Source of the DNA: Clostridia bacterium | Lineage (GTDB): Bacteria > Bacillota > Clostridia > UMGS1883 > UMGS1540 | Direction: 5' to 3' | Assembly (NCBI GenBank): GCA_017436645.1 | Contig: JAFSCR010000023.1 | Coordinates: 1-64,000, forward strand | Length of the DNA: 64,000 nt | Part shown: piece after piece, positions 1-64,000 of the stretch | How positions within the stretch are numbered: the stretch's first letter is position 1 | How the letters are laid out: every line of letters starts with the position of its first letter | Notes under the pieces: generated by a model | The model's input: only the letters and a program-made list of their open reading frames with translations | Database searches by the model: none | What the model was told of the DNA's origin: nothing | Made by a program: the position numbers and the translations under genes

Positions 1-50
1 AGGGAGAAGTCGGTTTTGGATGGTACTTTTCCGCTTATAGTGCACAAAAA

Positions 51-84
51 AATGTAGGCATACGCCAGTATGCCTACATTTTTT
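51..84. terminator. Perfect 13-bp hairpin, bidirectional terminator
   Basis: Bases 51-63 and 68-80 form a perfect 13-bp stem around the loop gcca. A T run follows on the plus strand and an A run precedes it, so it could stop transcription from either side. It probably ends a gene lying left of the window. No gene can be supported in bases 1-50. Confidence 0.8.
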
Positions 85-165
85 ATGATTTCTCTAAGAC
101 GAAAAATTCCTCACCCAAAACTGCTTCGCACCACAAAAAACTCGATTTATAGTGCAGAACAAGGC

Positions 166-204
166 AAAAAGGCACTGAAATCCTGACGGATTCAGCGCCT
201 TTTT
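166..204. terminator. Second hairpin, terminator-like
   Basis: AAAAAGGC (166-173) pairs with GCCTTTTT (197-204), and the inner CTGAA/TTCAG and ATCC/GGAT pairs continue the stem. It is a second terminator-like element in the gene-free left edge. Bases 205-359 hold nothing I can identify. Confidence 0.65.
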
Positions 205-359
205 AACGTAGTTGTGTGCAGAAATCGTGGTTTTTGGGCGATTTATCCCTAAGAAGCACCGCCGTTAGCTCGATTTTTTTGTTCAATTTTTTCTGTAGTA
301 TGAATTGCACAAAAACTATTTTTTGCTAAAAATTTTTTTTAGAAAATTTACAAAAATTC

Positions 360-388
360 TTGACACGATATTGAATTTGTGGTATAGT
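360..388 (+). promoter_or_regulatory. Sigma-A promoter of SP1
   Basis: TTGACA (360-365) and TATAGT (383-388) are separated by 17 bp. Transcription should start near 395, which leaves a 5' leader of about 550 bases before SP1. The promoter lies outside the inverted repeat that begins at 847. Confidence 0.85.
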
Positions 389-394
389 TTAGTT

Positions 395-942
395 AATACT
401 AATATAGTAAAATATATTATTGTGTACTTTGACAAAAACAGCATATAAAATCAAGGCTTCTTTTGGTTGTTTTGCATAATTTAATGTTTTCATATGCTTT
501 CATATAGATGACGTTTGAAGGAAGCTACATATCGGTCCTGAAGGGAAAAGGGGCCGGTTCGTTTTTTGATTTTAATGAAGGATTCTTTTCTCACGGGATT
601 TTTTCTTTAAATTGAAAAACGATGTTAAACAGTTAAGCCTGTTTAAATTTAGAGGGATTTTGAAATTTTGTTCTTTTCCGATTTTCCTGAGCCGCAAGGC
701 TTGTGTGTTTATGGTGAAAACATAGGAGCATTCGTGAAAAGAACCGTATAATTCCAATTTTGGGATTGTACACCTTCGCATTTTGTCGGTATTCCTGCAA
801 AATTGCGATTTTTCCTTCCGATATTCCGAAAATGGCGTATCGGTACTGCACAAAATAACGTTTTTGTGCAATTCACGTATTGTGAAATTTGCCCCGAAGG
901 GCGTTTCAGTATTTTTAAATTTTTTAGGAGGTTTTTTAAACC
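395..942 (+). promoter_or_regulatory. Long structured 5' leader of SP1
   Basis: This gene-free stretch is the presumed untranslated leader of SP1. It holds a terminator-like hairpin (532-566), a hairpin AAACAG (627-632)/CTGTTT (639-644) followed by AGAGGGA, a hairpin TGTTT (706-710)/AAACA (718-722) with loop ATGGTGA, and a last hairpin at 884-907 (GAAAT..GCCC/GGGC..GTTTC) just before the AGGAGG ribosome site. The AGAGGGA segment, the RTGGTGA loop and the last hairpin recur in the leaders of SP3 and SP4. I do not recognise it as a named riboswitch class. The short open frame covering 783-1034 is the leader read in another frame and is not a gene. Confidence 0.6.
532..566 (+). terminator. Terminator-like hairpin inside the SP1 leader
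   Basis: CGGTCC (533-538) pairs with GGGCCG (551-556), with one G-T wobble, and is followed by TTCGTTTTTT. It lies about 140 bases after the predicted start of transcription and 370 bases before SP1, so it could act as an attenuator. No matching element is obvious in the SP3 or SP4 leaders. Confidence 0.45.
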
Positions 943-976
943 ATGAAAAAGAAATTTCTGGCAATTTTACTTGGTG
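847..976 (+). repeat. Inverted repeat, left copy (130 bp, perfect)
   Basis: By direct reading, bases 847-976 are identical to the reverse complement of 4697-4826. The repeat spans the last 96 bases of the SP1 leader, including the hairpin at 884-907 and the ribosome site, plus the first 34 bases of the SP1 coding region. Similarity stops abruptly at both ends. The copies flank SP1 and SP2 head to head. Confidence 0.95.
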
Positions 977-3096
977 CATTAATGCTCGTAAGCATGATTC
1001 CTGCTACCGGCATGGCAGCAGCTGCACCCATTAACCTTGTTCCGAATGGTGATTTTGAAGACGACTTTGTTACCACAGAAACCGGTGATGTACCGACGGC
1101 TGCTTGGACGAACATTTCTGGCACTAACGGCACAATTTCCAAGGTTGCATCTGATGGCGACATTACACCGTACAGCGGTTCTTCTTTCGTAAAGATTGAC
1201 AGAAACGCAACCGGTTACTCCGCTGGTATGACTGGGTTCTATTGGCCCATTAGTGGTCTGGAAACAGGCACGCTCTATACCTTCTCCTTTGCTTATAATC
1301 TTCCCACGGATCTGCCTGACTATTCCGGTCAGTACAACGGTCTTTATGTTAGAAGTGCATCACAAACCGGTACTGCTATGCAGAATAAACCCGGCTCTGC
1401 TTATGCTACCTTCTATAACTTAGATAGTGAAAGAGCAGCTACAGACGGCTGGCAGAAGGAAGAATTAACCTTCTACTATGATGGCACAACAGCATATCTC
1501 TTCGTTGGTGTATCCTCCCGTACCACTGCATGTGTAGCTTACATCGACGCAATTAGCATCGTAGAAGCCACCTCTGCTGCTTCTGAAATTATCCCCAATG
1601 GTGACTTTGAAATTGGTTTTTATAATGGTGTACCGTCTCCTGCATGGACAAATAAGACGGCAGAAGGTAACGGCACAATTTCCAGAGTTACCCAGGCTGG
1701 TGACATCACCGCTTACAGTGGCGAAGGCTTTATGAAGATTGATAGAACCGCTTCCGGTTATTCCTCCGGCGTAACAGGTGTTTATTGGCCTGTTTCCGGC
1801 TTAACCGTAGGTAACTATTATAAATTCTCCTTCGCTTATAATATTCCGACAGCTCTGCCTAACTACTCCAATCAGAACAACGGTCTCTATGTAAGAGCCG
1901 CTGGAGATACCGGTAACTCTATGGCTAACTACCCCGCTGCCAGTTATGCAAGATTCTATAACATGGCTGCAGAAAGAGATGTGACAGATGGCTGGGCAAC
2001 AGATGAAGTTGTTTTTAAGTATGATGGCAGAACCGCCTATATCTTCATGGGCTTATCTTCTCGTGTAACAGCATGCGTAGCTTATCTGGATGCTTTCAAA
2101 CTGGAACCGGTTGCTTTTGAAGATGTTCCGGCACAGAGCATTCTGCCTTCTGACCTTGACGGAACCTTTACAGATGCAGAAGGTGTCTACGGCGGTACTG
2201 ACGGTAAGTACTTCTTCAACTCCAGAGCAGTAGTTGGCACAAACTACGACATCGTTGCGGATCCCACCAATGCTTCTAACAACGTTGTAAAGATTTACGG
2301 CTTTGACCATGCAAGAGAACAGTTCTTCTTCCCCAATCGCGTAACTGACGGTCAAAATGCCGCAGGCGATACGGTAAAAATTGCCTTCAGAATGTACGTG
2401 GAAGTAGACGCTTCTAAAGTAGAAGACTTTTCCAATGTAATACTTTTAAAATACGCTTCTGATAATATGGATAACACAAACAAGTACAGCAGAAGCGGGT
2501 GGGCATTCAATTCGACTAACGTAAACCGGTGGGTAGATGTTGTGATTTATGCACAGGCATATCGTCTTGCATCTGATAAATTGGCCTTAGACCCCTGGAC
2601 TGCTACAGATGATACAATTAAAGAAAATATTTACATTGACGATGTAGTTATGGAGACAGTTGTTGCAGGTGAAATTGCAAACTTCAATGCCGATGCACGA
2701 GTTGCAATCAACACAGAAAACACTGACTCAACCAGAACTTGGTTAGTAGGTTACATTGGTGAAAAGAATGCAACGCTGACCAAAACTTCTAAGTTTATGC
2801 CGGTAGTTCGTTTTGCATCTGATACTACTTCGGCAAATGGGATTGCCTATGCAATTGCTGCAGTTTATAAGGTTGATAATGGCGTTCGCACCCTGGTTGA
2901 TGTAAAGATTGAAGATCTCAAGAATGTTGCGCCGGCAGACGCTGCAGGTGTTACTGATTTAGGATTTACATCCCCTGATTTTTATATCGACCTCGGCGCA
3001 AAAGACCTTGCTGACGGCACTTACGAAGCAAAGTGCTTTGTTTGGAACGTTTTAGGCTTAGCTCCGGTTTATGAGGCAACCTATACTTTAAACTAA
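943..3096 (+). CDS. SP1: secreted protein with duplicated carbohydrate-binding-like module
   Basis: The 717-residue product starts with a signal peptide (residues 1-26, ending near GMAAAA), so it should be exported. Residues 30-209 and 215-391 are a clear tandem duplication. Each copy opens with a PNGDFE motif and closes with a Y[IL]DA strand, as in beta-sandwich carbohydrate-binding modules of the CBM4/9/22 type. A third, weaker beta-rich module covers about 400-570. The last 143 residues (about 575-717) are the C-terminal module shared by SP1-SP8. There is no catalytic domain, sortase motif or transmembrane tail. AGGAGG lies just upstream of the ATG. The gene has its own promoter (360-388), long leader and terminator. 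Ligand binding is inferred from fold-like motifs and no ligand can be named. Confidence 0.8.
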   Translation: MKKKFLAILLGALMLVSMIPATGMAAAAPINLVPNGDFEDDFVTTETGDVPTAAWTNISGTNGTISKVASDGDITPYSGSSFVKIDRNATGYSAGMTGFYWPISGLETGTLYTFSFAYNLPTDLPDYSGQYNGLYVRSASQTGTAMQNKPGSAYATFYNLDSERAATDGWQKEELTFYYDGTTAYLFVGVSSRTTACVAYIDAISIVEATSAASEIIPNGDFEIGFYNGVPSPAWTNKTAEGNGTISRVTQAGDITAYSGEGFMKIDRTASGYSSGVTGVYWPVSGLTVGNYYKFSFAYNIPTALPNYSNQNNGLYVRAAGDTGNSMANYPAASYARFYNMAAERDVTDGWATDEVVFKYDGRTAYIFMGLSSRVTACVAYLDAFKLEPVAFEDVPAQSILPSDLDGTFTDAEGVYGGTDGKYFFNSRAVVGTNYDIVADPTNASNNVVKIYGFDHAREQFFFPNRVTDGQNAAGDTVKIAFRMYVEVDASKVEDFSNVILLKYASDNMDNTNKYSRSGWAFNSTNVNRWVDVVIYAQAYRLASDKLALDPWTATDDTIKENIYIDDVVMETVVAGEIANFNADARVAINTENTDSTRTWLVGYIGEKNATLTKTSKFMPVVRFASDTTSANGIAYAIAAVYKVDNGVRTLVDVKIEDLKNVAPADAAGVTDLGFTSPDFYIDLGAKDLADGTYEAKCFVWNVLGLAPVYEATYTLN

Positions 3097-3130
3097 TATA
3101 ATTCATTTCTTACAAGTTTAAAAAAATTAA

Positions 3131-3158
3131 AAAGCCGCACCCAATTGGGTGCGGCTTT
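3131..3158. terminator. Bidirectional terminator shared by SP1 and SP2
   Basis: This is a 28-base perfect palindrome with a core of GCCGCACCC/GGGTGCGGC, flanked by A and T runs. It lies between the convergent SP1 and SP2 genes and can serve both. Confidence 0.9.
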
Positions 3159-3170
3159 CAAAATAACTTT

Positions 3171-4730
3171 TTATTCAGCTACTGTAAAATTAAAAGTGCG
3201 GCTGGAGAGAGCGTTCAGATTCGTGTTCCACACATAATATACAACTTCATAGTTGCCGGCTTCCAAATTCGTATACGTGGAAAGATCAAAAGCTAAATCA
3301 TCAGTATAGAATATCCCAACCGACGGTAAAGTCCAGCTACTTTTAACGTTGATAAGATCACCAACAGTGGATGACTTTGCCTTAATATCCACTAATGTAG
3401 AAACCCCTTCTTCTACCTTGCTTAATGTTGCAAAAATATATGCAGAACCACCGACTTCATCAGGGTCAAAAACTACAACGGGTTTCACAACAGATGTGTT
3501 TGTGTAAGAAGAAGGTGTTGTACCCTTTGTGATTAAATAGCCGGCATAATTTCTTAAATTCGTCGCGGAAGCATCAACATGCATTCCGCTAATGTAAGAT
3601 TCTTCATTGAAAACTTCAAGCTTAAGATCATCAACATAGTATATGCAATTGATGTATTCCATATATGCAGCGAGATTGCCCGAATCTACACAGTTAAAAT
3701 ATAATTCGTATTCAGTCCATGTATTATAGCTCGGACTTGCAATGGATTGTCCTGAGAAGATACTACCTTCCTTCGTAATCCTAATACGGAATGACTTACC
3801 TTCTGTGAAAGATTCATTTCCTTCACTGGGAACATACATTTTGAAGGAAAGCTTAAGCAATTTATTCACACCAAGTCTAGGCGAGAAGGAAGGAATAAAC
3901 TTTACAGTATCAGTACTGGTACCGGAGCTTTTCAAGACATAGTTTCCACTTTCAGCAGGGAATTCAACGCGTTCAACATTATGTGTTGATTTATACTTGA
4001 AAACAGATACATCTGTTGAAGCACTCTGGAAATCGTAATAGAAAAGAGCGGATACTGCAGGGATTACCGCAGAATCAGAAGTAGCCTGAGAGCAAACAAG
4101 GTTTGCTTTATTTGTCGAGCCACCTTTATAATAGTCGTACGACGCAGAAGGAACTACAAAATGATCGTCATAGGTACTTGAACCTACTCTAACTGTAATT
4201 TCTTCAAATGGGCTTTCAAAATCAGGGTTCGGCAACAAATTGATCTCATCGCTGACTTTATAGAGCTTAACATTATCAACATAAACAATACCGGTGCCGC
4301 CACTCTTCGAAATTCCGAACTTAAAAAGCGGAGAAGTTCCTTGTTCAGTTGCTGTAAGTTCTCTGCCTGTAAACGTTAATTCCCTCGTAACCCAACCTGT
4401 TGTATTCCCGGATACAGAAGTAGAGGATCCACTAATATATGTACTTTCGTAACTTGCGCCTTTCGCAAAACCAAAAAAGAAACCAGCGGCGCTCCCTTTT
4501 TCAATGCGATAGTCAAAAGACGCCTTGTATTCAACGCCGACTTCAGGGACAAACGGAAAAGTCAACATAGCTTCTTTGCCGTCCTTCAGAGTTTTTTCCA
4601 TCTTTAAAAAATGATTGCCACCATTTGAACTAGGGGTGACCGTAACGGTTTTGTCCGCCATAATGCCCATAGGCAACACGGACATAATGAGAAGTACACC
4701 AAGTAAAATTGCCAGAAATTTCTTTTTCAT
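3171..4730 (-). CDS. SP2: secreted binding-like protein, possible silent cassette
   Basis: The 519-residue product has a signal peptide whose first codons match SP1 exactly at the DNA level, because the inverted repeat covers 4697-4730. The rest is unlike SP1. Residues about 27-165 resemble the N-terminal module of SP4 (a conserved [AV]LTP start and a YVDNVKLY end). A region opening with NLLPNPDFE follows, then another beta-rich module ending YYVDDLKLEV. Residues about 379-519 are the shared C-terminal module. It converges on SP1 and shares its terminator. Unlike the other seven SP genes, I find no convincing promoter upstream on the minus strand (4827-5040), and the RTGGTGA-loop part of the leader is absent. 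It may be silent in this orientation. Function unknown; binding is inferred. Confidence 0.75.
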   Translation of the reverse strand: MKKKFLAILLGVLLIMSVLPMGIMADKTVTVTPSSNGGNHFLKMEKTLKDGKEAMLTFPFVPEVGVEYKASFDYRIEKGSAAGFFFGFAKGASYESTYISGSSTSVSGNTTGWVTRELTFTGRELTATEQGTSPLFKFGISKSGGTGIVYVDNVKLYKVSDEINLLPNPDFESPFEEITVRVGSSTYDDHFVVPSASYDYYKGGSTNKANLVCSQATSDSAVIPAVSALFYYDFQSASTDVSVFKYKSTHNVERVEFPAESGNYVLKSSGTSTDTVKFIPSFSPRLGVNKLLKLSFKMYVPSEGNESFTEGKSFRIRITKEGSIFSGQSIASPSYNTWTEYELYFNCVDSGNLAAYMEYINCIYYVDDLKLEVFNEESYISGMHVDASATNLRNYAGYLITKGTTPSSYTNTSVVKPVVVFDPDEVGGSAYIFATLSKVEEGVSTLVDIKAKSSTVGDLINVKSSWTLPSVGIFYTDDLAFDLSTYTNLEAGNYEVVYYVWNTNLNALSSRTFNFTVAE

Positions 4731-4826
4731 GGTTTAAAAAACCTCCTAAAAAATTTAAAAATACTGAAACGCCCTTCGGGGCAAATTTCACAATACGTGA
4801 ATTGCACAAAAACGTTATTTTGTGCA
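4697..4826 (-). repeat. Inverted repeat, right copy (130 bp, perfect)
   Basis: This is the reverse-complement partner of 847-976. It carries the pre-ribosome-site hairpin (4766-4789), the AGGAGG site and the start of SP2. Upstream of 4826 the sequence has no similarity to the SP1 leader. Confidence 0.95.
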
Positions 4827-4957
4827 CTGTTTTTTAGAAGGCACTACAAGGGAAAGAGAAGAGTGTGAACTTTTTTATGTTGAAAAAATTTTTTAGTGCC
4901 GAAATTTCGGACAATTTCAAAGTTTTAAAATTTTTTTCATAAAAAACTATAAAAAAT

Positions 4958-4986
4958 TTGACAGATATCAAAAATTTTGCTATAAT
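4958..4986 (+). promoter_or_regulatory. Sigma-A promoter of SP3
   Basis: TTGACA (4958-4963) and TATAAT (4981-4986) have a 17-bp spacer with an extended TGC before the -10. Start is expected near 4993, giving a leader of about 330 bases. The rest of 4827-4957 holds nothing recognised. Confidence 0.9.
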
Positions 4987-5084
4987 TAATTTGTTAGAAA
5001 TTTTGAGTTTTCTGTTTTATTTTTTGCAAATTTAAAGCAAAATGAACAAAAGACAGTGGGCGAAAAAAGTTTTAACATTACATT

Positions 5085-5299
5085 TTCGGGACAGGCTGAT
5101 GTTTTTTCTGCCTTTCGGGGCGGATACATAAGATACGGCATGATGAGATGCCTGTTTAAAAAAGAGGGAAATAAAACATTTTACCTGTCTGAAAACGTGT
5201 TTATGGTGAAAACACGGATGGATATAAAATGTTTGTGTGTTTAATCAAACAAAATGCTTCGTCCCGAATTTCTTTGTGAAACTTGCCTTTTGGCGTTTC
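5085..5299 (+). promoter_or_regulatory. Structured leader RNA of SP3
   Basis: An 8-bp closing stem, TTCGGGAC (5085-5092)/GTCCCGAA (5261-5268), encloses ACAGGC (5091-5096)/GCCTGT (5150-5155), an AGAGGGA segment, and the hairpin CGTGTTT (5196-5202)/AAACACG (5210-5216) with loop ATGGTGA. The closing stem and the ACAGGC pairing compete for the AC at 5091-5092. A separate hairpin, GAAAC..GCC tttt GGC GTTTC (5278-5299), sits just upstream of the ribosome site. The same parts recur before SP4. No known riboswitch family was recognised. Confidence 0.65.
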
Positions 5300-5348
5300 A
5301 ATATAATTTAGGAGGTCTAAATTTATGAAAAAGAAAATTTTGGCAATT
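5272..5348 (+). repeat. Direct repeat, copy 1 (SP3 start)
   Basis: Bases 5272-5348 match 7493-7569 at 75 of 77 positions. The repeat covers the last leader hairpin, the ribosome site and the first eight codons. Recombination with copy 2 would fuse the SP3 leader and start to the SP4 body. Confidence 0.9.
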
Positions 5349-7055
5349 ATGATTTGTGCTCTGCTTCTTGCATGCATGATTCCTGCAGGCGCTATGGCAG
5401 AGGCAGTAACAAACATTCTCCCCAACGGGGATTTTGAAGTCGGATTTTCCGGCGCACCCGATGAAGGCTGGGTAACCGTTCTGCATAGCTCCGTTGCTGG
5501 TACATTAGGGGATGCTTCTTCCGTAACTTCTGCTACTTTTGGTGAAGAAACTATTTTGCCGGTTGAAGGTTCCACAAAGTTTTTGCAGATTAACAGACAT
5601 AATGGAGATGGTGGAGATCTTTCCAATCTTGAAAACCGCTCCACCGGTATGTACATTGTTTTAGATGACACAAAGCTGACAGCCGGTAAATTTTATAGAT
5701 TTGAATTCTATTTAAACATTCCCGAAGGTGCACTCAGCGATGGCGTTCATGCAAACTTCTTCTTCCAGAATGGTAGCGGAAGCCATGTTGGTGCTTGGAG
5801 AACCCATAACTGGTACGTTCCCTCCGGCGTTTCTTACAGAAATATGACGGCTGCAACAAACGGCTGGGAAAAGAAAGGCTTTACTTTTATGTGGGACGGC
5901 AATGCAACACAGCTTACTGTTGCTCTCTACGGCGCAGGTGCTGCAGGCACAATGTTTGTTGATGAATTAAAAATTTACGAAACAAATCCCCCTGCATTAC
6001 AGGAACTGATGGGTGAAAACTTTGAAGGCACTGCGATTGCTTCAACAATTAACTCCGCTTCTTCTTTTAAAGTAAGAGAAAATCGTGGCACACTGTCTAT
6101 CGAAACTGACCCCGCCGGTGGCACAAATAAAGTTATGAAGGTTGCTGCTGCAAACAAAGAATGTTTCGCACCCATTGGTATGGCAGGTCAAAGTAACCAT
6201 AAATCCTATTCTATCTTTTCTGTAACGGACACATTAAAGCTTTCCTTTAAGATTTATGTTCCTGCACAGACTGCAAAAGCAGAAGAATCCAATAATAGTT
6301 ATACGGTTGATTATGCAATCGGTGGAGAAACAGGCAATGGATTTGCTTTAGAACTGAACTACATCAACAAACCGGCTGACTCTACAAAATCTGCTTCCAC
6401 TTCCGGTCGTGCAAGACCTACTCTTGAATTTGACAAATCTTATGTAGGCAAATGGATTAATGTTGAAGCATATCTTTTGGGCTTCCAGAAGGAAAATCCG
6501 ACTCTTGCAATGATAACTTATGCACTTACAGAAGAGGGCGCACTAGGCGCTGGTGCAAAATTCAATTTCTACATTGATGATATTAAGCTTGAAAAAATCA
6601 ATGGCGGCGGTCATGTAAGTAACCTCAACGTTGATAAAATCTCCCGTACAGGTCGTGCTGTTTCCGCCACTGTAGATGCAAACTGGGCTGTAATGGCTAC
6701 AGGCACATATCCCGAAAGCTTTACAAAAACACAGACTGTAAGCCCCATTCTTGCTTATGCACCCGCATCTCTTTCCGATAAGGGTCTTGCAATGGCAATG
6801 GTTTATAAAGTAGAAGGCGATACACAGACTCTCGTTGATATTAAATTTGAAATCCTTGGTCGTGTAGCACTCGCAGACTTTAGCGGCTTTAGCTCTGCCG
6901 CTGCAGGTGTTGCTTCCAGTGCCCTTGATATTGACCTTTCCACGGAAACCTTTGAAGCAGGTTCCACCTATAAGGTTGAATATGCGCTTTGGAATATGGC
7001 AGGTCTCGCGCCTGTTGCAGAATCTGTAATCTTCAATGTTGTTGATGCTGCATAA
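5325..7055 (+). CDS. SP3: secreted carbohydrate-binding-like protein
   Basis: The 576-residue product has a signal peptide ending near GAMAEA (about residue 26). Residues about 30-220 form a binding-like module opening NILPNGDFE and closing FVDELKIYE. This module is closely related to residues 895-1086 of SP5. Residues about 225-425 form a second beta-rich module (IDDIKLEKI near its end). Residues about 430-576 are the shared C-terminal module, with a KGLAMAMVYK motif and a closing WNMAGLAP. There is no catalytic domain. The gene has its own promoter, structured leader and terminator. Binding to a glycan is an inference. Confidence 0.8.
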   Translation: MKKKILAIMICALLLACMIPAGAMAEAVTNILPNGDFEVGFSGAPDEGWVTVLHSSVAGTLGDASSVTSATFGEETILPVEGSTKFLQINRHNGDGGDLSNLENRSTGMYIVLDDTKLTAGKFYRFEFYLNIPEGALSDGVHANFFFQNGSGSHVGAWRTHNWYVPSGVSYRNMTAATNGWEKKGFTFMWDGNATQLTVALYGAGAAGTMFVDELKIYETNPPALQELMGENFEGTAIASTINSASSFKVRENRGTLSIETDPAGGTNKVMKVAAANKECFAPIGMAGQSNHKSYSIFSVTDTLKLSFKIYVPAQTAKAEESNNSYTVDYAIGGETGNGFALELNYINKPADSTKSASTSGRARPTLEFDKSYVGKWINVEAYLLGFQKENPTLAMITYALTEEGALGAGAKFNFYIDDIKLEKINGGGHVSNLNVDKISRTGRAVSATVDANWAVMATGTYPESFTKTQTVSPILAYAPASLSDKGLAMAMVYKVEGDTQTLVDIKFEILGRVALADFSGFSSAAAGVASSALDIDLSTETFEAGSTYKVEYALWNMAGLAPVAESVIFNVVDAA

Positions 7056-7066
7056 TTAAAGTTTTT

Positions 7067-7094
7067 AAAACGCACCCTTCGGGGTGCGTTTTTT
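7067..7094 (+). terminator. Terminator of SP3
   Basis: AAAACGCACCC and GGGTGCGTTTTTT pair around a TTCG loop. The following bases 7095-7252 hold no feature I can support. Confidence 0.9.
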
Positions 7095-7252
7095 GCATAA
7101 TGAAACCCGTGCGATAGTCGCTGGACCATAAGAACTTAAGTGATAAAAATGAATCTTCATGACATAGGGCATTCAATAAGCGGATATATGGAATGTAATT
7201 ATCCAATGAAATTGACCACAAGCTTACTGATATATAAATAATGAAAATAAAT

Positions 7253-7281
7253 TTGACATTCGTGTGTAATTTTGCTATAAT
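7253..7281 (+). promoter_or_regulatory. Sigma-A promoter of SP4
   Basis: TTGACA (7253-7258) and TATAAT (7276-7281) have a 17-bp spacer and an extended TGC before the -10. Confidence 0.9.
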
Positions 7282-7339
7282 AATTATATTACAAATCGTG
7301 ATGGCGTTTTTCCGCCTTTTACTGAATTTGTAATATACT

Positions 7340-7520
7340 TTCGGGACAGGCTGTTCGCACTTGGCATACATATTGATTTTTGAGATGCCTGTTTAAAAAA
7401 GAGGGAAATGAAACGGTTTTTGTTTTGTAGCCTATGGCACGTGTTGTGGTGAAACACGTAAAATGAACCAGAAAAGGTTTGTCCCGAATCCCCTTTGTGA
7501 AACTTGCCTTTTGGCGTTTC
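7340..7520 (+). promoter_or_regulatory. Structured leader RNA of SP4
   Basis: A 9-bp closing stem, TTCGGGACA (7340-7348)/TGTCCCGAA (7480-7488), encloses ACAGGC (7346-7351)/GCCTGT (7387-7392), then AGAGGGAAATGAAAC, then ACGTGTT (7439-7445)/AACACGT (7453-7459) with loop GTGGTGA. The pre-ribosome-site hairpin is at 7499-7520. The sequence between the conserved parts differs strongly from the SP3 leader, which suggests selection on the RNA structure. Confidence 0.65.
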
Positions 7521-7569
7521 AATATAATTTAGGAGGTCTAAATCCATGAAAAAGAAAATTTTGGCAATT
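7493..7569 (+). repeat. Direct repeat, copy 2 (SP4 start)
   Basis: This copy matches 5272-5348 at 75 of 77 positions; the two differences lie just before the ATG. Confidence 0.9.
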
Positions 7570-9207
7570 TTAATTGGTGCACTGCTTCTTGTATCTATGG
7601 TACCCGTAGGCAGCATGGCAGCAAAAACTGTTGCGCTTACACCCAAAGAAGGAAACGGTGATTATTTCCTGAAATTTGAAAGAACAGTTACAGGTACCAA
7701 TAATCCCACACTTTTATCCTTATCTTTTGTACCTGAAGCCGGTGTTACATACAAATTCTCCTATGATATTTTTGCAGCACCTGGATTTTCCGGCTACTTT
7801 GGCGTAGGTTATTATAAAGGTTTAACCTATGACTCCTCTTATATTGCCGGTACTATTTCTTCCACAAGTGCCGCAACAGACGGATGGGAAACGAAGGAAA
7901 AAGAATTTACAGGCACAGAGGATGCTGCAGCGCAGACTGCTACTGTATTTAAAATCGGATTTACTAAGACTTCCGATGTCGGCGTTGTTTACTTAGATAA
8001 CATGAAGCTTTATAACACTGCTGCACCTGATGTTAACTTACTTGAAAACGGCAGCTTTGAAAATGAGTTTACCACAGCTTCCGTCTTAGTTACCGGCGTA
8101 GAACCCTCGCCCACTGTATCCGTTCCCGCTGCTTCCTACACCTACTATAAGGGCACCAGAAGTGCTGTTGTCGGCGGCGAATTAACGCGTATTTCTTCCG
8201 ATGAAGTTATCGCAGCTGATACAATTAAGATTCAGAGCGAGGACTTCACGAATCTCACTACAGAAGCTGCTAACACCTCTTCAGGTGGTTATGTTTCAAG
8301 AGCAAGCCGCGGTAGTGTAGAAGTTACCGATGACCCCGTTGTTGCAAATGCCGGAAATAAAGTTTTGAAAGTTAACAATGGCAATACTTCAAATCCTGTT
8401 GCAAGTATTCTGAAAATGCAAGGGAATGACACAACCGGTGCTTATCCCAATTATTCCGATGGTAATACTTTTAAAGTTTCCTTCCGTGCATATATTCCTG
8501 CACAGGATTACGTAAGCGGTGAAGAAACGAAAAATACAGCTACAGATGGATTCAAGTTTGGCGTTTATTATAAAGACGCCGGTTTAAGATATGCAACGTC
8601 TTCTGTTGAATTTGCCGGTGCAGATGCCGGGAAGTGGCTGAACATGGAAGCATATGTAAGTGCATTCCAGAATTCTGCAGCAGCTCCTTCACAGGATGTA
8701 CATTTGCGTTTCTATATTAACCTCGCTGGTATCTTCTATGTTGATGATATCTTAGTTGAAGTTATTGACTCTGATGCTTATGTAAGCGCAATGAACGTTG
8801 AAAAGAGTGGTGGTCATGCACGCAATGCTGCTGACGGTGGATCCTGGGCATACTGTGTACAGGGTACTTATCCTACATCTTTCGCCAAGACAGATGCGAT
8901 TCGTCCCGTTATCGCATATACACCCGGCAACACAACCGCTAAAGGTCTTGCATTTGCCGCAGTATACAAAAATGAAGGCGACACACAGACTCTGGTTGAC
9001 ATCAAAGTTGCACCTGTAGCCCGTGTTGCAAGAACAGCATATACCGGCGTTCTCGCATCCGAAGAAATCGGTATTGCAAGCGATTCTCTTGCAATCAATC
9101 TTGCAGGATTGGATCTGACTTCCGGTAGCTACTCTGTTGAATATTTCGCATGGGATATGGCAGGCTTTGCTCCCATTGCAGCCAAAACCTTTACGATTGC
9201 CGATTAA
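7546..9207 (+). CDS. SP4: secreted carbohydrate-binding-like protein
   Basis: The 553-residue product has a signal peptide ending near GSMAA. Residues about 27-165 are related to the first module of SP2. Next comes a stretch starting NLLENGSFE. Residues about 225-405 form a beta-rich module strongly related to about 1090-1290 of SP5 (shared SRGS/TRGS, NKVLKV, TFKVSFR/TLKVSFR and SGEET/SGETT motifs). Residues about 408-553 are the shared C-terminal module. There is no catalytic domain. It is single-gene, with promoter 7253-7281 and terminator 9222-9250. A binding role is inferred from module type and from its kinship with the enzyme-like neighbours. Confidence 0.8.
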   Translation: MKKKILAILIGALLLVSMVPVGSMAAKTVALTPKEGNGDYFLKFERTVTGTNNPTLLSLSFVPEAGVTYKFSYDIFAAPGFSGYFGVGYYKGLTYDSSYIAGTISSTSAATDGWETKEKEFTGTEDAAAQTATVFKIGFTKTSDVGVVYLDNMKLYNTAAPDVNLLENGSFENEFTTASVLVTGVEPSPTVSVPAASYTYYKGTRSAVVGGELTRISSDEVIAADTIKIQSEDFTNLTTEAANTSSGGYVSRASRGSVEVTDDPVVANAGNKVLKVNNGNTSNPVASILKMQGNDTTGAYPNYSDGNTFKVSFRAYIPAQDYVSGEETKNTATDGFKFGVYYKDAGLRYATSSVEFAGADAGKWLNMEAYVSAFQNSAAAPSQDVHLRFYINLAGIFYVDDILVEVIDSDAYVSAMNVEKSGGHARNAADGGSWAYCVQGTYPTSFAKTDAIRPVIAYTPGNTTAKGLAFAAVYKNEGDTQTLVDIKVAPVARVARTAYTGVLASEEIGIASDSLAINLAGLDLTSGSYSVEYFAWDMAGFAPIAAKTFTIAD

Positions 9208-9221
9208 TTTAATTTAGCATT

Positions 9222-9250
9222 AAAACGCACCCGACCGGGTGCGTTTTTTT
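9222..9250 (+). terminator. Terminator of SP4
   Basis: AAAACGCACCC and GGGTGCGTTTTTTT pair around GACC. The stem is nearly the same as that of the SP3 terminator. Confidence 0.9.
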
Positions 9251-9260
9251 ATATTTAAAT

Positions 9261-9290
9261 TTGACATCCTGTCTTTGTTTATGCTATAAT
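9261..9290 (+). promoter_or_regulatory. Sigma-A promoter of SP5
   Basis: TTGACA (9261-9266) and TATAAT (9285-9290) have an 18-bp spacer and an extended TGC. The leader is short (about 58 bases) and lacks the structure seen before SP1, SP3 and SP4. Confidence 0.85.
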
Positions 9291-9354
9291 AAATTTAACT
9301 TTTTAATTTGAAAAGATTTGGTTTCGGTACTTTACAAAGAAAGGAAAAAAGACT

Positions 9355-12300
9355 ATGCGCAAATTATCATTATTTCTCGTTTTTGCACTTGTCCTGGGAG
9401 CTTTTACGGTCCTTCCGGCTTCCGCCGCACTTTCAGCAAATCCCGTAAGCTTTGTGGAAGGAGAGGAAACACTCCAATTAAATTTGAACGCTTTCGATAT
9501 CGTTCCCAATGGTTCATTGGAATACGCTTCCGATGGCGTTGTCACCGCTTGGGGCGTCAGCTGTAATCAGTCCATTGGCGGAGCGGCACAAAACTTTATC
9601 GGCAGCGATATTATATTCCGCACCGATTCGGACGTCCATAGCGGTACATATGCACTGCAGATTACAAATCCAACCGCTCAAAACACTTCGGGCGCCAATT
9701 CTTCCACTTGCATCAGAATGTCCGTCGCCGTTACGCCCGGCGTCACCTATGAAATGTCCGCATGGGTAAAATCTCTGGATGTTACCTCCGGCTATGCATA
9801 TTTTCACGGTATGTTTACGAATGCCGCAGGAAGTAATTCCGGCTTTACCCGCATGAACCAGACTTACCAGAATCCTACGGCAGCTTCTCCCATCACCTTG
9901 CCTGCCGGCACTTGGGTGAAGAAGGGCCTTCGTTTTACGCCGCCTGAAGGTGCAACCAACCTAACCATCTATTATTACTTAGTAGGCAAGGGCAGCATTT
10001 TATATGATGATATTATAATTCTTGCACCCAAGAGCTCTATGCCTGAGAAGGTAGGCGATGCAAAGAAAGCACCAATCCTTACCGAAAACTCGTCCGACTT
10101 TGGTAACATTTACGCACAGGATCTTTCTTTGGGCACCTTTGAAGGATATTCTGACGGCTACTTCCTGAATAAATCAGAAAGAACCGGTCCCAGCGCACAT
10201 AATGCACAGGTTACTTCAGCATATAACCACACGGAAGGCGGCTCCAAGAGTTTACACCTTAAAAATAAAATCAATGCCGCGCACGGCGATTTTCAACCGA
10301 ATCTGTATTATAAGCCCATTTATCTTGTGCCCGGTGCAACCTACCAGATTTCCACATGGATTTTGGCACCTGAACCCGGCACCAGCGCAGATTTTTCCTA
10401 CTGGATTAATTTTGTAAAATCTGATGGGGCAACGGATCAGAAAAAACAGCACTTAGGTGTTAAAACTTACGGCTGGTGGCGTGAATTCATTTTTGAATTT
10501 AACGTTCCTGTAGATTCCGCAAACGTTAAAACAAACATTGAACTTCGCCTGATGCACGATAATATGGAATACTATATAGATGATGTTTCCTGTTATATGG
10601 TAGAAAAGCCGCCTTATGCAGATGTTAAAACAGACGAAATGTTCTATTACACTGATTTTGTAACCGGCAAATGCACAGCTGATCCTTTTTCTGCGTATAA
10701 AAATGACCTTGTAGGCGGTAGGGTGGATTATGCGCTTCTGGATACAGACGGCACCACCATTCTCGATTCTGAATCCGTTTCCTATGTAAATTATGAAGCA
10801 GACTATGAATTCAGCCTTTCTTTATTGGAAGATAAAGGGGAGGAATACTTCGTTTCTGCCAGAGTGCATAATGCTGACGGAGAAGTTGTGCAGGAGAAGC
10901 TTTCTTCCATTTACCGTTATGACCGACCCACATATTTAGGTGCTGACGGTATTTTCCGCAAAAACGGAAAAGAATACAATCTGGTTTTCGGCTCCGGCGT
11001 TACAACGGAACTTTTAAATGCCGATCCGAGACGCGGCGGTGTTACGGTTGTCCGCCTTGTGGCAGACGGTACTTCTCTCGAGTCCCGTATGGATAAAGCA
11101 CACGAAATGGGTCTTCTTTGTCTCGTTGGTCTTTACGGTAACGGCAAGATTAACTCTACAGAAGGCATTATTAACACAGTAAATTCCGTTAAAAATCACC
11201 CGGCGCTTTTTGGCTATCAGGTGCAGGATGAACCCTATCAGAAGGGGGATTCGGAGGAAGAACTTGCAAGAGCTTATAAAGCCATTCGTGATAATGACCC
11301 GGACCATGTTGCATATCTTGTCGACTCGGTAGAGGGCGGCTTCCCGTACCTTTTCCGCTATGCCGACTTTGTTGAAATCGACTACTATGGTGGACGTGGA
11401 GATGATTCCGGCAGAATAATTGGTCAGAAAATGGATGCTGCACGTGTTGCCTCAAAGGGCAGAAAGCCTTTCGGTCTTACCCAGCAGGCATTCCAGTATG
11501 AAGGGTATTTGCCTACGGTAGATGAATTCCGTAACTTTGCATATCAGAACTTCTTCTCCGGCGCCCAGGGCATGGGTTACCACTCCCTCGGTGTTGATGG
11601 CTCTGATGGTGTTACCACTCCATTTATGTATCTGGATGAATGGGCAGAACTGTGTGAAAGATTCGCTCCCTGGGAACAGGGTTTCCTGCTGGACTGCTTT
11701 GTAAATAAAAAGTATCCGCTCTTAAATTCCTATAAAGATAATAATGTTTTGTGGCGTACCTATCTTGTTAACGGAGATATTTATGCCATCGTATTAAATC
11801 GCCAGAAGAATGCATCTTCCGAAGCCTCCATTCCGCTGACGGACAGCCTCGGCAATTCTCTCATTGAAAACTTCTCTGCAAAGCGTATGGCCGGCACAAA
11901 AGGGGAGGAGAACATTACACTTCGCGGCTCAAGCACATTAAACCTCACTTTAGGCGGCATTGTTGGCAGGGCCGGCGGAATGACGCTTACAGAGCTTGGC
12001 GGCCTTGCAGCAGAAATCTGGAGAATTAGATCTTCCAATAATTTAATTGAAAACGGGGAGTTTGACGACGAGTTCAGCGGTGCACCGGCAGAAAGCTGGA
12101 ATGAAGCTTTATATAACTCTGTTGCAGGAACCCTCGGCACTGCGTCTTCCGTATCTTCAGCACAGGTTGGGGATGTAACAATTTCTCCGGCAGTTGAGGG
12201 GTCCGAAAAATTCCTCAAGCTTGAGCGCCATAACGGAACCGGCGGTGACCTTTCCAAGCTTAATAATCGCCCAACGTCCCTTTACACAAAGCTGGATACT

Positions 12301-13611
12301 TCTATTCTGCAATCCGGAAAATCCTATCGCTTCGAGTATTATGTCAATATTCCCCAAGGTGCTATGGGTGACGGCGTAAAGGCCAGAATCTCTTTCCAGA
12401 ACGGAGCAAGCGGACATTACGGCGTTTTCCGCGACCATAACTGGTATGCTGCAGGGGACTATTCCTCTTATGCCATGACCGGCACCAACGGGTGGGAAAA
12501 GAGAACCTTTGATTTCATCTATGACGGCAAGGAAACACAGCTGAATATTGCACTTTACGGTGCAGGCGCAGCCGGTACAGTTTTTGTAGACGAAATGAAG
12601 CTTTATGAATATGAGCCTGAAACCATTCTGATTCATAAAGAAAATTTTGAATTTCAGACAACCGAAACTGTTCATTCCGTGCAGGGCGGCTATTTGACAA
12701 GAGATACCAGAGGAAGCCTTTCTGTTGCTGCAGATCCGGTTGATAATACGAATAAGGTACTGAAGGTACATCCCACAAATGTTTCCAATCCCGTAACAAG
12801 CCTTCTTAAAATGAGCACAAATGACGTTACTGCGCCGATTACGACGTTTACGGCACAAGATACCTTAAAGGTTTCCTTCCGTTTCTATATGCCTACGGGC
12901 ACATATACTTCGGGAGAAACCACAAAAGCCACAAACGTTGACGGCTTCAGCCTTGGAATTTCGTATAAGGATGTAACTTCCGGCTCCGCCTCCACATCCG
13001 GCCTTGTTGAACCTATCATTTCCTTTGCCGGAAGCGATGCCAATAAATGGATTTATGTGGAAGCTTATTTAAAAGCTAACTGTACCAATGCGCCGAGGCT
13101 CTGGCTCCGTCCGGGACAGACGAACGTGGACTTTTATGTAGACGATGTAAGGGTTGAAAAGATTAACACCACGGCTTATATCAGCACGATGAACATAAAG
13201 AAATATGCAGGTGTTTCCCGTCTGACGGATGCGGATGTTGACCAGAACTGGGGATATATCATTTCGGGTGATTATACGAACACCTATAAAAAGACGGACA
13301 CTGTACGCCCCCTCATTGCTTTCACATCGAAAGAATTAACGGAAAAAGGGAAGGCACTTGCCGTTCTTTATCGCATTGAAAATGGCGCCGAAACAGTTGT
13401 GGATATCCGAATGGAGGAAGTTGGCCGTGTTGCGATTTCTTCTCTGACGGGTGCAGTTTCGACGGATACGGGCATCAGCTCCGAAACCCTTTCCATGGAT
13501 CTTTCCGCCAAAAACCTCACGTCCGGAGAGTATCGCATTGACTATATGCTCTGGAGCGGGGAAGGCATTACGCCGCTTTGCGACGGCATATCCTTTACAG
13601 TAACTGAATAA
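9355..13611 (+). CDS. SP5: secreted multidomain glycoside hydrolase-like protein
   Basis: This 1418-residue product starts with a signal peptide (residues 1-25, PASAA). Two binding-like beta modules follow (about 45-226 and 255-418), then a beta-sandwich domain (420-520). A probable (beta/alpha)8 barrel (about 522-795) opens with the motif YLGADGIFRKNGKEYN. E626 in QDEPYQ sits where clan-A hydrolases carry the acid/base glutamate. A beta domain follows (798-893), then a module like that of SP3 (895-1086), a module like that of SP4 (1090-1290) and the shared C-terminal module (about 1290-1418). The catalytic nucleophile is not obvious. Substrate unknown; a secreted polysaccharide-degrading role is inferred from architecture. 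It is single-gene, with its own promoter and terminator. Confidence 0.8.
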   Translation: MRKLSLFLVFALVLGAFTVLPASAALSANPVSFVEGEETLQLNLNAFDIVPNGSLEYASDGVVTAWGVSCNQSIGGAAQNFIGSDIIFRTDSDVHSGTYALQITNPTAQNTSGANSSTCIRMSVAVTPGVTYEMSAWVKSLDVTSGYAYFHGMFTNAAGSNSGFTRMNQTYQNPTAASPITLPAGTWVKKGLRFTPPEGATNLTIYYYLVGKGSILYDDIIILAPKSSMPEKVGDAKKAPILTENSSDFGNIYAQDLSLGTFEGYSDGYFLNKSERTGPSAHNAQVTSAYNHTEGGSKSLHLKNKINAAHGDFQPNLYYKPIYLVPGATYQISTWILAPEPGTSADFSYWINFVKSDGATDQKKQHLGVKTYGWWREFIFEFNVPVDSANVKTNIELRLMHDNMEYYIDDVSCYMVEKPPYADVKTDEMFYYTDFVTGKCTADPFSAYKNDLVGGRVDYALLDTDGTTILDSESVSYVNYEADYEFSLSLLEDKGEEYFVSARVHNADGEVVQEKLSSIYRYDRPTYLGADGIFRKNGKEYNLVFGSGVTTELLNADPRRGGVTVVRLVADGTSLESRMDKAHEMGLLCLVGLYGNGKINSTEGIINTVNSVKNHPALFGYQVQDEPYQKGDSEEELARAYKAIRDNDPDHVAYLVDSVEGGFPYLFRYADFVEIDYYGGRGDDSGRIIGQKMDAARVASKGRKPFGLTQQAFQYEGYLPTVDEFRNFAYQNFFSGAQGMGYHSLGVDGSDGVTTPFMYLDEWAELCERFAPWEQGFLLDCFVNKKYPLLNSYKDNNVLWRTYLVNGDIYAIVLNRQKNASSEASIPLTDSLGNSLIENFSAKRMAGTKGEENITLRGSSTLNLTLGGIVGRAGGMTLTELGGLAAEIWRIRSSNNLIENGEFDDEFSGAPAESWNEALYNSVAGTLGTASSVSSAQVGDVTISPAVEGSEKFLKLERHNGTGGDLSKLNNRPTSLYTKLDTSILQSGKSYRFEYYVNIPQGAMGDGVKARISFQNGASGHYGVFRDHNWYAAGDYSSYAMTGTNGWEKRTFDFIYDGKETQLNIALYGAGAAGTVFVDEMKLYEYEPETILIHKENFEFQTTETVHSVQGGYLTRDTRGSLSVAADPVDNTNKVLKVHPTNVSNPVTSLLKMSTNDVTAPITTFTAQDTLKVSFRFYMPTGTYTSGETTKATNVDGFSLGISYKDVTSGSASTSGLVEPIISFAGSDANKWIYVEAYLKANCTNAPRLWLRPGQTNVDFYVDDVRVEKINTTAYISTMNIKKYAGVSRLTDADVDQNWGYIISGDYTNTYKKTDTVRPLIAFTSKELTEKGKALAVLYRIENGAETVVDIRMEEVGRVAISSLTGAVSTDTGISSETLSMDLSAKNLTSGEYRIDYMLWSGEGITPLCDGISFTVTE

Positions 13612-13614
13612 TAC

Positions 13615-13645
13615 AAAAAGCACACTTTTAAAAAGTGTGCTTTTT
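13615..13645 (+). terminator. Terminator of SP5
   Basis: AAAAAGCACACTTTT pairs with AAAAAGTGTGCTTTTT. The flanking A and T runs make it symmetric. Confidence 0.9.
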
Positions 13646-13657
13646 CTTTGAAAAAAA

Positions 13658-13687
13658 TTGACATCAATCTTTATTTTGTGATATAAT
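13658..13687 (+). promoter_or_regulatory. Sigma-A promoter of SP6
   Basis: TTGACA (13658-13663) and TATAAT (13682-13687) have an 18-bp spacer and an extended TGA before the -10. Confidence 0.85.
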
Positions 13688-13756
13688 GAATTATATTTAT
13701 ACATCTGTGCAGAATCTGTTGATTTATCTTGATTTTAACAGGAGAGAGGTTATTTT

Positions 13757-16700
13757 ATGAAAAAAATTTCCCTAATTTTGGCGGCGATACTTTTAATGGG
13801 TCTTTTCACGGCTCTACCGGCCAGCGCAGCCATTTCGATTTCCAGTTCCGTTATTACAGAAGCGGAAGCTACACTTATTCCCAATGTGAACGCTGTGGAA
13901 GGCTTTTCCAACAGCGGTTTTGAAAGTGCGCTGAGTTCTTATAACTGGGAGAAAATCGGCACTTCCGCAAACACCGTTGAAAGAAGTACGGATGCAAAAA
14001 ACGGTTCCTATTCTCTGAAAATCACCAATGCGGAATCCGCTTCGGATTCCACCCAGACCGGTGCGCATAATAATTTTAAGATTATTCCCGGTGTTACCTA
14101 TGAAATTTCTGCATGGTTTAAGTCTGAAAAAACCACCGGTAGCGCAGAACTTCACGGATTGTTTTACGGCACGGATGAAAACGGGAATTCTGTAGGGTAT
14201 TCAAGAATGCATCTGTATTTTTCCATATCTTTTAATGACTGGACAAAGAAAATTATCCGCTTTACAGCGCCCGTACATTCTACCTCTCTCACGATTTACT
14301 GTTATAATAAAGGGCCCGGCACTGTATATTTTGACGATGTTTCTGCCATGGTTCCGAAGGAAGCGGTTCCGGCTCTCAATATTGATGAACCGAAAGAACC
14401 GGTTGAAGGTATGTCTCCTCTTTTTAGCGAGAATTTTGAAAACTTTGATGCCGGTTATTATTATCATCAGTCTTCTTCCCAAAACCCCGGTATTTTTGCC
14501 GGTCACCATGTTATGGTTTCCGATGCTGTTCCCAATGCTGAAACCGGGAGCAGCAAAAGCCTTAAGTTTTTACATGGCTCCAATCCAAACCAAGGATCTT
14601 TTAACGGACTTGCAAATTTCTATTCTACAGGTTCGCTGAATCTGGTTCCCGGCGCTGTATATCAGGTATCAGCATTAGTAAACACGCCTACTTTCGGCAC
14701 TTCTTCCACTTTTGCTATCTGGGTCAGCTTTGATGTTGAGGAAAGCGGATCTGATATTACAAAGAAAAGCTGGACGCTTACCCATTACCCCTGGTGGAGA
14801 AGAGTCGTTTTTGAATTTGAGGTCCCCCTTGATGTTACAAGTGCGACCTTCCAGCTTCGTTACAGTTCCAGTGTAAATCCGCTTTATGTTGATGATTTTT
14901 CCGCCTACATGGTAGATGCTCCTGCACACGCTTTTGTTGAATCCGATGAGCTCTTCTATTATTCGGAATGGGAAGAAGGTTATGTTTCCGCAAGCGCTAA
15001 CAGTTATTACGGAAGCGAGCTTGTCGGCGGCAGAGTGGAATATAAATTTTATGATACCGACGGGGAAACAGTTCTTGAGTCCTGTGCAGTTCCTTATGCA
15101 AACGGGGAAGCCACCTATACATTCAGAACGGGCCTTATGGTAAAGAAAACGGAAAGATACTATATTGGCGCAAAAGTATATTCCGGTCAGGGCGCTTTAG
15201 TGCAGGAGGAACGCCTCCATGTTTACCGCTTTGACAGGCCTACTTATCTCGGTGCTGACGGTATCTTCCGTAAAAACGGCAAAGAATATAACATTGTTCT
15301 CGGTAACGGCGTAAATACAGAACGTCTTAACAAAGACCCGCGCACAGGCGGTGTTACTGTTGTTCAGATTATTGCGGATCCTTCCAACATGGGAACTACA
15401 ACGAAAGACCGAATGGATCTGGCGCATTCTATGGGTCTTCTTTGTCTTATTAATTTCTATGGTGGTACAAACGGTGGCGCACCTGAAGCGATCGAAAAAA
15501 CTATAAATACTGTATCCTGGGCAAAAAATCATCCCGCACTTTTTGGGTATAAGGTACAGGACGAACCCTACCAGAAGGGCGAACCGGATGAAGATATGGA
15601 ACGTGCTTATGCCCGTATTCGCAAGGAAGACCCGAATCATCCCGTGTATCTTGATGACTCTGTGCCCGGCGGTTATAAATGGCTTTACCGTTATGCCGAT
15701 ATTATTGACATTGACTATTACGGCGGTAGAAGTAGTGAACCGGGCAAAATTTTTACAGAAAGATTGGAGCTCGCTGCACAGGCAACAAAGGGAAGAAAAC
15801 CTTTTAGCCTTTTACAGCAGGCTTTCAAGTTCAACGGATATCTGCCCACCGTCGATGAACTCCGTAGCTTTACCTATCAGGCATTTTTTGCAGGAGCATC
15901 CGCTTTTGGATATCACACACTTGGGGTTGACGGTTCGGATGGTGTTGAAACCTGCTATATGGACAGCGAAGATTGGGCTGAACTCGGAGAAAGATGGGCA
16001 CCATGGGAACAGGGATTCCTGTTTGATGCTTTCGTAAACGACAAGTTTGAACTGCTCCGTTCTTACAGAGATGATAATGTAATGTGGAAAACTTTCCGCG
16101 ATGGAGAAGATATCTACGCTGTTATGTTTAATCGCCTTCGAGATTCTGCTGCCACTGTTTCCATTCCTCTGACGGATGCAAATGGTGTTTCACTTATCGG
16201 GAGGTACTCTGCCTATCGTGCCGCAGGGACAAAAGGTGCTGAACCTGTTTATGTTACGGGAAATAATACATTAAATGTTACATTAGGTGGCATTGTGGCC
16301 AGAAACGACAAGATGGAACTTGTTCCAAGAGAAGGTATGGCAGCTGAAATCTGGAAGATTTCACCTGACAATAATCTTCTGCCCAACGGCTCTTTTGAGG
16401 CTGATTTTACAGATGGTGTACCTACGGCAGCTTGGACGGCAGGCCTTGGATATGGTTCCGGTGGCAGTGTAAGCGTTGGAACTATTTCTCAGCTTTCAAG
16501 CGATACACACGGGGATATCGAGATTTCTCCGGCAGTAGATGGCTCTTTTAAGTTTATGAAGCTGCAGAGATATAACCCGAGCACCGGGAATCTTACGGAT
16601 AACAGACCTACCCGTCTTTCCATTCCGATTTCTTCTATCGGCCTTGAGTCCGGAAAGAGCTACCGCTTTGAAGGTTACTTTAACATTCCTTATGCTGTTG

Positions 16701-17845
16701 AAGGTGCAGGCATGCACTTTACAAGCAATATTAATTCAAACGATGGAGATTCCATTAGTCTTTCCACAGGCTTTGTGCAAAGAGGTGTTGCTACCTCCGG
16801 ATGGGAAAAACGCTCCTATGATTTCGTATATCGCGGCGGCACGTATTATCTGAATCTTGAAATTGATAATACAAGCGGTCCGGGCGCAATATATTTTGAT
16901 GAACTTAAAATTTATGAAATTGATAGTTTTCCTGCATCATTCCTTTCTGTGGATTGCAGATTTGATGCGGATCAAAACGCCTCAGCCTTCTCAACGGGAA
17001 GCAGTGTTTCTGTGGACGGTGCCAATTTTGACATCGTACAGGATCCTGACGATCCTTCAAACTATGCATTGATGATTCCGGATAAAAAGCTTACGGCAAC
17101 AAGCACGAATAACACAGCAAATCCGGTTAAATTACCGCTGAACTCCGTTTCTGTATCAAACCTTTCTGTGAATGACTTTTTGAAGTATTCCTTCCGCATA
17201 AAGGTTGCGGCAGATGAAGTACCGGCAAACGATTTGGTGATTTCCGGCCGCTACAATAACTCGAATTTTGTAAATGTGACAAATAAATATATTGATGTTT
17301 CCTATACGATTCCGAAAGACAAAGTGAACACGTGGGTAGATGTGGAATTCATTACCAATGCACCTGCATCATCAGATAAAGTCCTTTTTGCCGGAAGACT
17401 TGCAGGCTACGATTATTACATTGATGATATTATGGTAACAAAGGTTGAAGGTTCATTTGCAAGTGCGGTTAAGCCTTTGAATATGATTAATAATTCTCAG
17501 GGCACTTACTTTGCAAAAGGTGCTGTCGGTATCAAAGAAGAAACATACAGTGCGACGGATGCCGCAAACAGACGGATTTACTTTGTACCCGCCTCATCTA
17601 CGGATTCTGCCTTTGCTGCCGTTGCATTATATAAGGTGGAAAACAATGTAAAAACGCTTATCGATGTTGATGCGGAAAGCATGGTGGCCTCAAGCCTTTG
17701 GCCTGTAGTTACCGGCAACGACTTTGGCATCGATCTTTCCGGGCAGTCTCTTACGGATGGAACATATATTGTAGAGTATTTCCTTTGGAATTTAAGCTTT
17801 GAAACCGCTTTCCCCAAGATAACTTATAGTGTAATAAATGATTAG
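13757..17845 (+). CDS. SP6: secreted multidomain glycoside hydrolase-like protein
   Basis: The 1362-residue product is a paralogue of SP5. After a signal peptide (PASAA at 21-25) come two binding-like modules (about 45-200 and 225-388), a beta-sandwich domain (390-490) and the barrel (about 495-770), which opens YLGADGIFRKNGKEYN. Its DEPYQ glutamate is E603. A beta domain, a module opening NNLLPNGSFE (about 874) and a further beta module follow. The final domain (about 1232-1362) is the most diverged copy of the shared C-terminal module, although AFAAVALYKVE and a closing WN motif remain. AGGAGAGAGG precedes the ATG. It probably acts on an extracellular polysaccharide (inference), with substrate and family unassigned. 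Confidence 0.8.
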   Translation: MKKISLILAAILLMGLFTALPASAAISISSSVITEAEATLIPNVNAVEGFSNSGFESALSSYNWEKIGTSANTVERSTDAKNGSYSLKITNAESASDSTQTGAHNNFKIIPGVTYEISAWFKSEKTTGSAELHGLFYGTDENGNSVGYSRMHLYFSISFNDWTKKIIRFTAPVHSTSLTIYCYNKGPGTVYFDDVSAMVPKEAVPALNIDEPKEPVEGMSPLFSENFENFDAGYYYHQSSSQNPGIFAGHHVMVSDAVPNAETGSSKSLKFLHGSNPNQGSFNGLANFYSTGSLNLVPGAVYQVSALVNTPTFGTSSTFAIWVSFDVEESGSDITKKSWTLTHYPWWRRVVFEFEVPLDVTSATFQLRYSSSVNPLYVDDFSAYMVDAPAHAFVESDELFYYSEWEEGYVSASANSYYGSELVGGRVEYKFYDTDGETVLESCAVPYANGEATYTFRTGLMVKKTERYYIGAKVYSGQGALVQEERLHVYRFDRPTYLGADGIFRKNGKEYNIVLGNGVNTERLNKDPRTGGVTVVQIIADPSNMGTTTKDRMDLAHSMGLLCLINFYGGTNGGAPEAIEKTINTVSWAKNHPALFGYKVQDEPYQKGEPDEDMERAYARIRKEDPNHPVYLDDSVPGGYKWLYRYADIIDIDYYGGRSSEPGKIFTERLELAAQATKGRKPFSLLQQAFKFNGYLPTVDELRSFTYQAFFAGASAFGYHTLGVDGSDGVETCYMDSEDWAELGERWAPWEQGFLFDAFVNDKFELLRSYRDDNVMWKTFRDGEDIYAVMFNRLRDSAATVSIPLTDANGVSLIGRYSAYRAAGTKGAEPVYVTGNNTLNVTLGGIVARNDKMELVPREGMAAEIWKISPDNNLLPNGSFEADFTDGVPTAAWTAGLGYGSGGSVSVGTISQLSSDTHGDIEISPAVDGSFKFMKLQRYNPSTGNLTDNRPTRLSIPISSIGLESGKSYRFEGYFNIPYAVEGAGMHFTSNINSNDGDSISLSTGFVQRGVATSGWEKRSYDFVYRGGTYYLNLEIDNTSGPGAIYFDELKIYEIDSFPASFLSVDCRFDADQNASAFSTGSSVSVDGANFDIVQDPDDPSNYALMIPDKKLTATSTNNTANPVKLPLNSVSVSNLSVNDFLKYSFRIKVAADEVPANDLVISGRYNNSNFVNVTNKYIDVSYTIPKDKVNTWVDVEFITNAPASSDKVLFAGRLAGYDYYIDDIMVTKVEGSFASAVKPLNMINNSQGTYFAKGAVGIKEETYSATDAANRRIYFVPASSTDSAFAAVALYKVENNVKTLIDVDAESMVASSLWPVVTGNDFGIDLSGQSLTDGTYIVEYFLWNLSFETAFPKITYSVIND

Positions 17846-17849
17846 CAAT

Positions 17850-17877
17850 AAAAAACTCACCGAAAGGTGAGTTTTTT
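17850..17877 (+). terminator. Terminator of SP6
   Basis: AAAAAACTCACC and GGTGAGTTTTTT pair around a GAAA tetraloop. Confidence 0.9.
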
Positions 17878-17879
17878 AT

Positions 17880-17909
17880 TTGACAGGGAAACTGAATATA
17901 TGGTAAAAT
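17880..17909 (+). promoter_or_regulatory. Sigma-A promoter of SP7
   Basis: TTGACA (17880-17885) and TAAAAT (17904-17909) have an 18-bp spacer and an extended TGG. It begins three bases after the SP6 terminator. Confidence 0.8.
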
Positions 17910-17963
17910 AAAGTGACAGATTATTGCGACATAACATATTAAACATATAAGAGGGAATATAAA

Positions 17964-20900
17964 ATGAAAAAGTTATCGTTATTTCTTTGTGCCGTAATGC
18001 TTTTAAGCCTTTTTACTGTATTGCCCGCTACGGCGGCTCTTTCTGCAAACCCGCAGGGGTTTTCTGAAGGGGAAGAAACGCTCTTTTTAAACAATAATGC
18101 AGGCGATATTTTGGTAAACGGTGTTATGGAGTATACAAACGAAAACACCGTAAGCGGATGGAGTGTCACCTGTAATCAGTCCGTAGATGGGGCGGCACAA
18201 AACTTTATCGGCAGTGAAATTATTTTTCGCACCGATTCGGACGCCCATAGCGGTACATATGCACTGCAGATTACAAATCCCACCGCCAAAAACGCTTCCG
18301 GTGCTGATTCTTCAACCTGTTTAAGAGCGTCTGTTAATGTTACGGCCGGCGTTACCTATGAAATGTCGGCTTGGGTAAAATCTATGGATGTCACATCAGG
18401 CTATGCATATTTTCACGGCATGTTTACAGATGCCGCAGGAAGTAATGCGGGCTTTTCCCGAATGAGCCAAACTTATCAGAACCCCACTGCATCTTCGCCC
18501 ATCACCTTGCCTGCCGGCACTTGGGTAAAGAAGGGCCTTCGTTTTACGGTGCCCGAAGGTGCAACCAAGCTTACAGTCTATTATTATTTAGTAGGCAAGG
18601 GTAGTGTTTTGTATGATGATATTATGATTTTGGCACCCAAACATTTATTCTCTGATACGGTTGGTGATGCTAAAAAAGCGCCGGTTCTCACAGAAAACAG
18701 CACCGAGTTTGGTAATGTTTATGCGCTTGATTTGTCTGCCGGTAATTTTGAAAGGTCTCTTGTAGGGCAGGTTCTTACGCCTTCAACGCCCACCGCCGGA
18801 AATGTTGGCGGCCATAACGGAAAATATTCTGATGCATATAACCATACAGAAGGCGGAAGCAAATCCTTACACTTAAAGAATGGAATTGATAATAATAAAG
18901 ATTATCAGCCGGACCTATATTTCCCTGCTATAAACCTTGTGCCCGGAGCTACATATCAGATTTCCACCTGGATTTTAGCACCGGAAGCGGGCACGGCGTG
19001 TGACTTTTCCTATTGGATCGATTTTACAATGTCCGATGGTAGTACGGACCGCAAGAAAGTGCATTACGGTGTCGGATCTTGTGGATGGTGGCGTGAATAT
19101 TTGTTTGACTTTGTGGTTCCAATTGATACCCAGAAGGTAAGGACGACACCGACGCTTCGACTCATGAATGATACCATGGAGTATTATATTGATGATGTAA
19201 CCATTTATATGGTAAAAAAACCGACTGTAATGGAACTGAAAACTGACGAAATGTTCTATTATACAGATTTTGGCACAGGTGTTTTTGAGGCAAACGTCAA
19301 TTATCCCTATGATAGCTATAATACACTGGAGGGCGGCAAGGTAACATACACGTTTCTTGATTACGATAAGACAACTGTACTTAATACAAAGGATATTTCC
19401 ATAGTAAATAATAATGCGGATTGCGTGTTCGATGTAGATGTCCTGGAAGAAATTGGTAAGGAATACTTTATTAAAGCCTCGGTATATAATTCCTCGGGAA
19501 CCCTTATGCAGGAGGAAATACATTCTGTATACCGTTTTGATAGACCCACCTATCTTGGGCAAGACGGCGTTTTTCGTAAAAATGGCAAGGAATATAACAT
19601 TATGTACGGCACAAACGTTGATATGGAGCTTTTGGAGAAAGACCCTCGTCGCGGAGGCGTCACAATTGTAAAAATCGTAGGTTCTGACGGCGTTGACAGA
19701 AAAGTCAAAATGGATAAAGCGCACGAAATGGGACTTTTGTGTGTTGTCGGTCTTTACGGTAACGGCAAGGTGCTTTCCACGGAATCCATTATTAATACAG
19801 TTAATGCAGTTAAAGACCATCCTGCCCTTTATGGCTATCAGGTACAAGATGAACCGTACCAGAAAGGGACGGAGGAAAGCATTCTTGCGAATGCATATGT
19901 TACAATCCGAAATTTAGACCCGCACCATGTTGTAAACTTGGTTGACTCAGAACCCGGCGGTTTTGAATACATTTTCCGCTATGCAGACCAGGTGGACATC
20001 GACTATTATGGTGGCAGAAGTACGGATTCCGGTCGTGCTATTTATAATACGATGCGTAAAGCTTATGAAGCTTCTAAAGGCAGAAAGCCGTTTACACTCA
20101 TGCAGCAGGCTTTCCAGTATGAACAGTATCTGCCTACCATTGATGAAATGCGTAATATGTCCTATCAGGCATTCTTTGCCGGCGCACAGGGCATAAGCTA
20201 TCACGCCCTCGGCATTGACGGGTCTGACGGTGTTACAACAAATTATATGGATTTACCCGACTGGGAAGAACTTTGCCAAAAATGGGCAGGCTATGAACAG
20301 AATTTGATGCTGGACTGCTTTGTAAACGGAAAGTACCCCTTAATTGATTCTTATTCGGATGATAACGTTATGTGGCGCACCTTCCGTGGAGAAGATAAGA
20401 TTTATCTTGTTATCTATAACCGACAGAAAAAAGCAAATTCATCTGCAACCGTTCCGCTAAAATTTGCAGACGGTTCTTCCTATGGTTACTTTACTGCAAC
20501 AAGAAAAGCCGGTGGGGAAGAGGTTTCCGTTTGCGGAACCGGGTCCTTGTCGCTTACGCTTGGCGGTATCCAGGTGCGTGAAAGCGGCATGACGAAGACA
20601 TATTATGACGGTCTTGCTTCTGAGATTTGGGAAATTGAGCCTCGTCTTATTTCCGAAAATTTTGACGGCGATGTAAATGCTGATCTTTTTAAAACGTATT
20701 CTTCTCGTCCGGTTACGGTTGCCAGTGATCCGGAGGACAGCAGCAATAAGGTTCTTCATGCAGGCGCACACGGAAATGCCATATCCATTCTCCCTGTCAC
20801 AATAGGTTCTTGGACGCCGGCACCTCTTTCGATTGCATTTGATGCGCACGAAATTTGTAAGGTAACATATAGGCTCTATGTTCCCACACAGACTGCAATC

Positions 20901-21545
20901 AGCACGGGAGATACATTTACTGTAGGCTTAAGATATACAGATGCTTCCGGCAATATGGCCCTTAAACGACTTTCATTTTCTGATTCCGACCTTAATACCT
21001 GGCACAATATGGAGTTTTATACAAATGCACTCCTGTCTGCACCGGCTACTTTCTATCAAGAGTTTAATAAAGCGATTGAATGTTACGTAGACGATATAGA
21101 GGTAGAAAAGGTTAGTGACAGAGGATTTGTAAGTACCATGAATGCATCACGTGCAGGAGGGGCATCTAAACCCAATGTATGGGTTTACGGGGCGACAGGC
21201 GAGTATAAAACATCTTTCTCGAAAACTGATGTTGTGAAGCCCGTTATTGGTTTTGTTCCTTCTACGACAAATGAAAAAGCTTTTGCGGCAGTTGCCCTCT
21301 ATAAAATAGATGGTGACGTAAAAACCCTTGTAGATATGAAGGGAGCAGGCCTTGGTAAAGTTGCGCTGGCCGATTTGCAGCAAGGCGCAGCCGGAGCAGA
21401 AGTTATCGGTATTACAGGTGAAGAACTCACACTTGACCTGTCAGATTATGACTTGAGTGGAGGAAACTATTCGCTTTTCTACCTTGTTTGGAATCGGGCT
21501 GATATGACACCGGTGCTTGAGAAAACCATTATTTCTATTCAATAG
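17964..21545 (+). CDS. SP7: secreted multidomain glycoside hydrolase-like protein
   Basis: This 1193-residue paralogue of SP5 has a signal peptide (PATAA at 21-25). Its binding-like modules span about 45-226 and 255-418. The first is very similar to SP5, also in its DNA (about 18190-18620 against 9580-10010). The beta-sandwich domain is followed by the barrel (about 527-800), opening YLGQDGVFRKNGKEYN, with DEPYQ glutamate E630. It lacks the SP3-like binding module found in SP5 and SP6. A single beta module (about 895-1050) links the catalytic part to the shared C-terminal module (about 1053-1193). It is single-gene with its own signals. Function is inferred as for SP5. Confidence 0.8.
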   Translation: MKKLSLFLCAVMLLSLFTVLPATAALSANPQGFSEGEETLFLNNNAGDILVNGVMEYTNENTVSGWSVTCNQSVDGAAQNFIGSEIIFRTDSDAHSGTYALQITNPTAKNASGADSSTCLRASVNVTAGVTYEMSAWVKSMDVTSGYAYFHGMFTDAAGSNAGFSRMSQTYQNPTASSPITLPAGTWVKKGLRFTVPEGATKLTVYYYLVGKGSVLYDDIMILAPKHLFSDTVGDAKKAPVLTENSTEFGNVYALDLSAGNFERSLVGQVLTPSTPTAGNVGGHNGKYSDAYNHTEGGSKSLHLKNGIDNNKDYQPDLYFPAINLVPGATYQISTWILAPEAGTACDFSYWIDFTMSDGSTDRKKVHYGVGSCGWWREYLFDFVVPIDTQKVRTTPTLRLMNDTMEYYIDDVTIYMVKKPTVMELKTDEMFYYTDFGTGVFEANVNYPYDSYNTLEGGKVTYTFLDYDKTTVLNTKDISIVNNNADCVFDVDVLEEIGKEYFIKASVYNSSGTLMQEEIHSVYRFDRPTYLGQDGVFRKNGKEYNIMYGTNVDMELLEKDPRRGGVTIVKIVGSDGVDRKVKMDKAHEMGLLCVVGLYGNGKVLSTESIINTVNAVKDHPALYGYQVQDEPYQKGTEESILANAYVTIRNLDPHHVVNLVDSEPGGFEYIFRYADQVDIDYYGGRSTDSGRAIYNTMRKAYEASKGRKPFTLMQQAFQYEQYLPTIDEMRNMSYQAFFAGAQGISYHALGIDGSDGVTTNYMDLPDWEELCQKWAGYEQNLMLDCFVNGKYPLIDSYSDDNVMWRTFRGEDKIYLVIYNRQKKANSSATVPLKFADGSSYGYFTATRKAGGEEVSVCGTGSLSLTLGGIQVRESGMTKTYYDGLASEIWEIEPRLISENFDGDVNADLFKTYSSRPVTVASDPEDSSNKVLHAGAHGNAISILPVTIGSWTPAPLSIAFDAHEICKVTYRLYVPTQTAISTGDTFTVGLRYTDASGNMALKRLSFSDSDLNTWHNMEFYTNALLSAPATFYQEFNKAIECYVDDIEVEKVSDRGFVSTMNASRAGGASKPNVWVYGATGEYKTSFSKTDVVKPVIGFVPSTTNEKAFAAVALYKIDGDVKTLVDMKGAGLGKVALADLQQGAAGAEVIGITGEELTLDLSDYDLSGGNYSLFYLVWNRADMTPVLEKTIISIQ

Positions 21546-21551
21546 ATTTTC

Positions 21552-21592
21552 AAAAACCCTAAAATAGCCATTTGTGTTGTTTTAGGGTTTTT
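21552..21592 (+). terminator. Terminator of SP7
   Basis: AAAAACCCTAAAA (21552-21564) pairs with TTTTAGGGTTTTT (21580-21592) around a 15-base loop. Confidence 0.8.
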
Positions 21593-21604
21593 ATTCAATT
21601 TTCC

Positions 21605-21633
21605 TTGCATTTTTTTTTAAAAACTGTTATAAT
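21605..21633 (+). promoter_or_regulatory. Sigma-A promoter of SP8
   Basis: TTGCAT (21605-21610) and TATAAT (21628-21633) have a 17-bp spacer and an extended TGT before the -10. Confidence 0.8.
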
Positions 21634-21663
21634 GAAATGGAATATTCATTCGGAGGTTGAAAC

Positions 21664-24600
21664 ATGAGAAAAACAGCTCTTTTATTGTGCTTTATAATGA
21701 TTTTCAGCTTTGTTACTGTAATGCCTGCATCTGCGGCTAAGATTTCATTTACACAGGAAAAACTTGAGGCAAGCGCGGCCACGCTGATTTCCGGCGTAAA
21801 TGCTGCGGAACTTCTTGTAAATAACAGCTTTGAAAGGGTAAGTGACGGCGCAATTTCCCAATGGCGCCCTCATTCTACGGAAGTGGTAGATGGTAAGAGT
21901 CAGGGGTTTTACGGGAGTGCAAATATAATCTTAACAGACGATGCATATTCCGGAGATACTGCTATTAAATTTGTAAATACACAAGGCGGTAACACTCGTA
22001 TCAGCTATCAGGTCAGCGTGACCGGCGGCGTCACATACGAGCTTTCCGCCTGGGTGAAATCGTCTAATCTTCCTTCCGGAAGTATTTATATTCAGGGCGG
22101 ATTTTATGGCACGGATGCAGACGGGAATGCCCTTGATGCTTCCGGATATAATTATTTAAATTTGTATTTTCATTCATCTGCAAATCCCATGACTGCAAAT
22201 GTATGGACGAAATATATAAACCGATTTACGGCGCCTGAAGGTGCAACCAGTGTCATTTTGTATGCATATTTGAAAGGCACCGGTGATGTAATCTGGGATA
22301 ATATTTCTCTTATGTGCCCAAAAGAGCATGTAAAGCCGCTAAGCGTTGCCGAGAAAAAAGACCCTATTTTGACGGAAGCCAGTGCAACCCTTGGCCCGGT
22401 TTATGCTATTAATTCTGCTAAAACCACATTTGAAGGCTATGATTTAAATCATATGATTGATAAGTCCGACTCTCCCGGCGGACATGACCTTAAGGTTACA
22501 AATGACCAGAATCATACGGAAGGCGGGTCCAAAAGTCTTTTGATGCAGTATGGCATCAACCCTGCCCACAAAGCGTTTGGTCATGCAAACTGGTATACGT
22601 CCAGAGTTGCATTAGTCCCCGGTGCAACCTATCAGCTTTCTACCTGGATTTATGCACCTGAGGAAGGGATGAGTGATGACTTTTCCTACTGGCTCAGCAT
22701 ATACCTTGCCGACGGCTCCGTAGATACGAAAAAGAAACATTGGACCATTACACATTTTCCATGGTGGCGTGAAATTACCTATGATTTTACAGTTCCTATG
22801 GATGCATTACATACAACTGTGCAGTTAAGCCATCAATATGGGTCTTCACCTTATTATGTTGACGATATCCAGCTTTATATGATTAAGACTCCAGAGTATG
22901 CTAATATTGAAACAGACGAACTTTTCTACTACACGGAATGGGAGACGGGCGTATGCTCTGCCACGATGAATAATGCATATGGCACTATGCTTGCAGGCGG
23001 CTCGGTGGAATATACGTTTCTTGCACCCGATAAAGAAACCGTTTTAGACAGAGAATTTGTCGATTTCGCAGATGGCAAGTCTGAATATGATTTCCCCCTC
23101 AGTCGGATGGCTGAAAAGGGAAGTGAATATTTTATTTCCGCTAAAGTTTATGATGGCGTCGGCAATGTGTTACAGGAGCAGATACTATCCGTGTACCGGT
23201 TTGACCGACCCACTTACCTGGGCGCTGATGGTATTTTCCGTAAAAACGGAAAAGAATATAATCTTTCCAGCGGTTATAGTGTAAACTCCGACCGAATGGA
23301 AATGGGGCCCCAAAAGGGCGGCGTCAATATTGTTCTCTTGGTTACGGATTATACATCCGACTCTACAATTAAACGGAGCACGGAAGAAAAGCTCAGGCGT
23401 GCAGAAGAACTGGGACTTTTATGTTTGATAGGTTGTCAGGGGTCTCTCTATGATCCCGAAGCACTGGCAAGAACTGCCGAAAACTTGAAAGATTATCCGG
23501 CGCTTTTCGGTTATAAGCTCTATGACGAGCCCTATCAGGCAGCTATCCCGGATGATGTAATGAAAAATGCGTATGCAGCCCTCAGAAATGCTGATCCGAA
23601 TCACCCTGTATATGTGGATGATTCTGTAGACGGTGGTTATGATTGGTTATATCGTTATGCCGATATAATAGACATTGACTATTACGGCGGTGGAAGTGAT
23701 GATTCCGGCAGAATTTTCACAGACAAAATGGAAAAGGCCGCAGAAGCAACAAAACACGGCAGAAAACCCTTTACACTTTTGCAACAGGTGTTTACAAACG
23801 GTAATTACCGTCCTTCCATCGATGAACTTCGTAATTTTGCCTACCAGGCTTTCTTTGCAGGTGCATCCGGTCTCGGCTGGTTCTCTTTGGCTACCGACAG
23901 CTCCGGCGGTGACACTGAAATATTTATGACCACCGAGCTTTGGCGGCAGATTTGTGAAATCTGGGCGCCATGGGAACAAGGATTCCTGTTTGACTGCTTT
24001 ATCAATGACAAATATGAGCTGTTGTCTTCTTATAGGGACGATAATGCTATGTGGCGGACGTACCGTGATGGTAACAAGATTTATTTAGTTACCTTTAACA
24101 GGCAAAAGAATGCAAGCACTGAAATTTCCGTTCCGCTTGTTGACAGTAACGGTAACCAGCTGATTAGAAGCTTTTCTGCAACAAGAAAGGCAGGTGCTCT
24201 TGGAGAGCCTGTTCCTACTGTTTGCGGAAACGGCACCTTGAATTTGACCCTCGGCGGTATTATGGTCGGTTCCAAAACAGGTACCGAATCAACCTTGAAT
24301 GGTCTTGCTGCTGAAATCTGGGAAATCACACCATATCTTTCTGTGGATGATTTTGAAAACGGTGCAGATGCAAGTATTTATAAGACTTATACCACCCGTG
24401 TGGTTGAAATTGCCGAAGACCCTTTAAATGCGAATAATTCTGTTCTTCATGCCGCGGCATTTCCGAGTGCAGTTTCCCTCTTGCCAATGACCAGCGGTAC
24501 CGGCTCTCTTGCACCTGTTTCTGAACTTTTTGCCTCGCACGAAATTGGTAAAATCACGTATCGTCTTTATATTCCCACACAGAGCGGAATTGCCGAAGGG

Positions 24601-25239
24601 GATTCTTTTAGCGCGGGAATCAGATATAAGGATGCCAACGATAATACAGTTCGTGCAAATGTTGCATTTACTTCTCAAGAACTTAATAAATGGCATAATA
24701 TGGAATTCTACTTTAACGGCTTTACTGCACAGCCCAAGGAATTATGCCAGGATTTTGCAGGCAGAAGCGTTGAATGCTATATTGATGACCTGAAGGTTGA
24801 AAAGGTAAACAAAACCGGATTTTTAAGCACAATGAATGCAAGTAAGTCCGGCAGCCGGACAGCTCCGAACATTTGGGCTTACGCAGCATCCGGGGAATAT
24901 AAAACATCGTTTGCAAAAACAGATGTGATAAGACCGGTAATCGGCTATGCGCCTTCATCAATTTCTGACAAAGCTTATGCTTCCCTGGCACTTTATAAGG
25001 TGCAGGACGGTGTACTTTCCCTTGTAGATATGAAGATGTCTACCCTTGGTCGCACGCCTTTGGCTTCACTTACGTCCGGCGCAGGCGGCGCTGAAAGTGT
25101 GGGTATTACATCGGATGAACTTGTACTGAATTTATCTGCGTATGATCTTACCGAAGGTACTTATTCTTTGGTTTATCTCCTGTGGAACCAGTCAGACCTT
25201 TCTGCGGTGATGGATAAAACCACAATATTCATCGACTAA
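21664..25239 (+). CDS. SP8: secreted multidomain glycoside hydrolase-like protein
   Basis: The 1191-residue product has the same layout as SP7: signal peptide (PASAA at 21-25), two binding-like modules (about 48-220 and 250-410), a beta-sandwich domain, and a barrel (about 518-795) opening YLGADGIFRKNGKEYN. Its acid/base-position glutamate is E622 in YDEPYQ; the preceding residues read KLYDEP instead of the QVQDEP or KVQDEP of the others. A beta domain, one linker beta module (about 895-1050, close to SP7) and the shared C-terminal module (about 1052-1191) follow. The region after the seventh strand differs from SP5-SP7 (GWFSLATDSSGG in place of the GYHSLGVDGSDG type), which may mean a different substrate. 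GGAGGT precedes the ATG. Confidence 0.8.
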   Translation: MRKTALLLCFIMIFSFVTVMPASAAKISFTQEKLEASAATLISGVNAAELLVNNSFERVSDGAISQWRPHSTEVVDGKSQGFYGSANIILTDDAYSGDTAIKFVNTQGGNTRISYQVSVTGGVTYELSAWVKSSNLPSGSIYIQGGFYGTDADGNALDASGYNYLNLYFHSSANPMTANVWTKYINRFTAPEGATSVILYAYLKGTGDVIWDNISLMCPKEHVKPLSVAEKKDPILTEASATLGPVYAINSAKTTFEGYDLNHMIDKSDSPGGHDLKVTNDQNHTEGGSKSLLMQYGINPAHKAFGHANWYTSRVALVPGATYQLSTWIYAPEEGMSDDFSYWLSIYLADGSVDTKKKHWTITHFPWWREITYDFTVPMDALHTTVQLSHQYGSSPYYVDDIQLYMIKTPEYANIETDELFYYTEWETGVCSATMNNAYGTMLAGGSVEYTFLAPDKETVLDREFVDFADGKSEYDFPLSRMAEKGSEYFISAKVYDGVGNVLQEQILSVYRFDRPTYLGADGIFRKNGKEYNLSSGYSVNSDRMEMGPQKGGVNIVLLVTDYTSDSTIKRSTEEKLRRAEELGLLCLIGCQGSLYDPEALARTAENLKDYPALFGYKLYDEPYQAAIPDDVMKNAYAALRNADPNHPVYVDDSVDGGYDWLYRYADIIDIDYYGGGSDDSGRIFTDKMEKAAEATKHGRKPFTLLQQVFTNGNYRPSIDELRNFAYQAFFAGASGLGWFSLATDSSGGDTEIFMTTELWRQICEIWAPWEQGFLFDCFINDKYELLSSYRDDNAMWRTYRDGNKIYLVTFNRQKNASTEISVPLVDSNGNQLIRSFSATRKAGALGEPVPTVCGNGTLNLTLGGIMVGSKTGTESTLNGLAAEIWEITPYLSVDDFENGADASIYKTYTTRVVEIAEDPLNANNSVLHAAAFPSAVSLLPMTSGTGSLAPVSELFASHEIGKITYRLYIPTQSGIAEGDSFSAGIRYKDANDNTVRANVAFTSQELNKWHNMEFYFNGFTAQPKELCQDFAGRSVECYIDDLKVEKVNKTGFLSTMNASKSGSRTAPNIWAYAASGEYKTSFAKTDVIRPVIGYAPSSISDKAYASLALYKVQDGVLSLVDMKMSTLGRTPLASLTSGAGGAESVGITSDELVLNLSAYDLTEGTYSLVYLLWNQSDLSAVMDKTTIFID

Positions 25240-25243
25240 ATTT

Positions 25244-25277
25244 AAAAAATAGGTTCACAAATGTGAACCTATTTTTT
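25244..25277 (+). terminator. Terminator of SP8
   Basis: AATAGGTTCAC pairs with GTGAACCTATT, with flanking A and T runs. It closes the SP1-SP8 block. Confidence 0.85.
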
Positions 25278-25373
25278 GTAAGCATAAAAATCGTACATTT
25301 TCTTTGATTCGTGCGCAACTCGCGGACATATAGCTAAAACGCAAACAAAACTTCGGAAAGTACTGTAAAAACC

Positions 25374-25402
25374 TTGACAAAGGCTAAAAGGTGGTATATA
25401 AT
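25374..25402 (+). promoter_or_regulatory. Sigma-A promoter of serC-serA
   Basis: TTGACA (25374-25379) and TATAAT (25397-25402) have a 17-bp spacer. The leader is only about 30 bases, too short for a T-box. Confidence 0.85.
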
Positions 25403-25438
25403 TATTTAAATAGTTTTTTTGACATGGAGGGTATTAAA

Positions 25439-26527
25439 ATGACAAAAGAAAGAGTTTATAATTTCTCTGCAGGTCCTTCTATGCTTCCTGAAGAAGCGCT
25501 TAGAAAAGCGGCGGAGGAAATGCTTTCATATGGCGATGCCGGTATGAGTGTTATGGAAATGAGTCACCGTTCTAAACCCTACGAAGCAATCATTGAAGGT
25601 GCGGAAGCGATTTTGAGAAAGCTGATGCACATTCCGGATAATTACAAAGTTCTTTTCCTGCAGGGTGGTGCTTCTACCCAGTTTGCCATGGTTCCCATGA
25701 ACCTTCTGAAAAAGAGCAAAAAAGCAGATTATATTATTACAGGTCAGTTTGCTAAGAAAGCTGCGGAAGAATGTGAAAAGTTTGGTACTGTAAACCGTGT
25801 TGCTTCCAGTGCTGACAAAACCTTCTCTTATATTCCCAAGCTTACCCGTGCTGATTTTGACCCCGAAGCTGATTTTGTTCATATCACATACAATAACACC
25901 ATTTTCGGCACACGTTATACCTATATCCCTGATACAGGCGATGTGCCCCTTGTGGCTGACGTTTCTTCCATTATTCTTTCTGAGGAAATTGATGTTACGA
26001 AGTTCGGTCTTCTCTATGCAGGTGCACAGAAGAATATGGGTCCTGCAGGTCTTACGGTTGTTATTATCCGTGAAGATTTAATTGGTGAACCTATCGAGGG
26101 TACCCCCACAATGCTTACTTATAAAACACATGCTGATAACGGGTCTATGTATAACACACCCCCGACATACAGCATCTATATGTGTAAGCTCGTTATGGAA
26201 TGGGTTGACAAAATGGGCGGTGTTTCCCAGCTGCAGAAAATCAACGAAGAAAAGGCCGCTATCCTTTATGAATTCCTGGATTCCAGCACGCTCTTTAAGG
26301 CTCCTGTTGCAAAAGAGGACCGCTCTCTTATGAATGCTACCTTCGTAACAGGCGATGCAGACCTTGATGCTGCTTTCGTTAAAGCTGCCGCTGCAGAAGG
26401 CCTTGTAAACCTGAAAGGTCACCGCTCTGTTGGCGGTATGCGCGCAAGTATCTATAATGCGATGCCCGTAGAAGGCGTTAAAAAGCTCGTTGCCTTTATG
26501 AAGGATTTTGAGGCAAAGAACAAATAA
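25439..26527 (+). CDS. serC: Phosphoserine aminotransferase
   Basis: This PLP enzyme converts 3-phosphohydroxypyruvate and glutamate to phosphoserine and 2-oxoglutarate in serine biosynthesis. The product has 362 residues, a normal length. It opens with the family motif YNFSAGPSMLPEE, and the PLP-binding lysine is K198 in AGAQKNMGPAG. The ATG at 25439 is preferred over one 48 bases upstream because GGAGG lies just before it and the protein then starts as the family does. serA follows after 15 bases, so the two form an operon from the promoter at 25374-25402. Confidence 0.95.
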   Translation: MTKERVYNFSAGPSMLPEEALRKAAEEMLSYGDAGMSVMEMSHRSKPYEAIIEGAEAILRKLMHIPDNYKVLFLQGGASTQFAMVPMNLLKKSKKADYIITGQFAKKAAEECEKFGTVNRVASSADKTFSYIPKLTRADFDPEADFVHITYNNTIFGTRYTYIPDTGDVPLVADVSSIILSEEIDVTKFGLLYAGAQKNMGPAGLTVVIIREDLIGEPIEGTPTMLTYKTHADNGSMYNTPPTYSIYMCKLVMEWVDKMGGVSQLQKINEEKAAILYEFLDSSTLFKAPVAKEDRSLMNATFVTGDADLDAAFVKAAAAEGLVNLKGHRSVGGMRASIYNAMPVEGVKKLVAFMKDFEAKNK

Positions 26528-26542
26528 GGAAGGAAGAGGAAT

Positions 26543-27703
26543 ATGTTTGAAATTAAACCTTTAAATAAAATTGCCCCTTGCGGCATTGACCTTTTTACTG
26601 CGGATAAATACACTGTTTCCGGAGATTCTGAAAACCCCGATGGTATCATCCTTCGCAGCTTTTCCATGCACGAAATGGAAATGCCCGAAAATTTAAAGGC
26701 AATCGGTCGTGCAGGCGCAGGTGTCAATAACATTCCTGTTGATAAGTGCACAGAGAAAGGCATTGTTGTTTTCAACACGCCCGGCGCAAATGCCAACGCT
26801 GTTAAAGAACTCGTTATCACCGGTCTTCTCCTTGCTTCCCGTAAGGTTGTTGACGGTATTGCCTGGGCAAAGACTCTGGAAGGTAACGGTGCTGAAGTTG
26901 CTAAAATGGTTGAAAAAGGAAAGGGTCAGTTTGTTGGACCTGAAATTGAAGGCAAAAAACTCGCTGTTATCGGTCTTGGTGCCATCGGTGCCATGGTTGC
27001 AAACACGGCTTATGCCTTGGGTATGGATGTTATCGGGTATGACCCCTATCTTTCCGTAAAAGCTGCACTCAGCCTTTCGCGCCATGTTCATGTTGTAAAT
27101 TCTATTGAAGAAGCGCTTTCTCAGGCTGATTATATTACACTTCATGTGCCCCTTCTTGATAGCACTAAAAATATGATTAACTCTGCAATGATTGCCAATA
27201 TGAAGGATGGTGCAAGACTCTTAAACTTTGCCCGTGGCGGTCTTGTAGATAACGCTGCAGTTGGTGCCGCACTTGAAGAAGGCAAACTTTCGGTTTACGT
27301 GACAGATTTCCCGAGCGATGAAGTGCTTTCTATGAAAAACGTAATTCCCATTCCGCACCTTGGGGCATCCACACCGGAATCGGAAGATAACTGTGCTGTT
27401 ATGGCCGCAAAGGAAATGATTGATTTCCTTGAAAACGGTAACATCCATAATTCTGTTAACTTCCCCAACTGTGAATGTGCCCGCGGCGGCGTAATGCGTA
27501 TTACAGTTTGCCATAAGAATATTCCTAATATGCTCAGTAAGTTCTTAACACTTTTACAGGATAAGAACGTAGAAAATATGGTGAATAAAAACAAGGGCGA
27601 ATGGGCATATACAATTATTGATACATCCGCTGTTGTTCAGGAGGACATCATCGGCAAAATTTCTGAAATTGAAGGCGTACTTCGTGTTCGTGTAATAAAA
27701 TAA
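26543..27703 (+). CDS. serA: D-3-phosphoglycerate dehydrogenase
   Basis: This NAD enzyme makes 3-phosphohydroxypyruvate, the substrate of the SerC encoded just upstream. The 386-residue product is the short type common in Clostridia. The Rossmann motif VIGLGAIGAMVA lies near residue 140. The catalytic Arg is in FARGGLVD and the His in PIPHLGAST. A C-terminal ACT-like domain of about 75 residues (from about 313) probably binds a regulatory ligand such as serine. GGAAG precedes the ATG. A terminator follows. Confidence 0.92.
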   Translation: MFEIKPLNKIAPCGIDLFTADKYTVSGDSENPDGIILRSFSMHEMEMPENLKAIGRAGAGVNNIPVDKCTEKGIVVFNTPGANANAVKELVITGLLLASRKVVDGIAWAKTLEGNGAEVAKMVEKGKGQFVGPEIEGKKLAVIGLGAIGAMVANTAYALGMDVIGYDPYLSVKAALSLSRHVHVVNSIEEALSQADYITLHVPLLDSTKNMINSAMIANMKDGARLLNFARGGLVDNAAVGAALEEGKLSVYVTDFPSDEVLSMKNVIPIPHLGASTPESEDNCAVMAAKEMIDFLENGNIHNSVNFPNCECARGGVMRITVCHKNIPNMLSKFLTLLQDKNVENMVNKNKGEWAYTIIDTSAVVQEDIIGKISEIEGVLRVRVIK

Positions 27704-27712
27704 TAAGAGATG

Positions 27713-27739
27713 GGCTGTCCTTCGGGACAGCCTGTTTTT
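27713..27739 (+). terminator. Terminator after serA
   Basis: GGCTGTCC and GGACAGCC pair around TTCG and are followed by TGTTTTT. The ribosome site of the next gene begins directly after, so some read-through is likely. Confidence 0.8.
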
Positions 27740-27753
27740 AAGGAGAAATCAAC

Positions 27754-28161
27754 ATGGCTGATATTGAAAAGGTAAAAGAATATTTCAAAGCCGATGTTTT
27801 TGCCATGAACATGGGCATTGAAATCATGAAATGTGATGCGGAAGAGAGCGTTTGTGCGCTCCCTGTTACGCCCGACCTTTATAATGCCGGCGGCAAGGTG
27901 CAGGGTGGAGCAATTTTTACCCTGGCAGATTTTGCTTTTGCCGTTGCCGCAAATTGTGAGGGAAGACATACGGTTTCTCAGTCTGCCTCGGTCACTTTTA
28001 TTAAACCGGGCAGCGGAGAAATGCTATATGCAAAAGCTAAAAAAATTTCGTCCGGAAAAAGCACCTGTCATTACAGCGTTTTTGTAACAAATGAATTGGA
28101 TACGCTTATTGCGCATATCACAGTTAATGGCTTTGTGGTAGGCGAAAAGAAGACCGAATAG
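27754..28161 (+). CDS. PaaI-type hotdog thioesterase
   Basis: The 135-residue product has the hotdog-fold length and the family motif with a glycine-rich turn and catalytic acid (NAGGKVQGGAIFTLADFAF, residues about 48-66). Such enzymes hydrolyse acyl-CoA thioesters; the substrate is not predictable here. AAGGAG precedes the ATG. It has no promoter of its own that I can see, so it is probably expressed by read-through from serC-serA. Confidence 0.85.
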   Translation: MADIEKVKEYFKADVFAMNMGIEIMKCDAEESVCALPVTPDLYNAGGKVQGGAIFTLADFAFAVAANCEGRHTVSQSASVTFIKPGSGEMLYAKAKKISSGKSTCHYSVFVTNELDTLIAHITVNGFVVGEKKTE

Positions 28162-28173
28162 CGGTCTTTTTTT
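28150..28173 (+). terminator. Terminator of the thioesterase gene
   Basis: AGACCG and CGGTCT pair around the stop codon of the thioesterase and are followed by a run of seven T. Confidence 0.75.
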
Positions 28174-28198
28174 ATTATCTTTGTACGTCTATTCTGCC

Positions 28199-28227
28199 TT
28201 GACAACATAGAGAGATTATGATATAAT
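28199..28227 (+). promoter_or_regulatory. Sigma-A promoter of the methyltransferase-ECF operon
   Basis: TTGACA (28199-28204) and TATAAT (28222-28227) have a 17-bp spacer and an extended TGA. Confidence 0.85.
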
Positions 28228-28279
28228 TTTATAATGTTAAAATTAGGGAAAATATTGTTTCTCGGAGTGGAGCAGCAAC

Positions 28280-29134
28280 ATGATTATATCTGATAATTGG
28301 CAAGATTATGAAATATTGGAAGCGGCAGAAGGCGAAAAGGTTGAAAGATGGGGGAAATACATTCTTCGTCGTCCTGATCCTCAGGCAATCTGGAAACTGG
28401 AAAGACCGCTTACAAAAAAAGTAGATGCATATTATCACCGCAGTCGTGAAGGTGGGGGACATTGGGAGTTTTTCTCTAAAATGCCTGAAAGATGGACCGT
28501 TTCTGTTGATGGACTTTCTTTCTATGTGCGTCCCACAGGCTTTAAGCATACCGGCCTTTTCCCCGAACAGGCGGCAAATTGGTCTTTTATTCGTAATCAC
28601 TGCAAAGAAGACATGAAGGTTTTAAATTTGTTTGCATATACCGGCGGCGCCACCCTTGCGGCACTTTCCGGCGGAGCTGATGCAGTACATGTAGACGCTT
28701 CGAAAGGTATGGTGGCATGGGCAAAAGAAAATGTGGAGCTTTCCGGGCTTTCTGACCGTTTTGTCCGTTATATTGTGGATGATTGCGAAAAGTTTGTTCA
28801 GCGTGAAATCCGTCGTGGCAATAAATATGACGGAATAATCATGGATCCGCCTTCCTACGGCAGAGGCCCCGGCGGAGAAATGTGGAAACTGGAAAATAAA
28901 ATTTTTGATTTCGTAAAACTTTGCACGGAAGTGCTTTCTGATAATCCGAAGTTCTTTATTATCAATTCCTATACGACGGGCCTGCAGCCCACGGTTTTAG
29001 ATAATATGCTGAAACTGACCGTTATGAAAAAGTTTGGCGGAACATGCACGGCGGACGAAATCGGTCTGCCCGTCCGCTCAGACGGTATAGTGCTTCCTTG
29101 TGGCGCTACGGCAAGATGGGAGTGCAAAAAATGA
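28280..29134 (+). CDS. Class I SAM-dependent methyltransferase, RlmI-like
   Basis: The 284-residue product resembles the catalytic part of the 23S rRNA cytosine methyltransferase family (COG1092). The SAM-binding motif LNLFAYTGGATLAA is at about residues 113-126. The DPPSYGRGP motif is near residue 195, typical of nucleobase methyltransferases. It lacks an N-terminal PUA domain, so the target (rRNA or tRNA base) cannot be fixed. GGAGTGGAG precedes the ATG. Its stop overlaps the ATG of ecfA1 (ATGA). Confidence 0.85.
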   Translation: MIISDNWQDYEILEAAEGEKVERWGKYILRRPDPQAIWKLERPLTKKVDAYYHRSREGGGHWEFFSKMPERWTVSVDGLSFYVRPTGFKHTGLFPEQAANWSFIRNHCKEDMKVLNLFAYTGGATLAALSGGADAVHVDASKGMVAWAKENVELSGLSDRFVRYIVDDCEKFVQREIRRGNKYDGIIMDPPSYGRGPGGEMWKLENKIFDFVKLCTEVLSDNPKFFIINSYTTGLQPTVLDNMLKLTVMKKFGGTCTADEIGLPVRSDGIVLPCGATARWECKK

Positions 29135-29961
29135 TTCGCATTGAAAACGCTTCTTATATTTATCCTGAAAGCGGCCATGCTGCTGTATGCGGCGTAAACC
29201 TTACAATTCAAAAAGGTGAATTTGTTACGATTTTAGGGCATAACGGGTCTGGAAAATCAACGCTAGCAAAGCTGCTTAACGGTGTTCTTTTGCCGACAGA
29301 AGGCAAAGTTTTTGTATGCGATATGGATACGGCTTTGGAAGAAAATATATTTCCCATCCGCAGCCGTGTCGGTATGGTATTTCAGAACCCCGACAATCAG
29401 ATTGTGGCCACGGTAGTGGAGGAAGATGTAGCTTTCGGGCCTGAAAATTTAGGTCTTCCCTCCGAAGAGATTCGGGAGAGGGTGGATGCGGCACTTCGAG
29501 CGGTAGATATGTATGCATACAGAAAACATGCGCCGCACCTTCTTTCCGGGGGACAGAAACAGCGTGTTGCCATTGCCGGGATTATTGCCATGAAGCCTTC
29601 TTGTATTGTACTCGATGAGCCCACAGCTATGCTGGATCCGGTGGGGAGAAAAGAAGTTATGGACACGGTGCTGAGGCTGAATCGTGAAGAGGAAATCACA
29701 GTTGTTCTTATCACGCATTTTATGCAAGAAGCGGCTCTTTCTGACCGTGTGATTGTAACAGAAAACGGTCATATTATAGATGAAGGCACACCCACCGAGG
29801 TCCTTACAAAGCGGGAAAAACTCCAAAAAGCAAGACTGGACAGTCCCCTCGCAACAGAGCTACTAGAAAATTTGGCAGAGGCCGGCATGCCGGTAGATAC
29901 TAAGATTATTGATGTGGAGGCCTGTGTAAATTCTATTTGCACAGCCCTTGGAAAGGAATAA
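29131..29961 (+). CDS. ecfA1: ECF transporter ATPase A1
   Basis: This is one of two ATPases of the energy-coupling factor module that powers vitamin and metal uptake with exchangeable S-components. The 276-residue product has Walker A GHNGSGKST (36-44), a Q-loop in FQNPDNQ, signature LSGGQKQR (138-145) and Walker B IVLDEP (159-164). The start at 29131 overlaps the stop of the methyltransferase gene; a longer upstream reading is less likely because the protein begins with the family motif here. ecfA2, ecfT and truA follow in the same operon. No S-component lies in the window. Confidence 0.92.
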   Translation: MIRIENASYIYPESGHAAVCGVNLTIQKGEFVTILGHNGSGKSTLAKLLNGVLLPTEGKVFVCDMDTALEENIFPIRSRVGMVFQNPDNQIVATVVEEDVAFGPENLGLPSEEIRERVDAALRAVDMYAYRKHAPHLLSGGQKQRVAIAGIIAMKPSCIVLDEPTAMLDPVGRKEVMDTVLRLNREEEITVVLITHFMQEAALSDRVIVTENGHIIDEGTPTEVLTKREKLQKARLDSPLATELLENLAEAGMPVDTKIIDVEACVNSICTALGKE

Positions 29962-29966
29962 TACCA

Positions 29967-30830
29967 TTGATTTTGGCAGAGCATTTGTCCTACACTTATA
30001 CACCCGGCGGCGTATTTGAAAAGAATGCCGTTCGGGACGTGAATTTTACAATTGAAGACGGGACTTTTTGCGGCATTATCGGTCATACCGGCTCCGGCAA
30101 GACTACGCTTGTGCAAATGCTTGCAGGGCTTGTGCGGCCTACAGAAGGCAAGGTTTTAATAAACGGCCTTGATGTACACGATAAAAAAATTCGGCTAAAT
30201 GAACTTAAAGGAAAAGTGGGTCTTGTATTTCAGTATCCCGAATACCAGCTTTTCGGGGAAACTGTTTTGGAGGATGTTATGTTTGGCCCGCTGAATCTGG
30301 GCCTTTCTGAGGCGGATGCGCGGAAAAAAGCAAAAGCTGCACTTCGGGATACGGGTGTGGATGCATCGCTGTTTGATAGTTCGCCTTTTGAACTTTCCGG
30401 CGGACAAAAGCGCCGCATTGCCATTGCAGGCGTTTTGGCGCTTTCTCCTGAAATTCTGATTTTGGATGAACCGACCGCAGGGCTTGACCCCATGGGTCGA
30501 GATGAGATTCTATCCTGTATTTCGGAATTGCATAAACGAGAAAAAATAACGGTTCTACTGATTTCCCACAGTATGGAAGATATGGCAAAGTACGCCCAGC
30601 AGATTCTGGTTATGGACGGCGGAAAACTTTGCATGCATGATACGGTGGAAAATGTCTTTTCCCATGGCGAAAAATTGCGGGAAATGGGGCTTGATGTTCC
30701 GGATATTACCCGGGTAATACTTTCGCTTCGGGAAAAAGGCGTAAATATTTCTCCTGATATTTATACACTATCAGCAGCAAAAGAGGCTATTCTTAGAATA
30801 TGGAGGGAAAAGAAATGCTCAGAGATATAA
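29967..30830 (+). CDS. ecfA2: ECF transporter ATPase A2
   Basis: This is the second ATPase of the ECF module. I chose the TTG at 29967 because GGAAAGGA lies about 9 bases upstream and the resulting 287 residues match the usual length; an ATG at 29937 would overlap ecfA1 by 25 bases. Walker A is GHTGSGKTT (39-47), signature LSGGQKRR, Walker B ILILDEPTAGLDP. It pairs with EcfA1 and docks to EcfT, encoded next. Its end overlaps ecfT by 16 bases. Confidence 0.9.
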   Translation: MILAEHLSYTYTPGGVFEKNAVRDVNFTIEDGTFCGIIGHTGSGKTTLVQMLAGLVRPTEGKVLINGLDVHDKKIRLNELKGKVGLVFQYPEYQLFGETVLEDVMFGPLNLGLSEADARKKAKAALRDTGVDASLFDSSPFELSGGQKRRIAIAGVLALSPEILILDEPTAGLDPMGRDEILSCISELHKREKITVLLISHSMEDMAKYAQQILVMDGGKLCMHDTVENVFSHGEKLREMGLDVPDITRVILSLREKGVNISPDIYTLSAAKEAILRIWREKKCSEI

Positions 30831-31618
30831 CGCTGGGTCAATTTTTCCCGGGCAATTCTCCGCTACATCGCATGGACCCTCGGGTGAAAATTTTGTGGAC
30901 TCTTTTTTTCATTGTTCTTTTGTTTTTTATAAATAATTTCTGGGGATTTCTAATTTACGGCCTTTTTATGGCGTTTGTTATTGGAATTTCCGACATTCGT
31001 CCCCGTATGATTTTTGCAGGGCTTCGTCCGATTTTGTATCTACTTATATTTACGGCCCTTTTAAACATATTTTTGACGGGTGGAGAAAATGTCATATTTA
31101 AACTTTGGTTTTTGAAGCCTACATGGGAAGGTCTTTATTCCGCCGGAATTATGGCGTTTAGACTCATTTTTTTGGTTTTGGGCTCCTCGATGCTTACCTT
31201 TACAACTTCGCCCATTGTCCTTACGGACGGCATTGAACATTTAATGATGCCTTTTTCAAAAATCGGGCTTCCTGCCCATGAAATTGCCATGATGATGAGT
31301 ATTGCCATTCGTTTTATTCCAACTATTTTGGAAGAAACGGATAAAATCATGAAAGCACAAACGGCACGTGGTGCTGATTTTGAAAGTGGCAATATTTTAA
31401 GACGTGCAAAAGCCATGGTTCCGCTGTTAATTCCTCTCTTTATCAGTGCTTTCAGAAGAGCGGATGAGCTTGCGATGGCTATGGAGTGTCGCTGTTATCA
31501 TGGCGGAAAAGGAAGAACAAGACTCCATGTTCTGCACCTTTCTCAAGTGGACTATTATTCAGTTCCTGTTTTTATGCTCCTTCTTTTGGGCGTAATTTTA
31601 ACGAGGGTATTTTTATGA
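30815..31618 (+). CDS. ecfT: ECF transporter transmembrane protein T
   Basis: This membrane protein couples the two ECF ATPases to the substrate-binding S-component. The 267-residue product has several hydrophobic segments (about 27-75, 100-140 and 240-265) and the coupling-helix ARG motif in QTARGADF. The ATG at 30815 is preferred because GGAGGG lies 8 bases upstream; the ATG at 30800 overlaps that site. Its stop overlaps the truA start (ATGA). Confidence 0.9.
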   Translation: MLRDITLGQFFPGNSPLHRMDPRVKILWTLFFIVLLFFINNFWGFLIYGLFMAFVIGISDIRPRMIFAGLRPILYLLIFTALLNIFLTGGENVIFKLWFLKPTWEGLYSAGIMAFRLIFLVLGSSMLTFTTSPIVLTDGIEHLMMPFSKIGLPAHEIAMMMSIAIRFIPTILEETDKIMKAQTARGADFESGNILRRAKAMVPLLIPLFISAFRRADELAMAMECRCYHGGKGRTRLHVLHLSQVDYYSVPVFMLLLLGVILTRVFL

Positions 31619-32373
31619 AAAATATAGTTTTACGCCTTATGTATGACGGAAAAGCGTATCACGGTTTTCAGCGGCAGAAAAATGGCGTAACCATTCAGGA
31701 AAAAATTGAAGATGCCATATTTGAGATTACGGGTGAGCGTACGCCACTCATCGGCTGCAGCCGTACGGATGCAGGGGTACATGCCAAAAGCTATGTGGCC
31801 ATGTTTGCATCTGATTCTGAAATTCCAATGGTTCAGCTCCCTAAAGCGCTGAACAGTGCTCTTCCTGATGACATTCGGGTGATGCAGTCAAAAATCGGGC
31901 CGGAAGATTTCCATCCCATTTTTTCGGCGCTTGAGAAAACGTATGAATATACGATTATAAATAGGCGTTATAATAATGTGTTTCTTCGTGATTACGCCTG
32001 GTTTTATCCCATACCGCTTTCGGTGGAAAGAATGCAAAAGGCTTCAGGCTATTTTATTGGCGAACATGATTTTGCTGCTTTTATGGCGGCCGGCGGCACG
32101 GCAAAAACGAGTGTACGGCATGTTAAAAACCTTTCTGTGACGGAAGAAGACGGCGCAATTAAAATCCGAATCACGGCAAACGGCTTTTTATATAATATGG
32201 TACGAATTATTACGGGGACGCTTGTATATGTTGGTAATGGCAAGCTCGAGCCGGAGGATATAAAAGGTATTATTTTGTCGAAAGACAGAAGACGTGCCGG
32301 CATGACGGCTCCACCCGAAGGTCTTATGCTTGTTTCAACGGTATACCCTGACTTTACGTTTGAGGAGATTTAA
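31615..32373 (+). CDS. truA: tRNA pseudouridine(38-40) synthase
   Basis: TruA modifies uridines 38-40 in the anticodon stem of tRNAs. The 252-residue product carries the catalytic aspartate D52 in the motif GCSRTDAGVHA. The start at 31615 overlaps the ecfT stop. A truA gene behind ecfA1-ecfA2-ecfT is a common arrangement in Bacillota. Confidence 0.93.
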   Translation: MKNIVLRLMYDGKAYHGFQRQKNGVTIQEKIEDAIFEITGERTPLIGCSRTDAGVHAKSYVAMFASDSEIPMVQLPKALNSALPDDIRVMQSKIGPEDFHPIFSALEKTYEYTIINRRYNNVFLRDYAWFYPIPLSVERMQKASGYFIGEHDFAAFMAAGGTAKTSVRHVKNLSVTEEDGAIKIRITANGFLYNMVRIITGTLVYVGNGKLEPEDIKGIILSKDRRRAGMTAPPEGLMLVSTVYPDFTFEEI

Positions 32374-32374
32374 A

Positions 32375-33478
32375 ATGGACGTGAACAGAATAAAAAAACC
32401 GCTATATATTGCTGTTTTGGCGCTGCTTATTATTTTTCTTCTTGTCTGGTATTTTTTGGGCGGCAAGCCTTCAGTTCTGGGTGTTTTTAAAAACGGGGAA
32501 TATGGTGACCGAGTGAAACTCGATTCATCATTTACATATGCATCGGCAAAATACAGTGGTGGCGTTGCAGTGTTTGGTAAAGATTCTGTTTTTGGCATCA
32601 CAAATTCCGGCAAAAAAGCATGGCAGATTCCGTTTACGGTTTCTGACCCGATTTTGTCTGCCGGCGGCAGATTTGTTCTTGCAGCAGACCGTGGTGGAAA
32701 GCGTACGGTGCTGATTTCCGGCGGTAAGGTAAAGCATGAGGCGGAAACGGAAGGCGCAATCATCACGGCTACAGTAAATAAAAAGGGCGATTATGCCGTT
32801 GTCATGAAGGAACGTGGTTTTAAAGGTCTAGTAAAGGTTTTTAGTTCCAAGGGAAAAGAACTCTTCGCCTGGCATTCTGCAGAACAGAACATTTTGTCGG
32901 TTGCGCTTTCAGAAGATTCCAAGCAGCTCGCGGTGGCGGTAGTGAATATGAAAGACTTAAGTAAGCTTACAACGCTTTTGCAGTTTGATTTAAAAGATAC
33001 TGTCCCTGATACCCTTGATGTCGGAGACGAAAATCTTGTTTCCACACTTCTTTATAATAAAGGCGAGCTTATAGCTGCAGGAGATGAAGCGTTATATTGC
33101 TTTAAAAAGGACGGTAGCCAGAAATTCCGCATTGATTATTCCGGTCGTGAAATACAGAAGTTCAGTATGTATGCAGGCGGCACTATGGCAATGCTGTTCA
33201 GAGGCGCCGACGACGGAAGTGGCAACACAGTTGAATTTTATGACGGCCTCGGAAGGCTTTCGGGTACAGCAAAAGTTGATGGGAATGTTTCTTCCTTTGA
33301 TACATTCGGCAATTATGCCGTTGTAAGTACACAAAATGAGCTTTACGTTATACACAAAAACGGCAGAATCGTTTCACAAAGAACACTGGAAAGCTCTGTA
33401 AATCGTGTGTTTTTGTGCGGAAGCCGAAATCGTTTGTTTTTAATGGGCGGCGTAAAGGCCGGCATGTATGTTTTATAA
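32375..33478 (+). CDS. Membrane-anchored beta-propeller-like protein, function unknown
   Basis: The 367-residue product has a short basic N-terminus and one transmembrane helix (about residues 9-29). The long extracellular part is made of repeated beta strands, consistent with a WD40/PQQ-like propeller, and resembles the DUF5711 family from memory. It starts one base after the truA stop. The next gene (CvpA-like) follows after 14 bases. No enzymatic motif is visible. Confidence 0.7.
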   Translation: MDVNRIKKPLYIAVLALLIIFLLVWYFLGGKPSVLGVFKNGEYGDRVKLDSSFTYASAKYSGGVAVFGKDSVFGITNSGKKAWQIPFTVSDPILSAGGRFVLAADRGGKRTVLISGGKVKHEAETEGAIITATVNKKGDYAVVMKERGFKGLVKVFSSKGKELFAWHSAEQNILSVALSEDSKQLAVAVVNMKDLSKLTTLLQFDLKDTVPDTLDVGDENLVSTLLYNKGELIAAGDEALYCFKKDGSQKFRIDYSGREIQKFSMYAGGTMAMLFRGADDGSGNTVEFYDGLGRLSGTAKVDGNVSSFDTFGNYAVVSTQNELYVIHKNGRIVSQRTLESSVNRVFLCGSRNRLFLMGGVKAGMYVL

Positions 33479-33492
33479 AGTGAGGGATTGAT

Positions 33493-34080
33493 ATGATACT
33501 GGATGTTGCGCTCATAATCATTTTCGTAATTTCCGTTATTTCCGGTCGAAAAGCTGGACTTTTTCTTACGGTTGCTCGCCTTGGCTCTTTGCTGCTTGCA
33601 TCCATATGCACGGTTCTATTCGGCAAGCAGATTTTAAGTTTCTTTCAAAGTTGTTCATTATATGATTTCTTAGCAGAGAAAGTAGAGGGTGTCATCGAAA
33701 ACGCAGTGAAAGCCGGAGAAACCGCACTGTTTGCACCATTTCTTGAAGAAGCCGATATGGTTACCGGCGTGGCTGCCGGAGGCATAACGGATATGTTTTT
33801 CACGGCACTGATTTTTGTTTTGTTTTCAATTTTGGTCCGAATACTGATTCGAGTGATCAATAAATTTGTTTGCCGTCTGCCTTTGGTTGGGCAAGTTAAC
33901 CGCTTTTTGGGAATGGCTGTCTCCTTTGTTTTTACCGGCATTGTTGCATACCTAGTCATCGGGATTTTTGGCGGTATTATTATGTGTTCGGATGCAATGT
34001 TTTTGCAAGAGCAAATGGCAAGCTCATATCTTGTTCGTGGGATGTATGAAAATAATATAATCTTAAAATTATTTAATTAA
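33493..34080 (+). CDS. CvpA family membrane protein
   Basis: The 195-residue product has four hydrophobic segments (about 2-20, 28-45, 92-115 and 135-162), with the N-terminal pattern ISGRKAGLF seen in CvpA-like proteins. This family is linked to colicin V production and envelope stress in some bacteria; its function here is unknown. It sits between the propeller gene and cmk, probably in the same transcript. Confidence 0.75.
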   Translation: MILDVALIIIFVISVISGRKAGLFLTVARLGSLLLASICTVLFGKQILSFFQSCSLYDFLAEKVEGVIENAVKAGETALFAPFLEEADMVTGVAAGGITDMFFTALIFVLFSILVRILIRVINKFVCRLPLVGQVNRFLGMAVSFVFTGIVAYLVIGIFGGIIMCSDAMFLQEQMASSYLVRGMYENNIILKLFN

Positions 34081-34092
34081 GGAGATTTTAAA

Positions 34093-34764
34093 ATGAAAGT
34101 AGCGATTGACGGTCCCGCCGGCGCTGGAAAAAGCACCATTGCCCGTGCTGCAGCGAAAATGCTCGGTTTTATTTACATTGATACGGGTGCCATGTACCGT
34201 GCTGTGGGTCTATATGCATGGAGACGGGGCGTGGACACAAAAAATGATACGGAAGGCGTTGTTCGTTTGCTCCCTGAAATAGAAGTTACAATTTCCCATG
34301 TGGACGGCGTACAGCGTGTGTTTTTATGCGGGGAGGATGTTTCTGAAGAAATCCGTCTTCCTGAGATTTCTGTTGCTGCTTCTAATGTTGCAGTTATTCC
34401 TGAAGTTCGCTTAAAACTTGTTGAGCTGCAGAGAGCTTTGAGCGAAAAGACGGATGTAATTATGGATGGCAGAGATATCGGAACATATGTTTTGCCGGAT
34501 GCTGAAGTGAAAATTTTTCTGACTGCAGACGTACGTAAAAGAGCAGAAAGACGGTATTTAGAGCTTGCGGAAAAGGGTGTTTCCACAACACTTGAAGAAG
34601 TTCTTTCGGATATGGAATACAGAGATAAAAACGATTCGGGCAGAGCGTTTGCACCGCTTCGTCAGGCCGAGGATGCGGTGCTTGTTGACACGTCTTTCAA
34701 TACGCCGGATGAATCCATCAGCGAAGTTGTTAACATAATCAGAGGGAAACAAAATGTTTTATAA
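34093..34764 (+). CDS. cmk: Cytidylate kinase
   Basis: This enzyme phosphorylates CMP and dCMP. The 223-residue product has the P-loop GPAGAGKST (residues 6-14), the YIDTGAMYRAV motif and the MDGRDIGTYVLPDA motif. AAGGAG precedes the ATG. Its 3' end overlaps plsC by 11 bases, and cmk-plsC-ispH/rpsA is a familiar cluster in Clostridia. Confidence 0.95.
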   Translation: MKVAIDGPAGAGKSTIARAAAKMLGFIYIDTGAMYRAVGLYAWRRGVDTKNDTEGVVRLLPEIEVTISHVDGVQRVFLCGEDVSEEIRLPEISVAASNVAVIPEVRLKLVELQRALSEKTDVIMDGRDIGTYVLPDAEVKIFLTADVRKRAERRYLELAEKGVSTTLEEVLSDMEYRDKNDSGRAFAPLRQAEDAVLVDTSFNTPDESISEVVNIIRGKQNVL

Positions 34765-35350
34765 ATTTGTTAGAAAAGCGGCATATATTATTGCAAGGAT
34801 AATCTTTTTCCTTCGCATTAAAAATATCGAAAATATACCGAGGACCGGCGGAGTTATGCTTTGTGCAAATCATCGCTCGCTTTGGGATGCGGTTCTCATT
34901 GCCGCAGTTTGCAAAAGACCGCTTGCATTTATCGGAAAAGAAGAACTTTTTGACATAAAACCCCTTGGGTTTTTCTTAAAGCGACTGAATTGCTATCCTG
35001 TAAAACGGGACGGCGGTGATATCGCTGTTGTAAAAACCTGTATCCGTGTTTTGAAAGAAGGTCAGGCACTCCTCATTTTTCCGGAAGGGGAACGAATCCG
35101 CAAAGGAAAGAAACCGCATCCCAAGGCCGGTGCGCTTCGCATCGCCATCATGACAGGTGTTCCGCTTGTTCCTATGGGGATTAAAGGGAACTTCAAGTGG
35201 TTTAGGAGAATGGAAGTATCAGTGGGCTTGCCAATGGACGTGTCTGTTTATAAGGGGAAGAAATATACGGACGAAGAATATAATGCTATGACGTGGGATA
35301 TTATGGACAAAATATATGCGCTGGCAGAAACGGAGCAATTCCATGATTAA
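34754..35350 (+). CDS. plsC: 1-acyl-sn-glycerol-3-phosphate acyltransferase
   Basis: This enzyme adds the second acyl chain in phosphatidic acid synthesis at the membrane. The 198-residue product has the catalytic HX4D motif (NHRSLWD) and the substrate-binding FPEGERIRKG block. It is short, as is common in Clostridia. It overlaps cmk upstream and the ispH/rpsA fusion downstream. Confidence 0.9.
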   Translation: MFYKFVRKAAYIIARIIFFLRIKNIENIPRTGGVMLCANHRSLWDAVLIAAVCKRPLAFIGKEELFDIKPLGFFLKRLNCYPVKRDGGDIAVVKTCIRVLKEGQALLIFPEGERIRKGKKPHPKAGALRIAIMTGVPLVPMGIKGNFKWFRRMEVSVGLPMDVSVYKGKKYTDEEYNAMTWDIMDKIYALAETEQFHD

Positions 35351-37298
35351 ACTTGCCAAAACGGCCGGTTTTTGTTTTGGCGTCGGTCGTGCTGTGAAAA
35401 TTGCAGAAGATGCAGCCAAAGAAAAAGGGCGTGTATTTACACTTGGTCCCTTAATTCATAATCAGGGGGAAGTGGAGCGCCTGGAAAAGCTCGGCGTATC
35501 TGTGATTTTGAGTCCTGATGATGCGGCGGCGGGGGATACGGTTATTATTCGGAGCCATGGTGTTCCCCTCGAAACTGAAACCCGTTTATATGAAAGGGAT
35601 ACAAATGTTATTGACGCCACTTGTCCGTTTGTAAAGCGGATTCACACTATAGTGGCGGAGGAAGCGGAAAAGGGTTATAAAATTGTCATTATCGGTGATG
35701 CAAATCATCCGGAAGTTTTGGGCATAAACGGCAGGTGTAATAATACTGCGACCGTGATAGCGGAAGAAGAGGAAATTTCCAGTAAAATCGGGCCTTCCGA
35801 CCGCATTTGCGTTGTGGCACAAACCACGTTTGAAAGAGAAAAATGGAAAAAACTTTTAAATCTTATTAAAAACACTTGCAAAGACACCCACTTTTTTGAT
35901 ACAATATGTAGTGCTACCAACGAGCGGCAATGTGAGGCGGCGAAACTTGCCAAGGAATCGGACGTCATGGTTGTCATAGGCGACAAGAAAAGTTCGAACA
36001 CGGCCAAGCTTCGTGAAATTTGCAAAACCTTCTGTCCCCTTGTTTATCACATGGAGGATGCGGCGGATTTTGCTGATTTAAAGCCTAAACTTTACGGCAA
36101 TGTTGGAGTGACAGCCGGCGCATCTGCACCGGACTGGATAATTAAGGAGGTTTTGTACACAATGGAAGAGAACATTCAAAAGGACGTCAGCTTTGAGGAG
36201 GAACTGAAAAAATCGCTGGTAACGTTGTCAACGGGCGATATCGTAAAGGGTACCGTTATCGGAATCACCCCTACGGAAGTATACGTTGACCTCGGCTATA
36301 AATCCGACGGCGTTATCGATGCCAGCGAACTTGCCGCAACGCCTGACGCTAAACCTGAAGATGTTGTCAAGGTAGGAGACGAGGTAGAAGTTTATGTTTA
36401 TCGTGTAAGCGATGTAGAAGGAACCGTCGGTCTTTCTATTAAGAAACTGGCTTCTATTAAAGGATGGAAGGTAGTAAGTGAAGCATTCGAAAACGGCGTC
36501 GACCTTGAGGGCAAAATTACAGAGGTTGTGAATGGCGGCGTGATTGCTGTATCCAATGGGGTAAGAATTTTTGTACCCGCATCCCAGGCAAATGACAGAT
36601 ACTTAAGTGATCTGAGTGTCCTGGTTGGTCGCACAGTACCGATCAGAATTATTGATATAAACAAGGCACGTCGCAAGATTGTCGGTTCTGTTAAGGCAAT
36701 TTTAAACGAACAGAAGGACAAGGCTATGAGCGAATTCTGGGAAAAGATTGATGCCGGCCAGAAAGAATTCAAGGGCGTTGTTAAGACACTGACAAGCTTT
36801 GGTGCATTTGTTGACATCGGCGGTATTGACGGGCTTGTTCATATTTCCGAGCTTTCTTGGAATCATATCAAGAGCCCTGCAGAAGTTGTTGCAGTAGGTG
36901 ATGAAATCAACGTTACAATTCTCGATGCAAATCGTGAAACCGGCAAGATTTCCCTCGGTTATAAAAAAGCAGAGGACAACCCCTGGGCAATTGCACAGGA
37001 AAAACTGCACGTTGATGATGTTGTAAAGGCTAAGATTGTACGTATTGTACCTTTCGGTGCTTTTGCTGAAATCATCCCCGGCATTGATGGTCTTATTCAC
37101 ATTTCTCAGATTTCCAATAAGCGTATTGCAAAGCCGCAGGATGTGCTTGCAGTAGGCGATGAAGTGGAAGCTATGATTACAGATATCAACTGGGAAACCA
37201 AGAAGGTTGCACTCAGCATTCGTGCACTTCTCCCTGAAGAAGCACCCAAAGCTGAAGCTCCGGCAGAAGAAGCACCGGCTTCCGAAACTGAAGAATAA
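35343..37298 (+). CDS. ispH: IspH-ribosomal protein S1 fusion
   Basis: This single 651-residue reading frame joins HMB-PP reductase (the last step of the MEP isoprenoid pathway) to S1 RNA-binding domains. In the IspH part (about 1-285) the three Fe-S cysteines are C11, C94 and C189. The second part (about 305-635) contains four S1 repeats, with motifs such as GAFVDIGGIDGLVHISEL. The C-terminus is Ala/Glu/Pro-rich. The start at 35343 is where IspH proteins begin. IspH-S1 fusions are known in Clostridia, so this is not an assembly error. The second half probably serves as ribosomal protein S1 (rpsA). Confidence 0.95.
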   Translation: MIKLAKTAGFCFGVGRAVKIAEDAAKEKGRVFTLGPLIHNQGEVERLEKLGVSVILSPDDAAAGDTVIIRSHGVPLETETRLYERDTNVIDATCPFVKRIHTIVAEEAEKGYKIVIIGDANHPEVLGINGRCNNTATVIAEEEEISSKIGPSDRICVVAQTTFEREKWKKLLNLIKNTCKDTHFFDTICSATNERQCEAAKLAKESDVMVVIGDKKSSNTAKLREICKTFCPLVYHMEDAADFADLKPKLYGNVGVTAGASAPDWIIKEVLYTMEENIQKDVSFEEELKKSLVTLSTGDIVKGTVIGITPTEVYVDLGYKSDGVIDASELAATPDAKPEDVVKVGDEVEVYVYRVSDVEGTVGLSIKKLASIKGWKVVSEAFENGVDLEGKITEVVNGGVIAVSNGVRIFVPASQANDRYLSDLSVLVGRTVPIRIIDINKARRKIVGSVKAILNEQKDKAMSEFWEKIDAGQKEFKGVVKTLTSFGAFVDIGGIDGLVHISELSWNHIKSPAEVVAVGDEINVTILDANRETGKISLGYKKAEDNPWAIAQEKLHVDDVVKAKIVRIVPFGAFAEIIPGIDGLIHISQISNKRIAKPQDVLAVGDEVEAMITDINWETKKVALSIRALLPEEAPKAEAPAEEAPASETEE

Positions 37299-37311
37299 TC
37301 TGATTGCCAGT

Positions 37312-37342
37312 AAAGGCAGGCATTTATTGTCTGCCTTTTTTT
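37312..37342 (+). terminator. Terminator of ispH/rpsA
   Basis: AAAGGCAG (37312-37319) pairs with CTGCCTTT (37331-37338), followed by a T run. Confidence 0.85.
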
Positions 37343-37358
37343 ATTAAGGGGTGAGGGT

Positions 37359-38561
37359 ATGAACGCTTATATTGAATCGTTACTTTCTTTTGTGCCTGAA
37401 TTGGAGGAATATCCCGAGTACAATCCGCCGTCCGATGCAGGTGAAGTGAAGGCTGTGACCTTTAAAATGCCTTCTTTCTTTGGGAAAGATTACGAATCAT
37501 TTGCTTATATTGGGTTTCCGAAAACCAAAGAAAAGACAGTGCCTGCAGTTGTTTTGGTGCACGGTGCACTGGGGCATGCACATCATAGCTGGGTTCGCCT
37601 TTGGAATATGAGAGGATATGCTGCAATTGCCATAGACATGGAGGGTTATTATCCCGAGAAAACAGATATGGCGTCTGTGCCCGTGGATGGTTTTATTCCG
37701 TTCGTTTATGGGGCGTATGGGCCGTTTGCGCATGAAAATGTTGCGGATTCCCCGAAAAATGATGCTATGAATTCAATGGATAAACCCTTAGAGGAACAGT
37801 GGATGTTCCATTCGATAGCTAAAGCAATTTTAGGGCATAACATTCTGCGGAATGATAAAAGAGTGGATAAGGTTGGTATTTGCGGCGTGTCCTGGGGGAG
37901 CGTTATTACATCGCTCGCCATCGGATACGACACAAGATTTGACTTCGCTGTTTCAATCTATGGCGGTGGTTATATGTTTGAGAATAAAGGCTTTTGCGGC
38001 AATAAGTATCGCGAAGCGAATGTTTTTGGCGATAATTATTTTGCAGAAAAACGGTTCGGCGTTGTTAAAACGCCCACCTTCTTTTTGTGCGCCGCACAAG
38101 ATACGGCTTTTTCTATCGATGCAAACAGTCTTTCTTATGAAGCAGTACAGGCGGCTAACGGAAAGTCCTTGTTTGGTATCGTAGAGAAGTTTAAACATGG
38201 ACAACTTGCAGCGATGGAAAGAATAGAGCCCTTTATTTATGCAGATGTCTTCTGTAAAGGAGCAAAAGAACTGATAGGCTTTTCTGAAAAGCCAAAGGGC
38301 AGAGAGGTAAGTGTCGGGGTTTTCGGTGATGTACTGGAAGCTAAGGCTTATTATCTGACTGCACCCATTTCTTTTGATCTTGGTGCTGAGGATCCTATGA
38401 TGAGAACCGGAGAAGTGCCAAAAGAATGCGCTTGCACAATTTCGGGCGGTAAAGTCCTTTGCGATATACCTGACTCAGCATATATGTATTACATAACGCT
38501 TCGGGGCGAAAGAGAAGGACGGGACTATTTCGTTTCTTCGCCTGTTGTTATATGCGAATAA
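37359..38561 (+). CDS. Alpha/beta hydrolase, acetyl xylan esterase-like
   Basis: The 400-residue product has an alpha/beta-hydrolase core with HGALG (oxyanion region, about 69-73), the nucleophile elbow GVSWG with S178, and likely triad partners D248 (AAQDTAF) and H280 (KFKHGQ). A C-terminal extension of about 100 residues is predicted to be beta-rich. There is no signal peptide, so it acts in the cytoplasm. It resembles acetyl xylan esterase/dienelactone hydrolase-like enzymes; the substrate is unknown. GGGGTGAGGG precedes the ATG. I see no promoter between it and the upstream terminator. Confidence 0.7.
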   Translation: MNAYIESLLSFVPELEEYPEYNPPSDAGEVKAVTFKMPSFFGKDYESFAYIGFPKTKEKTVPAVVLVHGALGHAHHSWVRLWNMRGYAAIAIDMEGYYPEKTDMASVPVDGFIPFVYGAYGPFAHENVADSPKNDAMNSMDKPLEEQWMFHSIAKAILGHNILRNDKRVDKVGICGVSWGSVITSLAIGYDTRFDFAVSIYGGGYMFENKGFCGNKYREANVFGDNYFAEKRFGVVKTPTFFLCAAQDTAFSIDANSLSYEAVQAANGKSLFGIVEKFKHGQLAAMERIEPFIYADVFCKGAKELIGFSEKPKGREVSVGVFGDVLEAKAYYLTAPISFDLGAEDPMMRTGEVPKECACTISGGKVLCDIPDSAYMYYITLRGEREGRDYFVSSPVVICE

Positions 38562-38582
38562 AGTTTTTGTCATTATTTATCG

Positions 38583-38602
38583 AAAAAGCATTGCTTTTTT
38601 TC
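38583..38602 (+). terminator. Short terminator hairpin after the hydrolase gene
   Basis: AAAAAGCA ttGC TTTTTTT forms a short A/T-rich hairpin. It overlaps the -35 box of the murA promoter. Confidence 0.5.
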
Positions 38603-38619
38603 TGAAAAATTGGTATAAT
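38591..38619 (+). promoter_or_regulatory. Sigma-A promoter of murA
   Basis: TTGCTT (38591-38596) and TATAAT (38614-38619) have a 17-bp spacer and an extended TGG before the -10. Confidence 0.75.
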
Positions 38620-38663
38620 AAACTGTCGGTTTATAATATCTTTTTGAAAGATGGTGTAACGGT

Positions 38664-39920
38664 TTGGAAAAACTATTAATCGAAGGCGGAAAACGACTTA
38701 GCGGTACTATTCACGTCAGCGGTGCAAAGAATGCAGCGATTGCAATAATCCCTGCAGTTTTACTCGTTGAAGGCGTTTGTCGCATTGAAAATATTCCGCA
38801 GATTAAAGATGTTGAGGTTATTGTAAATATTTTAAAGTTTCTGGGAGCCGAAGTTTCTTATGTGGAACAGGATGTTCTTGAAATTGATGCTTCCTGTGTA
38901 AATACGTATTATGCAGATTGCGAACTTGCCAAGTCCATGCGTGCGTCCTATTATCTTTTAGGTGCACTTCTCGGCAGATTCGGTAATGCGAAAGTCAGTA
39001 TGCCCGGTGGATGTGATTTCGGCTCCAGGCCCATTGATCTCCACATAAAAGGCTTTGAAGCACTTGGCGCCACCGTCACGGTTGACCGAGATGTTGTGAT
39101 TGCAACGAGCGAGCATTTATTTGCAGATTCTGTTTATCTTGATTTTCCCAGCGTAGGTGCTACGATTAACATCATGCTTGCTGCAACGAGAATTCCCGGC
39201 ACAACAGTTATTGAAAATGCCGCAAAGGAACCGCATGTGGTTGACCTTGCAAACTTTCTCAATCAAATGGGTGCTAAAATTAAAGGGGCAGGAACAGATG
39301 TTATCCGTATAATGGGCGTAGATAAACTGTCCGGTGGTACATACAGCATTATTCCTGACCAGATTGAAGCAGGCACTTATATGATTGCGGCAGCAGCGGC
39401 AGGTGGCGACGTAACGGTTGAGAATCTCATTCCAAAACACATGGAATCCTTGTCTGCAAAGCTTGAAGAAGCCGGTATTACGATTACGGAAATGGATGAT
39501 TCCATTCGTGTTCGTTCAGATGGTAATTTTAAAAAGATAAATGTTAAAACCATGCCATATCCCGGTTTCCCGACGGACCTTCAGCCGCAGATTGTTTCGT
39601 TTTTAACGCGCGCAAACGGAACGAGCAACGTGATAGAAGGCGTCTGGGAATCTCGTTTTCAGTACACCGATGAACTTTTAAAATTCGGGGCACAGATTAA
39701 GATTGAAGATGAAAAAGCAATTGTACACGGCATTCCAAAATTATACGGCACAGAAGTCAAAGCGACTGACCTCCGTGCCGGTGCCGGTATGATTATTGCG
39801 GCGCTTATGGCGGAAGGCTTTTCAAAAATCAGCAATGTCTGCCATATTGACAGAGGATATGAAAATCTTGTGGAAAAGCTCAAGAATGTGGGCGCATCCA
39901 TTCGACGCATAGAGGAATAG
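38664..39920 (+). CDS. murA: UDP-N-acetylglucosamine 1-carboxyvinyltransferase
   Basis: MurA catalyses the first committed step of peptidoglycan synthesis, transferring enolpyruvate to UDP-GlcNAc. The 418-residue product carries the catalytic cysteine C117 (PGGCDFGSRPIDLH), which is the fosfomycin target in the family. The start is a TTG at 38664, since EKLLIEGG is the usual beginning and no ATG lies nearby in frame. A WalJ-like hydrolase gene follows after 10 bases. Confidence 0.95.
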   Translation: MEKLLIEGGKRLSGTIHVSGAKNAAIAIIPAVLLVEGVCRIENIPQIKDVEVIVNILKFLGAEVSYVEQDVLEIDASCVNTYYADCELAKSMRASYYLLGALLGRFGNAKVSMPGGCDFGSRPIDLHIKGFEALGATVTVDRDVVIATSEHLFADSVYLDFPSVGATINIMLAATRIPGTTVIENAAKEPHVVDLANFLNQMGAKIKGAGTDVIRIMGVDKLSGGTYSIIPDQIEAGTYMIAAAAAGGDVTVENLIPKHMESLSAKLEEAGITITEMDDSIRVRSDGNFKKINVKTMPYPGFPTDLQPQIVSFLTRANGTSNVIEGVWESRFQYTDELLKFGAQIKIEDEKAIVHGIPKLYGTEVKATDLRAGAGMIIAALMAEGFSKISNVCHIDRGYENLVEKLKNVGASIRRIEE

Positions 39921-39930
39921 GAGTAAGCGT

Positions 39931-40704
39931 ATGCAAACATTGCAGCCGCTTTTCAGCGGAAGTAGCGGCAATGCGGTTCTGGTAGAAAGTAAGGAATCAG
40001 CGCTTTTGGTGGATGCCGGCGTCAGCGGCAGAAAAATCATAACGGCGCTTTCGGAAAACCGTAAGTCTATCAGTAGCATCAGTGGGATACTGGTTACCCA
40101 TGAACATAGTGATCATATTCAGTCGGTCGGCAGTCTTTCCAGAAAGTTTCATATCCCTGTGTATGCAAATGAGAAAACGTGGGAAGCAATGCTTACGAAC
40201 GTTGGCGAGGTTCCGCCTTCTCTTCGCCGGACTATTTCTACAGGCCGGAATTTTTCTGTTGGAGATATAGAGGCGTGTGCGTTTTCCATTCCACACGATG
40301 CTGCAGACCCCGTTGGATATAATTTTATGGCTTGCGGGAAAAAGGTAACCGTTGCAACCGATATCGGCCAGATGAGTGAAAAACTATTTCTTTCCCTTAG
40401 CGGGAGCGCTGAAATTCTTCTGGAATCCAATTATGATATTGTTATGCTGCAAAAAGGCCCATATCCCGTGCCGCTTAAACGAAGGATTTCAGGCCCGTTT
40501 GGGCATTTATCTAACAGAGAGTCGGCGCTGACGTGTGCTCGCCTTGCAAGTGTTGGCACGAAAAGAATTATTCTGGGGCACTTAAGCTGTGAGAATAATA
40601 CACCGCGACTTGCATATGATATTGCTAAGCTTTATATAGAAGAATGCGGTGTTTTGGTTGACAGGGATGTTTCGCTTTCGGTGGCGCCGAGGAGCTGTAT
40701 TTGA
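39931..40704 (+). CDS. MBL-fold metallo-hydrolase, WalJ/YycJ-like
   Basis: The 257-residue product has the metal-binding HEHSDH motif (in LVTHEHSDHI) and further ligands in PHDA, TDIG and GHLSCENNTP. It opens FSGSSGNA, typical of YycJ/WalJ, a family linked to coordinating cell-wall synthesis with cell division in Bacillota. Its position right after murA fits a wall-related role, but the substrate is unknown. GGAG precedes the ATG. Confidence 0.85.
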   Translation: MQTLQPLFSGSSGNAVLVESKESALLVDAGVSGRKIITALSENRKSISSISGILVTHEHSDHIQSVGSLSRKFHIPVYANEKTWEAMLTNVGEVPPSLRRTISTGRNFSVGDIEACAFSIPHDAADPVGYNFMACGKKVTVATDIGQMSEKLFLSLSGSAEILLESNYDIVMLQKGPYPVPLKRRISGPFGHLSNRESALTCARLASVGTKRIILGHLSCENNTPRLAYDIAKLYIEECGVLVDRDVSLSVAPRSCI

Positions 40705-40716
40705 TAGGAGGCTTTT

Positions 40717-41217
40717 GTGAAAAAGAAGCTATGTGTTATTTTTGCGTTTCTAATCGTTTTAGGCGGTCTTCTTTGGTGGGCGTATGACTTTGCAACAGAC
40801 CTTCTGGTGAAAAAAACGTTAATTATGGTTTCAAATGATGCCGCGCTGAAGGAAGATGTCGACAAAGCAATCGCACAGGCACTGGAAACACAAAATACGC
40901 CGGAGAAAACGCCGGACGAACCGGAAGGCAATTCTCCGGAAAAACCGCAAGAAAAACCACAGACCGGTTCTGAAAATATGCCATCTGTCTCTACGCAGGA
41001 CGGGACATTGTCCATCGATGACTTACAGCCGTCTGATAAAGATTACGTCATGAGCATATATAAGCGTTTTTCAGCTTCGGAAGTCAGTCAGGTTTCCGGG
41101 ATGCTTTCGGGTGGAATTACGCCGGAGGAAAAACAGATTATAAAAGGCATTGTATATGCAAAGGTGTCAAAGGCGGAAGTGAATAAGCTTTTTGCCATTG
41201 CAAAAAAATATCAGTAA
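40717..41217 (+). CDS. Membrane-anchored protein, function unknown
   Basis: The 166-residue product starts at a GTG with AGGAGG just upstream. It has one N-terminal hydrophobic segment (about 4-24), an acidic Pro/Glu/Lys-rich linker (about 50-85, many EKP and EKPQ repeats) and a small, probably helical C-terminal domain (about 98-166). It is not recognised. It follows the WalJ-like gene after 12 bases and probably belongs to the murA operon. Confidence 0.7.
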   Translation: MKKKLCVIFAFLIVLGGLLWWAYDFATDLLVKKTLIMVSNDAALKEDVDKAIAQALETQNTPEKTPDEPEGNSPEKPQEKPQTGSENMPSVSTQDGTLSIDDLQPSDKDYVMSIYKRFSASEVSQVSGMLSGGITPEEKQIIKGIVYAKVSKAEVNKLFAIAKKYQ

Positions 41218-41222
41218 ATGTT

Positions 41223-41255
41223 GCCCTGTTCCATGAAGGTTCGGGGCTTTTTCTT
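41223..41255 (+). terminator. Terminator of the murA operon
   Basis: GCCCTG (41223-41228) pairs with CGGGGC (41242-41247), with one G-T pair, and is followed by a T run. Confidence 0.65.
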
Positions 41256-41278
41256 TATGGAATAAATTGCCGAATGAC

Positions 41279-41307
41279 TTGACAAATTGCCCGTTTAAGA
41301 ATATAAT
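41279..41307 (+). promoter_or_regulatory. Sigma-A promoter of the aldolase-PHP operon
   Basis: TTGACA (41279-41284) and TATAAT (41302-41307) have a 17-bp spacer. Confidence 0.85.
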
Positions 41308-41342
41308 GAATGCAATGAATTTGAACCGAAAGGGGTATCATT

Positions 41343-43253
41343 ATGAAAAACTTGTTGGAAATGTCACACCGCTATGGTCAGAACCCTGCATTTGTTCTTG
41401 CAGGATGGGGAAACACATCTGTAAAAGATGAAAAGTTCCTTTACATAAAAAGTGCAGGCGCATCGCTTGCAACCATTACGGAAGAAGGCTTTGTTAAGCT
41501 TTGCCGTAAAACGCTTGACACCGCATGGAACGGCGAAAAGGAAGTGGATGCTGTTCTTTCTGAAGCATCTTGCAGCTTCGGCCTTCGCCCCAGCGTTGAA
41601 ACGTTTTTACATAATCTCTTTTCAAAAAAATATGTTATGCACCTGCATCCTGCACTTGTAAACGGTCTTACTTGCTCCGTGGAGTTTGAAAAGACGGTTA
41701 AGAGTCTTTTTGATGGTGCAGTTTCCGTTAAAGCTTGTAAGCCCGGATTTGAACTTGCAAAGGAAACCCGTGATGCACTTGCACAGTATAAAGAGGAAAC
41801 AGGAAAGGAAGCAAGCCTTGCATTCATTCAGAACCACGGCGTTTTTGCAGCTGCAGATACAGTTGAGGAGATGGATGCTTTATATGCAGAAGTTTTTGCT
41901 AAAATTTTCGATAAAATCATGGAGGAGCCTGATGAGTCTGAAGTAGAAATCGATCGTTCTTTTGCTGCAGAAATTGCACCTATGCTTCGTATGACACTTT
42001 GGGGTGATGCAAAAAGTTCTGTCGTAACCTTCTTTTCCAATAAAGCTGTAATGAGCTTTGTTGAAAGCGAAAAAGCTTTTGCACCCCTTATTACAGGTTT
42101 TACACCTGATCAGATTGTGTTCCTGAATGCAAAAGTTCTTTTTGTTAAAAAGGCAGATTCTGTAGAGGAACAGTATTCTGTTCTTTCAGATAAAATTGCT
42201 GCATACAAGAATGAAAACGGCTGTCTGCCCAAAGTTATTGCAATTGAAGGTCTAGGCGTGTTTACACATGGCGTTTCCAAAAGGATGGCAGATTATGAAA
42301 AAGACGTCTTTATGGATAGTGTAAAAATTGCGATTTATGCAAAAGCTTTTGGCGGTATTGCGCCCCTTTGCGATGGGCTTGTTGCTTACTTTGGTACATT
42401 ATCCCGTTCTATAGAAAAGGAATGCTGTGGCCGTGTTTCTGAAAAAATTATGGTTGTTACCGGTAGTGCACAGGGGTTTGGTCAGGGTATTGCAGAAGAA
42501 ATTATTTCTGAAGGCGCAAACGTTGTTATCGCTGACTTAAACGAAGCACTTGCAATCGAAAATGCAGGCAAGCTTTCCGAAAAGCACGGCGAAGGCAAGG
42601 CGCTTGCAGTTAAAGTGGATGTAAGCTGCGAAGAATCCGTTCAGGACATGTATATAAATACAGTTCTTGCTTTCGGCGGCATTGATGCTCTTGTTAATAA
42701 TGCAGGTATCGTTCGTGCAGGGACACTGGAAGAAATGACAGTTCCTATGTTGGACCTTGTAACAAAAGTTAATTACACCGCATACTTCCTTTGCACGAAG
42801 TATGCCGTAAAATATATGAAGATTCAGAACCGTTTTGCACCTGATTACTTCATGGATATTATTCAGATTAACTCTAAATCCGGTCTTGCAGGCAGTAACA
42901 AAAACTTTGCATATGCAGGCAGTAAATTTGGCGGCATCGGTCTTACCCAGAGCTTTGCACTTGAGCTTACGCCGTTTAACATCAAAGTAAACGCCGTTTG
43001 CCCCGGCAACTTCTTGGATGGTCCCCTCTGGTGCGATCCTGAAAAAGGTCTCTTCGTGCAGTATCTTAATGCCGGTAAGGTACCCGGTGCAAAAACCGTG
43101 GAAGATGTAAAACGCTTCTATGAATCTAAGGTACCCATGAACCGTGGCTGCAGAGTTATTGACGTTGTTCGTGCAATTTATTATTGTGTAGAACAGGACT
43201 ACGAAACAGGGCAGGCCATTCCCGTTACCGGCGGTCAGGAAATGCTGAAATAG
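41343..43253 (+). CDS. Bifunctional class II aldolase/short-chain dehydrogenase
   Basis: The 636-residue product is a fusion. The N-terminal class II aldolase-type domain (about 1-210) shows the fold motifs GWGNTSVK and SAG and candidate metal ligands in MHLHPALVNG and QNHGVF. The C-terminal short-chain dehydrogenase (about 370-636) has the nucleotide-binding TGSAQGFGQG, NNAG, a catalytic Ser in NSKSG and YAGSK. Related fusions act on rhamnulose-1-phosphate or similar sugar phosphates; the substrate here is not determined. The gene opens an operon with the PHP protein, coaD and the lipoate ligase gene. Confidence 0.85.
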   Translation: MKNLLEMSHRYGQNPAFVLAGWGNTSVKDEKFLYIKSAGASLATITEEGFVKLCRKTLDTAWNGEKEVDAVLSEASCSFGLRPSVETFLHNLFSKKYVMHLHPALVNGLTCSVEFEKTVKSLFDGAVSVKACKPGFELAKETRDALAQYKEETGKEASLAFIQNHGVFAAADTVEEMDALYAEVFAKIFDKIMEEPDESEVEIDRSFAAEIAPMLRMTLWGDAKSSVVTFFSNKAVMSFVESEKAFAPLITGFTPDQIVFLNAKVLFVKKADSVEEQYSVLSDKIAAYKNENGCLPKVIAIEGLGVFTHGVSKRMADYEKDVFMDSVKIAIYAKAFGGIAPLCDGLVAYFGTLSRSIEKECCGRVSEKIMVVTGSAQGFGQGIAEEIISEGANVVIADLNEALAIENAGKLSEKHGEGKALAVKVDVSCEESVQDMYINTVLAFGGIDALVNNAGIVRAGTLEEMTVPMLDLVTKVNYTAYFLCTKYAVKYMKIQNRFAPDYFMDIIQINSKSGLAGSNKNFAYAGSKFGGIGLTQSFALELTPFNIKVNAVCPGNFLDGPLWCDPEKGLFVQYLNAGKVPGAKTVEDVKRFYESKVPMNRGCRVIDVVRAIYYCVEQDYETGQAIPVTGGQEMLK

Positions 43254-43264
43254 GAGAATGAAAA

Positions 43265-44404
43265 ATGGAAGCTTTATTAAATGATAAAAGCGTGCAGGTT
43301 CGCCTGGATGCCCTGAAAAAACTGGTTGATAGTGTTCCTGCCCCCGAGAGTGGCGGACATGTTAATAATCATATCCATACCACGTATTCTTTTTCGCCTT
43401 ATTCTCCCACAAAAGCCATCTGGATGGCTCGGCAGAGCGGGCTGAAAACTGCCGGCATTATGGACCATGATTCTGTCGGTGGTTGCCGTGAATTTATAGA
43501 GGCAGGTAAGATTGCAGGAATCGCCACTACAATTGGCGTAGAATGCCGAACCAGCTTTGAAAACACACCGCTTCGAGGCAAAAGAATCAATAACCCGGAC
43601 CAGAAGTCCGTGGCGTATATAACGATGCATGCCATTCCGCATAAGTATATTGACCGTGTTGCGGCCTTCTTTGCGCCTTATACAGAAAAAAGAAATGAAC
43701 GTAACCGCAAAATGGTTGAAAAAATCAATGCGCTTACACCTGTCACACTTGATTTTGACAAGGATGTAGTGCCTCTTTCCAATCTGCATGAAGGCGGAAG
43801 CATTACGGAACGTCATATTCTGTTTGCGCTTTCTTTAAAATTGCTTTCCTATACGGATGATATTTGCGGCCTGCTTGAATCTATGGGTGTTGCTGTTTCC
43901 GACAAAGTACGTGGGTATCTTACGGATGCAGAAAATCCGCATAAGGCTTACGATCTTCTGGGCGTTCTTAAAAGCAGCCTTATTGAGAAAATTTATATTG
44001 ATGCTACAGATGAATGCCCGGATGTCCGTGACGTGATTGCGCTCGGCAAAGAGGTGGATGCGATTGTAGCCTATGCATATCTTGGCGATGTTGGAGATTC
44101 TGTAACAGGGGATAAGAAAACACAGAAATTTGAAGATGATTATCTTCCCGAGCTTTTTGAAACCATTCATGACCTCGGTTTCTGTGCTGTTACCTATATG
44201 CCCTCCAGAAATACCATGGAGCAGCTTGTAAGACTCAAAGATTTTTGTAAAAAATATAATCTCATGGAAATTTCCGGTGAGGACATTAACTCTCCGAGAC
44301 AAAGCTTTGTGTGTGAAGCTCTGCAAAACCCCATGTTTGCAAATCTTATTGATTCTACATGGGAGCTGATTCGTCATGAAAATGAACGTGGGGAGGAAAA
44401 CTGA
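43265..44404 (+). CDS. PHP domain metal-dependent phosphoesterase-like protein
   Basis: The 379-residue product has PHP motifs: [12 protein letters not shown] near residue 37 and MDHDS near residue 67, with further His/Asp residues that can bind metal. PHP proteins hydrolyse phosphoesters, but the substrate is unknown. It follows the aldolase/dehydrogenase fusion after 11 bases, which suggests a shared sugar-phosphate pathway. Its stop overlaps the coaD start by one base. Confidence 0.8.
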
Positions 44405-44886
44405 TGCGCAGCGCAGTATACCCCGGTAGTTTTGATCCGATTACAAATGGGCATATAGACATTATTGAGAGAACCGCTGAGGTGTTCGATAAGGTTTATG
44501 TTGCTATTTTACAAAACAGCAGTAAGAGTCCGCTTTTTTCTGTTGAGGAGAGAACCGAACTGATAAAGCGGGTTACAAAACATATTCCCAATGTGGAAGT
44601 TGTAAGTTTTGACGGGCTTTTGGTTGACTTTATGCGGGAAAAGAATGCAAAAGTTATTGTTAAAGGCCTTCGTGCGGTGAGTGACTTTGAGTATGAGTTT
44701 CAGATGGCACTTACCAACCGTAAACTTGCGCCCGAGGTGGAAACGCTGTTTATGATGACCCATGCATCCAATCAGTATTTAAGCTCCAGTATCGTTAAGG
44801 AAGTTGCAAAGTATAAAGCATCTTTGGACGGTATGGTTCCCAAAGAAATTCAGGCGGATATTTATAAGAAAATCGATGAGGTTTAA
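44404..44886 (+). CDS. coaD: Phosphopantetheine adenylyltransferase
   Basis: CoaD makes dephospho-CoA from 4'-phosphopantetheine and ATP. The 160-residue product has the nucleotidyltransferase motif [16 protein letters not shown] at residues 5-20 and [11 protein letters not shown] near the C-terminus. It overlaps the PHP gene by one base; the lipoate ligase gene follows after 10 bases. Confidence 0.95.
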
Positions 44887-44896
44887 GGAGAAAATA

Positions 44897-45844
44897 ATGC
44901 TCTATATCGAAAGTTTAAGTACGGACCCCGAGTTTAATCTGGCTCTCGAAGAGCATCTTTTCTTCAATAAGACTGACGAGATTTTTATGCTGTGGCAAAA
45001 TGAGTCGTCCATTATTGTGGGTAAAAGTCAGAATGCTATGGCAGAAATTGATTATGAATATGTAAATGAAAACGGTATTAAGGTTGTCCGCCGTCTTACA
45101 GGCGGCGGCGCCGTTTACCATGATTTGGGTAATTTAAACTTTACGTATATTGTGAACCGTGACAGCTTTGGCGATTATGTGGGCTTTACGAAAACACTTC
45201 GTGATTTTCTTGGTAGTCTTGGACTGTGTGCTGAAGTTTCCGGCAGAAATGATGTCCTTGTAAATGGGAAGAAAATCTCCGGCAATGCACAGTATCTGCA
45301 TCACGGCAGGCTTTTGCACCATGGCACGATTTTGATTGGTGCCGATATGTCTCATCTTGAAAAAGCGCTAAGGCCTGACGAAGAAAAAATTAAGTCCAAA
45401 GGAATTCGGTCGGTAAAAAGCCGTGTTGTAAATTTAGAATCCCTTCTTCATATGAATGCAACAGAGTTTCGGCGTCGTTTTGGGACATTTGTAAAGGAAA
45501 CGCTGCAGCCGCATTCTTATTCACTTACGAAGGAAGATGAGGAAAGCGTACAATCCTTAAAAGAAACAAAATACAGCACGCACGCTTGGAATTATGGATA
45601 TTCACCTCAATATGCATTTCACAAAAAACAGCGCTTTCCGGGCGGCGGGGTAGAGGTGTATCTGGATATTCGTGACGGTGTTATTTGCAATGCAAAAATT
45701 TTCGGGGATTTTTTAGGCGATGCCGAACCGCTCTGTGAAAACCTTTGTGGTGTTACACATTCATCAGAATCTGTTTTTAAGATTTTGTCCGCATATCCCT
45801 TGGGGTCCATTTCTCCGGAAGAACTGATTCGTTGTTTTCTCTAG
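44897..45844 (+). CDS. lplA: Lipoate-protein ligase
   Basis: This enzyme attaches lipoate (or octanoate) to lipoyl domains. The 315-residue product contains RRLTGGGAVYHD (about residues 60-71), the lysine motif GKKISGNAQY and a C-terminal accessory domain. The ATG at 44897 is chosen because AAGGAG lies 7 bases upstream. No lipoylated enzyme is encoded nearby, so the acceptor is unknown. Confidence 0.88.
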   Translation: MLYIESLSTDPEFNLALEEHLFFNKTDEIFMLWQNESSIIVGKSQNAMAEIDYEYVNENGIKVVRRLTGGGAVYHDLGNLNFTYIVNRDSFGDYVGFTKTLRDFLGSLGLCAEVSGRNDVLVNGKKISGNAQYLHHGRLLHHGTILIGADMSHLEKALRPDEEKIKSKGIRSVKSRVVNLESLLHMNATEFRRRFGTFVKETLQPHSYSLTKEDEESVQSLKETKYSTHAWNYGYSPQYAFHKKQRFPGGGVEVYLDIRDGVICNAKIFGDFLGDAEPLCENLCGVTHSSESVFKILSAYPLGSISPEELIRCFL

Positions 45845-45892
45845 TGGCTTTTCGTCATATAACTGAAAAATTGAAAAAAATTAAAAAAACAC

Positions 45893-45921
45893 TTGCTTTT
45901 TCAAATGGAATATGCTATAAT
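45893..45921 (+). promoter_or_regulatory. Promoter of the tRNA-Val/tRNA-Leu unit
   Basis: TTGCTT (45893-45898) and TATAAT (45916-45921) have a 17-bp spacer and an extended TGC. Confidence 0.8.
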
Positions 45922-45938
45922 CTTTTTTGTTCAATTAC

Positions 45939-46015
45939 GGAGGCATAGCTCAGCTGGTTAGAGTACTTGCTTGACATGCAAGGGGTCACTGGTTCAATTC
46001 CAGTTGTCTCCACCA
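45939..46015 (+). tRNA. tRNA-Val (anticodon GAC)
   Basis: The acceptor arms GGAGGCA/TGTCTCC, D arm, anticodon stem CTTGC/GCAAG with loop TTGACAT and the T arm (GGTTCAATTCC) are all present. The CCA end is encoded (46013-46015). Confidence 0.93.
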
Positions 46016-46055
46016 TTTTGGCCCGGGTAAGGATCGGGTTCCCATAACTTTATAT

Positions 46056-46142
46056 GCGGATATGGCGGAATTGGCAGACGCGCATGGTTCAGGTCCATGT
46101 GAAAGCAATTTCATGGAGGTTCAAGTCCTCTTATCCGCACCA
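46056..46142 (+). tRNA. tRNA-Leu (anticodon CAG)
   Basis: The acceptor arms GCGGATA/TATCCGC, anticodon stem CATGG/CCATG with loop TTCAGGT, a long variable arm and the T arm GGTTCAAGTCC are present. The CCA end is encoded (46140-46142). An open frame that starts inside this tRNA (46062) is not the start of the following gene. Confidence 0.95.
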
Positions 46143-46170
46143 AAAGCAAGTCTCCAGGCTTGCTTTTTTT
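46143..46170 (+). terminator. Terminator after tRNA-Leu
   Basis: AAAGCAAG (46143-46150) pairs with CTTGCTTT (46159-46166), followed by a T run. Confidence 0.8.
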
Positions 46171-46193
46171 TAAATATTGTTGGAGGAGAGATT

Positions 46194-47192
46194 ATGTTTT
46201 GTAAAAATTGTGGCGCAAAAATGAATCCGGGAGCAATGTTCTGCAGACAATGCGGAACAAAGGCGGAACTTCCTGAGCCGCAGGCTGAAAGACCGGCCCC
46301 TGTTCCTGCAGATACCAAAACTGTAACCCCTAATACATATCCCACTCAAAAAACAAAAAGTAAAGCTCCCCTTATTATAGTTGCAGTTTTAATATCCATT
46401 CTTTTGCTTGCGGGTACTGCACTTGCAACTTACTTCTTTTTAAATAAAGATGCAGATTCGGCGCAGGAGGCACATAAACAGGAAGAAGTTATGCCGACAA
46501 ATTCGCCTGCTCCTGTGGAACAGCAGAAGGATTTGGCCTTGCCGTTGCAAGCTTTTATTACGAGAGAAAATGCGGCCGGTGATATGACGATTGCCGTTTT
46601 GGATAATAAAACGGGCAAAACTTATTTCGGTGGTGACAAAGAGCAGAAATTTACAGCATGGGGCTTTTATCTTCCCATTTACCTCGTGTATGATGCAAAA
46701 ACTGCATCCCCGGATCAGTCTCTTTTAAACGGGGTTATGAGTAGTGACCCCGGCGTTTGCAATGCGGCAGGGAATAACATCATTCGTCTGATGGGCGGCC
46801 CGTCCGGAATCTCTGAGGCCATTGTGGAGCGTTTTCGTACGAGCGCTACCTCCTATGGGCGTTACTTTGCACAGGCAAACGCTTCGGGAGATAACTTTAC
46901 GAATGCAGAAGAATCTGTTGCCTTTTTGGGATTATTAAATCAGAAAAACATGCCGAGTCTTCTGTCGTATGACCTTTCCAAGTTTGGAATTACAGCACCG
47001 GCCGGCGCAAAAGTGTATGCACAAATCGGCACAGAGAATAACGCCGTCAGAAAACAGCTGAATGTTTTTGCTATTGTTAAGGGTGAGAAATCTGATTATT
47101 GCATTTCAATTTTAACACAAAACAGTAAAGGGACGAATCTTTCTGATTTACTGGAAACCATTCACAAAGAAATGGAAGGGATGAACGAATGA
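46194..47192 (+). CDS. Zinc-ribbon membrane protein with beta-lactamase-like domain lacking catalytic residues
   Basis: The 332-residue product has an N-terminal zinc ribbon (C3, C6, C17, C20), a Pro-rich linker, a transmembrane helix (about 59-82) and an extracellular domain (about 112-332). That domain aligns by eye with the serine hydrolase encoded next. The hydrolase's S100-V-V-K103 motif corresponds to W156 and Y159 here, SDN to S184-D185-P186, and the KTG lysine to Q278. It is therefore probably catalytically dead, with a binding or regulatory role. The ATG at 46194 has GGAGGAGAG upstream. The stop overlaps the next gene (ATGA). Confidence 0.7.
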   Translation: MFCKNCGAKMNPGAMFCRQCGTKAELPEPQAERPAPVPADTKTVTPNTYPTQKTKSKAPLIIVAVLISILLLAGTALATYFFLNKDADSAQEAHKQEEVMPTNSPAPVEQQKDLALPLQAFITRENAAGDMTIAVLDNKTGKTYFGGDKEQKFTAWGFYLPIYLVYDAKTASPDQSLLNGVMSSDPGVCNAAGNNIIRLMGGPSGISEAIVERFRTSATSYGRYFAQANASGDNFTNAEESVAFLGLLNQKNMPSLLSYDLSKFGITAPAGAKVYAQIGTENNAVRKQLNVFAIVKGEKSDYCISILTQNSKGTNLSDLLETIHKEMEGMNE

Positions 47193-48073
47193 AAAAATTT
47201 ATAGCGATAGGCCTTGCATTATTAGTGCTTTTAACGGTTTGTGTTTGCATTACATGGAAAGAAAGAACACCTGCGCTTTCCATGGCAAACGGGAAAGATG
47301 CTTCTTCTCCCACTGAAACGCCTGCACCGACCCAAGAACCTACGCCCACACCTACGCCGGAAGACCATATTTCGCCCATTATGGAGAAACGTCTTTCTGA
47401 GCTTACCGGTAATCATCAGTGGGGTGTGTATACGTTCAGTGACGGCAGAACATACAAAAACGGCTCCCAGTCTGTTCCGTCTGCGAGCGTTGTAAAGCTT
47501 TTCATTATGGAGTATATCTTTCATCGAATTCATAATGTCGGTGATTTATCGCCTTCTGATACAATTGGCGGAAGAACCGTTGAAACGCTTGTTTTTGATA
47601 TGGTGGCGAAAAGCGATAATGAGGCAACGAATCTTGCCATTAATAAATTTGGTATGGATACGCTGAACCAGTTTTTTGTATCCAAGGGATATACGGGTAC
47701 TCGTCTTGAACGTAAAATGCTTGATTATGACGCTATGGCCGCCGGTAAAGAAAATTACACGTCTGTTGACGATGTAATGGCCTTTTTGAAAAAGATGTAT
47801 GAAAACAAGGACCAGACGTTATATGCAGATATGCTTTATATCATGAAACATCAGGTCAGAACATGGAAAATCCCCGAAAAGCTGCCTGAAGAGGTTGTTG
47901 TGGCAAACAAGACCGGGGAACTGGATACCGTTGAAAACGATGTTGGAATTGTTTTCTCTGAACACGGCGACTATATTGTAATTTTCCTCTCAAGTAAAAT
48001 CAATGACAAGAATGGAACGATTGAGGCGATTGCAAATACATCCAGAGATTTGTATGACTATCTGGCCTCGTAA
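47189..48073 (+). CDS. Serine hydrolase, class A beta-lactamase-like
   Basis: The 294-residue product has an N-terminal hydrophobic segment (about 4-22), a Thr/Pro-rich linker (40-58) and an extracellular domain with all three active-site motifs of the penicillin-recognising fold: S100-V-V-K103, S142-D143-N144 and K241-T242-G243. I see no clear Glu166-type omega loop, so it may be a DD-peptidase-like or other wall hydrolase and not a resistance enzyme. It overlaps its catalytically depleted neighbour, so the two are co-made. Its end overlaps the convergent Sfp-type gene by 16 bases. Confidence 0.8.
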   Translation: MKKFIAIGLALLVLLTVCVCITWKERTPALSMANGKDASSPTETPAPTQEPTPTPTPEDHISPIMEKRLSELTGNHQWGVYTFSDGRTYKNGSQSVPSASVVKLFIMEYIFHRIHNVGDLSPSDTIGGRTVETLVFDMVAKSDNEATNLAINKFGMDTLNQFFVSKGYTGTRLERKMLDYDAMAAGKENYTSVDDVMAFLKKMYENKDQTLYADMLYIMKHQVRTWKIPEKLPEEVVVANKTGELDTVENDVGIVFSEHGDYIVIFLSSKINDKNGTIEAIANTSRDLYDYLAS

Positions 48074-48645
48074 TCGGAAACGGCAACGCTGAGCCAATAG
48101 TCTTCGATCCGGGTGGAATCAACGTTTTGATGATTTAAGGCAGTACGAATTTCGCCGCTGAATATTCCAATTCCTTTCATTTTTAAAACGGCTTCTTTTC
48201 GGGTCCAGAGTTTCGTAAATAAAATGCTTGAGGCTGTATCCTCAAGGAGCGTTTCATATTCTTCATTTGAACAAATTCTTTCGGCAACTTTTTTTGGAAA
48301 GTTGCCGATTTTTTGTATATCTATGCCAACTGGACGATCGCATAGCGCTACGGCAACGTATTCGTCACCGTGTGAGATGCTGAAATGAATATTGGCAAAA
48401 TTTACAAAATAGGGTTTGCCGCCTTGCTTGCGAGATATGGTAAGGCTCTCCATTGGGATGCCGAATTCTTTGCTTGCAGCACATTTTAAAAGTGATTCCG
48501 CGAGCAACATAGCGTCGGCTTTCTCAGGGCTTTGAACATTAGAAATACGCTTTTTTTTGTATTCGCTCACATGAGAAAGTAAAAAGCGGCGCTGTGCATC
48601 AGCAAGACCATATTTATTTTTTAGAACATAAACGATAGGTTTCAT
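48058..48645 (-). CDS. 4'-phosphopantetheinyl transferase, Sfp type
   Basis: The 195-residue product carries the family motifs RPVGIDIQKIG (Mg2+ and CoA binding, about residue 99) and WTRKEAVLKMKG. It activates carrier proteins by adding the phosphopantetheine arm; whether it serves fatty-acid ACP or a secondary pathway is not clear. I chose the ATG at 48645; a GTG at 48654 is the alternative. Its promoter is 48677-48705 on the minus strand. Confidence 0.88.
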   Translation of the reverse strand: MKPIVYVLKNKYGLADAQRRFLLSHVSEYKKKRISNVQSPEKADAMLLAESLLKCAASKEFGIPMESLTISRKQGGKPYFVNFANIHFSISHGDEYVAVALCDRPVGIDIQKIGNFPKKVAERICSNEEYETLLEDTASSILFTKLWTRKEAVLKMKGIGIFSGEIRTALNHQNVDSTRIEDYWLSVAVSDYEAR

Positions 48646-48676
48646 GATTTTCACCGTATTTTAGAAGATTAATTTC

Positions 48677-48705
48677 ATTATAGCAACAGGCCGGATGATT
48701 GTCAA
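48677..48705 (-). promoter_or_regulatory. Sigma-A promoter of the Sfp-type gene
   Basis: Read on the minus strand, TTGACA (48705-48700) and TATAAT (48682-48677) have a 17-bp spacer and an extended TGC. It is divergent from the SRP RNA promoter. Confidence 0.9.
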
Positions 48706-48746
48706 TCTACCTTTTTCTTGAAAAACATAAAATTTCTAAAATACTA

Positions 48747-48775
48747 TTGAAATTTTTTGTATTTTCGTATATAAT
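48747..48775 (+). promoter_or_regulatory. Sigma-A promoter of the SRP RNA
   Basis: TTGAAA (48747-48752) and TATAAT (48770-48775) have a 17-bp spacer. Transcription should start near 48782. Confidence 0.85.
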
Positions 48776-48781
48776 AATAAA

Positions 48782-49054
48782 GTCGTACAAGTCGGGGAGT
48801 TAGCGGTGCCCTGTACCCGCAATCCGCTATAGCGGGGATGATGCCCTTTTGGAGTTCTATGCTTGTATGGTTGGCTTTTGTAAGCGGTGATTACGGTCAG
48901 GTCTTGCGCGACATGAACCCGTGAACCTCGTCAGGTGGGGAACCAAGCAGCGATAAGCGGACCTTTGTGTGTGCCGTGAGGTCGCCTGGCAACAGCCGGC
49001 TGCAAAAATACCGCATATAAGTATAGTTGCGAAAAAAGGGCGTACGGCTTTTTT
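48782..49054 (+). ncRNA. ffs: Signal recognition particle RNA, large Bacillus type
   Basis: This RNA forms the core of the signal recognition particle for protein export. The 5' Alu part shows the GTAGCGGTGCCCTGTACCCGCAA-like consensus region of Bacillus scRNA (about 48798-48824). The S domain is clear near 48929-48960: GTCAGGT, a GGAA tetraloop closed by GG/CC, then AAGCAGC. The ends pair (GTCGTAC 48782-48788 with GTACGGC 49042-49048), and six T follow as a terminator. The position just upstream of dnaX is classical. Confidence 0.93.
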
Positions 49055-49082
49055 ATATCTTAAAAGTATTGAGGGAGTATTT

Positions 49083-50651
49083 ATGGCATATACTGCGCTG
49101 TACCGTACATGGCGTCCCCTTACATTTGATGATGTTGTGGGGCAGTCACATATTACGAATACGCTGAAAAATGAAATTACTCTCGGGAGAGTCGGACATG
49201 CTTACCTGTTTTGCGGTACCCGCGGCACAGGAAAAACTTCCACTGCCCGTATTTTAAGCCGTGCCATGAACTGTCTTTCTCCCAAAGACGGAAACCCTTG
49301 CAATAATTGTGAAAATTGTAAAGGGATTCTGGAAGGGAAAATTCTTGATATTACAGAAATTGACGCTGCCAGCAACAATGGCGTTGACAGCATTCGTGAT
49401 CTTCGTGAGGAAGCCCGATTTGAAGGCACAAGGCTGAAAAACAGAATTTACATTATTGACGAAGTACATATGCTTTCCACGAGTGCTTTTAATGCACTCC
49501 TGAAAATTCTGGAAGAACCACCCAAACATGTTCGTTTTATTCTTGCAACGACGGAAGCGCATAAGGTGCCGGATACCATTTTGTCCCGTTGTCAACGTTT
49601 TGATTTTAAGAGAATTCGCACACAAGATATTGAAATGCAGATGCAGCGTATTTTAAATGCGGATTCGTTTACGGTTGAAGAGCGAGGCATCCGTCTTATG
49701 GCGGAAAAAGCAGATGGTTCCATGCGTGATGCACTAAGCATATTGGACCAGTGTATGGCCATTGGGGGCAATTCCCTTTCATATGCGGATATTGCGGAGT
49801 TTATCGGCGCCACAAGCGGAGAAGTACTTTACGGTCTTGCCTCTGCAATTTCTGAAAAAAATGTTGCAAAAGCAATGCATGTTCTTTCGGGATATGCCGA
49901 AGAAGGGAAATCGTTTATCCGGCTTGCGGAGGATTTTTCAAAATATCTTCGTAGCCTAATGCTTTGCAAATTTACGGCAAATCCTATGGATACGTTGGAT
50001 GTAACAGAAGATACGGCGGAAGAACTTCTGGCAGTAGCTGAGAAGATTTCGAGCGAACATATCGTCTATTGTCTGGAAACGGCAACGGACCTTTTGGCTA
50101 AAATGCGGCACCTGTCTGACCCTCGTGTGGCTTTTGAAATTGCCCTTATAAAAATGATTCATCCTGCCTTTGGTGAAGGAACAGAAGCTCTTGCGGCCCG
50201 CCTTGGGCAACTTGAAATGCAAATTAAAAATGGGACGATTGTTTGGGCGGCACCGCAAAAAACACCTTCTCCGGTACCGAAAGAAGTGAAGCAGGAAAAG
50301 AAGGAGATGCCAAAGCCTGCGGTCAAGACGGAATCCGGCGCACTTTCAGAATCTTTTCTAAAGAATCGTGATGAAGTTTTAGGGTATTGCATGAAAAATA
50401 ATTTGTTGCAAGTTATGATGGTTTTGGAAAGTGTGGCAACTGCGGAGGACAGAAACGGGCGACTTTGCCTTCTGTTTTCGGATCCGGACGAGCTGGGTGC
50501 CGCCAAAGGCATGCTTTCCGGCGAAAGCTTGCAAGGCTTTAAAAAGGCGATTATGGAAAAGGCCGGCATTTCGGCTGATGTTGAAATGGATTTAATAAAA
50601 AGCACGGGAGGCGGGGTGTTTGACCCTCTTTCCGATCTTGAAAGTTTTTAA
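49083..50651 (+). CDS. dnaX: DNA polymerase III subunit gamma/tau
   Basis: This is the clamp-loader ATPase. The 522-residue product has Walker A GTRGTGKTS near residue 45, the zinc-binding cysteine cluster within residues about 64-79, Walker B IIDEVHML, and an Arg-finger SRC-type motif (LSRCQRF). The C-terminal part (about 390-522) is short, so a long tau tail is absent. The ATG at 49083 has GAGGGAG upstream, and the protein starts YTALYRTWRP as the family does. The SRP RNA lies just upstream and ybaB follows after 13 bases. Confidence 0.95.
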   Translation: MAYTALYRTWRPLTFDDVVGQSHITNTLKNEITLGRVGHAYLFCGTRGTGKTSTARILSRAMNCLSPKDGNPCNNCENCKGILEGKILDITEIDAASNNGVDSIRDLREEARFEGTRLKNRIYIIDEVHMLSTSAFNALLKILEEPPKHVRFILATTEAHKVPDTILSRCQRFDFKRIRTQDIEMQMQRILNADSFTVEERGIRLMAEKADGSMRDALSILDQCMAIGGNSLSYADIAEFIGATSGEVLYGLASAISEKNVAKAMHVLSGYAEEGKSFIRLAEDFSKYLRSLMLCKFTANPMDTLDVTEDTAEELLAVAEKISSEHIVYCLETATDLLAKMRHLSDPRVAFEIALIKMIHPAFGEGTEALAARLGQLEMQIKNGTIVWAAPQKTPSPVPKEVKQEKKEMPKPAVKTESGALSESFLKNRDEVLGYCMKNNLLQVMMVLESVATAEDRNGRLCLLFSDPDELGAAKGMLSGESLQGFKKAIMEKAGISADVEMDLIKSTGGGVFDPLSDLESF

Positions 50652-50664
50652 GGAGTGATTTAAA

Positions 50665-51006
50665 ATGGCAAAAGGCGGATTTCCCAGAATGCCGGGTGGC
50701 AACATGAACAATATGATTAAACAGGCGCAGAAAATGCAGCAGGATATGCTCCGCATGCAGGAAGAGCTTGAAACAAAAACGGTTGATGCAACCGTTGGCG
50801 GCGGCAGTGTTACCGTAACTGTTTCCGGTAAAAAAGAGCTTGTTAAAATTCAGATTCAGCCGGATGTTGTAGATCCTGAAGATGTTGAAATGCTGGAAGA
50901 CCTGATTATGGCGGCTGTAAACGAAGGTATGCGTAAAGCCGAAGAAATGGCCACAAGTGAAATGAATAAAATTGCAGGCGGCATGAATATTCCCGGCCTG
51001 TTTTAA
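50665..51006 (+). CDS. ybaB: YbaB/EbfC nucleoid-associated protein
   Basis: The 113-residue product begins with a Met/Gly/Asn-rich stretch and continues with the typical [16 protein letters not shown] helix. The protein binds DNA as a dimer. It sits between dnaX and recR, its usual position. AAGGAG precedes the ATG. Confidence 0.93.
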
Positions 51007-51022
51007 GAATTGAGGGTAATCT

Positions 51023-51622
51023 ATGTATGCACCTCCTATACTAAAACTGATTGACTTGTTTGCGAAGATGCCGGGCGTTGGCAGAAAGAGTGCCGTGCGG
51101 CTTTGTTTTCATGTAATGTCGCTTCCGCAAAAGGAATGCGAAGAACTGATTCGTGCAATTTCCGATGTAAAAGAAAAGATTTCTCTTTGCGAAACTTGTC
51201 AGAGTTTTACGGATACACAGCCGTGTAAAATTTGTTCGGACACACGCCGCAGCAGAAAAGTAATTTGTGTTGTGGAAAGCCCGAAGGATGTTTCTGCAAT
51301 GGAAAAGACACATGAGTTTCATGGTGTTTATCATGTTTTGCACGGTGTTATTTCTCCCATTGACGGTGTGGGGCCTGAAGATATTAAAGTGAAAGAACTT
51401 CTTGCCCGTGTAGCAGGGGGAGAAGTAGAAGAAGTAATAATGGCAACAAACCCAACCGTGGAAGGGGAAGCAACAGCGCTTTACCTTGCAAAACTTTTAA
51501 AGCCGTTCGATGTGAAAATCACGAGAATTGCACACGGAATTCCTGTGGGGGGCGACCTTGAATTCACTGATGAAATTACACTTGCCCGTGCTATGGACGG
51601 CAGAAGAGAGATAACGGTATGA
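51023..51622 (+). CDS. recR: Recombination mediator protein RecR
   Basis: RecR acts with RecF and RecO to load RecA. The 199-residue product has an N-terminal helix-hairpin-helix (MPGVGRKSA), the four-cysteine zinc finger (CETC..CKIC, about residues 54-72) and a Toprim domain with CVVESPKDV. The stop overlaps the miaB start (ATGA). Confidence 0.95.
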   Translation: MYAPPILKLIDLFAKMPGVGRKSAVRLCFHVMSLPQKECEELIRAISDVKEKISLCETCQSFTDTQPCKICSDTRRSRKVICVVESPKDVSAMEKTHEFHGVYHVLHGVISPIDGVGPEDIKVKELLARVAGGEVEEVIMATNPTVEGEATALYLAKLLKPFDVKITRIAHGIPVGGDLEFTDEITLARAMDGRREITV

Positions 51623-52965
51623 ACTATATAGAAGAAGTCAGAAAGCTTGTGGCGGGCAAGAAGGCGTATGTCCGTACGTACGGTTGTCAACTGAATGAAA
51701 ATGACGGCGAAAAAATCATTGCCATGCTGAAAGCTATGGGCTATTTAATAACCGATAATGCAGAAGAAGCAGATTTTGCCCTTTTAAATACATGCGCCAT
51801 TCGTGAAAATGCTGAGAAAAAAACGTATGGCGCCATTGGTGTTTTTAAGCATTATAAGGAGCTGAACCCCGGTCTTGTTGTTGCAATGAGCGGATGCATG
51901 ACCGGTGAAGAACACGTTATAGAAAGTCTTCGCAAAACATACCGGCATGTGGACGTTGTCTTTGGTGCCAACAATATTGAAGCATTTCCACGCCTTCTGT
52001 TTCTGCATTTAACAGAAGCAAGGCGTGTTTTTGATACAGAATACGATGATTCTGTGCCCCCTGCGAATCTGCCGACGGCAAGGGCTTTTCCTTTTAAATC
52101 CGGCGTTCCGGTTATGTACGGTTGCAATAATTTTTGTACATACTGCATTGTCCCGTATGTTCGGGGCAGGGAAAGAAGCAGGGATGAGGCTGACATTATA
52201 AATGAAATCAAAGCGCTTCGTGATGACGGGTGCAAAGAGGTTATGCTCCTCGGGCAGAATGTTAATTCCTTTGGAGGCGGCGGGGATGCTTTTGCAAATC
52301 TTTTGAAAAAGGTAAGCGATACAGGCATAGAACGTATTCGTTTTATGACCTCTCATCCCAAAGACTTAAGTCCTGCCGTTTTAGAAGTTATGGCAGAAAG
52401 AGAGAATATTTGCAAGTGTCTGCATCTTCCTGTTCAGTCAGGCAATAATCGGGTACTGGAAAGCATGAACAGACGCTATACCAGAGAAAAGTATCTTTCA
52501 ATTGTTAAGCTTGCAAGAGAGAAAATGCCCGGTCTTTCCATTACTACAGATATTATCGTCGGTTTTCCCGGCGAAACTAACGAAGAATTTGTGGATACAC
52601 TTTCTCTTTTGGAGGAAGTGCGGTTTGATGCAATCTTTTCATTTATCTATTCTCCCAGAAGAGGAACGCCGGCAGAAAAAATGCCGGATGTCCTTTCGGT
52701 GGAAGAGAAAAAAGCGAACTTTGAAAAACTTCTGGAAGTGCAAAATCGCATTTCCGGTGAGATTAACGAAACGTATCTTGGGAAAACCGTTTCTGTATTA
52801 TGCGAAGGCGTAAGTAAAACAGATGCGGGGAATATGTCCGGACGAACCGAAGGCGGAAAGATTGTAAACTTTCCGGGTTCCCAAGATATGATTGGTAAGA
52901 TTCTGGAAGTAAAAATCACAGAAACAAAAACTTGGAATTTGCAAGGAGAAGCGGTATGTCGCTGA
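51619..52965 (+). CDS. miaB: tRNA-2-methylthio-N6-dimethylallyladenosine synthase
   Basis: This is a radical-SAM enzyme that adds a methylthio group at A37 of tRNAs. The 448-residue product has the auxiliary Fe-S cysteines C23, C59 and C93, the radical-SAM motif C169-x3-C173-x2-C176 and a C-terminal TRAM domain. It overlaps recR at its start and addB at its end by 10 bases. No miaA is in the window. Confidence 0.93.
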   Translation: MNYIEEVRKLVAGKKAYVRTYGCQLNENDGEKIIAMLKAMGYLITDNAEEADFALLNTCAIRENAEKKTYGAIGVFKHYKELNPGLVVAMSGCMTGEEHVIESLRKTYRHVDVVFGANNIEAFPRLLFLHLTEARRVFDTEYDDSVPPANLPTARAFPFKSGVPVMYGCNNFCTYCIVPYVRGRERSRDEADIINEIKALRDDGCKEVMLLGQNVNSFGGGGDAFANLLKKVSDTGIERIRFMTSHPKDLSPAVLEVMAERENICKCLHLPVQSGNNRVLESMNRRYTREKYLSIVKLAREKMPGLSITTDIIVGFPGETNEEFVDTLSLLEEVRFDAIFSFIYSPRRGTPAEKMPDVLSVEEKKANFEKLLEVQNRISGEINETYLGKTVSVLCEGVSKTDAGNMSGRTEGGKIVNFPGSQDMIGKILEVKITETKTWNLQGEAVCR

Positions 52966-55900
52966 GGCTCATTTACGGTAAAATCGGAAGCGGGAAAACA
53001 ACACTTTGTATCCGAGAGGCACTTGAATCGGGGAGAAGGGTTTATTTCATTACGCCAGAACAGTTTACCTTTACGGCTGAAAAACGCATTTGTGACCTTG
53101 TAAGCGTCCACGGTCTCGGCGGTGTGGAAGTCCTTAGCCTTAAACGTTTTGCCCATCGCATGCTTTCCGTATCCGAGGGTGCCGCTTTGCCGCAGCTGGA
53201 TGCACGTGGCAAGGTGATTCTTCTTCAGAAAATTCTTTTTGACAACGCAAAACACCTTTCTTCGCTTAAAAAGTTTTCTTCCGAAATTGGTTCTGCAGGA
53301 GCACTTTCCAAGCTGCTTGGAGAAATGAAGCGTCACAGGATTTCGCCCCAGCAGCTTTTAAGTATGACGGATAAAATTCCAAACATGGCAGACAAGCTGG
53401 AGGACCTTGCCTACTTATATAAAACATATAATCGTGTTTTGCATGATAAATTTTACGATAGCGATGATGTTATGCTCCGCTTTTCAAAACTTCTTGAAAA
53501 TACGGACGAACTTTATGATACAGAAATATATTTTGACCGGTTTGACGGGTTTGATGCGTCTGAATTCTCGGTACTTCGAGCGCTTATGCAAAAAGCGAAA
53601 CGTGTTACAGTGACGCTGTGTTATCATCCAAAGGACAAGAACATGACAGCGTTCACCTTGCACGGACGTCTATCTGACCGTCTTTTATCCATTGCCAAAG
53701 AAAGCGGCGTTATGGTTGAACCGGCCATTGTGCTGGAAACGGAGAGACGTGCTGAAAAGTCTCTTCGTTTTTTGGAAAACGGATATTTTTCCTATCCGAC
53801 TGCAGTATTCCCGGACGAGCCGGAGGGAATCGGTCTTGTTACGGCTTCCAACCCTTTGGGAGAGGTCCATGCGGTGGCTCGCCGCATTCTGGAACTTTGC
53901 CGCACGAAGGGATACCTATATCGGGATATTGCCATTGCGGCGCGAAATACTGCTTCCTACGAGCGCTATATCGAAGCCGTTTTGCCCATATACGGCATTC
54001 CGTTTTTTATGGATAGAACGATCCGGATTCTCGAGCATCCCTTTACTGTTTTTGTCTTATCAGCACTTGAACTAATTACAAAAGGATATACATATGACTC
54101 TGTTTTTCGTTATGTAAAATCAGGGTTTTTACGTGTGCCAAATGATGAAATCGATGCACTTGAAAACTACGTTTTAGCCACTGGTGTTCGCGGCAACATC
54201 TGGAAGGATGCGGAAAAATGGACGGCCAAAGCATCTTCTTATGCCCTTGGCGAATCGGACGAGGACAAAGTGCTTCGTGAAAAAGCGGATGAAGTTCGAC
54301 GGAAAATCATGCAGCCGCTACTGCACCTTGAAGAAGCATTAAAAGAGGGGAAAACCGCACACGAGAAGTGTGAGGCGATTTATTCCTTTTTGGAAGAAAT
54401 GAAAGCGGAACGTCGGATTTCTGCACTTGGCAGACTGTTTGAAAAGAATGGAGATTTTTCTCTTGCCTCTGAATACAGAGGGGTTTACAATGATTTTATT
54501 GATGCACTTGACGGCGTTTGTGATGCTTTTGGTGACGAAGAAATCAGCACCAGAAGATTATATGACGTTCTTCGTGTGGCGCTTGGCGAGGTGGAAACAG
54601 GCCTCATTCCTGCGGCACAGGATGGCATTATGGTCGGAGAAATAGACCGAATTAAAGGCTATGAAGTAAAAGCCCTGTTTGTGATCGGTACTGTGGACGG
54701 TGTATTTCCTGCGTCACCGGAAACCGGCGGCATTTTAAGTGACCGAGAAAGAAAAATGCTTTATGAGAACGGTCTGGATTTTGCTTTTTCGGAAAATAAA
54801 ACTATATTTGAAGAAGAACATCTCATTTATAAATGTTTAACCATCCCCAGAGATTTTCTTTTCGTTTCATATCCTGCCTCTGATATGGACGGCGGGGTTT
54901 TGCGTCCTTCTCGTATTTATTTAAGAATTAAAGAACTTTTCCCCAAGGTTTATGAAAATAATATGACGCTGGGACTTGGTGCGGATGAAAAAATTTCTGT
55001 TCCGCAAGTTACCATGCAGTATGTATTGAATGCAATACAAAAAGGGAATCCGGACGATAAAATGCGCATGGCTTACGGCTGGTTACTTGAAAACAGACCT
55101 GCAGAAATGAAGACTGCTCTTTTATCCTTATCCTATAAAAATCAATCGAACAAACTTTCAAAAGAAACGATCGGGGCTTTTATGGGGGATACCCTTCAAA
55201 GCTCGGTGTCGAAGCTCGAAAAGCTTTCAGCTTGCCCTTTTTCATATTTTGCAAGTTATGTGCTTGGAGCAAAAGAGCGGCAAGTCATGCATGCAGGAGC
55301 GGCTGATGCCGGCCGTTTTTTGCATGACTTTATGGATTTATTTTCAAGAAGACTTCGCGAAAACCGTATGCGCTGGCAGGAAATAGATGATGCATATATT
55401 GAGGCTGAGTTTTCAGAAATCTGTCCTATTTTAGACAGACGTTTAAGCCCATATATGCTTGAAAACTCCATGCGTTATGCACGGCTTTTTACACGTCTTG
55501 AAAAAGCGGTAAAAACAGCCGTTACCATGCTTTCGCAACATATGAAAAAGTGTGCATTTGAACCTTTGGGGTATGAGCTTTCATTTTCCGATAATGGCGA
55601 TCTTTCGCCACTTACCTTTACGCTGCCCGGTGGCGGTAAAGTAAAACTTACGGGGCGTATTGACCGTGCCGACATTCTGAAACGGCCGGAGGGTGAAGGG
55701 ACGTTTCTCCGCATAGTGGATTATAAGTCCGGTAAAAAATCCTTTGATTTGTGGGATGTATATGCAGGCCTTGATTTGCAACTCTGTGTCTATCTTTCAG
55801 CGTTATGCGGAGAAGATAACAAGAAGATAGTTGGCGAGAATGCAAAGCCTTGCGGCATGCTGTATTTTAAACTATCTGACCCTATCATTCCTGCATCACC

Positions 55901-56306
55901 ACTAGAAGAGGACAGCGTGATACATTCTTTAAGAGAAAAACAGTTTAAACTTTCGGGGCTTGTTCTTGAGGACGAAGAAATTCTTCGTGCTATGGACAAT
56001 GGCGTTGACAGTTCTGCCTCGGTTCTGCCTGCTAAAATCACAAAATCCGGCATCACAGGAAGTGTTGCAACAGGCAAACAGTTTGAACAGCTCGAAAAAC
56101 ACGTAAAGAAAACAATCTCTGCACTTTTGACGAAACTTTCTAAAGGCGACATTTCGATTTCACCATATAAAATAGAGGACCGTTCTGCATGTACATACTG
56201 TAAGTTTAAAACATTCTGCGCACATGACGGAGATGCATTCCGTCATCTTTCAGCCCTTTCAAAAGATGAGATATGGGAAAGAATGGAGGCGGAATCATGG
56301 GAGTGA
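52956..56306 (+). CDS. addB: ATP-dependent nuclease subunit B
   Basis: AddB is one subunit of the AddAB helicase-nuclease that processes double-strand breaks at Chi sites. The 1116-residue product has a P-loop GKIGSGKTT (8-16), a C-terminal nuclease domain with the VDYKSGKKS motif, and the four Fe-S cysteines C760, C1079, C1082 and C1088, whose spacing matches Bacillus AddB. The ATG at 52956 has AAGGAG upstream. It overlaps addA by 10 bases. Confidence 0.95.
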   Translation: MSLRLIYGKIGSGKTTLCIREALESGRRVYFITPEQFTFTAEKRICDLVSVHGLGGVEVLSLKRFAHRMLSVSEGAALPQLDARGKVILLQKILFDNAKHLSSLKKFSSEIGSAGALSKLLGEMKRHRISPQQLLSMTDKIPNMADKLEDLAYLYKTYNRVLHDKFYDSDDVMLRFSKLLENTDELYDTEIYFDRFDGFDASEFSVLRALMQKAKRVTVTLCYHPKDKNMTAFTLHGRLSDRLLSIAKESGVMVEPAIVLETERRAEKSLRFLENGYFSYPTAVFPDEPEGIGLVTASNPLGEVHAVARRILELCRTKGYLYRDIAIAARNTASYERYIEAVLPIYGIPFFMDRTIRILEHPFTVFVLSALELITKGYTYDSVFRYVKSGFLRVPNDEIDALENYVLATGVRGNIWKDAEKWTAKASSYALGESDEDKVLREKADEVRRKIMQPLLHLEEALKEGKTAHEKCEAIYSFLEEMKAERRISALGRLFEKNGDFSLASEYRGVYNDFIDALDGVCDAFGDEEISTRRLYDVLRVALGEVETGLIPAAQDGIMVGEIDRIKGYEVKALFVIGTVDGVFPASPETGGILSDRERKMLYENGLDFAFSENKTIFEEEHLIYKCLTIPRDFLFVSYPASDMDGGVLRPSRIYLRIKELFPKVYENNMTLGLGADEKISVPQVTMQYVLNAIQKGNPDDKMRMAYGWLLENRPAEMKTALLSLSYKNQSNKLSKETIGAFMGDTLQSSVSKLEKLSACPFSYFASYVLGAKERQVMHAGAADAGRFLHDFMDLFSRRLRENRMRWQEIDDAYIEAEFSEICPILDRRLSPYMLENSMRYARLFTRLEKAVKTAVTMLSQHMKKCAFEPLGYELSFSDNGDLSPLTFTLPGGGKVKLTGRIDRADILKRPEGEGTFLRIVDYKSGKKSFDLWDVYAGLDLQLCVYLSALCGEDNKKIVGENAKPCGMLYFKLSDPIIPASPLEEDSVIHSLREKQFKLSGLVLEDEEILRAMDNGVDSSASVLPAKITKSGITGSVATGKQFEQLEKHVKKTISALLTKLSKGDISISPYKIEDRSACTYCKFKTFCAHDGDAFRHLSALSKDEIWERMEAESWE

Positions 56307-59300
56307 AATGGACAAACGAACAGGAGAAGGCCGTCTTTGGTGAAAAAGCAAATTTTCTTGTTTCAGCAGCAGCCGGAAGCGGAAAAACACAGGTCCTGAC
56401 AGGTCGTATTTTGAATAGAATTCTAAAAGATCATATTGATATCAATCGCATACTTGTGGTAACTTTCACAAAAGCTGCCGCTTCCGAAATGCGGGCAAGA
56501 ATTGCGGCGGGTCTTTCGGATGCTTTGGCGAATGACCCTGAAAATCTTCATCTGCAAAAACAAGTCACACGTATTGGCGTTTCCGATATTACGACCATGG
56601 ACTCCTTTTGCTTAAAACTTATCAAAGAGCATTTTGTTGAAGCAGGCGTTGATGCGGCGTTTCGGGTTGCTGACAGTACGGAATGTAAACTTCTTCGTGC
56701 ACGAGCGGCAGAAGATGCGCTTGAAGAAATGTATAAATCGGGAGACAGAGATTTTCTGGAATTTGCAGATGCATACAGCGATATGAAAAACGATGATAAT
56801 TTATGCACATATGCTATGTCGCTTTATGATTTTGCCTCCAGTATGCCTGATCCGTCCGGCTGGATTATCGAAAAAGCCAACGAATATCTTATAAAAACCG
56901 GCGAAGAATTTTCCGAGAGCATTTATGCAAAACAAATTTGTTCGTATGTCTCGAATGAGATTCGTTCTCTGGGGCAATCGGCTATGCATTTTTCCGAAGT
57001 GTTTTCCGATGCAGAAGCGTACAGCGCTGTTTTTCGTGAAGATGCCGCCTTGCTTTTTTCTTTGGCGGAAAAAGGAAAAACGTGGGATGCATTAAAAGAT
57101 GCTATTGATGATTTTTCATGGCCGAGACGTGGAAAGGAACAGAACAAGGCACTTTCGGAAGACGCAGAGGCGGCCAGAAAACTTTTAAAGGACCAGGCAA
57201 AGAAGATATTCAGCAAAATCTGTTATAACGCAGATGTTTGTGCAGAAATTATGCATAAATCTGCGCCTTACGTTCGTTCTCTTTGTGCGCTTGCAGAAAA
57301 GTTTGCCAAGTGTTATACGGATGCGAAAAAGGAGAAGAATGTTTTAGATTATAGTGATCTTGAACACATTGCCATTTCGCTACTTTCCGAGAAAAAAGAA
57401 GATGGTATTGTTCCGTCTCGTGTTGCATGTGCGCTGCGAGATTCCTATGATGAAATTTATATTGATGAGTATCAGGACAGTAATGATGTGCAAGAGCTTT
57501 TGTTTACCCTCATTTCCGGAGAAAGCATTGGAAGTCCCAACATGTTTATGGTTGGGGATATGAAGCAAAGCATTTATGCATTTCGAAAGACGAGTCCGGA
57601 ACTTTTTATCCGCAAAAATGAAACATATTGTGACGACGGACCGTACCGTCGTATCGCACTGAGCCGAAATTTCAGAAGCCGGAAACAGATTCTTGATTTT
57701 GTCAATCTTGTTTTTGGTCAGGTGATGAAAAAAGAAATTGGCGGCATTGCATATACGGTGGATGAACAATTAAATCTTGGTGCCGAATATCCCGAAACGG
57801 ATGAAAAATTGATTGAATTAAACATTTTGGATTCTAAAAAAGCAGGGATTAAGCGTCTGGAAGACGAGGCACAGCTTATCACAAAGAAAATCAAAGAAGC
57901 AATGGCATATCCTGTTTACGATTTGAAACTTAAGGCATACAGAAAGGCAAAGTACAGCGATATTGCTGTTATCATGCGCTCGGCAAAAGATATGCAAGCA
58001 CCGCTTACAAAAGCATGCGAGGCAGAAGGAATTCCACTCTTTTGCGATGTGGGCGGGAACTATTTTGACACGGTTGAAGTGGCTACGTTTTTATCTCTTC
58101 TTCGCTGTATAGATAATCCCCAAGATGACATTCCGCTTCTTTCCGCTATGCGTGCACCGTTCTTTGCATTTACGGAAGAAGAGCTTGCACAAATCAGACT
58201 CCGTGAGCGAGAACGTCTGTATTATTTTGCAGTCCAAAAAACCGCTGCGGAGGACTCACCGCTTGGCCATAAATGCGGGCGTTTTATAAAGTTCCTGCGG
58301 AAGTGGCGGAGAAAGGCGGCATTTTTACCGACAGATACACTTGTGCTTTCTCTTTTTGAGGAAACGGGATATCTTAGATTTTTAGATGGCCTTGAAGGCG
58401 GAGAAGCCAAACGAGCAAATTTGGAACTTCTTCTTGAAAAGGCACACCGTTTTGAACAAACGGCTTTTCGTGGACTTTTTCATTTTCTCCAATTCGTAGA
58501 GCGCCTTTCCGTAAGAGGGGAAAGTGACGGCGAGGCAAAACTGGTAGGCGGGGAAAACGTTGTCAATCTTATGAGCATTCATAAGAGTAAGGGGCTTGAA
58601 TTTCCTGTTATTATTCTTGCCGGCACAGGCAAACAGTTTAACCGCCGGTCCGTTATTGGGGATTTCCTGTTTCACAAGGATCTTGGCATAGGCCTGACCT
58701 GCGTGGATTCGAAACGCCGGATAAAATTTGATGCACCGTCAAAAACGGCCATATATTTTGCAAAGTCAGTTGAGGATATGGGCGAAGAGCTTCGTGTTTT
58801 ATATGTGGCGTTAACCCGTGCGAAGGAACGGCTGATTATAACGGGAGCCTGTGATAAAGAAAGCTTTGAAAAAGAAAGACTTGGAGGTCTTTCCTCCGGA
58901 GAAATTCTGCATATGGAAAGCCCTCTCGTGCTGCTTGCAAGATGCATAAAAGAGGATCCATCTATTCCCATATACTATCATACTTCCATGGATGTAGAAA
59001 ATGAAAAAACGAAAATCAGGGAAATCGCATCTCCGATTCCGCCGGGTGCGGCAGTTTCTGATATTTTATCCTATCAGTATGAAAACCCGGATTTACATTT
59101 ATTGCCCAGTAAAATATCTGTAACGGAATACAAAAGGCTCAGAGAAGAAAAAGACGAAATTTCCTTGCCACTTTATAAAAGCGTTGCGCTGAAAAAACCA
59201 AGATTCCGAAAGATGGAAGGGAATATTAAGGGGGCAGATTTCGGCACGCTTATGCATTTTGTAATGGAACGGTTCCCCTATGAGACTGTTCACACGCTTG

Positions 59301-59737
59301 TGCAAATTCGTTCCTACGTTGATTCTTTGGTGCAAAAGAATATTCTTTCCGAGGAGCAAGGCGCAGCGGTGGATGCAGAAAAACTGTTTCTGTTTTGGGA
59401 CGGGGAAATGGGTCATCGAATCAGAAGGGCTGATCGTGTTTTCAGAGAAACGCCGTTTACGCAAACCGTCCCCGCATCTGTTCTTACAAAAGATCCTGCA
59501 CACATTCATGATAAAATCGTCATTCAAGGTATTATAGACTGCTTTTTCTTTGAGAAAGACGGGATTGTACTTCTGGATTACAAGACAGATGCACCGTGTC
59601 CTGAAGAAGTTATTTTGGCAAGATATAAAACACAGCTCGACTGTTACGCCATGGCGCTTAAACAAAAATATTTTTCAGAAATTTCGCAAAAAGTTATTTA
59701 CTTATTTGCAAATAATGGTATAATAGAAGTAAGATAA
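56297..59737 (+). CDS. addA: ATP-dependent helicase/nuclease subunit A
   Basis: AddA is the UvrD-type helicase and nuclease subunit of AddAB. The 1146-residue product shows helicase motif I AAAGSGKT near residue 26, motif Ia, VTFTKAAA, motif II IDEYQDSN, the late helicase motif MSIHKSKGLEFPV and ALTRAK, and a C-terminal nuclease with LLDYKTD. The ATG at 56297 has GGAGGCGGA upstream. It completes a recR-miaB-addB-addA run of overlapping genes. Confidence 0.95.
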   Translation: MGVKWTNEQEKAVFGEKANFLVSAAAGSGKTQVLTGRILNRILKDHIDINRILVVTFTKAAASEMRARIAAGLSDALANDPENLHLQKQVTRIGVSDITTMDSFCLKLIKEHFVEAGVDAAFRVADSTECKLLRARAAEDALEEMYKSGDRDFLEFADAYSDMKNDDNLCTYAMSLYDFASSMPDPSGWIIEKANEYLIKTGEEFSESIYAKQICSYVSNEIRSLGQSAMHFSEVFSDAEAYSAVFREDAALLFSLAEKGKTWDALKDAIDDFSWPRRGKEQNKALSEDAEAARKLLKDQAKKIFSKICYNADVCAEIMHKSAPYVRSLCALAEKFAKCYTDAKKEKNVLDYSDLEHIAISLLSEKKEDGIVPSRVACALRDSYDEIYIDEYQDSNDVQELLFTLISGESIGSPNMFMVGDMKQSIYAFRKTSPELFIRKNETYCDDGPYRRIALSRNFRSRKQILDFVNLVFGQVMKKEIGGIAYTVDEQLNLGAEYPETDEKLIELNILDSKKAGIKRLEDEAQLITKKIKEAMAYPVYDLKLKAYRKAKYSDIAVIMRSAKDMQAPLTKACEAEGIPLFCDVGGNYFDTVEVATFLSLLRCIDNPQDDIPLLSAMRAPFFAFTEEELAQIRLRERERLYYFAVQKTAAEDSPLGHKCGRFIKFLRKWRRKAAFLPTDTLVLSLFEETGYLRFLDGLEGGEAKRANLELLLEKAHRFEQTAFRGLFHFLQFVERLSVRGESDGEAKLVGGENVVNLMSIHKSKGLEFPVIILAGTGKQFNRRSVIGDFLFHKDLGIGLTCVDSKRRIKFDAPSKTAIYFAKSVEDMGEELRVLYVALTRAKERLIITGACDKESFEKERLGGLSSGEILHMESPLVLLARCIKEDPSIPIYYHTSMDVENEKTKIREIASPIPPGAAVSDILSYQYENPDLHLLPSKISVTEYKRLREEKDEISLPLYKSVALKKPRFRKMEGNIKGADFGTLMHFVMERFPYETVHTLVQIRSYVDSLVQKNILSEEQGAAVDAEKLFLFWDGEMGHRIRRADRVFRETPFTQTVPASVLTKDPAHIHDKIVIQGIIDCFFFEKDGIVLLDYKTDAPCPEEVILARYKTQLDCYAMALKQKYFSEISQKVIYLFANNGIIEVR

Positions 59738-59764
59738 AATTAGACAAAGGAGAGAAGGTACATA

Positions 59765-60292
59765 ATGGAAAAGAAAAGACGAACTTATAGTGCTAAAAAA
59801 GACCGTGCAAACGGAAATAAAGTTTTAACGGTTATGGGTACAATAGTCGGCCTGATTTTGGTTTTCTTCATAGCATTTTTGATTTCTTTAAATATTTTCG
59901 GGCAGAGTGACGGCGGTTCGTCTCAGCCTTCAACCACAGTTCCCGGCGCCTTTGACGGTGTACCTGTAACGGGGGATGAATCTTCTCCTGCGCCTTTGGA
60001 AACAGAAGAACCTGAGGAAAACGATGAGGATGATGAGCCGGAAGAAACACAAAAACCGTCTAATTCTGAAACACCAAAGGCTACGGCAACACCAAAACCT
60101 TCGTCCACACCGAAGCCTACCGCTTCGCCTAAGCCTTCTTCCACACCGAAGCCGTCTGTGGAGCCTTCTCCCACGGTTAAACCCACCCAGACGCCTGCAC
60201 CTACGGAAAAACCTGTAGAATCGAAGAAACCCGAGGCAACTTCTACGCCTAAACCCGTAGATCCTGATAAAGTGTCCAGTGATGGACTTTGA
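59765..60292 (+). CDS. Membrane-anchored Pro/Thr-rich protein, function unknown
   Basis: The 175-residue product has a basic N-terminus, one transmembrane helix (about 20-45), an acidic Glu-rich stretch (80-97) and a low-complexity tail of PKPSSTPKP-type repeats. Such tails often span or bind the cell wall. It is not recognised. A TATAAT with extended TGG (59719-59724) inside the end of addA may give it some local transcription, but no good -35 is visible. Confidence 0.65.
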   Translation: MEKKRRTYSAKKDRANGNKVLTVMGTIVGLILVFFIAFLISLNIFGQSDGGSSQPSTTVPGAFDGVPVTGDESSPAPLETEEPEENDEDDEPEETQKPSNSETPKATATPKPSSTPKPTASPKPSSTPKPSVEPSPTVKPTQTPAPTEKPVESKKPEATSTPKPVDPDKVSSDGL

Positions 60293-60335
60293 TTGAATAC
60301 TATAATTTATTGCCTTCGGGCGGATTGGAGAATAT

Positions 60336-61040
60336 ATGGAAAAGCAGTACAAAAGAGTGATGCTGAAAATCAGCGGTGAAGCCCTTGCGGGGGAAAATGG
60401 ATTTGGTTTGGATTTTGACACGATTAATGCTATTTGCGAAACGATTGCGAAATGTGTAAAAGAAGGTTTTGAAATAGCACTTGTTGTTGGTGGCGGCAAC
60501 TTCTGGAGAGGCAGAAGCGGCAAGCAAATGGACAGAACTCGTGCTGACCATATGGGTATGCTCGCAACCGTTATTAATGCTTTGGCGCTTCAAGATTGTC
60601 TTGGCAGCGTAGGCGTTGAAACGAGAGTACAGACCGGTATTGAAATGCGCCAGATTGCAGAGCCGTATATTCGCGGAAAGGCTGACCGCCATCTTACAAA
60701 AGGTCGTGTTGTAATTTTTGGTTGCGGAACGGGTAACCCTTATTTTTCCACAGATACTGCTGCGGCACTTCGTGCGGCGGAAATCGGCGCAGAAATCATT
60801 CTTCTTGCAAAGAAAGTTGATGCGGTTTACGATAAGGACCCCAACCTTTATGACGATGCCGTTAAATTTGATAAACTGACTTATATTGATGTTTTAAACC
60901 GAGGCCTTGGCGTTATGGATTCTACTGCAACGTCTCTGTGCATGGATAATAAAATTCCGATTCGTGTGTTTGGCTTGGATGATCCCGAAAACATTCTCAG
61001 AGCCATGCGTGGCGAGAACATCGGTACTATTGTAGAATAA
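60336..61040 (+). CDS. pyrH: UMP kinase
   Basis: PyrH phosphorylates UMP to UDP. The 234-residue product starts with the amino-acid-kinase motif [12 protein letters not shown], has GGGNFWRGR for the phosphate loop and [12 protein letters not shown] for nucleotide binding. Start of the run pyrH-frr-uppS-cdsA-dxr, a classical Bacillota operon. Confidence 0.95.
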
Positions 61041-61058
61041 TTTTAGGAGGACATATAA

Positions 61059-61604
61059 ATGTTAAAAGTATACGAAGATAAAATGGAGAAAGTAATGGTT
61101 TTCTTTAAAGAAGAGCTTGGCAGTATTCGTGCCGGCCGTGCAAGCGCTGCGGTTCTTGACAGAATTTCTGTTGAATATTATGGCTCTCAGTCGCCCATCA
61201 ATCAGGTTGCAACCATTTCTTCTCCTGACCCCCATATGCTCGTTATCCAGCCTTGGGATGCCAACATGGTAAAAGAAATTGAAAAAGCAATTTTGAAAAG
61301 CGAACTTGGTATCACACCGACAAATGATGGTAAAACCGTTCGTCTTTCTTTCCCGGCACTGACGGAAGAACGCAGAAAAGAACTCGTTAAAACTGTTTCC
61401 AAAAAAGCTGAGGATGCTAAGGTTGGCATCAGAAACGCCCGTCGTGATGCAATGGACGCCTTTAAGAAACAGGAAAAGAACAGCGAAATTACTGAGGACG
61501 ATTTAAAGGGCATTGAAAAGGATATTCAGAAGCTTACAGACCAGTTTACAAAGCGTATCGAAGACGAAGCAAAAGCTAAAGAGAAAGAAATTCTGGCTAT
61601 ATGA
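61059..61604 (+). CDS. frr: Ribosome recycling factor
   Basis: Frr splits the post-termination ribosome with EF-G. The 181-residue product has the family start with RAGRASAAVLD and the mid-motif EERRKELVKTV. AGGAGG precedes the ATG. It overlaps uppS by 4 bases (ATGA). Confidence 0.95.
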   Translation: MLKVYEDKMEKVMVFFKEELGSIRAGRASAAVLDRISVEYYGSQSPINQVATISSPDPHMLVIQPWDANMVKEIEKAILKSELGITPTNDGKTVRLSFPALTEERRKELVKTVSKKAEDAKVGIRNARRDAMDAFKKQEKNSEITEDDLKGIEKDIQKLTDQFTKRIEDEAKAKEKEILAI

Positions 61605-62329
61605 TTCATCTGGCAGAAAAAAAGGTTGACTTTTCACGCCTTCCGAAACACATTGCCATTATTATGGATGGGAATGGAAGATGGGCGAAGAAGAGAGGCC
61701 TTCCGAGAAGCGCAGGACATGTTCGAGGCGCTGATAATTTTAGAAAAATCGTTCGCTATTGCGGTGAGATAGGGATTTCCTATCTTACCGTATATGCATT
61801 TTCGACGGAAAACTGGTCCCGTCCTCAAGATGAAGTAAATGCGCTGATGAATCTTCTGTCTGAATATCTGGACAGAGCATATAAAGAACTGGACGATAGA
61901 GTTCGTGTGCGCATTATCGGCGAGCGTGACATGCTTTCACCCGAGCTTATTGAAAAGGTGGAAGCTTTAGAAGCGTATACGAAAGACAGAACCGGAATGG
62001 TTTTAAACATTGCACTCAGTTATGGTGCCAGACAGGAAATTGTACATGCCACAAAATCTTTGGCAAAGCGTGTTGAAAACGGCGAAATGAAAGCCGATGA
62101 GATAACAACTGAGATGCTGAATGAATGCCTATATACCGGCGACCAGCCTGACCCTGATTTAATCATTCGTCCCAGTGGAGAAAAACGAATCAGTAATTTT
62201 ATGCTCTGGCAGGCTGCATATTCCGAATTTTGGTATTCCAATGTACTATGGCCTTCATTTAAACCGGAACATCTTCTGGATGCAATTGCCGAATATCAGG
62301 GAAGAAACAGAAGGTTTGGCGGTGTTTGA
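61601..62329 (+). CDS. uppS: Isoprenyl transferase (undecaprenyl diphosphate synthase)
   Basis: UppS makes the C55 lipid carrier for peptidoglycan. The 242-residue product has the catalytic block MDGNGRWAKKRGLPRSAGH (residues 24-42), the FSTENW motif and a C-terminal RPSGEKRISNF. It depends on isoprenoid units from the MEP pathway, two of whose enzymes (IspH and Dxr) are also in this window. Confidence 0.95.
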   Translation: MIHLAEKKVDFSRLPKHIAIIMDGNGRWAKKRGLPRSAGHVRGADNFRKIVRYCGEIGISYLTVYAFSTENWSRPQDEVNALMNLLSEYLDRAYKELDDRVRVRIIGERDMLSPELIEKVEALEAYTKDRTGMVLNIALSYGARQEIVHATKSLAKRVENGEMKADEITTEMLNECLYTGDQPDPDLIIRPSGEKRISNFMLWQAAYSEFWYSNVLWPSFKPEHLLDAIAEYQGRNRRFGGV

Positions 62330-62359
62330 TTTAACTTTACGGAAGTGGAGGGATGAAAC

Positions 62360-63139
62360 GTGAAAACGAGAGTGATTTCAGGGTGTTTGGGAGCCGTCCT
62401 TTTGATTTTAGTTTTATTGTGCGGTGTTACGGTTCTTCGCATCGCTGTTGGTCTTGTGTCCATGCTTATGATAGCTGAACTGTTTCGTGCAGTAAGGCTT
62501 CGTAATTGGATTATCATTCCTGCAGCAATATTTGCAGCACTTTTAGCGGCAAATGTTTTTTCCGCAGAAATCCTATTTCCGGCATTTTGTGTTTATTTAC
62601 TTATCATGCTTTCCATTATGTTGTTTTGTTATAAGTCATTACATATGCAAGATGTTGCCGTTGCAACGCTATTCTCTTTATTCATCGGTCTATTCATGGG
62701 ATGTCTTACCCGAATCCGCATGGCAGATGGCGGCGCATATTGGATCTGGCTCGTTTTTCTTGGCGCATGGGGATGTGATGTATTTGCTTATTTTACAGGT
62801 TGCCAATTCGGCACAAAAAAACTCATGCCGGATGTAAGTCCAAAGAAAACGGTTGAAGGAGCAGTAGGCGGTACGCTGGGTGCATCGATTTGTTTCCTTC
62901 TTTTCGGCCTTATCATTGGCGGCCTCGGAAACATTCATCCCATTCCTCTGTTTTTTGCAGGCGCCCTCGCTGCACTTTGCGGACAGATGGGGGATCTTAC
63001 TGCGTCTGTTATAAAACGACAGTGCGGCATTAAGGATTATGGAAAAATCATGCCGGGTCACGGCGGTGCTATGGACCGATTTGACAGTATTTTGTTTGTG
63101 GCTCCTGCAATTTACATTTGCATGTTATTTATTCAGTAA
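62360..63139 (+). CDS. cdsA: Phosphatidate cytidylyltransferase
   Basis: CdsA makes CDP-diacylglycerol for phospholipid synthesis. The 259-residue product has many transmembrane segments and the family signature KRQCGIKDYGKIMPGHGGAM followed by DRFDS near residue 236. The start is a GTG with GGAGGG upstream. Confidence 0.93.
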   Translation: MKTRVISGCLGAVLLILVLLCGVTVLRIAVGLVSMLMIAELFRAVRLRNWIIIPAAIFAALLAANVFSAEILFPAFCVYLLIMLSIMLFCYKSLHMQDVAVATLFSLFIGLFMGCLTRIRMADGGAYWIWLVFLGAWGCDVFAYFTGCQFGTKKLMPDVSPKKTVEGAVGGTLGASICFLLFGLIIGGLGNIHPIPLFFAGALAALCGQMGDLTASVIKRQCGIKDYGKIMPGHGGAMDRFDSILFVAPAIYICMLFIQ

Positions 63140-63166
63140 TTTACCCAAAAAGGATAGGTACTTGTA

Positions 63167-64000
63167 TTGAAAAAAGTTTGTATATTAGGCTCAACCGGGT
63201 CTATCGGAACCCAGTCACTTGAAGTAATTGATTATGGCGGCAATTATGAGGTTACGGGTCTTGCGGCCGGTAAGAATGTTGCGCTTTTAGAAGAACAAAT
63301 TCGAAAGTTTAACCCTAAAATGGCGGCTGTTTATGACGAAAAGAGCGCTGCTCTTTTGAAAAACAACGTTCGTGATACGAACACGAGGATACTTTCAGGC
63401 ATTGAAGGCGTCCGTGAAGTGGCAGCGAAAAGCGGTGCGGATGTAACGGTGACGGCCATGGTCGGCAGCGCCGGCATATATCCGACGCTGGATGCCATTG
63501 AAGCCGGCAGCGATATTGCACTTGCAAATAAAGAAACGATGGTTTGTGCCGGTGATATTGTAAAGGATGCCGCAAAACGGAAAAAGGTTCAGATTCTTCC
63601 GGTTGATAGTGAACATAGTGCTGTATTTCAGTGCATCGGCAATCGCAAGAAGGATGTAAACCGCATTTTTCTAACTGCTTCGGGAGGACCGTTTTTTGGC
63701 AAAACGAGGGATGCGCTTCGCACAGTAACAAAAGCACAGGCGTTGAAACATCCCAACTGGAGCATGGGCGCAAAAATAACGATTGACAGTGCCACTATGA
63801 TGAATAAAGGTCTTGAAGTCATTGAGGCCATGCAGCTTTTTGATGTTTCGGCTGAAAATATAGAGGTTGTAATCCATAAGCAAAGTATTGTTCACTCCAT
63901 GGTTGAATTTAAAGATAATTCTGTTCTTGGCCAAATGGGGTGGCCGGATATGCGTATTCCAATTGGATTTGCGCTGGCATATCCTGATGCTTTGCCTACG
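63167..64000 (+). CDS. dxr: 1-deoxy-D-xylulose 5-phosphate reductoisomerase, partial
   Basis: Dxr makes MEP, the second step of the isoprenoid pathway. The first 278 codons are present and the gene runs off the right edge. The reading frame starts at a TTG after AGGATAGG and opens KKVCILGSTGSIGTQ. It contains LANKETMVCAG, PVDSEHSA, TASGGPF and MMNKGLEVIEA, the expected NADPH- and substrate-binding blocks. It closes the run pyrH-frr-uppS-cdsA. Confidence 0.95.
   Translation, partial: MKKVCILGSTGSIGTQSLEVIDYGGNYEVTGLAAGKNVALLEEQIRKFNPKMAAVYDEKSAALLKNNVRDTNTRILSGIEGVREVAAKSGADVTVTAMVGSAGIYPTLDAIEAGSDIALANKETMVCAGDIVKDAAKRKKVQILPVDSEHSAVFQCIGNRKKDVNRIFLTASGGPFFGKTRDALRTVTKAQALKHPNWSMGAKITIDSATMMNKGLEVIEAMQLFDVSAENIEVVIHKQSIVHSMVEFKDNSVLGQMGWPDMRIPIGFALAYPDALPT

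Follow-up and report, generated by a model that had tools for sequence, protein, structure and literature searches.

Several systems in which genes for alternative proteins are exchanged by DNA inversion have been described. In phage Mu, alternative gene bodies of the G segment are swapped by inversion behind a fixed start, and the serine recombinase Gin adjoins the segment. In Campylobacter fetus, the surface-protein cassettes of the sap locus have the same conserved 5' ends, and a single promoter is moved from one cassette to another by inversion; this promoter is located inside the invertible element, and several cassettes are present. In Lactobacillus acidophilus, the slpB gene has no promoter, and the expression site is occupied by slpA in 99.7% of laboratory cells (PMC6015585); slpB reaches this site by inversion (PMC7858073). 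The slp segment is about 6 kb long and encodes known S-layer proteins, and its inversion is proven (Boot et al. 1996, cited in PMC6015585). In Mycoplasma agalactiae (vpma) and M. bovis (vsp), silent genes are joined to a unique promoter by inversion at a conserved region immediately before the start codon, and the putative sites of Xer1-dependent switching in M. agalactiae lie within 72 nt just upstream of start codons (PMC2268961). In the cwpV switch of Clostridioides difficile, the enzyme RecV is remote from the switch (PMC2784873). Invertons as a class are defined by short inverted repeats of 10–40 nt (PMC11892184).

The window, namely the whole analyzed stretch of 64,000 nucleotides at the start of contig C22 of a Clostridia bacterium genome assembled in 33 contigs, contains a locus with slp-type anatomy. 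The inverted paralogous genes SP1 (+ strand) and SP2 (- strand) are bounded by arms that keep the reading frame, and a promoter was found before one of the two genes using a consensus scan. The features of the locus and of the neighboring paralogues SP3 and SP4 are as follows.

1–265, no strand: dispersed MITE-like repeat that has terminal inverted repeats (CGGCGGTGCTTCTTAGGGA) and is cut off by the start of the contig; it bounds the candidate switch and is not part of it
301–344, - strand: decayed third copy of the outer end of the arm (TGAATTGCACAAAAAC..), upstream of the SP1 promoter
360–388, + strand: SP1 promoter, TTGACA-17-TATAGT with TG before the -10 element, 11/12 consensus matches
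389–942, + strand: long 5' leader of SP1, strongly folded (z -5.6), with its last 96 nt within the repeat
847–976, + strand: left arm of the perfect inverted repeat (sequence comparison)
847–870, no strand: 24-bp palindrome TGCACAAAA-TAACGT-TTTTGTGCA, which forms the outer end of the left arm
943–3096, + strand: SP1, secreted protein of 717 aa, occupying the expression site in the assembly
3130–3159, - strand: intrinsic terminator of SP2 in the gap that separates the convergent genes; the stem comes after SP1 as well
3171–4730, - strand: SP2, secreted protein of 519 aa, candidate silent cassette
4697–4826, - strand: right arm of the perfect inverted repeat (sequence comparison)
4803–4826, no strand: 24-bp palindrome forming the outer end of the right arm, with TTTTTT just beyond the arm (terminator-like on the + strand)
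4958–4986, + strand: SP3 promoter, perfect TTGACA-17-TATAAT (consensus scan)
5325–7055, + strand: SP3, paralogue with its own promoter and leader
7253–7281, + strand: SP4 promoter, perfect (consensus scan)
7546–9207, + strand: SP4, the paralogue closest to SP2 (36% identity)

The original prediction named C. fetus sap and the phage Mu G segment as precedents. The slpA/slpB locus is closer: it is also a pair of paralogous secreted-protein genes with a promoter on one side only (PMC6015585, PMC7858073). By analogy, the best reading is that the SP locus would work like slpA/slpB, although it is shorter (4 kb), its proteins are CBM-like according to the SP2 model and its inversion is predicted from sequence. 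Unlike in C. fetus, the promoter is fixed outside the segment and serves a single gene pair. The vpma and vsp loci are multigene with adjacent Xer1, whereas the SP locus has two genes and, unlike the phage Mu G segment, lacks a neighboring recombinase of the two families searched. The cwpV switch shares with the SP locus its occurrence in Clostridia, a surface protein and a fixed promoter outside the invertible DNA (PMC2784873). However, cwpV has 21-bp imperfect repeats around a 195-bp leader segment, which is turned ON or OFF by a remote recombinase (PMC2784873), while the 130-bp arms of the SP locus would exchange whole genes and a remote Xer-type enzyme is only a candidate here. The new features of the SP locus are the 24-bp palindromes, the decayed third copy of the arm, the folded leader RNA and the carbohydrate-binding-like folds of the SP2 model.

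Comparison of the arms showed that 847–976 is the exact reverse complement of 4697–4826 (130/130 bases), as had been claimed. The arms bound a segment of 3,980 bp and are separated by 3,720 nt. Each of them comprises 96 nt of leader, in which the ribosome site AGGAGG is located, plus the initial 11 codons (MKKKFLAILLG), which bears out the claim that they span the leader end, the ribosome site and the signal-peptide start of the two convergent genes. The identity ends sharply at both arm boundaries, and zero differences at 130 sites correspond to a calculated divergence of less than about 2.3% (95%). A whole-genome search found the arm sequence at only two sites in the 1.75-Mb genome, and related sequences at SP3 and SP4 were 71–75% similar. 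The window and twelve further stretches of 20 kb each, 304 kb in total, contained no second spaced perfect inverted repeat of at least 24 bp, and the remaining hits were short hairpins. The arms are thus the sole such repeat in this sample, and a chance origin was rejected.

The SP1 and SP2 proteins are only 26% identical and, judging by their sequences, the genes are old paralogues. In genes this diverged, descent alone would not be expected to leave 130 identical bases that include spacer and synonymous positions. Since the 100% identity is confined to the arms of otherwise very diverged genes, we infer that the arms recombined with each other recently. Note that inversion, i.e., reciprocal exchange, and one-way conversion would leave the same arm identity.

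To assess the consequences of recombination, the segment 847–4826 was reversed in silico. Positions 389–976 remained unchanged, and a complete 519-aa SP2 was obtained on the + strand and a complete 717-aa SP1 on the - strand. This confirmed the expectation that recombination would place SP2 behind the SP1 promoter with its frame kept, and it is exactly what the design of an exchange switch requires. Promoters were scanned using the sigma-70 consensus only. The near-consensus SP1 promoter was confirmed at its predicted place, and the promoters of SP1, SP3, SP4 and gene 5 all had 11–12 of 12 consensus matches, each with TG before the -10 element. The absence of a recognizable SP2 promoter was a fair description, given that the best site on its own strand within the 498 bases upstream outside the arm had 8/12 matches and no TG; within the arm, no site exceeded 7/12.

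In the proposed mechanism, the promoter at 360–388 and the long leader up to position 846 would be the fixed part, and 847–4826 would be the movable part, flipped by recombination between the arms. Such a flip would exchange SP1 and SP2 behind the promoter while the leader, ribosome site, signal-peptide start and frame would be retained. The homologous recombination of the cell would be the simplest route. A length of 130 bp suffices for this process, with no special enzyme needed. An alternative route would be a remote Xer-type enzyme, possibly acting at the palindromes. For an active switch, we infer reciprocal and recurrent recombination, a silent SP2 as assembled and the enzyme involved. 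On the whole, we lean slightly towards a switch in which inversion at an expression site selects between two cassettes encoding secreted, carbohydrate-binding-like proteins. The locus is a good candidate, and the chances that the switch is active are about even. The anatomy (reading frames intact in both orientations, one-sided promoter and leader, an intact SP2 that lacks a recognizable promoter and is less codon-adapted) supports the predicted expression-site/silent-cassette pair, whereas the inversion itself is a candidate only.

If the segment does invert, some of the cells of a gut commensal would replace one secreted, glycan-binding-like protein by another. This would extend slp-type switching to a lineage of Clostridia with little-known inversions, and long-arm invertible systems without a local recombinase would be seen to escape searches built on short repeats.

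The signal peptides of SP1–SP4 all belong to one family, and those of SP1 and SP2 remain family-like past the arm end. SP2 has an intact reading frame and its own terminator and is the only gene of the family on the - strand of the window. None of the SP1–SP4 proteins matched a Pfam family. The neighboring paralogous large proteins matched CBM_4_9; these are four tandem secreted paralogues of 1,191–1,418 aa with CBM_4_9 domains, encoded at 9355–25239. A C-terminal part is common to them and to SP1–SP4. Modeling of SP2 using AlphaFold2 led to a model of modest confidence (mean pLDDT 64) consisting of beta-sandwich domains. In this model, residues 225–375 matched CBM22 domains (Z about 12, with an rmsd of about 2.7 for 136 residues), the N-terminal part showed a loose alignment with the partner domain in a CBM22 tandem, and residues 376–519 matched Ig-like sandwiches. 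The predicted fold allows us to assume that SP2 could combine CBM-like domains of the jelly-roll type with an Ig-like sandwich at its C-terminus, and the SP proteins are probably secreted and carbohydrate-binding-like, with SP2 being the one whose fold was modeled. The codon adaptation of SP2 was lower than that of SP1 (0.589 vs. 0.673; 95% interval of the difference 0.028–0.135), a modest difference measured against the paralogues SP3 and SP4 as reference. Lower adaptation would be expected if SP2 were expressed less of the time. The strand skew at third codon positions was considered as a clock for the time spent by SP2 on the - strand, but codon preference dominated this signal.

The SP1 leader of about 550 nt folds much more stably than expected (z -5.6), and none of the 100 shuffled sequences was equally stable. 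The leaders of SP3 (4993–5324) and SP4 (7288–7545) also fold better than their shuffles, with z values of -3.5 and -2.9, respectively. All three leaders contain the motif GCCTGTTTAAA..AGAGGGA (637–657 in SP1); the genome has no other copy of it, and it was absent from all 27 relatives searched. Further hairpins, TGTTT-ATGGTGA-AAACA and GAAAY-TT-GCC..GGC-GTTTC, were found before the same three genes. In the predicted SP1 fold, positions 645–666 outside the arm pair with positions 903–922 inside it, adjoining the ribosome site. As predicted, SP2 has no upstream leader: only the arm part is present as assembled, and the motif is absent before it. A search of the SP1 leader against Rfam revealed no family at E < 0.1. 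The leaders of SP1, SP3 and SP4 are possibly a new lineage-specific regulatory RNA. A more elaborate reading, which we hold tentatively and consider rather unlikely, is that, in this uncultured gut lineage of Clostridia, an active flip would change the protein together with its regulation at the RNA level via the structured leader, with the decayed third arm marking an earlier cassette. The fixed promoter and large leader RNA would then be usable only by the gene in the active position.

The decayed copy at 301–344 is 80% similar to the arm end over 44 nt (E 9e-5, whole-genome search), has the opposite orientation to 847–875 and holds an exact 16-mer that is shared with 4798–4813 and is present in inverted form at 860–875. 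The SP1 promoter and leader sit between a 16-bp perfect inverted repeat, 301–316/860–875. The order upstream of SP1, namely an arm end followed by a promoter, resembles that of the SP2–SP3 interval. Because of this resemblance, an earlier minus-strand cassette may have existed upstream of SP1 and may have been cut by the dispersed element at 1–265. This element is one of at least four MITE-like copies of about 290 bp that are 93–98% similar and partly self-complementary, and contig breaks fall inside them; the other copies were found at C7:62416–62696 (a contig end), C15:13162–13420 and C25:243–506.

The rival that survives best is a static pair, in which an inverted duplication or a recent one-way conversion of the 130-bp 5' end occurred and there is no useful rate of inversion; SP2 would then be weakly transcribed from an unrecognized promoter or would be decaying. 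We regard this as a real possibility, though somewhat on the unlikely side. A single recent conversion would suffice for the identity of the arms, and the leader-end/signal-peptide region is conserved in the family anyway, as the corresponding blocks of SP3 and SP4 are 88% alike over 129 nt. The weak 8/12 promoter-like sites before SP2 also fit a static pair. However, the full frame, family-typical signal peptide and terminator of SP2 would be hard to keep without some expression. In addition, conversion and inversion both start from pairing of the arms, which means that genes capable of the former can also undergo the latter.

The static pair also agrees with the search of relatives, in which the opposite orientation was not found. 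SP2 was compared with 98 genomes and the sequence A1 with the order, and outside this genome only weak partial matches were obtained. At the seven loci around the best of these matches (genomes G001, G002 and G004), there was no long inverted repeat except two pairs of 74–78% at one locus. Two congeneric genomes contained remote paralogues only, and the surroundings of the paralogues inspected were free of long perfect inverted repeats. A scan of genome contigs for relatives using SP2 and a search of viral contigs using the arm gave no match. The opposite orientation was thus unseen because the relatives lack the locus. The nearest named relatives of a protein from the window came from Clostridia/Oscillospiraceae metagenome genomes, one of them from goat rectum.

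A site-specific inverton, in which a Xer-type tyrosine recombinase would act at the palindromes and the remaining arm identity would be incidental, seems improbable to us. The two 9-bp palindrome arms with their 6-bp spacer do resemble the core site of a tyrosine recombinase, and the pattern is nearly exclusive to the two arms: with up to two mismatches, the genome contains only one further site, a 2-mismatch site on contig C4. Precedents are provided by the remote RecV for cwpV (PMC2784873) and by Xer1 sites near start codons (PMC2268961). A stand-alone Xer-like tyrosine recombinase of 278 aa is encoded on C21 (1195–2031) besides XerD on C4, and it is a candidate for the remote invertase or for a XerC partner. 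XerD adjoins genes that we take, by eye from sequence, to be spoIIM-like and dacF-like, and the other recombinases of the genome look mobile-element-borne. Against a site-specific enzyme, the identity extends 106 nt beyond the palindrome, which a short core site would not need, and no recombinase of the two families searched was found nearby. The earlier statement that the window contains no recombinase therefore holds for those two families and is limited to them. The 130-bp arms also fall outside the 10–40 nt definition of invertons, though a 24-bp palindrome is present in each. These palindromes could act as terminators, operators or recombinase sites; the terminator reading is based on the T-run that follows the right one, and with a T-run on one side the palindrome may simply be a terminator.

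It is very unlikely that the assembler created the repeat or gave the segment its orientation. In favor of such an artefact, the assembly consists of 33 contigs and is broken at the dispersed repeat, 847 bases away from the left arm. Against it, the inner and outer flanks of both arms are all unique sequence, the signal peptides of SP1 and SP2 still resemble those of the family past the arm end, and the starts of C22 and C7 share exactly 141 bases before they diverge, which fits a de Bruijn assembly with k=141 and is suggestive only. A fold-back chimera was rejected on the unique arm flanks. With k=141, a repeat of 130 bp would be spanned; other contig overlaps, of 109 and 122 bases, do not fit this value, so the test based on 141-base contig ends is not general. 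If k=141 is right, there is a hint that the orientation seen in the assembly clearly predominated in the sample. A single orientation was assembled with no break at the arms, which suggests that the inverted form was rare or absent in that sample. In a genome of the same family, a contig of 16,706 bp (G004:C17, L129; positions 1–16706) is a perfect palindrome over its full length, very likely an assembly fold-back.
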